The notes under the pieces are model-generated. The model saw nothing but the letters and a program-made list of their open reading frames with translations. It ran no database searches and had not been told where the DNA came from. Shown here piece by piece: positions 1 through 29,794 of a DNA stretch of 29,794 bases (position 1 is its first letter; each line of letters starts with the position of its first letter). A program made the position numbers and the translations under genes. The stretch comes from a virus: the IMG/VR virus record IMGVR_UViG_3300025293_000024, positions 1-29,794 of that record, one strand, 5' to 3'.

Positions 1-31
1 GTTTTATCACTTGCAGAGAAAGGTTGCTTAA

Positions 32-448
32 ATGGCTGACAAGAGAATTGACCGGATCACGATTGAGATCAAGACCGGAAACGCGGCATTTGACCAGGAC
101 GTTTTTGGTGAGGTGGCGCGGGTCCTGCAACGGCTCGCCAGCCGCATGGATGGGGTCGACAGCTGGGGAGAATCCTGGCAGTCCCGCCCGGAGACCGCTC
201 ACGATTCCAATGGCAACACGGTGGCCGAAGTGACCTACCACGAGGCTACCCCGGCGGAGGAGGAATACACCTGGGCCGATGCCCGAGAAATGGCCGCGGC
301 CTGCAATGGCAGGTCCCAGCACGTCGCAGACAATCGGCTGGACGTGACATTTGCTGACGGTTCGCACCGCGTCTACGACCATCCCGCCACCGCCGTCGAC
401 GACATGGCCGACATGCTGGCCGATATCGACGGATCAGTTGACTTTTGA
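32..448 (+). CDS. Small acidic phage protein of unknown function
   Basis: A 138-aa protein starting at ATG 32 behind an AAAGG ribosome-binding site. The first 40 residues (an ITIEIKTGNAAF strand followed by a helix with EVARVLQRLASRM) resemble a small protein I recall from many phage early regions. Residues 70-138 are acidic, with a DVTFADGSHRVYDHP segment. No catalytic motif, signal peptide or membrane segment is visible. It is the first complete gene of the + strand cluster and is followed 11 bases later by the next start, so it is probably co-transcribed with it. The promoter must lie to the left of the window. Function is unknown; that it is a real gene is well supported by codon pattern, ribosome-binding site and gene packing. 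Confidence 0.8.
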   Translation: MADKRIDRITIEIKTGNAAFDQDVFGEVARVLQRLASRMDGVDSWGESWQSRPETAHDSNGNTVAEVTYHEATPAEEEYTWADAREMAAACNGRSQHVADNRLDVTFADGSHRVYDHPATAVDDMADMLADIDGSVDF

Positions 449-459
449 AAGGGGAGACC

Positions 460-651
460 ATGAGAGAATCAGAAACGCCGTTTGTACGTTACAAGATCGT
501 CCGATTTTGGAACCCTGCAGTCCCACGAAAGAGCCACCGAAAAACCATGCAAACCGGGCTCACGCTGGAGGAGGCTCAAAAACACTGCAACGACCCGCTT
601 ACCCGGAAAGAGGGTGAATGGTTTGATGGGTACACGCAGGAGGGGGGCTAG
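460..651 (+). CDS. Small conserved phage protein
   Basis: A 63-aa protein. The ATG at 460 is chosen over an in-frame TTG at 445 because AAAGGGGAG (448-456) sits just upstream of it. The sequence pattern (YKIVRFW near the start, TGLTLEEAQKHCNDP in the middle, GEWFDGY near the end) matches a small protein that I recognise from many phages, whose role is not known. The middle segment looks like a short helix. It lies between two equally small early genes and ends three bases before the start of the Gp88-like gene, so translation is probably coupled through this operon. Confidence 0.8.
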   Translation: MRESETPFVRYKIVRFWNPAVPRKSHRKTMQTGLTLEEAQKHCNDPLTRKEGEWFDGYTQEGG

Positions 652-653
652 CA

Positions 654-1310
654 ATGCGAATGACCAAGCCACTAGCCACCGCAATTACCGGGGGCCTCGG
701 GAGCCCCTCGAAAATGCCAGGTCACGCATGGGGAATCCCAACGTCAGAATGCCAGGTTGGCGGGGTGCTCAAGCTGCTCCCGGGGACCGGCTGAAGTATC
801 TGCTACGCCGAGCGCGGACGTTTTCGGTTCGAGAACGTGCAGAACAAACTATGGGCGTCCCTCGAGTTGTTCAACATCGCCGCGGAGAGCCCCCAGGGCC
901 TCGACCGCTGGGCAGCTGCAATGGCCTACCTTATCAACGACACTGGCAACCGCTGGTTTCGCTGGTTCCATTCTGGCGACCTTCAATCCCCTGCAATGGC
1001 CCGGGCCATCTTCCGCGTTTGCGAATTGACTAAACGTGTCCGACACTGGATGCCGACCAGGGAACGCGACCACATCAGGGACGCGGAGCCCTGGACGGCT
1101 CCCAGAAATCTCACAATTCGCTGGTCCGGGACGATGGTGAACGGGAACCCTCCCAAATGGGCACGGTTGTGCTCAGTCATCTCCACCGGGGACCGCCGGC
1201 ATGGCAGGAGATGCCCCGCCCACATGCAAGGCAACGCATGCGGAGATTGCCGAGCCTGTTGGGATCAACGCATCACCGTGATCGAGTACGAGGTAAACAA
1301 CGTTAATTAG
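654..1310 (+). CDS. Gp88-like phage protein read through an in-frame UGA (candidate selenoprotein, or nonsense-disrupted gene)
   Basis: The reading frame starts at ATG 654 behind a very strong AGGAGGGGGG site and runs to TAG at 1308-1310, giving 218 codons interrupted only by TGA at 792-794 (codon 47). Both sides match one phage family that I know as Gp88-like: a KMPGHAWGIP segment near residues 20-29, PGTG-UGA-SICYAERGRF at 43-57, WFRWFHSGDLQS around 100-111, and a cysteine cluster C187-x8-C196-x2-C199-x2-C202 followed by WD. In relatives I recall, codon 47 is the first Cys of PGSxCxxCYA, so the UGA falls on a probable metal-binding or redox residue. TGC to TGA is one base. No other stop or frameshift is present. 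Other genes here end in TGA, so the code is standard. Possible readings are selenocysteine (UxxC motif, hairpin downstream at 818-838), a 46-aa truncated peptide plus a GTG 837 internal start with poor ribosome site, or a sequencing error. The family's function is unknown. Confidence 0.7.
818..838 (+). promoter_or_regulatory. Hairpin downstream of in-frame UGA, candidate bacterial SECIS
   Basis: Bases 818-825 (ACGTTTTC) pair with 831-838 (GAGAACGT) as eight continuous base pairs, one of them G-U, closing a five-base loop GGTTC (826-830). The loop starts 31 bases after the UGA at 792-794. Bacterial SECIS elements are known to lie just downstream of the UGA inside the coding region, with a short stem and a G in the first two loop positions; the E. 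coli fdhF loop also contains GGU. As I recall, published search models allow roughly 16-37 bases between UGA and loop. The fit is by eye; no folding energy was computed, and an eight-base-pair hairpin can occur by chance in GC-rich coding DNA. Confidence 0.4.
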
Positions 1311-1327
1311 AAGGGACGGACCCCGCA

Positions 1328-1417
1328 ATGACCGGAACGGCTCTAGGCTTGGCAATCCTCGCGATTGCCCTGATTATCATGGGGACAATCGACATATTCG
1401 GAGGAAACGACCAATGA
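1328..1417 (+). CDS. 29-aa single-span membrane peptide
   Basis: A small open reading frame from ATG 1328 to TGA 1415-1417. Residues 4-24 are almost entirely Ala, Leu, Ile, Gly and Met and would form one transmembrane helix; the tail is short and polar (GGNDQ). GAAGGGACGG lies about ten bases upstream as a plausible ribosome site. The stop overlaps the next start as ATGA, typical of translationally coupled phage genes, and without it there would be a gap of about 100 bases in an otherwise packed cluster. No function can be assigned; tiny membrane peptides of this kind in phages include inhibitors and lysis accessories, but nothing here singles one out. Confidence 0.6.
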   Translation: MTGTALGLAILAIALIIMGTIDIFGGNDQ

Positions 1418-1713
1418 CGTTGGACGAGTGCGCGGAGGTTATCGCGCGATGCGACGCCCAGACCGGTAGCAACCTAGCGGAACGGCTGCAGCGGCAGCTA
1501 AACCCCGAGGGGTATCTACCGCCACCGATCGAGGAAACAGGCAAAGACGGACGGCCCCGGCCCGCGTCGCCGATGAACACGCGGCTGGCATACGCTCGCC
1601 AGTTCGCCGGATACGCCATGGAACGGCTGTCCAAGACCAACAGCCCGTTCCCCAACAGCTGCCACGTCAACGAGAACGGGCCGATTGACGGCCCACACCC
1701 TTACTTCGACTGA
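1414..1713 (+). CDS. Hypothetical phage protein (99 aa)
   Basis: The start ATG 1414 overlaps the stop of the preceding peptide gene as ATGA, and GGAGGAAACGACCA just upstream supplies the ribosome site. The N-terminal 35 residues look helical (TLDECAEVIARC, then ERLQRQL). A short proline- and glycine-rich stretch follows, then a second helix (TRLAYARQFAGYAMERL) and a polar C-terminus ending PHPYFD. No known motif was recognised. It is soluble, with no signal peptide. It belongs to the + strand early cluster by position and spacing. Confidence 0.7.
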   Translation: MTLDECAEVIARCDAQTGSNLAERLQRQLNPEGYLPPPIEETGKDGRPRPASPMNTRLAYARQFAGYAMERLSKTNSPFPNSCHVNENGPIDGPHPYFD

Positions 1714-1727
1714 AAAGAAAAAGGCAA

Positions 1728-2114
1728 ATGACAGACCAGGACAAATCAACACCAACGAACACCTCGGAAAACACCATCAACCACCAACCACCAACCACCG
1801 AGTGGAAGACCCAGGTCGTTCCCTGCAATTTCCTCTGGATGCTTGCCGAGTTCGGCAACATCGCACCGGGGCTGGCCGAGTGCCAGGGGGCGAAGGACGG
1901 GTTCCATGTCACGTGGTACATCGAGCGAGACTGGTTGCCCAGGGGGAAGTGGGACGAGGTTTGTTTCCTGTGCTACCGCGAGGGCAAGATCAGGGCAGGT
2001 TTTAATGGGAAGTTCCTCAGCAAGTACTACACCGAATATCACGCGATCCTCGGGATGGCCGAGAGCAACGACGCGGAGTGGATTGACTACGACGACCCGA
2101 AGGGAGGGAAGTGA
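1728..2114 (+). CDS. Hypothetical phage protein (128 aa)
   Basis: Starts at ATG 1728 after an A-rich AAAAAGGCAA ribosome site, 14 bases past the previous stop. Residues 1-25 are a threonine-, asparagine- and proline-rich, probably disordered leader. The rest looks like a compact alpha/beta domain with many tryptophans (WKTQVVPCNFLWMLAEF, WYIERDWLP, then KFLSKYYTEYHAIL). No family was recognised. The stop TGA (2112-2114) overlaps the next gene's ATG by one base, so the two are probably translated together. Confidence 0.7.
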   Translation: MTDQDKSTPTNTSENTINHQPPTTEWKTQVVPCNFLWMLAEFGNIAPGLAECQGAKDGFHVTWYIERDWLPRGKWDEVCFLCYREGKIRAGFNGKFLSKYYTEYHAILGMAESNDAEWIDYDDPKGGK

Positions 2115-2326
2115 TGCCGAAGTGGAATCCGCCAACGCCATACGAGCGATGCGAAAACGCAGGGCATAAACGGGCGCGACACAGCCCCGATGGCGAGACG
2201 GTACTCGAGGAGTGCAGCATCTGCCGGCTGCAGTGGGTCATGCCGAGCCGATGGTCGTTCCTCTACAGGCCGAAGACGATTTACAACCCGAGTGTCTTCA
2301 AGAGAAGAAGATCAAACAACGACTAG
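2114..2326 (+). CDS. Small putative zinc-binding protein
   Basis: A 70-aa basic protein. ATG 2114 is preferred to the GTG at 2111 because it overlaps the previous stop as TGATG and follows GGGAGGGAAG. C13, H18, H23 and the pair C34-x2-C37 could hold one zinc ion, though the spacing does not match a named finger that I recognise. The C-terminus is strongly basic (KRRRSNND), which would suit nucleic-acid binding. It is the last + strand gene, and its TAG stop (2324-2326) shares three bases with the stop of the convergent SNase gene. Function is inferred only from composition. Confidence 0.6.
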   Translation: MPKWNPPTPYERCENAGHKRARHSPDGETVLEECSICRLQWVMPSRWSFLYRPKTIYNPSVFKRRRSNND

Positions 2327-2700
2327 CCCATGTAGCGGACGGCGTGGCCGGCCCTCAGCAATTCGTCATTTACGCAGACGAGTTGCTGGGGGCTTTTTTC
2401 GATCCACAATTCACACAGCCAGCGTCCCCACTTGCCCTTCTTGCGGCCCTTGTGGGTCTTCAGAAGCACCTCGCCGTCCTCGGGCAGCATCTCCCTCACG
2501 AAATCCCGTGCGGCACGTCCTGCCACCCTGCTGGGCCCTCTCAACTCAGGGGTATCAACCCCCAACAGCCTCAGCTTTTGGCGGTGCAGGTACACGCCAA
2601 AGCCCAACGAGACAGTTGCCGTTGCGCTGTCGCCATCGTATACATCCTCGGGGAGGATGATGGCACGATATCCGAACCTACTTGGCTTCGCCCTGGACAC
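2323..2700 (-). CDS. Staphylococcal-nuclease-like (thermonuclease) protein
   Basis: A 125-aa protein with the SNase OB-fold signature. By alignment to staphylococcal nuclease, D24 (in YDGD), R44, D49 and E52 (in RLLGVDTPE) and R93 (in KWGRWL) correspond to the metal ligands and the two catalytic arginines, so the active site looks complete. Such enzymes cut single- and double-stranded DNA and RNA with calcium. No signal peptide is seen, unlike many bacterial SNases, so it probably acts in the host cytoplasm, perhaps in host DNA breakdown. It is the last gene of the minus-strand block and overlaps the end of the upstream gene by 23 bases. Family assignment is firm; biological role is inference. 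Confidence 0.9.
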   Translation of the reverse strand: MSRAKPSRFGYRAIILPEDVYDGDSATATVSLGFGVYLHRQKLRLLGVDTPELRGPSRVAGRAARDFVREMLPEDGEVLLKTHKGRKKGKWGRWLCELWIEKSPQQLVCVNDELLRAGHAVRYMG

Positions 2701-2977
2701 GTCGGATTCCTTTCACGACTGGCTTCCCGTCCACGCTCATGATCTCCAACTCCCACTCCTGCGTCTCGGGGGCCACCACCGCGGGAGACGGATCAACCAC
2801 CAACGGTGCGGTATCTGGCTTCATCTGGAACAGGCCACTGGCAATGCCAAGACCACCCCCGGCCAACGTCGCCAGGGCGAGGCCCTTCCAGAAGCCACCA
2901 CCGTCGATGAGGTTGACCGCACCGTTGCTGGGGTACGTTCCAACGTCAACCTCACCAAGACCAGCATCCTTGGCCAT
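2678..2977 (-). CDS. Small single-span membrane protein
   Basis: A 99-aa protein from ATG 2977, chosen for the AGGAG site seven bases upstream. Residues 28-50 are a glycine- and alanine-rich hydrophobic helix, followed by a proline-rich linker and a small C-terminal beta-rich domain (EWELEIMSVDGKPVVKGI). The frame stays open upstream, and a second ATG at 3088 also has an AAGGAG site; that start would add 37 basic residues and overlap the upstream gene by 62 bases, so two products are possible. The glycine-rich membrane segment resembles those in phage virion or lysis accessory proteins, but no family was recognised. Confidence 0.65.
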   Translation of the reverse strand: MAKDAGLGEVDVGTYPSNGAVNLIDGGGFWKGLALATLAGGGLGIASGLFQMKPDTAPLVVDPSPAVVAPETQEWELEIMSVDGKPVVKGIRRVQGEAK

Positions 2978-3026
2978 CGTCTTTCTCCTGATCTTCAATC
3001 GCTGAGCGATATCGTGAGCCCAGATA

Positions 3027-3257
3027 TTAGCCACCAGTTGCCTCTGCCTCGATTTCGTTTGATAGACCGATTTCGCCGCCTCCTTCATCGCTGAACTCCT
3101 TGATGAAGCTCCGATCCAGTTCAACTAGCTCGGACATTGCCCTCTCCTGCTGATCGGCCAGGCGAAGGGCGAGCGCGACCGCCTCCTGCAGACGGCCTTG
3201 CTCATCCAACGCCAACAGCCTCGCAGCCTCTTCCCGTTGCTCAACCGTCGTCAGCAT
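3027..3257 (-). CDS. Short acidic coiled-coil protein
   Basis: A 76-aa protein whose ATG (3255-3257) overlaps the previous stop as ATGA, indicating coupled translation; there is no strong ribosome site of its own. Residues 5-50 are rich in Glu, Ala, Leu, Gln and Arg and should form one long amphipathic helix or coiled coil. The C-terminus is acidic and glycine-rich. No function is recognised. It sits in a run of small genes following the secreted protease and holin-like genes. Confidence 0.6.
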   Translation of the reverse strand: MLTTVEQREEAARLLALDEQGRLQEAVALALRLADQQERAMSELVELDRSFIKEFSDEGGGEIGLSNEIEAEATGG

Positions 3258-3457
3258 CAGGAACTCGGGTTGATTGGAGCCTCACGCATCATCAACTGCC
3301 GAGCAGCCGCAGCTTCCATCACGTCCGGCTCGCTCAAGGTCTTCAAAAAGACGCGGTCCACGAGCACGAGGGTCGTTTGCGATGCGTCACCAGCACGACC
3401 GATTCGCTCGCCAGCTGCAGCCTCAAGCAGGCTCTGGAGGTCTACTGTACTCGCCAT
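3257..3457 (-). CDS. Hypothetical small protein (66 aa)
   Basis: ATG 3457 lies just past the TAG stop of the protease gene, and the AAGGAG ribosome site overlaps the end of that gene. The protein looks mostly helical, with a short beta stretch (TTLVLVDRVFL) in the middle. No cysteine, signal or membrane segment was seen, and no family was recognised. Its tight spacing on both sides argues that it is a real operon member rather than a chance frame. Confidence 0.6.
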   Translation of the reverse strand: MASTVDLQSLLEAAAGERIGRAGDASQTTLVLVDRVFLKTLSEPDVMEAAAARQLMMREAPINPSS

Positions 3458-3461
3458 TTCT

Positions 3462-4322
3462 CTACTCCTTCACAGGTCGCAGCCTGATCCTGATGGTAGC
3501 CCTGAAGTTGCTGCGCCAATCTTCCAGGGACTCCAGCCTCGACAAGAGGTCTGATGTGTCTGATGCCGTCCCTGGCGGGCCTGCTGGCCCAGTATCTCCT
3601 CTACCCCCAGCAGGACCGGCGGGACCAGCTGGCCCCGTCTTCCCCTGGGATGGTTCTAATTCCGCCAACCGCCGCTTCAACTCCAGTATCTCCCGGGTGC
3701 GGTCCTTGTCGCCCCAATCCGACCCCTCTGGACGTGGACCGAACGCTTTGTGTTCCTTCAGGAAGGCAACCAGCTGGGCATGACTCGACGAGAACAGTTC
3801 CTTGTCGTCCTTCCCATGGCTGGCAACTCCAATCAGGCTGCCACCAGCATACACCCCAGCACCCGAATCTCCATCGCGATACTTGCCGCCTGACACCTTG
3901 TACCCACGACGCATGAACATCTGTTTGGTTGACGTGTCCCGAATCTCACGCGGGCCCGTTGATTTCAGCTGCTTGGGGCCGTGCCTACCATACGCGGTGA
4001 CCACCTTTGCATCCGGGGCCGCGGCCACGACCCGAGCCAGGGACTGGCCTGAGCTTGGGATCTTGAACAGCGCGAGGTCGGTCTTCTCGTCAGCAGCTAC
4101 CCAACTGCCCTTCACCCTGCTCCCACTCTGCAGGATGACGTACACCGTGGTGCCAACCTTGCCAGAGCAGTGGGCTGCACTGACCCCATATGTGTGCTCC
4201 AGGTCGCGGTAGACCAGCGTGCCACTGCATCCACCGACCTGGACTGCCCCACGAGGGAGGAGGTTCGACGCGGGGACAGCCGAACACAACACAAGAGCCA
4301 GCGCAGCCACTGCGAACCTCAT
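3462..4322 (-). CDS. Secreted trypsin-like serine protease with collagen-like tail
   Basis: A 286-aa protein. Residues 1-19 are a Sec signal peptide (hydrophobic MRFAVAALALVLCSAVPAS; not a good lipobox). Residues about 25-195 are a chymotrypsin-fold domain with the full triad: H51 in SAAHC, D82 in KTDLAL and S153 in DGDSGAG. C32 and C52 could form the usual bridge beside the histidine. Residues 203-222 are a charged helix. Residues 227-253 are nine Gly-X-Y triplets with Pro in many X positions, that is, a short collagen-like triple helix. A final helix (258-272) and a basic strand follow. The protein is therefore probably exported and trimeric. It follows a holin-like gene directly. Secreted trypsin-like enzymes are rare in phages; the target could be host envelope proteins. 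Domain calls are firm, role is inference. Confidence 0.88.
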   Translation of the reverse strand: MRFAVAALALVLCSAVPASNLLPRGAVQVGGCSGTLVYRDLEHTYGVSAAHCSGKVGTTVYVILQSGSRVKGSWVAADEKTDLALFKIPSSGQSLARVVAAAPDAKVVTAYGRHGPKQLKSTGPREIRDTSTKQMFMRRGYKVSGGKYRDGDSGAGVYAGGSLIGVASHGKDDKELFSSSHAQLVAFLKEHKAFGPRPEGSDWGDKDRTREILELKRRLAELEPSQGKTGPAGPAGPAGGRGDTGPAGPPGTASDTSDLLSRLESLEDWRSNFRATIRIRLRPVKE

Positions 4323-4535
4323 CTACTCCTCCTTCTTCTTCTTCCTGCCGTTGGCCTGGATCATTGATCGGCCCGCCTCAAACCCGCCAACTACCAGCAA
4401 TAGTTCGAGGATAGTGGTGATCTCCGTTTTGTCGAAGCTGGTGCTGTTGAGCCACAAAAACAGGGTGAGTCCGACGAAAATTACCGCGAGTCGGATGATT
4501 CCCCAAACAGGATGCTTGCCATTGATCTCCACCAT
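4323..4535 (-). CDS. Two-helix membrane protein, holin-like
   Basis: A 70-aa protein with an excellent AAGGAGG site before ATG 4535. Residues about 10-30 and 38-56 are hydrophobic helices, and the C-terminus is a dense charged tail (NGRKKKKEE). Two transmembrane helices with a short polar N-terminus and a highly charged C-terminus is the usual build of a class II holin, which opens the inner membrane at the end of infection. The stop abuts the start of the secreted protease gene. No endolysin is recognisable next to it, so the holin call rests on size and topology only; another small membrane protein is possible. Confidence 0.55.
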   Translation of the reverse strand: MVEINGKHPVWGIIRLAVIFVGLTLFLWLNSTSFDKTEITTILELLLVVGGFEAGRSMIQANGRKKKKEE

Positions 4536-4584
4536 GTAACCTCCTTGTTATAATCAGCCCTGGCCCGTCTCATCACGGATGACC

Positions 4585-4974
4585 TCACGGGGACGGATCC
4601 CCGGACGGGCCACCTACCACGACAATCTCCACACGGGGATCGTCCTTGTCAACATCGACCTCTGGCATCTGCGGCTTGAACCCGTAGTCATCAACACCCA
4701 GGGCCGCTGCTATCCCATCATAAGCGTATTTCAGCATCGCGGCCATGTTATCCCGATCGCGGCGACGACGGTCCTTGTAGTAGAATGTCGCCTGCAGCTT
4801 CGCTTCAGACCAGTCAACGTCCCCCCGCCTCCGAGTCACAAGCTCTGTGAAACAGGCCACCCGACACGCTTCGCGGTACTTCTTCGAGTGTTTATGACGG
4901 GTTCGCCAGTGGCAGCGTGAGTTAGGGCTCAGCTGCCTCGGAGGGAGGGGACAAACTACGGTCAGCTGGTTCAT
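4585..4974 (-). CDS. rusA: RusA-like Holliday junction resolvase
   Basis: A 129-aa protein of normal RusA length. It has the family's LPP-x3-SPN-x-R opening (residues 10-20), the acidic metal site D73 and D75 in RRDRDN, a YDGIAAALGVDD helix with D95/D96, and a short C-terminal strand (VEIVVV). E. coli RusA uses D70, D72 and D91, which correspond. RusA dimers resolve four-way DNA junctions made during phage recombination and replication, here fitting the Rad52-like protein upstream in the same strand. ATG 4974 has an AAAGGTGG site, and the gene overlaps the upstream zinc-finger gene by 53 bases. Confident family call. Confidence 0.9.
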   Translation of the reverse strand: MNQLTVVCPLPPRQLSPNSRCHWRTRHKHSKKYREACRVACFTELVTRRRGDVDWSEAKLQATFYYKDRRRRDRDNMAAMLKYAYDGIAAALGVDDYGFKPQMPEVDVDKDDPRVEIVVVGGPSGDPSP

Positions 4975-5968
4975 CTGCGGCCACCTTTCGTTTCAACGTC
5001 TCGCGTCTCTTGGGAAGTCCAACCGCGATATTCCTGGCACCCTTGCACGAATTCGAGCAGAAAACAGGTAGTTCCCGCCTCACCCTGAGTTCCTGGACGC
5101 TTGTGCCAAGAAACTCCAGACCGCAATGATTGCAAGATAGATCGAATCTGCGGCCACGGTAATACGCAGTACGGCAGGCGTCGTTGCAATACAAGCGAAC
5201 TGCGCTAAGAGGGTTATGCCTGAATTCCTTCTGGCACTGCCGGCACAAGGAAGTGCGGGCAGTGGACTCATCGTATTCAGCAACACGAAGAGCCAATGCC
5301 TTGCCGGAATGCTCCTTCGCCTCAAGGCTTCGTTTATGTGGACCGACCGAGGAACCATTGTTCTCAAGAAAAGCAGCAGAAACGCCATGCTTGGCAATAG
5401 TCTTCTTGGCTCGCTCAGAGAACATCTTGAACAGGCGAGGAGTGATCAGGCCGGTTTTTTCATTGAATCCGACCATCCTCTTGAACTCAGAAGCCGTGAT
5501 CCCGTGAGTAAAATTCACATGATTGCCAAGGTTCTCGCCAATCCAGTCGCAACCCTCAACAAGACAAGGCAATTCTCCTTTGATCAGGAACTCGTCGTAG
5601 CACTGGGGCAAGGCAATCCCCTGCGGATCGGCAATCCAGCGATCAAACCGCTTCGCCATGTATGCTCGGTAGCACACCCGAGAGCAGTATTTCTTCGACT
5701 TGTACTGGGAGGGTCTCACGTAGAACTTCTCGTCGCACTCCAAACAACGCTTTGAAGGACGCTCGCCAGGCTTGAGACCGGCCTTGATCCTGGCCCTGGC
5801 CGCCGCCTTCTCGTTGCTAAGTCGAATTGTCTCCTTCATCAACGGAGACTTGGCGTAGCAGGCCATTGAACAGAACTTCTTCTTCTTGTCGTAGGACCGA
5901 AACAACACGTCGCACTCCAGGCAACGGCCACGAATCGGACCACGCTTCCCAACAATCTTATCCTTCAT
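4922..5968 (-). CDS. Multi-zinc-ribbon protein with a MucR/Ros-like finger
   Basis: A 348-aa basic protein with five apparent zinc sites: C16/C19/C33/C37, C75/C78/C95/C99, a central C135/C140/H150/H155, C242/C245/C261/C265 and C279/C282/C304/C308. The four Cys4 sites share a CxxC-F-CSxxC pattern and look like tandem duplicates. The central one, followed by GITASEFKRMVGF, resembles the Ros/MucR zinc finger that binds DNA in alphaproteobacterial regulators. The C-terminus is basic, then acidic. The start overlaps the upstream stop as ATGA. It is probably a DNA-binding regulator or an HNH-associated type of protein without the nuclease; no catalytic motif was found. Confidence 0.75.
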   Translation of the reverse strand: MKDKIVGKRGPIRGRCLECDVLFRSYDKKKKFCSMACYAKSPLMKETIRLSNEKAAARARIKAGLKPGERPSKRCLECDEKFYVRPSQYKSKKYCSRVCYRAYMAKRFDRWIADPQGIALPQCYDEFLIKGELPCLVEGCDWIGENLGNHVNFTHGITASEFKRMVGFNEKTGLITPRLFKMFSERAKKTIAKHGVSAAFLENNGSSVGPHKRSLEAKEHSGKALALRVAEYDESTARTSLCRQCQKEFRHNPLSAVRLYCNDACRTAYYRGRRFDLSCNHCGLEFLGTSVQELRVRRELPVFCSNSCKGARNIAVGLPKRRETLKRKVAADEPADRSLSPPSEAAEP

Positions 5969-6279
5969 TCCGTGGCCCCCTCTGGCTCAGCCGTATCATC
6001 ATCGATGTAGGGTTTGGACCGCTTGGGAGTCACCAGCATGTCCATCGCCTCCTGGTGCATCTCGGCGGCTGAGAAGTTATGCTCCCCAGCGATCTCCTGA
6101 TGGGTCCACAGGATATCGTGCTTCCAGCCAGCATCGAGGAGACGCTGCATCCGCTGGCGGATCACCTTCGCTGGCGGGGCCTCCTGGAACCTCGCCTGGT
6201 CGAGTCGGTAATCCTCCCCCATGATGCCAGCATCACTGGGGGATCCGTAGTTGTCGCTACTTGGCTTCGGTATCGGCAT
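5965..6279 (-). CDS. Hypothetical phage protein (104 aa)
   Basis: ATG 6279 with AAGGAAA upstream is preferred to an in-frame TTG at 6297. The N-terminal 25 residues are polar and probably disordered. Residues 35-85 look helical (KVIRQRMQRLLDAGW, then FSAAEMHQEAMDML), and the tail is acidic. The helical part could be a small DNA-binding or adaptor domain, but no named family was recognised. It overlaps the methyltransferase gene by 23 bases and the zinc-ribbon gene by four, so the three should be made together. Confidence 0.6.
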   Translation of the reverse strand: MPIPKPSSDNYGSPSDAGIMGEDYRLDQARFQEAPPAKVIRQRMQRLLDAGWKHDILWTHQEIAGEHNFSAAEMHQEAMDMLVTPKRSKPYIDDDTAEPEGATE

Positions 6280-7135
6280 CGATCGGTTTCCTTGCAATGG
6301 TTAGTGTGTATCGCAACTTCTTGTGTGCCAGCAGAGCAGCCATCCCCACACAGGCCAGCCCGTGCAGCTGCGTCCGCAACGGGATGCAATTGGTCCCGTC
6401 ACGGTAGATGGCCCTGCCAGCTGAGTCGAAAATCGACTCGGCCACGTTGGGGGTGAAGTCAAGCTCCTGCTCCACCTCGAACCCCGCGGTGACCAACTCA
6501 GTCATCAGCGGCACCTCGTACAGGTCCGGGACGTGGAACCCAGACCGCACGTCATCGTACAGGTCCTTGAGCGTCTTCTCGCCTGGGTCTGCCCCATCGT
6601 CAGGCACGTCACCCTCCAGCATGGCATCCAGCACAAGGAACACGCCACCAGGAACGAGTGAGTTCTTCACGTTGGCCAGGACCGCTTGCCGGTCCCATGA
6701 CTGGCACAGGCTCTCGACCGCGTAGACCCCGTGGAGGTCACGAAAATACTCGGGCAACGACGGATCGTGGTAGTCGAAAGCCACCACGTCGACAAACGCG
6801 GGAAGTTTCATTATTGCAATACGCTCTTCCTTGATGCTTGAGCAGACACCTGCCAAATCCCAAGAACGACTGCGTTTAGAGTGGAGGTGTTTCAGGGTGC
6901 CGCCAATCCCGCATCCCAGATCCAACACGTTCCAACCTCCCTCGTCCGATCGAGGAGGCATTTCCCTGACCAGGGTGTTCTCGATGAGCCGGTTAGTGTT
7001 GATCTTGGGCTTGGTGCTCATCCCGTCTATGTGCAGCCCGTAGTGGACGCACCCGTCCGAGGCCCCGTTCTCCAGCCTCGACAGCCACACGTCCTCGTAG
7101 TAGGTGGCCACTTCCCTCAGCTGTTCCTTGTTCAT
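6257..7135 (-). CDS. Class I SAM-dependent methyltransferase
   Basis: A 292-aa protein from ATG 7135, which overlaps the previous stop as ATGA; the longer upstream frame has no support. Motif I is VLDLGCGIGGT (residues 70-80), followed by an acidic motif near FDYHDPSL and a PGGVFLVLD strand. The N-terminal helix-rich part with SDGCVHYGLHID resembles small-molecule methyltransferases of the tocopherol, sterol and sarcosine group more than DNA methyltransferases, and no DPPY or PC motif for DNA modification is present. The substrate cannot be read from sequence. In a phage it may alter a host metabolite, lipid or modified base. The fold is sure; the substrate class is a weak inference. Confidence 0.82.
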   Translation of the reverse strand: MNKEQLREVATYYEDVWLSRLENGASDGCVHYGLHIDGMSTKPKINTNRLIENTLVREMPPRSDEGGWNVLDLGCGIGGTLKHLHSKRSRSWDLAGVCSSIKEERIAIMKLPAFVDVVAFDYHDPSLPEYFRDLHGVYAVESLCQSWDRQAVLANVKNSLVPGGVFLVLDAMLEGDVPDDGADPGEKTLKDLYDDVRSGFHVPDLYEVPLMTELVTAGFEVEQELDFTPNVAESIFDSAGRAIYRDGTNCIPLRTQLHGLACVGMAALLAHKKLRYTLTIARKPIDADTEAK

Positions 7136-7590
7136 GCCTTGTCCTTTAGCAGTTTCTCGATCTCCGGGATCGCTTCCTCGTATGCCCGGGATACGCAGGT
7201 GAAGAACTTGTCGAGGTCCAGGTCCAGCCCGAAGTTGCCCATCTCCGAGAGACGGGTCAGCTGGGTGATCACCCGGTACTTGCATGCGTTCCTCTTCAGC
7301 TTCTCGATTATCGTGGGCACGGGCTTCTCAGGGTTGTCCCACTCAACCGAGAGGACTTTGAGGAGCCACTTCTTGAGGTGGTGGTAGTCCTTGATCTTGC
7401 CACCGCCGCCCCCGTGCTGCAGTTCCGAGACGATCGCCTGTAGCTCCGGGTCACCCCAGTCGTGAGGCTCAACCGACTCTCTCCAGGTCTTGCTCCCCAG
7501 CATCACTCCCAGTACCACCAGTTCCAGTGCCCTGGACGGTGACACCCTCTCCTCCTCGGGACTGTGTTCCCTCTTCCGCGATGATGACAT
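7132..7590 (-). CDS. Hypothetical protein, possible DnaB N-terminal-like domain
   Basis: A 152-aa protein. Residues 18-60 (a RALELVVLGVMLGSKTW helix, then DPELQAIVSEL) have the look of the DnaB helicase N-terminal domain, which mediates replisome contacts; the rest is helical with a basic middle. The likeness is weak and there is no ATPase part. ATG 7590 has only a weak AAGG site and lies 122 bases inside the preceding gene; an ATG at 7506 would shorten the overlap but lose the helix. The stop overlaps the methyltransferase start as ATGA. Confidence 0.55.
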   Translation of the reverse strand: MSSSRKREHSPEEERVSPSRALELVVLGVMLGSKTWRESVEPHDWGDPELQAIVSELQHGGGGGKIKDYHHLKKWLLKVLSVEWDNPEKPVPTIIEKLKRNACKYRVITQLTRLSEMGNFGLDLDLDKFFTCVSRAYEEAIPEIEKLLKDKA

Positions 7591-7840
7591 CGTACAGCCT
7601 TGTTAGCAGTTTGACGGAAACTGGCTCCTGCTTCCTGAAGATCCGAGACATGTGGTACTTGTTCACGCCCACTCGCTCAGCCATGTACGTCTGAGTCCAC
7701 CCAAACGCTTCCTTCACCTCAACGAGTATCTTGTGCCCATATTCCGAGGCATCCTTCCTGGACCGGTCCATGAGGTAGTACGAGTTGGCCAGACGTTCCA
7801 GGTGCCACATCGACTCGTTGGGCATCTCTTTGGTGTTCAT
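7469..7840 (-). CDS. Helix-turn-helix (XRE-type) regulator
   Basis: A 123-aa protein from ATG 7840 behind a good AAAGGA site. Residues about 43-70 hold the helix-turn-helix (AFGWTQTYMAERVGVNKYHMSRIF), followed by a helix PVSVKLLTRLYDVI, the usual XRE/Cro layout. The C-terminal 40 residues are Gly-, Thr- and Glu-rich, and lie wholly within the next gene's reading frame, so they may be unstructured. The frame stays open to ATG 7969, which would add 43 residues containing a CRVC pair behind a weaker GAGGG site. As a repressor it could act on the inverted repeat just upstream at 8027-8045. Confidence 0.75.
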   Translation of the reverse strand: MNTKEMPNESMWHLERLANSYYLMDRSRKDASEYGHKILVEVKEAFGWTQTYMAERVGVNKYHMSRIFRKQEPVSVKLLTRLYDVIIAEEGTQSRGGEGVTVQGTGTGGTGSDAGEQDLERVG

Positions 7841-8026
7841 AGCTGTCCTTTCTTCAACGGTTCCGCCGTCCCCGCGACTTGTTTTACGACGCTCGCAGAC
7901 TCGGCAATTCCTCACGTCGTTCTCGATACCAAAGGGAAGGTATTTCCCAGCGAGCCATCGGTAAGGCATCGCCAGTCCCTCGCTTTGGGCAGGGGTCAGA
8001 TCACACTAATCAGAACAAATTGTCCC

Positions 8027-8045
8027 CCGGGGATCTGATCCCGGG
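8027..8045 (-). promoter_or_regulatory. Inverted repeat upstream of HTH gene, operator or weak terminator
   Basis: GGGATC (8030-8035) and GATCCC (8037-8042) are inverted around one base, extended by CCGG on both sides with a single-base bulge. It follows the stop of the 79-aa gene by a few bases. On the minus strand it is followed by GACAATTTGTTC rather than a clear run of T, so it is a poor terminator. Being just ahead of the HTH gene it could be that protein's operator. The rest of the gap 7841-8052 has no supported gene other than the possible N-terminal extension of the HTH protein. Confidence 0.3.
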
Positions 8046-8052
8046 CAGTCAG

Positions 8053-8292
8053 CTACTTCTTGTTTATGTCATCCAACGGTTCCCCTGTCCAAAGATCCAG
8101 TCCCGCGGTCTCCCGCTCGCTCATGACTTCAATCCACTGATCGTGGCCTGGGACCTTCCCACCGACCGTGTTCCGAGGCCCTGCAGCTGTCGACGCTGGG
8201 CGGTTCTGACCACCAACCGGATGACGATACGCCCCTATCACGTTCTGCATCAGCGGCAATATCTCCCGTGTCCCCGTCCAGTTCTTCCCCAT
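8053..8292 (-). CDS. Hypothetical phage protein (79 aa)
   Basis: ATG 8292 has a near-perfect AAGGAGG site with seven-base spacing, which is the main reason for calling it. The protein is polar, with a helical start, a central GGQNRPASTAAGP linker and an acidic, mostly helical end (HDQWIEVMSERETAGLDLWTGEPLDD). No family was recognised. It shares 164 bases with another minus-strand frame (8129-8377) whose first 25 codons carry a zinc-ribbon-like motif, so one or both may be translated. It is the last gene before a gap of about 210 bases. Confidence 0.6.
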   Translation of the reverse strand: MGKNWTGTREILPLMQNVIGAYRHPVGGQNRPASTAAGPRNTVGGKVPGHDQWIEVMSERETAGLDLWTGEPLDDINKK

Positions 8293-8377
8293 GATCGCCT
8301 CCTTGCGTACATGCTGGGCACAGCTGTTCCACGCTGAGCCTCTCGAAATCAGAATAGCATTCCTGGCATATCCCCAT
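8129..8377 (-). CDS. Possible zinc-ribbon small protein overlapping the next gene
   Basis: The ATG at 8375-8377 overlaps the helicase stop as TAATG, which favours real translation. The first 25 residues give C4-x2-C7 and C20-x2-C23 (GICQECYSDF, then LCPAC), a standard Cys4 ribbon spacing. After about residue 35 the sequence becomes acidic, then Ser-, Arg- and Trp-rich, and looks like a shadow of the 8053-8292 gene in another frame. The true product could be this 82-aa protein or a frameshifted fusion to the neighbour. Only the N-terminal part is convincing. Confidence 0.4.
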   Translation of the reverse strand: MGICQECYSDFERLSVEQLCPACTQGGDHGEELDGDTGDIAADAERDRGVSSSGWWSEPPSVDSCRASEHGRWEGPRPRSVD

Positions 8378-10065
8378 TAGACGTGAGCCCAGTTGTTCTT
8401 GGCCAGCCTGCCAATAAGCCCGCTCGCCTCCTGGCGACTCATCTCCTTCGTTGCCAATCCATGCTTCTTGAGAAGCCGGCACTGCTTGTAGCTGGCCAGC
8501 TGTTCCTTCGACCTCCCGATCAGCGAGTCCATCAGGGTGCTCGCCCCGTGAAAGGTAAGATCCTCAATCCTGTGCCACTCGACTCCAAACTTCGCGAGGG
8601 CCTCTTTCTGTTTGTGAGTGGGCATTCGACCCTTGTGCCATCCCGGTTCACGAGATGGAACGACATCGAGGACTCCGAAGGGGTCGGCACGTCTTGCGTC
8701 GTAGGAGACTTGCCTCGCCACAATCTCACGACGCTGTTCCAGATGAGTCGCATGGGCCACCTCCGCTTCTTCCAGGGCGCGGAGCACGTCGCCGCCATCC
8801 TCGGCCAGCTTCTCCTTCGCCAACTCGACCACCTCGTCCGGGTACTTGCCACCCAGCACATCGGTGCTCGTGATCAGCTTGTGCCTGCTGTTCCCAACAA
8901 AGTCAAGTATCTTGATGTGCGGCTTGGCACTGGCAGCGATCGCCGCCTTCCGTTCGTCCGGTGTCTCCAGTCTCCAGCCGTCACCCTCGATCACCCCGGG
9001 TAGTATCCTCGTGCCCCTGCCACACATCTGGGCCACCAGGCTACGGCTCTTGGAGGGACGTCCCATGCTCAGCGTCTGCACCTGCGGGCAATCGTACCCC
9101 TCGGTGAGACAACCCACGTTGACCGCGTACTGGTAGAACCCCTTGGCAAACCCCTGCAGGGCCCGCTTCCTGGCCTGCTTGTCCCGTGAGTTCACAACGT
9201 GCTGGTAGTTCTCACTGGCCGGGACCTTGGACACAAGGCAGAACGCACGACCTTCCATCTTCCGGTTGAATATCTCAGCCAGCCGGCTCGCCTGCTGGAT
9301 ACCAGCTGCAAAGACCATGCACTGTTCACTCCCGGCTATCTCCATCGTGGGCATGGCCACCTTGTGCAGCACGACCTCCCGCGACATCTCCGACTGCAGG
9401 GCCTTACCCTGGAAGTCGCCACCCTGAATCTTGATCTCGTTGAACTGGATATCGTCAACCGTGATGATCTCCTGCTGGATCGGGACCAGCCAGCCATCCC
9501 CGATGGCCGAGGGGCCACCCGCGGGGTCCATCAGCGGGTACTCAAACGCCACGGTATCGAACGTCTGCCCCAGTGCCAGTTCATCCGTCCGGTCTGGCGT
9601 GGCCGTGGCACCCAGCACCCGCAGGTCAGGATTCACGCTGAAGTAGTCCAGAATACGCTGGTACGTCTTGTTCTGGTGTACCGCGTGATGAGCCTCATCG
9701 ATGATGATCAACCCCACCTCCTTCGGGTCGGGGAACGCTCGCTTGAGCCGCTTCTCACGGTACAGGCTGTCCTTGGATGCAAACGTCATCTTGGACTTCG
9801 GGTTGCTTGATCGTCGGAACTCACCCATCTCGATCTCACCATGCTCACCCGTCTTCTGCTGCCACCGCTCCCACGGTTGCCAGACCAACTCCTCCCGGTG
9901 AGCCAGGACAAGCACCTTCCCCTGCGGCCAGCGGTCAGCGATCTCCAGGAACGTCTCGGTCTTCCCCGTCCCTGTCGGCATCACCATCAATGCCGAGGTG
10001 AAATCGTTCAATGCCGAGATCGAGTCAGCGCAGCACGTCACTTGAAAGTCACGCAGGTAGCTCAC
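8377..10065 (-). CDS. SF2 DEAH-type DNA helicase
   Basis: A 562-aa helicase of the UvrB/RecG-like SF2 superfamily. Visible motifs are Walker A PTGTGKTE (30-37), DEAH at 123-126, GATATP (152-157, motif III) and QMCGRGTR (346-353, motif VI), so both RecA-like domains are complete. The C-terminal 170 residues (from about 390) include a basic helical region and an MPTHKQKEALAKFG helix that I recall from restriction-type and phage helicases. The start is GTG 10065, overlapping the preceding stop as GTGA. It probably unwinds or remodels DNA in phage replication or recombination, with ParB-like, Rad52-like and RusA neighbours. No nuclease domain is attached. Confidence 0.9.
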   Translation of the reverse strand: MSYLRDFQVTCCADSISALNDFTSALMVMPTGTGKTETFLEIADRWPQGKVLVLAHREELVWQPWERWQQKTGEHGEIEMGEFRRSSNPKSKMTFASKDSLYREKRLKRAFPDPKEVGLIIIDEAHHAVHQNKTYQRILDYFSVNPDLRVLGATATPDRTDELALGQTFDTVAFEYPLMDPAGGPSAIGDGWLVPIQQEIITVDDIQFNEIKIQGGDFQGKALQSEMSREVVLHKVAMPTMEIAGSEQCMVFAAGIQQASRLAEIFNRKMEGRAFCLVSKVPASENYQHVVNSRDKQARKRALQGFAKGFYQYAVNVGCLTEGYDCPQVQTLSMGRPSKSRSLVAQMCGRGTRILPGVIEGDGWRLETPDERKAAIAASAKPHIKILDFVGNSRHKLITSTDVLGGKYPDEVVELAKEKLAEDGGDVLRALEEAEVAHATHLEQRREIVARQVSYDARRADPFGVLDVVPSREPGWHKGRMPTHKQKEALAKFGVEWHRIEDLTFHGASTLMDSLIGRSKEQLASYKQCRLLKKHGLATKEMSRQEASGLIGRLAKNNWAHV

Positions 10066-10352
10066 TTATCAAACCCTCTCCGCTTTCCAAATTTCACGTT
10101 CAGACCTGGGTCTGGATCCATGTAGTCTTCCCAATCGATGAGTTCAGCCGATCCACCAAGGGTGCGAGTGTCCCTGGCAGAACGGCCAATCTCCTCGGTG
10201 CCCCTTCTGCTCAGATCTCTCACCCTCAACACTGATGAATACTCATTGAGAAGGATCTTCTTGATGCACTTTTTACAGAACCGCCCGTCGTTCGTTTCTG
10301 CCTCCTGTTTGACACATTCGGCACACATCCCGTCAGGTCTCGGATCCGGCAT
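10062..10352 (-). CDS. Small zinc-ribbon protein
   Basis: A 96-aa protein from ATG 10352, placed six bases past the ParB-like stop with a GAGGAAG site. C10-x2-C13 and C26-x2-C29 (MCAEC, then FCKKC) form a Cys4 zinc site. The rest is basic with an acidic stretch (ELIDWEDYMDPDPG). An in-frame start at 10409 would lie inside the preceding gene and is unlikely. It is tightly coupled to the helicase gene (GTGA overlap). Probably nucleic-acid binding or a helicase partner; this is inference from position and composition. Confidence 0.7.
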   Translation of the reverse strand: MPDPRPDGMCAECVKQEAETNDGRFCKKCIKKILLNEYSSVLRVRDLSRRGTEEIGRSARDTRTLGGSAELIDWEDYMDPDPGLNVKFGKRRGFDK

Positions 10353-10357
10353 CCCTG

Positions 10358-11299
10358 TCACTTCCTCAACCCCTCGGGCAATGCGTTGTACTGATCCCTG
10401 TGCATCCACCCCAGCTGGTCACACATGTCGCACCCCTTCCCCTTGCAGACCGGGCACACCGCATGTGGCCGAGCCGCGATCAGGGCGTTCGACACGTTGC
10501 TGCAGTCAGCCTCGACCGCCCGCAGCGGCAGCAACTCGCCACCCTCCTCCTCCGAGATGACCCGGGCACTCGCCTTGATCTCACCAATCTTGTAGATCAG
10601 GCCCCGGATCCCCTTCGATGTCTTGAACGTATCGATGAGATTTTCTGGCACCGGGATCTCGTTCCCGTCAACCACGGGAGCCTTCTCGCGCTCGACAGCC
10701 TTGTGCCCCTTGCTGACCGAGCGGTTGAGCATCCGACGCAGGTCAGCTGCCTTCGCCTCGTCACCACCGGCCTCGGCCTCATCGATCGCCTTGACAACGA
10801 CACTGGCCTTCTCGGCAGTCTTGCCACTCATCCCGACAGCTTGGGCAGCGATGTCTCTCGCCTTGCCAGACTGCCCTTCTTCTGCCTTTTTCCCTCTCCC
10901 GCTCCCGAGTTTTCTGCCTTCCGCCAGTCGACTCTCAACCTCCTTCAGCACATCGAACTCACGAGCCCGCTGCTCATTGGTCTTGTCACGCTGCCGGTTG
11001 GACAGGATCAGCAGGCGGATGGCCTCGTCGTCGGTCCCGACCAACTCATCGGGCTGAATGATCACCGGGACCTCGTCCATCTCCAACGCCCTGGCCGCGT
11101 TCATCCGGCGATGCCCCGAGAGGACCACTGTCAGCGGGGCCCCGTCTGTCAACTCCTCCTTCGCCAAGATGGGCTCCAGAACGCCAAGACGCTTGATCGA
11201 CTCGATGAACTCCTCATCCGGTGCATCACGGTAGATATCCTCATTGACCTCGTGAGGCTCCAAGTCAAACGGGTTCATGTAGATCACTTTGTATGTCAT
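10358..11299 (-). CDS. ParB-like nuclease-domain protein with C-terminal zinc motif
   Basis: A 313-aa protein. ATG 11299 with GTGAGAAG is chosen over a TTG at 11314. The N-terminal 110 residues are a ParB/sulfiredoxin-fold domain with the hallmark SGHRRMNAA box (61-69) preceded by IESIKRLGVLEPI. The middle is basic and helical (about 120-200), consistent with a DNA-binding HTH region. The C-terminus ends in a CPVCKGKGCDMCD cluster like the DnaJ/zinc-ribbon type. Phage ParB-like proteins of this sort often act in replication or as DNA-binding CTPase-type factors rather than partition, and no ParA is present. It overlaps the upstream gene by 35 bases. Confidence 0.85.
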   Translation of the reverse strand: MTYKVIYMNPFDLEPHEVNEDIYRDAPDEEFIESIKRLGVLEPILAKEELTDGAPLTVVLSGHRRMNAARALEMDEVPVIIQPDELVGTDDEAIRLLILSNRQRDKTNEQRAREFDVLKEVESRLAEGRKLGSGRGKKAEEGQSGKARDIAAQAVGMSGKTAEKASVVVKAIDEAEAGGDEAKAADLRRMLNRSVSKGHKAVEREKAPVVDGNEIPVPENLIDTFKTSKGIRGLIYKIGEIKASARVISEEEGGELLPLRAVEADCSNVSNALIAARPHAVCPVCKGKGCDMCDQLGWMHRDQYNALPEGLRK

Positions 11300-11753
11300 A
11301 CTTCTCACTTTCAATTGCTGATACCACGTCGATAATATTCTTGGCTATCACTGACGTGCAGCAATCCAGCAGTTCCCGGGCAACTGGAATCGCACCGTAG
11401 GCAATCGCCATGTCCATCGCGTCCACAAAGTCCTTCCCGACTTCCTCCAGATGAATCTGTTTTTTTATAGCCTCGTCGGCTCTGTCTATGCGCTCCTCGG
11501 CAGTGGGCGGTTTCAACGAGAGACCTTTCTTGTCCAACTGCCTCTTGATTGCGTCCACCGTGGAGGGACCGCAGTTCTTGACCGAGAGTAGCTGCGACTC
11601 GGTGGTCCTGCAAAGTTCGTCCAGCCTGGTGATTCCCAGACTCGCGAACGCTTTGCGCGCCCTGACCACCCAGAAGAAATCCTCCTTGAGTTGATCCCGC
11701 TCAGCAGCGTCTGCCTTTCTGTGCGCCTCGACCGACTCCGGTAGAATTGTCAT
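11265..11753 (-). CDS. RNA polymerase alpha-CTD-like helix-hairpin-helix protein
   Basis: A 162-aa protein whose residues 30-81 closely follow the C-terminal domain of the bacterial RNA polymerase alpha subunit: an AFASLGITRLDELC helix, LLSVKNCGPSTVDAIK hairpin, then LDKKGLSLK. In alpha that domain binds UP-element DNA and activators. No other alpha part is present. The remainder is helical with a C-terminal acidic stretch. ATG 11753 overlaps the previous stop as ATGA behind GAGGAGAT. It might bind phage promoters or compete with host alpha, which would make it a transcription regulator; the domain could also simply bind DNA in a recombination role. The likeness to alpha-CTD is strong by eye; the function is inference. 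Confidence 0.75.
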   Translation of the reverse strand: MTILPESVEAHRKADAAERDQLKEDFFWVVRARKAFASLGITRLDELCRTTESQLLSVKNCGPSTVDAIKRQLDKKGLSLKPPTAEERIDRADEAIKKQIHLEEVGKDFVDAMDMAIAYGAIPVARELLDCCTSVIAKNIIDVVSAIESEKYDIQSDLHEPV

Positions 11754-12556
11754 ATCTCCTCACCTTCCTCCATTGCTGCCACGAGCATCTCACCCACGGG
11801 GACACCCTTTTCCACGTTCACCTGGATCAGGTCGAGGGTCGCATTGACCAGTGCCTCTGAGTCCCGGATCTCACCGATCGAAGACTTCGTACCGTCCCAC
11901 AACCACTCGACCACCTTGTTCGCCTCCTCCGGGCCCTTGCACCCCGCCTTCATCAAGGCCTCGTTCAGCTGATCCACAGGCTGGATTTCCTCCTCCACTG
12001 CCGGTGGCTCTTCCCGGGGGGCAGGGGAGCCCTTGGGGCTTGAATTCCCGGGGAGAGCCCAACTCGGCAGCTTCGGAGGTAGCCAAAAGAACCACTTGTC
12101 GCCACCCGGTCCCTGGCACTTCGCCCGCTTGGCCCCGGGCATCTTGTTGTCACTGACCTCAGCCCACCCCTCATCCAAATCGTAGAGGTAGCGACCGATC
12201 CCCCACTGGCAGGCTGCTCGCTTCATGCTGTCCGAGAGGGCAGACTTCACCGCCTCGATGTCACGGGCATCGGCACCGTCCCACTTGGTGACCCAAAGCT
12301 CCGTGTCCAAACAGGCAAGGACCGAGAGGCCGCAGATCACGCCGCCAGCGGGGCCAGCCTTGTACTCGTTGCTCCATCGCCAAGGACCCAGGACATCATC
12401 CAACCTCTGTTGGATCGCCCGGTTCGTCACATACGCCAGACACAGTGCCCAGACGTTCCCGTCCTTCTTGCACCCGCTGCGACCGATCCTCCACTCCACC
12501 TCCTGCGGTGCAAACGGGGCCTGCAGACTCTCCCAATCGATATCAACTGTCATCAT
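11750..12556 (-). CDS. Rad52-family single-strand annealing protein
   Basis: A 268-aa protein. Residues about 8-140 follow the Rad52/22 family: LQAPFAPQEVEWR, a RLDDVLGPWRWSNEY helix, a WDGADARDIEAVKSALSD stretch and the closing KRAACQWGIGRYLYDL. This family anneals complementary single strands during phage recombination and recombination-dependent replication. Residues 170-200 are a proline- and glutamate-rich linker, and a small helical domain follows. Two ATGs (12556 and 12553) follow GGGAAG; the second has the better spacing. It sits next to gp157 and upstream of RusA and a helicase, a usual phage recombination set. No matching exonuclease gene is in the window. Confidence 0.88.
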   Translation of the reverse strand: MMTVDIDWESLQAPFAPQEVEWRIGRSGCKKDGNVWALCLAYVTNRAIQQRLDDVLGPWRWSNEYKAGPAGGVICGLSVLACLDTELWVTKWDGADARDIEAVKSALSDSMKRAACQWGIGRYLYDLDEGWAEVSDNKMPGAKRAKCQGPGGDKWFFWLPPKLPSWALPGNSSPKGSPAPREEPPAVEEEIQPVDQLNEALMKAGCKGPEEANKVVEWLWDGTKSSIGEIRDSEALVNATLDLIQVNVEKGVPVGEMLVAAMEEGEEI

Positions 12557-12595
12557 CTTCCCTTTCCTGCTCCATCGTGATCAGGAGCAACTCGT

Positions 12596-13081
12596 CTACC
12601 TGATCCGAAGAGATGTACTCTTCACTAGTTCGCATCCTGGGACCAACTCCCCTTCCTTCAGCGAGGTGAGGATCGCTGACTTCAACACCTTGACCTCACC
12701 CTGTTCCAGGTACCGCGGGGGGATCACCGCCTGGTCGACGACTTCCACCCTGCCCGGGGTCTCAGCGACTCGCACTGTAAAAAGGTCATCCTTGACCAAG
12801 TCCATCTCCATACCGACCATCTGGTCGTGGACATAGCTCTTCAGCCAGACCGCCTTCCCCTTGAAGGACTGCTGCTTACCCTTCAGCCGGTCGATCTCCG
12901 CACCCACTGCAGCCACCGAGGACTCAAGCTCCTTGATGACCTTCACGCAGTTGACCACCTTCTCCTTGAAGCTGCCACCAAGGTGCTTGAGTTCCCCCAG
13001 CAACTCATGGCTGAGACCCCCCTCCTCGGTGGCCAGCTGCACGAGCTTGTCCATCTCCTGGGGATACTCATACAGCTTCAT
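12596..13081 (-). CDS. Gp157-family phage protein
   Basis: A 161-aa protein of the Siphovirus Gp157 family. The first 90 residues are a long coiled coil (KVIKELESSVAAVGAEIDRL), followed by LKSYVHDQM. The C-terminal 70 residues are the family's beta-strand block, with FTVRVAETPGRVEVVD, PPRYLE and a final VKSTSLRIR. In Streptococcus phage Sfi the family was linked to phage resistance; in other phages it lies beside recombination genes, as here, and a role with the annealing protein is likely. ATG 13081 has a GGAG site and overlaps the end of csrA by 14 bases. Confidence 0.9.
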   Translation of the reverse strand: MKLYEYPQEMDKLVQLATEEGGLSHELLGELKHLGGSFKEKVVNCVKVIKELESSVAAVGAEIDRLKGKQQSFKGKAVWLKSYVHDQMVGMEMDLVKDDLFTVRVAETPGRVEVVDQAVIPPRYLEQGEVKVLKSAILTSLKEGELVPGCELVKSTSLRIR

Positions 13082-13241
13082 CGACCCGCTCCTTCCCCAC
13101 CAACTCGTCCCGCAGGATCTTCACGTTGTCAGGGGCATCAACGCCCAAGCGAACGAAGTTGCCGTGCAATTCCAGCACGGTGACCGTGATCTCCCCATCC
13201 AGGACAATCGACTCGCCTTCCCTTCTACTCAACACCAGCAT
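13068..13241 (-). CDS. csrA: CsrA-type translational regulator
   Basis: A 57-aa CsrA starting at ATG 13241 with AAGGAGAAGG upstream. The protein opens MLVLSRREGESIVL, has a central VTVLELHGNFVRLGVDAP, and closes with a short helix, all standard CsrA features; the length is normal. CsrA dimers bind GGA motifs in mRNA leaders and block or stabilise translation, so this phage copy could redirect host carbon storage and motility genes or time phage genes. Its own leader has a GGA at the ribosome site, so it may regulate itself. It is the first gene after the promoter at 13276-13303, that is, one of the first made from this operon. The call is firm; targets are unknown. Confidence 0.95.
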   Translation of the reverse strand: MLVLSRREGESIVLDGEITVTVLELHGNFVRLGVDAPDNVKILRDELVGKERVDEAV

Positions 13242-13253
13242 TGCCTTCTCCTT

Positions 13254-13337
13254 GGTTGCTGTAGGTTGCTGGGCTACTATAGCCGAACCTGCAGCTAGTG
13301 CAACCCACAAAATCTAGCGGTTGCCGCGTGGTTGCAC
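13254..13337. repeat. GGTTGC repeat cluster around the csrA promoter
   Basis: GGTTGC occurs at 13254-13259, 13264-13269, 13319-13324 and 13330-13335, and inverted (GCAACC) at 13300-13305. The two direct pairs are spaced 10 and 11 bases, one helical turn. GTGCAACC (13298-13305) and GGTTGCAC (13330-13337) form a perfect 8-bp inverted repeat, one arm covering the -35 box. The pattern suggests operator sites for a protein binding one face of the DNA, or iterons; no binding partner is identified. Confidence 0.5.
13276..13303 (-). promoter_or_regulatory. Putative sigma70 promoter of the csrA-led operon
   Basis: On the minus strand TTGCAC (13298-13303) and TATAGT (13276-13281, five of six to TATAAT) are separated by 16 bases. 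Transcription would begin near 13270, leaving a leader of about 30 bases before csrA. It lies in the only sizeable gap between the virion genes and the replication genes, where a promoter is expected. The -35 match is weak and overlaps the inverted GGTTGC repeat, so an activator or repressor could control it. Confidence 0.5.
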
Positions 13338-13346
13338 CACTACGAG

Positions 13347-13374
13347 AAAGTGGTGGTAAAGTTACCACCACTTT
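13347..13374 (-). terminator. Perfect 13-bp hairpin, terminator of the virion operon
   Basis: Bases 13347-13359 pair perfectly with 13362-13374 around a two-base centre. The stop codon of the polyvalent gene (13373-13375) overlaps the hairpin. On the minus strand the arm ends in TTTCTCG, a short U-run, and A-rich bases precede it, as in an intrinsic terminator; the symmetry means it could also work in the other direction. It separates the virion module from the csrA promoter. The T-run is short, so partial read-through is possible. Confidence 0.65.
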
Positions 13375-16300
13375 AGGGGTACACGATCTTCGCGGCGCGT
13401 CGTCGCTGGTAGAGGGACTCTATCCGCTTCGCTGGCGTCGCGTCCTCGATATCCGGGAAGCCACGCATGAGCAGGCTCTTTGCGCTTTTTCGCTGCTTGT
13501 AGAGCTTGTCTCGCAGCTTGTCGCCCTCTGCGATGTTCCCCTGCTCGTAGGCCCGGAACATCCGCATCTCCCTTTCTTCACGCTCCAGCATGGTCGACTC
13601 CATCCGGAACGGATCCCTGTCCAGTCGCATGGTGTCGATGTTCTCCAGGGCACTCTCGGCCAACTCGGAGGCCTTGTTGCTGATCTCTCTCCGCTTCGTC
13701 TCGTCCTTGGTCATGGCACGGATGTGGAACAGGAGGCTGACCGCCCGGGTCGCGTCACCCAGCAGCATGTATTCCCTGTTCTCTTCAGGCGTCTCGGATC
13801 TCACCCGATCACCATGCCTCGTGTAGACAAACTCCCAGACATCGTAGAGTTCGTTGACGGGCCTGGTACGCGACCCAGCCTTGCCGCCCCTGCGGAATAC
13901 TCTCCCGAGGATCGGGACATCGCTGAAGGACTGCAGCTTCTTCCCGGTGAACAACTGGTCCAGGGATTGACCCGCCATCAGGTAGTCCCTTGCCGCCGGC
14001 CCCGCGACCGAGGTGATGGCATGATCGACTTCCACTGGTGACATCCCCGCGAGATTGGCCAACCACCTAGCGGCCACCGTGGTGTACTCGTTGTACTGCT
14101 GCTCCCGCGGAATACGGTCCCTTCCACCCGGGCCAAGGAACGCGGAGGAGACCACGGGAGTCCCGAAGTAGGACTTCCGATTCATCCCCAGTTCCATCAC
14201 CGTCTGCCAGCCCTTGCCCAGGGCACTGCTCGGGGCAACCTTCATCCGTTCAAAGTCCCACGGGATGTCTACCGGACTGTGGCTCTCCGCGATCGTGAAA
14301 GCATAATCTTGAAGCTCGGCCCATTTCAGGACCTCGTCCGGTTCACGCCTGTACCATGCGTCGAGGAACGCCACGGCCAGACCTGCGAACAGCTGGCCTG
14401 AATCGTGAGCCATCGGGATCATTACCACCACATCCTCGCCAAGGATGTTCGTCGGGTAGAACATGTAGAGGAACTTCTCCCGGGCATTCAGCCGGATCCA
14501 CCAGTCCTCGTCCTTGTTCCTGAACCAGTTGGCGATGGCCAACCCGGCAAGCTGCAGGCCACGGGTGGCAAAGTGGACTGGCCCCGTGGGGACTCCTGCC
14601 AGTTTTCCCATACGCACTGGTCGTCTGGCTGCACGGATCGCAGCCCTGGGCCCCTGTATCGCCGCGTTGAAGAACGGGACGTACTGGTTGTAGGCACGGG
14701 ATATGTCCCCAGCTGCCGTGAAGTCCACGGTCACCTGCTTCCCTGCAAGGATCAGATGCTGGGCAATCTCCGGGGTCATCGTGTCACCAGGCTTCCAGCC
14801 TATCTCCGCGGCGATCGTCCTGATCTCGGCCATTCGCGTGGCAGACTCGGGGAACTGGAGGAAGTCTTTCCAGAACGAGAGGAATGACTTCCAATCGTTC
14901 CACAGGTGCCTGGGGATCCTCGCCGGATCGGTGACGTAGCGAACGACACGCTTCCCGATGTTCTTCGACAACAGCACGTCACGCGCCGACTGGGCCACGA
15001 GGTCCGTATCCTGCGCTAGCGGGAGTGCCATACGCCCACCCAGCCGCAACCACAGCTTGCTGTATTTCGACCTGACCCTGCCCCCGGTGATCGCTGAAAC
15101 GAACTCCTCACCAAACGACAACACGAAGTTGGTGAACAGCGTGAGACCGTTGGCACTGCTTGCCGTGTTCAGGTACAGCGTCTGGAAGTCACGCAGCGGG
15201 TTGGTCACCAGCCCGAACGAGGCCCGGAACCCAACGGTGCCTGCACGGAACAGCCGAGCGGTATGCCGCGGCATGATCCCGATAATGTCGACCGCCCACC
15301 GAGCCCAGTTGTTCTTTCGCAAGAACTCCAGCCCATCCGCACTCATGCTCTGGACCGCCTGGTAGATGGCCGGCTCCATCTTGTACCAGCGGACGGTCCC
15401 GGACTCGTCCATCACCGGGATGATCGGCTCGCCTGACTTCGGGGTGAGGGCGAGACCGTAGAACTCGATCATCTTGTTCTCGAAGTCGACCTCGTCCAAC
15501 TCCATCGGCAGTCCACGTTTGTCGGTGATCTGCGGATCCAGGCCCTTCCCCTTCAGGTCGGCCCACACCTGCTTCGCGGTGGACTCAATCCTCGCAGCGT
15601 GTTTCAGTTCCTTGCCACGCACCTCCTGGAAGATCAGGTTGCCGAACCCGAGCGGTTCACCGAGCTTGTCGCTGAAGCCCCCGGCCATTGAAATCATCGA
15701 CATGACAACCTTCCGGTTGTGTGCGGCAAGGATCAGCCTCTCCGCGTTCGATATGGCCGTCTGGATGGGGTCCACAACCGAGATGAGCTTGGAACCCTTG
15801 AGCGCGTCGAAGACATCCGTGTAGCTGACGCGGGGTCCACCGTGCTGGGCAAGTGCAAGGTTCATTGTCCGCATGTAACGGCGAAGCGGAGCGTAGTCAC
15901 CACGCTCTTCTTCCTTCCTCCGGATCCTCTCGACGATCGCCCCAAAGAACGGATCGGCTTCCGCGACGTACTGCAGTACCCCGTCATTCCACCTGTAGAA
16001 GATGTCCGCACCAGCCCCGAACCGACCGCGATCCGACCCGGGTAGCGGGTACATCTTCTCAAGTTTGTCGATGATCTTGGTCGCCTGCAACTCGGTCATC
16101 GGGGTTTCAAGCGGATCCGGCTCCCTGCTGGTGACGTTGCCGTCTTCATCCCATGTCATCTTCTCGTTATGGATCAGCTTCAGGGAGCGACGGGCCACGA
16201 GGTAGATGGTGAAATCCTCGTAGTCCTTCGGCTTGACGAATTTCTCCATCTGGGCCAGGGAGACCCCGCCTTTCACGAGGTCCCGGGCGAAGTTCACCAT

Positions 16301-19300
16301 CCCGTCATTCACCATCTGGTGAACAACAGCCGAATGCTGCAGCCTCAGTGCCTGGCCCCACATGTACGGGCTCTTGTCTCTCGCGAGCTTCTTGCCCGTG
16401 GTTTTCTCGTACTGCATCTCGAACAACTCAAGCGGCTGCAGCGAGTCGACGAATTGCCTGACCAGCATGTTAGGAGCCAGCCGCATCATGTCCTTGAACT
16501 CTTGGTACCGCACCTCAAGTGACGCGGGATCCACCACGAGGTTAGCCCGAGCCCAGTTCAGCAGGCCCTGGTCCCTAGCACTGGTGACCATCCCGGCTAT
16601 CCGGTTCATCTCCTTCAGTGCCTTGCGACCATTCGGTCTCCCGGCCACCGTGGTCTCGAACCACTTGAGAGCGTTTGGTGCCTTGTCCTGAACCTCAGCC
16701 CTGTTCTCCAGGTACAGGCGGATGAACTCGGCAAACCCTTCTCTCGCAAGTCCACCCTTGGGCTTCTTACCCTCGCCCCACAGGTCGACCCCCAGCTGCT
16801 TCAACTCCTCGACAACCTCCTTGCCGACTGCCGCGGACTTCCACGGGCTGGTCCTGCTGATCTTCCCGCTTACTGGGTCCTCCACCAATCCGGTGCCGAA
16901 GATCAACACCTCGATGGCATGCCCGATCTCGTGGAACGCGGTGAGCATATCGTCCGCGTTCCGGATCTTCACCATCAACTCTTGCCAGTAGGTCTCTCCA
17001 AGAGCACCAGGCGACTTCATGGTCCCGGTCTGGATCGGGAAGTCGGTGACTCCCTTGTACCCGAACAGCCTGGGCAGCTTGGATAGCCGGCGGATGATAC
17101 TCCAGATCGCGATCGGGCGACCACTCCCGGCTCGCGGGTCCTCGTGGGTCCAGAAGTCGTGTACACCAGGCACTGCCCCAGCTGGAAGCTCAGCAGGCGG
17201 GCGGGCTACATCAATGAGCCTCGGCTCACCCTCTTCCGGGATCACTTCTCCAGCTGCAGGTCTCCTTGGCCGCGGAGGCGACGGGTCTGCACCAAACAAG
17301 CCTTCCTCTTCCGCCGCCCCGGGGGCTGGCTCCACCTCAGACGCCTGCGTGAAGCCGGATTCGTGGACTGCCAGATACCAGTCCGCATCCGCGACTTCGC
17401 CAAAGCCGGGATCGAACTTCCCGCCCTCGATTACCTTCACCGTCGACACGCCCTTACCCAAGAACTCGCCCTGCCTGAACGCCTCGACATCTATTCCTTG
17501 CCAAACTTCAACCGGCATCGGATCAGCGAACTTGTACTTGCTGATTGCTTTTGCAAGATCCTTGGCCTTTTGTCTGGTCTTCTCGTTTTTGATGTTGTCA
17601 AATGGGTAGTTGGCGTATTCCGATAGTTGGCCCGCCGCGTCTTTGGATTCAACAGGCACACCAAACTTGTTGTACTTGGCCGCAGAGGCAACAACGAACT
17701 GTATCCAATCGTGGTGCGCGAATGTTCGTATGCGTTCATTGATTATCAGGGCTGGCGTTACGCCCGTCTTTGTTGTCCTGTCATAGTCCCCGGCCCACAC
17801 TGTGGCCTCTGCGAAGTCGGTGGTGAAGTACACCCCAAAGGTGTCCATCATCGGGTCGCCCGTCCTCACAAGTGCGCCAGCCTTCAACTTGCCATGAGTG
17901 TCCGGGTCGTATGTCTGGCTGCCGTGCCACACGATCAGCGGCTCACCGTTCTCGTCACGGACTACATCGTCCCTGCCTTCTGCCCAGGCCAGCAGCTTGT
18001 CTACCTTCGCCTGCTCTGCTGGGCTAAGACCCTCTTCCGCCGCCTCGGCCCGTTCTTGATCAACAGCTTCTATGATCGTTGCCAATTCCGCTGCTTGCTG
18101 GGGAGGAAGATCGCCCGAGGCCGCGAACTCGTCTAGGTCGACGCCCATATCTTCCAATTCTGCACCGAATGCAAAGTAGAGTGCATCCTCCTCGGCTTTT
18201 TTTCTGTTGTCCGTTTCTTCAAAAACGACAAAGACCCCTTGCTGTTCTATCGCCTCCCATATGAAGTGTGTGCCCATTAGGTCCTCGTGGAGTTCGACGA
18301 CCAGCACATCGATCTCGTTGTTCCCAGGCTGCTCCACAAGAATATGATCAAGGTGATCCACCCCGTACTTTTCGAGGCCAAGCAGCACGGTCAGCAGTTC
18401 GCCGTTACCCACCTCATCGGAGGCAATCTCTTGAAATTCCTCCGGGGTCATCTCCAGCAACGATATCTCTTCCTCGCCCAGCGAGGTCACGTCCACTGGA
18501 GACTTGTACCCCGGTTCGTTCCGCCTGGATTGCGCATTTTTCAACAGTAGGTTCATCGTGAAATGGGGATGGCCGAAAGAACCAAGCCCTCCCGGCCAGC
18601 GAAACTCCAAGACGGTCATCCAGATCTCAAGCCTTGCTCGCCTGTGCCTGAAGGATGCCTCGTTCAGGGTTTGCTGTCTCAGGTCCTCACCGCCCTCCTT
18701 GAACGCGGCTTCTACCTGGCGGTCCATCTCATCGATACGGTCCATTATCCCCATCAGCTGTACGGTCAGTTCCTCTTCCTGTCGCTCGATCTCCTCATCG
18801 GTGAAGCCCTGGCTATCCGCTTCCTCGGTGGTCTCGCCCTTCGCAGGCATGTCCTCCTTGGGGAGCACGTCCGCGAAAAAGGCTCGTGCATCCTTGGGGC
18901 CCTTTACCACGATCTCCTGGCCTATCTTGATCAGCTGGGTGACATCGTCTTTGAGATTGGTAATCTCTTCCGCCACGTCGGTCAGACCGAACTTCTCTTT
19001 GATCGTGTCTTGAAGCTCCTCATTCCCCTCAAGGTAGGCCCTGATGCTCTCGACGAGACGCGGGGCCACGGTTGCGTCCTTCTCTTCCGCTTCCTGCAGG
19101 GCCTGCGCATCGGCCACAGCCTTGTCCTCGCGAGCAAACTTCGCCGCAACAGGTTGGTGTTCCACTGAAAAGTCGGCACCCTCCCTCACCGGGACACCCA
19201 GGGCCCCACCGATCGTCTCGGGAATCGGACCAGCGTCCTCGGCAAACATCCCTCCCTTTTCGGTTTTGAGAGTGGAGGCGAGTCCCTTGAACTTCTTCCT

Positions 19301-22300
19301 CAGCTTGATGGGGAACTTCCAACCCTTTCCCTCTTCCCTCAGCCCGACCAGGAGATCGAGCATCATCCTGCCTTGAGGACTGATCCACCATGTGGATCCT
19401 GGCTCAAGCTCTCCGAACAGGTCTCGCCCAATACGCAACTCGACACTTTCCCGGGAGATGGCAGTGTCCTTGTGCCGTGCGATCCATTCCACAGCCTCGA
19501 TCAATGCCGCGGTCGTGTCGTATTGCGGGTAGCTTCTTTCTATGGCAAGCAACTCGGGGACTACCCCGATCATGTTGCCCAGGAGATCCTTGACACCCTC
19601 GGTCTGTCGCAGGGTGTTGATCAACTCCACCGGGAACGCATGGGCGACAAACATGTCCCTGACCAATTCGCGGCCCTTCTCGTTCAGCGTCCCGTCTTTA
19701 TTGAAATACTCGTTCCGCTGACTCGCCGGCATCCGGCCCCTGAGCTTCTTACGGAAGTCCTTTGCCTTGTCCCCGGAAATCAATGCCTTGATCGTGTCAC
19801 CTGACTCTAAGTCCAGCAGCTTGGTCAGGTCCTCGTCAAAGATCATTGATGCGTATGACGCTGCAATCTCCGCGGGGCTTTGGGCCTGGGCGGTCCCGAT
19901 GTTTCCCAATCGGGCAAACGTCTTGGCTTCAGGCGACTCGGGGTGCATGTCAACAACACGGACCAGCACGGGCCGGGACATCTCAGAGACCTGCTCCTCG
20001 GTCAGGCCGTATGTTTCCGCGTTGTCCTGGAGGTGCTGCTCGTACCACTCGCCGTATGCAACCTGCAGGGTCATAACCCTGCCGTTCCCATTGATCACAA
20101 GCCCTTCCGGGGTGACCGTTGGTGGCCCATCAAGAGGAGTCGCGACGTTGTTGATGTAATACTCTGGCACCTTTTGCTCGGCATGCCTCGCCACCTTGGC
20201 ACTGCCTATGCTCTGGGGGTCTTCAGTGTAATCATGTCGCGGCTGCAGGTTGTCAGGGTAGTTCCTGTTCCTGAGAGCGGATACGCCCCCAAGCTCGTTC
20301 ATCGTGGCATCGTGGCTGGGGGTCAGATCACCCAGAGATACGATCGCATACGTCGCAGGTATCCGCCTCGTCTTTTCGCCATCCTGTACCAGGACCTCCG
20401 CCGTATCCCCCTCGACCATCTCACGCTTGGTGTACTGCTTCGGGGCTGCCTCTTCTCTCTTGTAGACATCCTTTACTAGTTCCCCGGCATCCGTGTAGTC
20501 TTTCTTCGCGAGAAGCTCGTCGACCTTTTCGGTGGCCGCATCCTCGGAAAGCCCTTGCTGCCGCAATGCCAGGATGGCGTCACCCCTAATGTCCGTTGGC
20601 AGTTCTACGTTGGGCGAAAAAATGATGATTTCTTCCAACGTCAGTAACTCAGGTGCAGCCTCACGCATCACTTGTGCAACTCTTGCAGCTGCCTCATCCG
20701 GGCTATACCCCAAGTCTTCCAAAGCCTGCCTTGCTTGATCGGCCAAATCCCCTTCCGCCGCCGCGGGGGCTGCTGGCTTGGAAAGAAAGTCCGCTAGTGC
20801 CGCCTCTGCCTTAGCCTTTGTCTTGAACTTCTTGCGCCGTAATTCCTCTGGCAAGCCAGTTTGTAAAAAATCATGCTTGTCGGCTTTTGGGCTAGGATCC
20901 GGCCTGCTGATAATCCAGAAAACGTTCTCGTAATTGCCCTGCGAGCGCACGTTCCACCCCAATGGGTTGACAGCTGCACCGCCCTCTTCCGCCGCCGCGG
21001 GGGCTGGCTTCTTCCTCCCCTTCTTGGGCTTCTCGGGAAGAGTGTCCGCTAGTGCTTCCCATTCGTCTGCAGCGAACTCTAGCACCGAATCCATCGCGTG
21101 CTGGTAGACTTTGATTTCAGGGTCTGATCCCTGAATAGAAATCCCTCTAGCTCGGTCCTCGTGATCGAACACTATCTTGCTGTCCGGGAGATGTTTTCTG
21201 ATCGAATCGAACAGCTGTTGGAATTGCTCGGGAGTTTGTGTGAACGGTTCCGTCTCGCCTGGCAGACTTGTCGAATCTAATACTCGGTCCTCGGCATGTT
21301 GCCACAGGGTCCGCCAGAATGCTCTTCGCTGCTCCCAAGTCATCTCCTCGATCTTGGGCTGGCCCTTCTTCTTAGGCTTCTTGGGGATGTCTTTCTTTTT
21401 TATGCCAGGGACTTCGCTGATCCTCCCTTTCGCTGGGAACAGCTGGTTAAACAACTCCCTGGATCGCGACCTAATCCTGTGAATCCTGGCTTCTGGTGTT
21501 GCGGCCACCGGGGCCTCAGCAGCCGCGTCCCCCGGAACCGGCAGGCCAAGGTCACGGAGAAAGTCACGCGCCGACTCGGCGTGAGGGTGTGCCTCTTTCC
21601 ACGCTTCCCTAACAGCAGAAGCAAAATCTTCGGGATTATCAAAGTCACCCTCCTCGTGGACCTTCTCTGCTATTCCTTTCAGGCCAGCCTTAGCTGCCTC
21701 AACATCGTACCCCTCCGTCTCCTCTGGAGGCATGTCATCAAAAGAACTGTCTATCGCTTCCAAGACCGGCTGCAATAGATCCTCAGCCACCGGGGCCTCA
21801 GGCTCAGCTGCTGCGGGACTGACTAGCTCAAGGGTCTTGTTTTCACCATCGATAACTGTTGTCTCGGCTTCACCTGGAAGCTGCACCTCCAGGTTCCCGT
21901 TATCAAGAACCCTGACAACCTCCCCAGTTTTCACAGCCTTCTTTGGACCTGACTTGACCGTGTCACCCACCTGCCACTCCCGTGCGGGTTCTTCCGCCGG
22001 GGTGGTGGGATCCTCGGCCACCGGCTCGGCCTGCTCACCCCCCTCGATCACGCCCTGCAGTCTCTCACGCACAGCTTCAAGAAGATCGTCTTGATCTACA
22101 TAAGCCTGCTGGGCTGCGACCTCGTCAATGACTGGCCCGATCTGCTCTGCGAGAGCCGGGTACTGCTGCGCTATTGCCTCGCCAAGCGGACCCGTAGCGA
22201 AGCTCTCCTTCAGCTTTCTCACCATCTCCGGATCGGTTTCCTCCACGTCCTCCACGTCCGCGAGAACCCCCTCATCCTCCACAACAGCAGGACCCTCTAC

Positions 22301-23911
22301 CGGCTCTTCTGCTGGCTTTTCGACCCCGAAGTGTTCCTTGTACCGTTGCCTCTGCCCCTCCAGCTGAGCCTCGGCCAGCGGGGCCACCCAGTTGTCTGCC
22401 ATCCACTTGCGGTGGTGCGCTTCTTTCGGATCCAACTCCTGCGGAGTCAGGTTGTCCCAGTCCACCTCTTCGGTATCCGCGTCCTTCGTCGGGAGGTCGT
22501 AGGTCTCCCCGATGATCGGGAGCGGAGAGGTTGCCAGGGGAGTCCCGTCCTTCTCCTCGGTGAGCGCACGGTAATTCCCTTCAATCTTGTTCCAGGCAGT
22601 CCGTGACGGGTTCTTGCCGAACTGCTCCATCTTCTCGATCGGAGCCTTCTTGAATGCCGTGATCGCACCAGGTGCCCTCATCCCCCCACCGACCAGCGAG
22701 AATGCGTAGAACTCAATCTCAATCTGCTCCCACGCCTTGGCTCTCTCCTTGGGATCATCACTGAACAGCCGGCCCGTGGTCCCGAAGTCGTCATCGATAC
22801 GGGAGAGACCTCTCGCAATATCAACCAGTCGCTCTTCCTCGATCTCCTCGAAGATACCGTGCCAGCCAACCTTGTTCTTCAGGGCAAGGAAGTGGGCCAT
22901 TCTCGACCTGGGATTCTTGATGAGCCACTTACTGGCCGCGGCCTCCATCATCTTCTTGATGCCGGCCTTCTTCGCGAGGTATCCAGTGACGTACTTCGCG
23001 CCTATTCCCCCGGACATCTCCGAGGCAAGCTCGAAGTAAGCACCCAGGGGCCCTTGCCACATCGCCTTTACAAACGCTTCCTCGTCCCCCTGCAATGCGT
23101 GATGCAAGGCCCGCTCACTGGTTTGCTCAGCGATCAACTGCGGGTTCAATGCGGTGAGGGCAGCAGATCCAGCGAGAAACCCTGCGCCCTTGATAGCAGC
23201 CCTCGGGAGTAGCTTACGCTTGGCAACACCCTTCACCTTTTCCTTCAGGAACCTCACACCCATCTTCCGCAGCTGGCCGAGCAGCATCTTCTGAGTGCCC
23301 TTGGACACTGCAGTGTATCCGCCGCCCGTGAGCCCGATCTCGACGAAGAACCCCGGCATCTGAGCCGCAAGTTCCATGACCCTATCCAGCTTGTTCAATT
23401 CCCCCTCGCGTTCAAGCTCGGCATAAAACTCACCGATCAGGCGGGCCCCATCCTCCGTTCGGAGCCCCTCAACTTCCCACTCGTAAGCGGCCATCGCGGT
23501 GTCCATGAGGCGGTTTCCGGTAATGAATCCGGAGAACGGCATCCCCTCGGCAACTCGCCGCCCTCTTCCGCCAAGACCAGTTTCACCGAACCAGTCCACC
23601 TCCTCGGTACGCGCCCTATTCTTGTTCTGCTCGACAAGATCTTTGAACTCATCCTCACCCAGCTTCCTGAACAGGCGAGTGGATTCAAGCTCCTTGCGGC
23701 CAGGGACATCCTCCATTAACGGCTTGGAGCGGTCGGCCCAATCTAGCCGTCCGGTATCCTCGGGAAAGAATTCTTCTGGCGGCAGGTCTCTAGCCACTGG
23801 TGGCGGTGGCGGTGGCGGTTCCTGTGCCTCCTCAAGAACCTCTTCCGCCTCGGCAAACGGATCGGGAGACGGCTGGAAGCCACTTAGCACTGCCCACTCT
23901 GGAGGACTCAT
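13373..23911 (-). CDS. 3512-aa polyvalent protein (ParB-like, ART-like, zincin and LPD38-like regions)
   Basis: One uninterrupted frame from ATG 23911 (AGGGG site) to TAA 13373. Residues about 130-420 are helix-rich with a hydrophobic, glycine-rich segment. About 560-1050 is Ala-, Pro- and Glu-rich linker with a KOW-like patch near 660-690. About 1185-1560 is a DdrB-like ParB domain (SHDATMNE near 1202, GNGRVMTLQ near 1280). About 1975-2170 is an ART-like domain of the polyvalent type (ENGEPLIVWHGS near 1989, GVYFTTDFAEA). Near 2327 is HEIGHAIE with GFAEF downstream, a zincin peptidase. About 2830-3330 resembles LPD38, with SPVEVDH near 3292. Such proteins (Iyer and Aravind's term) are thought to be packaged and injected with phage DNA and to counter host defences. 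Domains are called by eye; their activity is not shown. Linker regions differ in composition from the domains. Confidence 0.85.
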   Translation of the reverse strand: MSPPEWAVLSGFQPSPDPFAEAEEVLEEAQEPPPPPPPVARDLPPEEFFPEDTGRLDWADRSKPLMEDVPGRKELESTRLFRKLGEDEFKDLVEQNKNRARTEEVDWFGETGLGGRGRRVAEGMPFSGFITGNRLMDTAMAAYEWEVEGLRTEDGARLIGEFYAELEREGELNKLDRVMELAAQMPGFFVEIGLTGGGYTAVSKGTQKMLLGQLRKMGVRFLKEKVKGVAKRKLLPRAAIKGAGFLAGSAALTALNPQLIAEQTSERALHHALQGDEEAFVKAMWQGPLGAYFELASEMSGGIGAKYVTGYLAKKAGIKKMMEAAASKWLIKNPRSRMAHFLALKNKVGWHGIFEEIEEERLVDIARGLSRIDDDFGTTGRLFSDDPKERAKAWEQIEIEFYAFSLVGGGMRAPGAITAFKKAPIEKMEQFGKNPSRTAWNKIEGNYRALTEEKDGTPLATSPLPIIGETYDLPTKDADTEEVDWDNLTPQELDPKEAHHRKWMADNWVAPLAEAQLEGQRQRYKEHFGVEKPAEEPVEGPAVVEDEGVLADVEDVEETDPEMVRKLKESFATGPLGEAIAQQYPALAEQIGPVIDEVAAQQAYVDQDDLLEAVRERLQGVIEGGEQAEPVAEDPTTPAEEPAREWQVGDTVKSGPKKAVKTGEVVRVLDNGNLEVQLPGEAETTVIDGENKTLELVSPAAAEPEAPVAEDLLQPVLEAIDSSFDDMPPEETEGYDVEAAKAGLKGIAEKVHEEGDFDNPEDFASAVREAWKEAHPHAESARDFLRDLGLPVPGDAAAEAPVAATPEARIHRIRSRSRELFNQLFPAKGRISEVPGIKKKDIPKKPKKKGQPKIEEMTWEQRRAFWRTLWQHAEDRVLDSTSLPGETEPFTQTPEQFQQLFDSIRKHLPDSKIVFDHEDRARGISIQGSDPEIKVYQHAMDSVLEFAADEWEALADTLPEKPKKGRKKPAPAAAEEGGAAVNPLGWNVRSQGNYENVFWIISRPDPSPKADKHDFLQTGLPEELRRKKFKTKAKAEAALADFLSKPAAPAAAEGDLADQARQALEDLGYSPDEAAARVAQVMREAAPELLTLEEIIIFSPNVELPTDIRGDAILALRQQGLSEDAATEKVDELLAKKDYTDAGELVKDVYKREEAAPKQYTKREMVEGDTAEVLVQDGEKTRRIPATYAIVSLGDLTPSHDATMNELGGVSALRNRNYPDNLQPRHDYTEDPQSIGSAKVARHAEQKVPEYYINNVATPLDGPPTVTPEGLVINGNGRVMTLQVAYGEWYEQHLQDNAETYGLTEEQVSEMSRPVLVRVVDMHPESPEAKTFARLGNIGTAQAQSPAEIAASYASMIFDEDLTKLLDLESGDTIKALISGDKAKDFRKKLRGRMPASQRNEYFNKDGTLNEKGRELVRDMFVAHAFPVELINTLRQTEGVKDLLGNMIGVVPELLAIERSYPQYDTTAALIEAVEWIARHKDTAISRESVELRIGRDLFGELEPGSTWWISPQGRMMLDLLVGLREEGKGWKFPIKLRKKFKGLASTLKTEKGGMFAEDAGPIPETIGGALGVPVREGADFSVEHQPVAAKFAREDKAVADAQALQEAEEKDATVAPRLVESIRAYLEGNEELQDTIKEKFGLTDVAEEITNLKDDVTQLIKIGQEIVVKGPKDARAFFADVLPKEDMPAKGETTEEADSQGFTDEEIERQEEELTVQLMGIMDRIDEMDRQVEAAFKEGGEDLRQQTLNEASFRHRRARLEIWMTVLEFRWPGGLGSFGHPHFTMNLLLKNAQSRRNEPGYKSPVDVTSLGEEEISLLEMTPEEFQEIASDEVGNGELLTVLLGLEKYGVDHLDHILVEQPGNNEIDVLVVELHEDLMGTHFIWEAIEQQGVFVVFEETDNRKKAEEDALYFAFGAELEDMGVDLDEFAASGDLPPQQAAELATIIEAVDQERAEAAEEGLSPAEQAKVDKLLAWAEGRDDVVRDENGEPLIVWHGSQTYDPDTHGKLKAGALVRTGDPMMDTFGVYFTTDFAEATVWAGDYDRTTKTGVTPALIINERIRTFAHHDWIQFVVASAAKYNKFGVPVESKDAAGQLSEYANYPFDNIKNEKTRQKAKDLAKAISKYKFADPMPVEVWQGIDVEAFRQGEFLGKGVSTVKVIEGGKFDPGFGEVADADWYLAVHESGFTQASEVEPAPGAAEEEGLFGADPSPPRPRRPAAGEVIPEEGEPRLIDVARPPAELPAGAVPGVHDFWTHEDPRAGSGRPIAIWSIIRRLSKLPRLFGYKGVTDFPIQTGTMKSPGALGETYWQELMVKIRNADDMLTAFHEIGHAIEVLIFGTGLVEDPVSGKISRTSPWKSAAVGKEVVEELKQLGVDLWGEGKKPKGGLAREGFAEFIRLYLENRAEVQDKAPNALKWFETTVAGRPNGRKALKEMNRIAGMVTSARDQGLLNWARANLVVDPASLEVRYQEFKDMMRLAPNMLVRQFVDSLQPLELFEMQYEKTTGKKLARDKSPYMWGQALRLQHSAVVHQMVNDGMVNFARDLVKGGVSLAQMEKFVKPKDYEDFTIYLVARRSLKLIHNEKMTWDEDGNVTSREPDPLETPMTELQATKIIDKLEKMYPLPGSDRGRFGAGADIFYRWNDGVLQYVAEADPFFGAIVERIRRKEEERGDYAPLRRYMRTMNLALAQHGGPRVSYTDVFDALKGSKLISVVDPIQTAISNAERLILAAHNRKVVMSMISMAGGFSDKLGEPLGFGNLIFQEVRGKELKHAARIESTAKQVWADLKGKGLDPQITDKRGLPMELDEVDFENKMIEFYGLALTPKSGEPIIPVMDESGTVRWYKMEPAIYQAVQSMSADGLEFLRKNNWARWAVDIIGIMPRHTARLFRAGTVGFRASFGLVTNPLRDFQTLYLNTASSANGLTLFTNFVLSFGEEFVSAITGGRVRSKYSKLWLRLGGRMALPLAQDTDLVAQSARDVLLSKNIGKRVVRYVTDPARIPRHLWNDWKSFLSFWKDFLQFPESATRMAEIRTIAAEIGWKPGDTMTPEIAQHLILAGKQVTVDFTAAGDISRAYNQYVPFFNAAIQGPRAAIRAARRPVRMGKLAGVPTGPVHFATRGLQLAGLAIANWFRNKDEDWWIRLNAREKFLYMFYPTNILGEDVVVMIPMAHDSGQLFAGLAVAFLDAWYRREPDEVLKWAELQDYAFTIAESHSPVDIPWDFERMKVAPSSALGKGWQTVMELGMNRKSYFGTPVVSSAFLGPGGRDRIPREQQYNEYTTVAARWLANLAGMSPVEVDHAITSVAGPAARDYLMAGQSLDQLFTGKKLQSFSDVPILGRVFRRGGKAGSRTRPVNELYDVWEFVYTRHGDRVRSETPEENREYMLLGDATRAVSLLFHIRAMTKDETKRREISNKASELAESALENIDTMRLDRDPFRMESTMLEREEREMRMFRAYEQGNIAEGDKLRDKLYKQRKSAKSLLMRGFPDIEDATPAKRIESLYQRRRAAKIVYP

Positions 23912-23921
23912 CTACCGACCC

Positions 23922-26522
23922 CTACTTCTCTAACGGAAACTTCTTGAGGAATTCCTTGGCAATATCCCAGCTTCGACGCTCAGCACGAGACAACTCCCCT
24001 CTTGATGCTTTGATCAGCATCGCGGCACTCAACTCCTCGGCCACTTCACGCATCTCCCTGACTTTCTTGACGCGGGCCTTTTTCGGCGTGCTGCCTGTGT
24101 CGAACCGTTTTTCCCAAGTTCCCAATTTGCGAGCGCGGGGATCCAGCGTGGCTTCAAAGGCTTTCTGAGCCTTCTCTTGCTGTAGTTGCTCATGCGACTT
24201 GTGCCTGTCGTCTATGGCTTTCTGGGTCACCACGACAAAACCGGGGTCACTTCTGCGAACACCCTTCTCGATTTCAGGAGGCGTAATCAGCACGTCCCCA
24301 GCCTGCACCTGCCGGCTTTCCACGAGACGAATGAACTCCTCCTTGGTGGGCGAGGGGATGTGACCAGGGTGAACTGGCCCGTTTGGATCTGCCTTCCTGC
24401 TCCACTTGACGGACGCCTCGATCACGCCCGCGACCATCTCCCGGCGTTTGCCAATGAAGCCTTCAGCTTCCTTTGCCCGTGTCCCTGCTGCCATAGCCCG
24501 ATCTATCTGCGCCTTCGTTGGACCTTGCCCCGGGCTCGTGCCCCTTGCGGCATCAAGTCTCGCTCCCGTTTCTGACCTGTAGGCATCCGCTTCTGCTTTA
24601 CTCTCCAGGACAGAATAGATGCCCTTCATCAATTCCCTGTTGTCTTTCAGCCTCGCCCCACCGTACTTGCCTCCAAACCGGATCCAATTGTTGATCTTCT
24701 CCACCTGTTCCGGGTCGTTAAGAATCTTGGCGATCCCTGCATGTACAGGAGACGTTGCTCCAAACTGCTCGCGATGTTCTACCGACAAGGCTCGCAACGC
24801 TTCCCCAGCTACCTGCGGTCCTGCAATCCTGCTTTGCTGGAGCCACGATGCCTTCCACGTCTTGACCTCGGGCATCGGCCTGGCCATCCCGGTCGGTTGA
24901 CCCGGACCCGGGGCGGGGGCTGGTTGACCTGGGGCCGGTGCTGGTCGACCCGGACCTGGTGGTCTGGGTCCGGGAGCGGGTGCTGGTTGCCCTGGGCCGG
25001 CTCCAGGTCCTGCCCCGGGTGCCCACTTGTAACCTGGCCGCAACTGCCCATCTTTGAATCTCTGGTGGTAGCGTTGCACTTCCTGCACCGCTTGCTGCGC
25101 GGGAACTCCATTGGCAACCCTCATCTGAACGTAGTCTTTGTTCGTTGCCCCGGAAGGCAGCGGGAATTCAAATGCTTTACCGTCTGCAACAGCACCGACA
25201 TACGGGGCATCCATGAATGCCTGCCTACGCTCTTCCTGTTCGCGGGTCTGGAACCCTCGCGGAGGAGTGACCGATGGCCGCGGCATCCATTCCGGATCGT
25301 AAAACGGCGGGAGCCCATGCCTGCGGAACATCCACTCTTCAGCATTCTGAGTAATCACGTCTTCCCGGGGAGCCTTGGGATACCTTGCAAGAGCAGCCGC
25401 TTTTTTTTGTTCTATACGGGCTATTGCCCTCTGCGCCTCCGCTTTCTGACCTGGCGTTGCACCCTCTTTGTCGAATTTGTTCTCCTCCACCCTCAATTCG
25501 GTTCGCAAATTGTTCAGTTCCTCATCAATCCTCGCCACCTCCTCGGGGTTTGGCTGGTGGATTTTCCGCTCATGCTCCTCTCGCTCCTTGATGCCATTGA
25601 GGAAATACTCCTTCTGCTTAACGGTCCAGTCTTCAGCAGGAGTGCCCGCTGGTGGCAGCAGCGGGGCCGCTGCGCCCCGGCCACCAGTGCCGGTTGCCGC
25701 CCCACCTCTTTGCAGCGTTGGTGCCCCTTTTTGCGACCAGTAGGAACCTGTCCACTTCCCGGTAATTGGGTCAATCTCCGGGGTCGTGTATGCCTCAACA
25801 GCACCTTTCGGACCCAGTTCCCTGACACCCAGCTTCATTGAGCGGATCTTACGCGCGTGATCGTTTACAGCCCTCTCGAACTCAGGATCCGGGGACTTGT
25901 ACGGACCTCCCGGACGCTCCTGAGTTAGACTCGGATTGTCCGGGTCCTCTAACAGCTGCTGAAACATCTCCTGCTCTTTCGTCACCCTCTTATTGCGTGC
26001 CGCAAATTCGCCTTCAACATCCGAATCGGACTTCCGTCGTGCCAAGTATGGATCGGTCGCGGCCATCGCCATTCCGGTGGCCCTTTGCGCGGACATGCCC
26101 GCGTCCACCCATCTCTTCAAGCCAGCTGGGTCTCCCGCATCGATCAACGCCTGGAACTGCTTTTGCGGGATCGTCCGAGACCCATCGGGCTGGAACTCCT
26201 GATGACCGCCTGGTCCAAAGATTGAATTAAAGGTCGGTATGAGGCCTTTCATCAAGTTCTGGTCTTGGACCAGCTTGTTGCCCTGCGCCATCTCGAACAT
26301 CGCCATCTGGTGATCGCGACCGGCCTGCTGCTGCGAGGCCTGGATGAACGGCTGAGCCAGACCCATCCCGCCGCTGATCCCAGACATCAGGTTCTGGAAG
26401 GCGTACTGCTTCTGCCGAGCCTCGAACTCGGTCTTCCACTTGTTGAACGCGCCCTCGCCGGCAATGCGGGACATGCCCAATACGGCAGCAGCTGACGGCT
26501 CATGCTTGACAACGATTGGCAT
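23922..26522 (-). CDS. Large helical virion-type protein with proline-glycine linker
   Basis: An 866-aa protein whose ATG overlaps the previous stop as TAATG. Residues 1-110 are helical and glutamine-rich (ARQKQYAFQNLMSGI and FIQASQQQAGRD). Residues about 500-547 are a striking run of Pro-Ala-Pro-Gly and Gly-Pro-Gly repeats, likely a flexible spacer. The rest is helical, lysine- and glutamate-rich, without a recognised motif. Its place between the 484-aa virion protein and the polyvalent protein suggests an internal or ejected virion protein. It stops ten bases before the polyvalent start. Function is by position only. Confidence 0.65.
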   Translation of the reverse strand: MPIVVKHEPSAAAVLGMSRIAGEGAFNKWKTEFEARQKQYAFQNLMSGISGGMGLAQPFIQASQQQAGRDHQMAMFEMAQGNKLVQDQNLMKGLIPTFNSIFGPGGHQEFQPDGSRTIPQKQFQALIDAGDPAGLKRWVDAGMSAQRATGMAMAATDPYLARRKSDSDVEGEFAARNKRVTKEQEMFQQLLEDPDNPSLTQERPGGPYKSPDPEFERAVNDHARKIRSMKLGVRELGPKGAVEAYTTPEIDPITGKWTGSYWSQKGAPTLQRGGAATGTGGRGAAAPLLPPAGTPAEDWTVKQKEYFLNGIKEREEHERKIHQPNPEEVARIDEELNNLRTELRVEENKFDKEGATPGQKAEAQRAIARIEQKKAAALARYPKAPREDVITQNAEEWMFRRHGLPPFYDPEWMPRPSVTPPRGFQTREQEERRQAFMDAPYVGAVADGKAFEFPLPSGATNKDYVQMRVANGVPAQQAVQEVQRYHQRFKDGQLRPGYKWAPGAGPGAGPGQPAPAPGPRPPGPGRPAPAPGQPAPAPGPGQPTGMARPMPEVKTWKASWLQQSRIAGPQVAGEALRALSVEHREQFGATSPVHAGIAKILNDPEQVEKINNWIRFGGKYGGARLKDNRELMKGIYSVLESKAEADAYRSETGARLDAARGTSPGQGPTKAQIDRAMAAGTRAKEAEGFIGKRREMVAGVIEASVKWSRKADPNGPVHPGHIPSPTKEEFIRLVESRQVQAGDVLITPPEIEKGVRRSDPGFVVVTQKAIDDRHKSHEQLQQEKAQKAFEATLDPRARKLGTWEKRFDTGSTPKKARVKKVREMREVAEELSAAMLIKASRGELSRAERRSWDIAKEFLKKFPLEK

Positions 26523-27976
26523 TAGACTAGCTCACCATTCCACCGGATGTAGGGATGCTCCTGCCCCAGGTAGTAGCACAGGCCTTCCCAGAACCGCTTC
26601 ACCGGACCAAAGATCCAACCAATTCGACCGCCAAACCCGAGCTTCTCGCCACGCTTCTTGATCTCATCCCGGTAGTGCCATCGGCCCCAGAGGAAGCAGG
26701 GCTGGATGAAGAACAGGAAGAAGAGCAGTTTCAGCAGCTTGCTCTTCCGCATCAGCGGGACGATCACCTCGCTCATCTTGTAGTAGCCACGAGCGTTCCG
26801 CTCGTTGATGTGCTCATCACGGTACTTCCGGACTACCCAGTCCATCGTCCCGTCACCATGCCGTCCCTCCATGAAGATCTGGCACACGCACCCACTAAGG
26901 AATCCCAGCCCGGCACCACCACCTGATCCAGCTGCCATCATTCCCATCCCGGCACCAAGTCCGAGGCCGGCCAGTCCCATACCCATCCCGCCACCGGATG
27001 ACGGCTGCTCCTGACCCGCACCGCCCTCGAAGGCACCGTACATGATCTGGGCCAACTCGTAAGTGCTCGGGTACTCGTCAACCCGTCCCTCCACGATGTT
27101 CATGTACTGGTTTGCCATTTGGTTCTGCAGCCCCAATCGCTGCATCTGCTGCTGCCCGTAGAATCGCCCAAGCTCCTGTGATGTCTGGGCACTGGCACCA
27201 CGCTGCAACGCGGACAAGGCAGTCGTGCCAGCCATACCCCTCTGCATTGCCTGGGAAAAGGCCCTCTCCTGCAGGGCCTCCCCGCCACGCAATATGTCAC
27301 CACGCTCAGCCTCACCCATCCCCTGCATCGTCAACATCTGGTTCTGCCAGTGCTCGGCCATCATCTCCTGCAACTGGGAGTACCGTGTCTCGTTCCACCA
27401 CTTCGCATACTGCTGCTCTTCTTGCGCCTGCTGCTCCAGTGCATCGGCTTTGCCCTTACCTTTATATCTTGCCTGAGCCTCTGGGCTCCACTTTCTCATC
27501 CATCCTTCTATGTCTTCTTCAAGAACGGCATCCCAGCCTTCTCGTTTTGTGTAGGTGATCTCTCCGGTTTCCGGGTCGGTCACCGCATCGTATTCGCGGA
27601 ACTCTCCCTCAGTAGCCCCGGGGATCGCCATTTTCCAATTCCGCCTGAGCGGGGCGTGTACCAGTCCAGCCTGCCTCTCGGCAAAGTTGCTGGCTCCAAT
27701 CTCGCCTGGGGCTTTGGCAATGGGCACGTTCCATGTGTACTGCTGCGGTACTTGTCGACCACCAGCACCAAGCCGTACCCCGGGCATGGTGATTGTGCGG
27801 TAGTCGTGCTCAGGTGTCGTCGGGGCCCCGAATCCAGGAGCGTAGTAACCTTCTCCTTGGAACCCCGCGATCGGGCGCGTTCCGCCCGTGATGATCTGGT
27901 ACGGGTACACTCCTTTTTTGAATTTGCTTGTCCCGTATGTCAACTCAACGTTGGGATCTTGCCATTCGTATGCCAT
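26522..27976 (-). CDS. Virion-associated protein with a glycine-rich membrane-active segment
   Basis: A 484-aa protein. Residues 1-150 are beta-rich, 160-320 are a glutamine- and methionine-rich helix bundle (QGMGEAERGDILRGG, ALQRGASAQTSQEL), and 326-362 are nearly all Gly, Met, Ala and Leu. A CVCQIFMEGRHGDGTMDWVVRKYRDEH-type domain follows (from about 364), a module I recall at the C-terminus of structural proteins in many podovirus-like phages. It contains a hydrophobic helix near 405-425 (LKLLFFLFFIQPCFLWG) and ends with HPYIRWNGELV. The glycine-rich part could insert into the host membrane during DNA delivery. ATG 27976 follows an AGGAG site. Role is inferred from neighbours. Confidence 0.7.
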   Translation of the reverse strand: MAYEWQDPNVELTYGTSKFKKGVYPYQIITGGTRPIAGFQGEGYYAPGFGAPTTPEHDYRTITMPGVRLGAGGRQVPQQYTWNVPIAKAPGEIGASNFAERQAGLVHAPLRRNWKMAIPGATEGEFREYDAVTDPETGEITYTKREGWDAVLEEDIEGWMRKWSPEAQARYKGKGKADALEQQAQEEQQYAKWWNETRYSQLQEMMAEHWQNQMLTMQGMGEAERGDILRGGEALQERAFSQAMQRGMAGTTALSALQRGASAQTSQELGRFYGQQQMQRLGLQNQMANQYMNIVEGRVDEYPSTYELAQIMYGAFEGGAGQEQPSSGGGMGMGLAGLGLGAGMGMMAAGSGGGAGLGFLSGCVCQIFMEGRHGDGTMDWVVRKYRDEHINERNARGYYKMSEVIVPLMRKSKLLKLLFFLFFIQPCFLWGRWHYRDEIKKRGEKLGFGGRIGWIFGPVKRFWEGLCYYLGQEHPYIRWNGELV

Positions 27977-27979
27977 GAC

Positions 27980-28291
27980 TTACTCCTGATCCTCGATGTC
28001 GACTGTGATCAAGTCCATCGCGGCCTCGGTTGCCTCTTGAGCAGCTGAAATAGCTGCTGCCTGGGCATCCTTGATGGAGTAGAGCCGCATGACCTCGCCA
28101 ACGTAATCGAATATCTTCCCGATTGTGAACTCTTCAATTGACTGGGGATTGGGCACGTTATTGCCATCCTCCAGGATCTCTTCTTCATACCCGTACGCAT
28201 CCCCGAAGGCCAGGGGAGCCAGATCGTCCATCTCGTCAGGGTAGGTGACGGTGGCCGTCTTTCCCCACGCCTCAAGTGTTATCTCGCCCAT
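27980..28291 (-). CDS. Hypothetical acidic protein (103 aa)
   Basis: ATG 28291 has a GGAG site, and the TAA stop lies three bases from the next start. The N-terminal 35 residues are beta-like (EITLEAWGKTATVTYPDEM), the middle is acidic, and residues 65-95 are an alanine-rich helix (DAQAAAISAAQEATEAAMDL). No motif or membrane segment is seen. It is placed between the tail fibre and the virion proteins, so it may be a small structural or chaperone-type protein. Not recognised. Confidence 0.65.
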   Translation of the reverse strand: MGEITLEAWGKTATVTYPDEMDDLAPLAFGDAYGYEEEILEDGNNVPNPQSIEEFTIGKIFDYVGEVMRLYSIKDAQAAAISAAQEATEAAMDLITVDIEDQE

Positions 28292-28293
28292 GC

Positions 28294-28539
28294 CTAGCTC
28301 TCCACCACCTCGGAATCCGTTTCAATCCATGCCCTGATGTTGGTTTTGCTTTCGTAGATGTCGCTAACTGGATGAGGATCAGCAGGCCTGTACACCACTC
28401 TTGATGGCCCGGCTATCTCCACCTCGTTAGCCTTGAACAGGATCACACCGTCCTTCTCCACAACCAGCACAGGCTCTTCTTCACCCGTGTTGAAATTCTC
28501 AACCAGCCTGTCTCTGTCCACATGGATTGTTGTAGTCAT
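28294..28539 (-). CDS. Hypothetical small protein (81 aa)
   Basis: The ATG overlaps the tail fibre stop as TAATG, so it is probably translationally coupled to it. The protein is beta-rich (EEEPVLVVEKDGVILFKANEVEIAG is the core, residues 20-44) with a charged start and acidic end. Such small beta-domain proteins next to fibres occur in many phages, possibly as accessory or assembly factors. No family is recognised. Confidence 0.65.
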   Translation of the reverse strand: MTTTIHVDRDRLVENFNTGEEEPVLVVEKDGVILFKANEVEIAGPSRVVYRPADPHPVSDIYESKTNIRAWIETDSEVVES

Positions 28540-29794
28540 TACGGCATACCGCCCCCGCCAGTCTCCGCATAAAGCTGAAGAAAGTAGTCAGTGCCGTTGA
28601 CCTTTATCTTGAGCACCTTGCTGTCATACGCATAATCTGATCCGCTATCAGCTACCTCTGCTATCTTGAAATCAACGACCTTGTCATGGCGGATCTTCAA
28701 CGCCTCGGCCCAGTTGTTGACGCTGGACCCCGATGACCCTGCTGGCGATGTGTAGAAACGCACGTCCCCGCCCTCGCCGTTGCCGGTTGACTTACCGCCC
28801 TTGACGAAGATGTCCTTGCCAGCAGTATTGGTTCCCGACTCCTCCTTCGTGGTGATTGATCTGGTTCCCGCCAGACCCAATACGAAAGTGCCAACGGAGT
28901 TCACGCTGAAGTAATCGGACCCGTCACTCTTTTCGACCACCAGAAGGTCTGCCGACTGACTGAAAGCACCACGAATTGTGCAAGGAATAGCAGACGCACT
29001 TCCGGTAACGACCAGAAGGCTGTTGCCATCGAACGTCAGGTTAGACTCGACCGTTGCCTCGTCTGAGTCCTTGAAGGTGGCGACTCCTTGTGCGGTCGAA
29101 CCATCCCACGAGATCCCGCCACCGCTCATGTCGTCTACAACAAAATCTATGGTCCCGTCACCGTCCTCGTATGTCACCGCGATCCTAGTCTCGGTGTTTC
29201 CGGTGAGCATCCCCCCGACGATGTCCTGCACCTGTTCGGTCGTGAGTTGGGTGTCAGCGGTCATGTCGGTGACCACCAAGTCAATCGTGCCGTCACCATC
29301 CTCGTAGGTCGCAGTGATCCTGGTCTCGGTATTGGACGAGAACATTGCGCCAACAATGTCTTGGACTTGTTCAGTCGTCAGATTCGTGTCCAGATCATCG
29401 ACTTCCACATCAATCGTGCCGTCGCCATCCTGATACGTCACGGTGCAACGAGTCTCGGTGTTTGACGAGAACATTGCGCCAACAATGTCTTGGACTTGTT
29501 CAGTCGATAACTGGGTGTTGGTGTCGGTTGACGTGACAGTCAGTGTGTCGCCAGACATTGCCGTGGTGACGTTAGTGCCGCCAGCAATCGTCAGGGTGTC
29601 GCCGGGAGTGATCCCGGTAGATCCGCTGTCACCCGCCACGGTCGTGTCAGCCACCGTGAATGTGAGATCGTAAGGGTCACCATCGGAACCGGTTGACGTG
29701 TCAGTCCAATTGATGTCGATCCCGCCACCCTCGACGAACTTGACTTCCTTGGCATCCGAGATCGCCACCTCCGTCCCATCCCCGTCCTCCAACT
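28539..29794 (-). CDS. Tail fibre protein with tandem repeats, N-terminus outside the window
   Basis: The frame is open to the window edge; the first codon available, a TTG at 29790-29792, is inside an existing repeat (EDGDGTEV), so the gene continues upstream. At least 417 residues are visible. Three tandem units of 43-45 residues, each with an EQVQDIVGAMF helix and a YEDGDGTIDLVV-type strand pair, precede a beta-rich C-terminus. This repeat is typical of fibre or baseplate-appendage proteins that I recall from marine myo- and podophages. The C-terminal part has a GTRSITTKEESGTNTAGKDI motif and many Gly, Ser and Thr. It probably mediates host attachment. The fibre call is strong; receptor unknown. 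Confidence 0.8.
   Translation of the reverse strand, partial: LEDGDGTEVAISDAKEVKFVEGGGIDINWTDTSTGSDGDPYDLTFTVADTTVAGDSGSTGITPGDTLTIAGGTNVTTAMSGDTLTVTSTDTNTQLSTEQVQDIVGAMFSSNTETRCTVTYQDGDGTIDVEVDDLDTNLTTEQVQDIVGAMFSSNTETRITATYEDGDGTIDLVVTDMTADTQLTTEQVQDIVGGMLTGNTETRIAVTYEDGDGTIDFVVDDMSGGGISWDGSTAQGVATFKDSDEATVESNLTFDGNSLLVVTGSASAIPCTIRGAFSQSADLLVVEKSDGSDYFSVNSVGTFVLGLAGTRSITTKEESGTNTAGKDIFVKGGKSTGNGEGGDVRFYTSPAGSSGSSVNNWAEALKIRHDKVVDFKIAEVADSGSDYAYDSKVLKIKVNGTDYFLQLYAETGGGGMP
29120..29513 (-). repeat. Tandem repeats within the fibre gene
   Basis: Three in-frame units of 129-135 bases. A stretch of 43 bases is identical between 29335-29377 and 29464-29506; the third unit, near 29200-29245, is more diverged. 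Identical DNA, not only similar protein, shows recent duplication or gene conversion and offers a site for unit gain or loss. Confidence 0.8.

Follow-up and report, generated by a model that had tools for sequence, protein, structure and literature searches.

An in-frame UGA at a conserved cysteine of a Gp88-family phage gene: a probable nonsense allele with features of a selenoprotein gene

Proteins of the Gp88 family (PF17338 GP88, or phrog_1392, annotated as function unknown) share with the protein described here a match over the curated cut-off and a C-terminal CxxCRxCW cluster. The difference is that ours is the only lineage we have seen with a UGA at the first cysteine of the family's CxxCYA motif. 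Bacterial selenoprotein genes with a bSECIS element, for which FdnG-type formate dehydrogenase served as our control, have a Cys/UGA pair and a downstream hairpin, and the present gene has both, with the hairpin inside published limits. However, the spacing here is 31 nt versus 18 nt in FdnG, the stem is uninterrupted, and the hairpin was not seen in relatives. Among phages, the Basilisk-like Bacillus phages are likewise linked by sequence to selenocysteine, in their case by a tRNA-Sec gene described in PMC6145125 as the first such phage gene to its authors' knowledge. Unlike those phages, our record and the related phage records gave no tRNA, suppressor tRNAs included.

An earlier note on this DNA had proposed a phage selenoprotein in a family not known to use selenocysteine. 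That description of the family agrees with a 2026 review of prokaryotic selenoproteomes (PMC13188914), the one place where we checked it, as its main text has neither PF17338 nor Gp88. No phage selenoprotein is named in the titles and abstract openings that our literature searches listed.

The gene and its in-frame UGA

The window, by which we mean the whole stretch of DNA that was analysed, is the linear virus record IMGVR_UViG_3300025293_000024, with a length of 29,794 bases. It has the following features around the gene, with the basis for each in brackets.

638..653, + strand: purine-rich stretch ahead of the ATG that resembles a ribosome-binding site (read directly from the sequence)
654..1310, + strand: Gp88-family gene (PF17338, phrog_1392) of 218 codons with one in-frame TGA (translation, profile matches)
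654..794, + strand: 46-residue peptide that would be expected if the UGA terminates (translation)
792..794, + strand: in-frame TGA, codon 47, which in homologues is the first Cys of CxxCYA (translation, second contig, homologue alignment)
801..809, + strand: codons of C50-Y51-A52, the part of the motif (second Cys, Tyr, Ala) that is kept (translation, alignment)
818..838, + strand: SECIS-like hairpin of 8–9 bp with apical GGUUC (or GUU), on modest evidence (folding, SECIS tests)
822..824, + strand: codon 57, Phe replacing a conserved Tyr, within the 5' arm of the hairpin (alignment, folding)

Translation from the ATG at 654 confirmed what had first been noticed, a frame of 218 codons that is open except for the TGA at 792–794, where the protein reads PGTG*SICYA. 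The proposed Gp88-like identity held as well: with the TGA read as a residue, the translation matches PF17338 at 1.5e-21 (77.8 bits against a curated cut-off of 24.4, residues 46–205), and the read-through protein matches phrog_1392 at 3.3e-12 and has the C-terminal CxxCRxCW cluster. From the C-x2-C-Y-A motif of alignment A3, the second Cys, the Tyr and the Ala are present, and the first Cys is the UGA. Sixteen GenBank phage records match the protein, and the best of these (37–41% identity) include Roseobacter phages CRP-125, CRP-113 and CRP-171 and Pelagibacter phage HTVC033P. Other ORFs in the window match a helicase, an Erf-like annealing protein, a Gam-like protein and a ParB-like protein. 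Because TGA ends 9 of the 21 ORFs that we took as genes in the window, we rejected a general reassignment of TGA in this phage.

As far as assemblies can tell, the TGA is real. A second IMG/VR contig, IMGVR_UViG_3300025280_003255 (L001), has the same TGA and is 99.17% identical to the window over 4092 bp. Two of the 27 mismatches are inside the gene, at 1031 and 1041; both are synonymous and, lying 10 bases apart, they may be a single event. A read error had been left possible by the earlier note, and a private one is now unlikely because this second contig carries the TGA. Both records are assemblies, possibly from one sample, but the TGA is common to two records with 27 mismatches between them, two of these within the gene, and we consider it very improbable that an assembly or sequencing artefact explains it. 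Differences between the window and L001 cluster at 469–618, inside a small ORF (460–651), a pattern suggestive of a patch of recombination or of a hypervariable gene; only four differences fall between 1100 and 4300.

An AlphaFold2 model of the Gp88 protein is confident (mean pLDDT 92.2). Its best structural rows are QueE (Z 5.7) and viperin (Z 5.4), both radical SAM proteins, whose scores fall short of a clear match and which are interspersed with GH18 barrels. The best PDB hit by sequence has an E of 0.12, and by fold there was no Foldseek match in the PDB at E <= 0.001. The radical SAM cluster motif is CxxxCxxC, a spacing that the window protein, with C33 ... C47xxC50, does not have. Because seven cysteines are conserved in the alignment (C33, C47, C50, C187, C196, C199 and C202), the set suggests metal or Fe-S binding, and with the weak radical-SAM resemblance C47 may serve to bind metal and not in redox chemistry. 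Selenocysteine at a metal- or Fe-S-binding Cys position would be unusual.

The replaced cysteine and constraint on the gene

Cysteine is found at codon 47 in 95 of the 95 viral homologues that cover it (the best 80 of at least 595 relatives were taken, the records may be partly redundant, and the 16 GenBank phage matches are left out of the Cys counts). It is also found in all 32 genome-contig loci that cover the codon, from 33 in total, and in the related phage G008. The UGA does then replace a conserved first Cys, as had been claimed. The viral set has 101 loci matching the protein: 95 with Cys, 3 that do not cover codon 47, and 3 with TGA, these last being the window plus the L001 contig in duplicate. 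A first scan over the genome contigs, run with only the window protein as query, found no relatives.

We found no independent homologue with a UGA, only the window/L001 lineage. A DNA pattern for the family with TGA at codon 47 has five matches in IMG/VR, and only the L001 contig among them is Gp88. A search for near-identical alleles with two exact patterns, in one of which codon 47 could have any third base, again gave only the L001 contig. A pattern with the TGA placed at the second Cys of the motif had six chance matches, none in Gp88, and with TGA at Trp104 no Gp88 gene was matched. On the basis of the homologue survey and these patterns, the UGA appears to be confined to one lineage (two records) among the homologues examined, and nonsense seems uncommon at the three positions that we probed (codon 47, second Cys, Trp104). 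The earlier note had listed scattered stops in relatives as a reason to drop its reading; apart from the TGA at codon 47, the stretches that matched hold just one stop each in L028, L129 and L136, close to the C-terminal end. From this gene, 9 of the 73 routes to a stop by a single base start at a Cys codon.

Other than the TGA, the 218-codon frame has no lesion and no frameshift. With Cys in place of the UGA, the window keeps 39 of the 44 columns that are conserved at >= 90% in the other 57 aligned members. Three of the five departures are common to the clade, and L002, L003 and G008 depart only at these. The two specific to the window are A30T, where it is alone among the aligned rows, and Y57F, in a column that has 54 Tyr, 3 Lys and 1 Phe (the window) over the 58 rows of alignment A3. 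Changes at two conserved residues hint at relaxed constraint. Y57F lies in the stem of the hairpin, which is compatible with the building of a hairpin and with relaxed constraint alike.

In a codon model of five sequences, with long branches that are near one change per codon, omega after the UGA is 0.104 on the window and L001 branches versus 0.054 on the others, values that do not differ significantly (2dlnL 2.8); an omega of 1 is rejected (2dlnL 20.5). Ahead of the UGA, the corresponding figures are 0.124 versus 0.019 (2dlnL 2.4, and 5.0 against 1). Because omega is well below 1 on these branches, we take the gene to have been functional for most of that time; omega cannot date the UGA, which possibly came late there. 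By parsimony, the split between the window and L001 is later than the UGA. Since the split, the gene has seen two synonymous changes and no others, which would have a probability of 0.05–0.07 without constraint.

Identity to the close relative L002, taken per 150 bases, is 67–87% at 600–1350, 95–98% at 1350–1800 and 66–100% further on. Across 80–5000 the window is patchy against L002 (0.66 to 1.00 per 150 bases), and 5975–18050 is 97% identical. Because of this patchiness in the left 5 kb, we regard the UGA allele as a divergent, perhaps recombinant, copy of the gene. Another record, L107, is 99.5% identical to 4998–20065 of the window and nothing in its 18.8 kb matches Gp88, so the gene may be dispensable to the phage; related records may be fragments. 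Beyond the point that matches window position 4998, L107 has differing sequence (15063–18736 of that record) that includes a terminase-like ORF.

The hairpin downstream of the UGA

The hairpin at 818–838 can be drawn with eight pairs and a GGUUC loop, or with nine and a GUU loop, and there are 31 (or 32) bases between the UGA and the first base of the loop. Its sequence is identical in the two UGA alleles, the window and L001. Limits for bacterial SECIS elements are given in the Fig. 2 legend of PMC13188914 as a loop of 3–9 nt, a stem of 4–16 bp, a spacing of 16–37 nt, a G in the first two loop bases and an energy of at most -7.5, and the hairpin is within these as written, G[GU] loop included. 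The folding check that the earlier note had proposed gave a split answer: the 21-mer 818–838 folded alone has -8.5 kcal/mol and a z of -2.8, but three longer stretches around it (51–66 nt) have z from -0.90 to +0.02, which does not improve on shuffled sequence. In Rfam, 600–1400 has no SECIS match with E up to 10, and the 143,675 bases of the window and related phage have no family at gathering score.

A test that calls for an uninterrupted stem is passed loosely by 55 of 994 TGA sites in the window and strictly, with a strict loop, by 12 of 994; for the Cys homologues, the counts are 2 of 95 and 0 of 95. We rejected this test as strong evidence because it passes 0 of 12 Sec-UGA sites in the FdnG controls. 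The bulge-tolerant test, in which bulges are allowed and the loop is G[GU], is passed by 12 of 12 genuine FdnG sites and by 57 of 250 random TGA sites in the window, 34 of them at -10.4, the energy of the window hairpin. At the homologous place in Cys relatives, whose base composition was not matched, 5 of 95 pass, and 1 of 95 at -10.4. The close Cys relatives L002, L003 and L004 fail and G008 barely passes (-7.6).

Because 57 of 250 random sites pass the bulge-tolerant test, we take the hairpin as modest support for a SECIS element. From the counts in this test we infer that it makes the odds on selenocysteine about four-fold higher when set against the window background, and higher still against the homologues (composition unmatched). 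The eight pairs, the GGUUC loop and the 31 bases are as originally described; about a quarter of random sites in the window have a hairpin that passes this more realistic test.

Weighing the explanations

We believe that 654–1310 is probably a nonsense (opal) allele of an accessory phage gene, and would put the probability at about 0.62. Ribosomes would start at 654 and stop at 792, and no Gp88 product would be made because the 46-residue peptide that is left lacks both the CxxCYA core and the cluster of C-terminal cysteines. The opal allele would have arrived as, or arisen in, a divergent gene copy, and at least two strains could carry it because the gene is dispensable to the phage or unneeded in its present host. 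For this reading we count that TGA is an ordinary stop here, that the UGA is in one lineage, that A30T and Y57F depart from conserved residues, that the hairpin fails in L002–L004, that the phage records searched have no tRNA, Rfam RNA or selB (the last in neither the window nor any of 8 related phage records), and that the gene is possibly dispensable (L107). Against it we count the clean frame, the 39 of 44 columns, the 9 of 73 Cys routes, the synonymous-only differences, the low omega and the rarity of the hairpin in Cys relatives.

In a selenoprotein, host SelA, SelB, SelC and SelD would decode the UGA through the hairpin at 818–838 and give a UxxC Gp88. We regard this as unlikely. In its favour, the Cys/UGA pair is set against Cys in every homologue covering the site, the UGA is in two records with no further lesion and with purifying selection on the branch, and the hairpin meets the limits in the legend of PMC13188914 with only 5 of 95 Cys homologues passing the bulge-tolerant form. 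The same review has UxxC as a recurring selenoprotein motif and names radical SAM and Fe-S proteins. SelB is over its curated cut-off in 7 of 16 genomes (of 33 with Gp88-carrying contigs), one of the seven being a partial match, so Sec-decoding hosts are plausible for Gp88-carrying elements in general; this is silent on the present phage. A host search with three proteins, two of them the major-head-like and the head-tail-adaptor-like protein of G008, had no match among GenBank phages, and the terminase or helicase had only distant ones. Standing against a selenoprotein are the single lineage, the failing or marginal hairpin in the close relatives, the random sites that pass, the lack of an Rfam SECIS match, a hairpin unlike the 12 FdnG elements (loop at 18 among the rows listed, no qualifying uninterrupted stem), and a C47 that may be a metal ligand and not a redox Cys. 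The fuller version, with selenocysteine as the U of a UxxCYA motif that may bind a cluster, host Sec machinery recruited by a newly evolved SECIS and Y57F as the price of the hairpin, is distinctly unlikely. By our own estimate, the UGA at a Cys, the clean frame, the hairpin and the common allele perhaps favour selenocysteine over a random stop by a few tens-fold. In our judgement the prior for a phage selenoprotein, compared with a nonsense allele of an accessory gene, is lower by more than that, and because it outweighs the evidence we rank the nonsense allele higher. Every test that we ran is compatible with selenocysteine, and none calls for it. The original selenoprotein reading keeps its family, its Cys/UGA pair, its intact frame and its hairpin within limits, and gains a second strain, but it is without an independent UGA homologue among those examined, a hairpin in L002–L004, or a selB, tRNA or Rfam RNA in the phage records searched. 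Low-level or regulated readthrough of the UGA with an ordinary amino acid, by a near-cognate or suppressor tRNA, would give a little full-length Gp88 and would suit the intact downstream frame and the purifying selection on the branch. We think it improbable, as the phage records searched have no suppressor tRNA, TGA is a normal stop elsewhere, and Trp or another residue in place of the conserved Cys would probably leave the protein inactive. A restart past the UGA, at GTG 837 or further on, with the C-terminal part made as a protein of its own, is very unlikely: an ORF with a GTG start does exist at 837–1310, but it is without the CxxCYA core of the aligned members and, as read from the sequence, has no convincing ribosome site ahead of it.

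If the nonsense allele is correct, a lone UGA at a Cys with a hairpin that passes can look like a selenoprotein in sequence assembled from environmental samples. If selenocysteine were true, we would have a clear example of a phage gene dependent on host Sec-decoding machinery and of a Cys-to-Sec switch with a SECIS arising in place, and the Gp88 family, without a selenocysteine member in the main text of PMC13188914, would gain one.

Elsewhere in the window, on the - strand, 13373–23911 is an ORF of 3,512 residues of which only parts match phage families of unknown function. The - strand ORF at 3462–4322 has a protease-like N-terminal part and a stretch near its C-terminus that matches tail fibre families.
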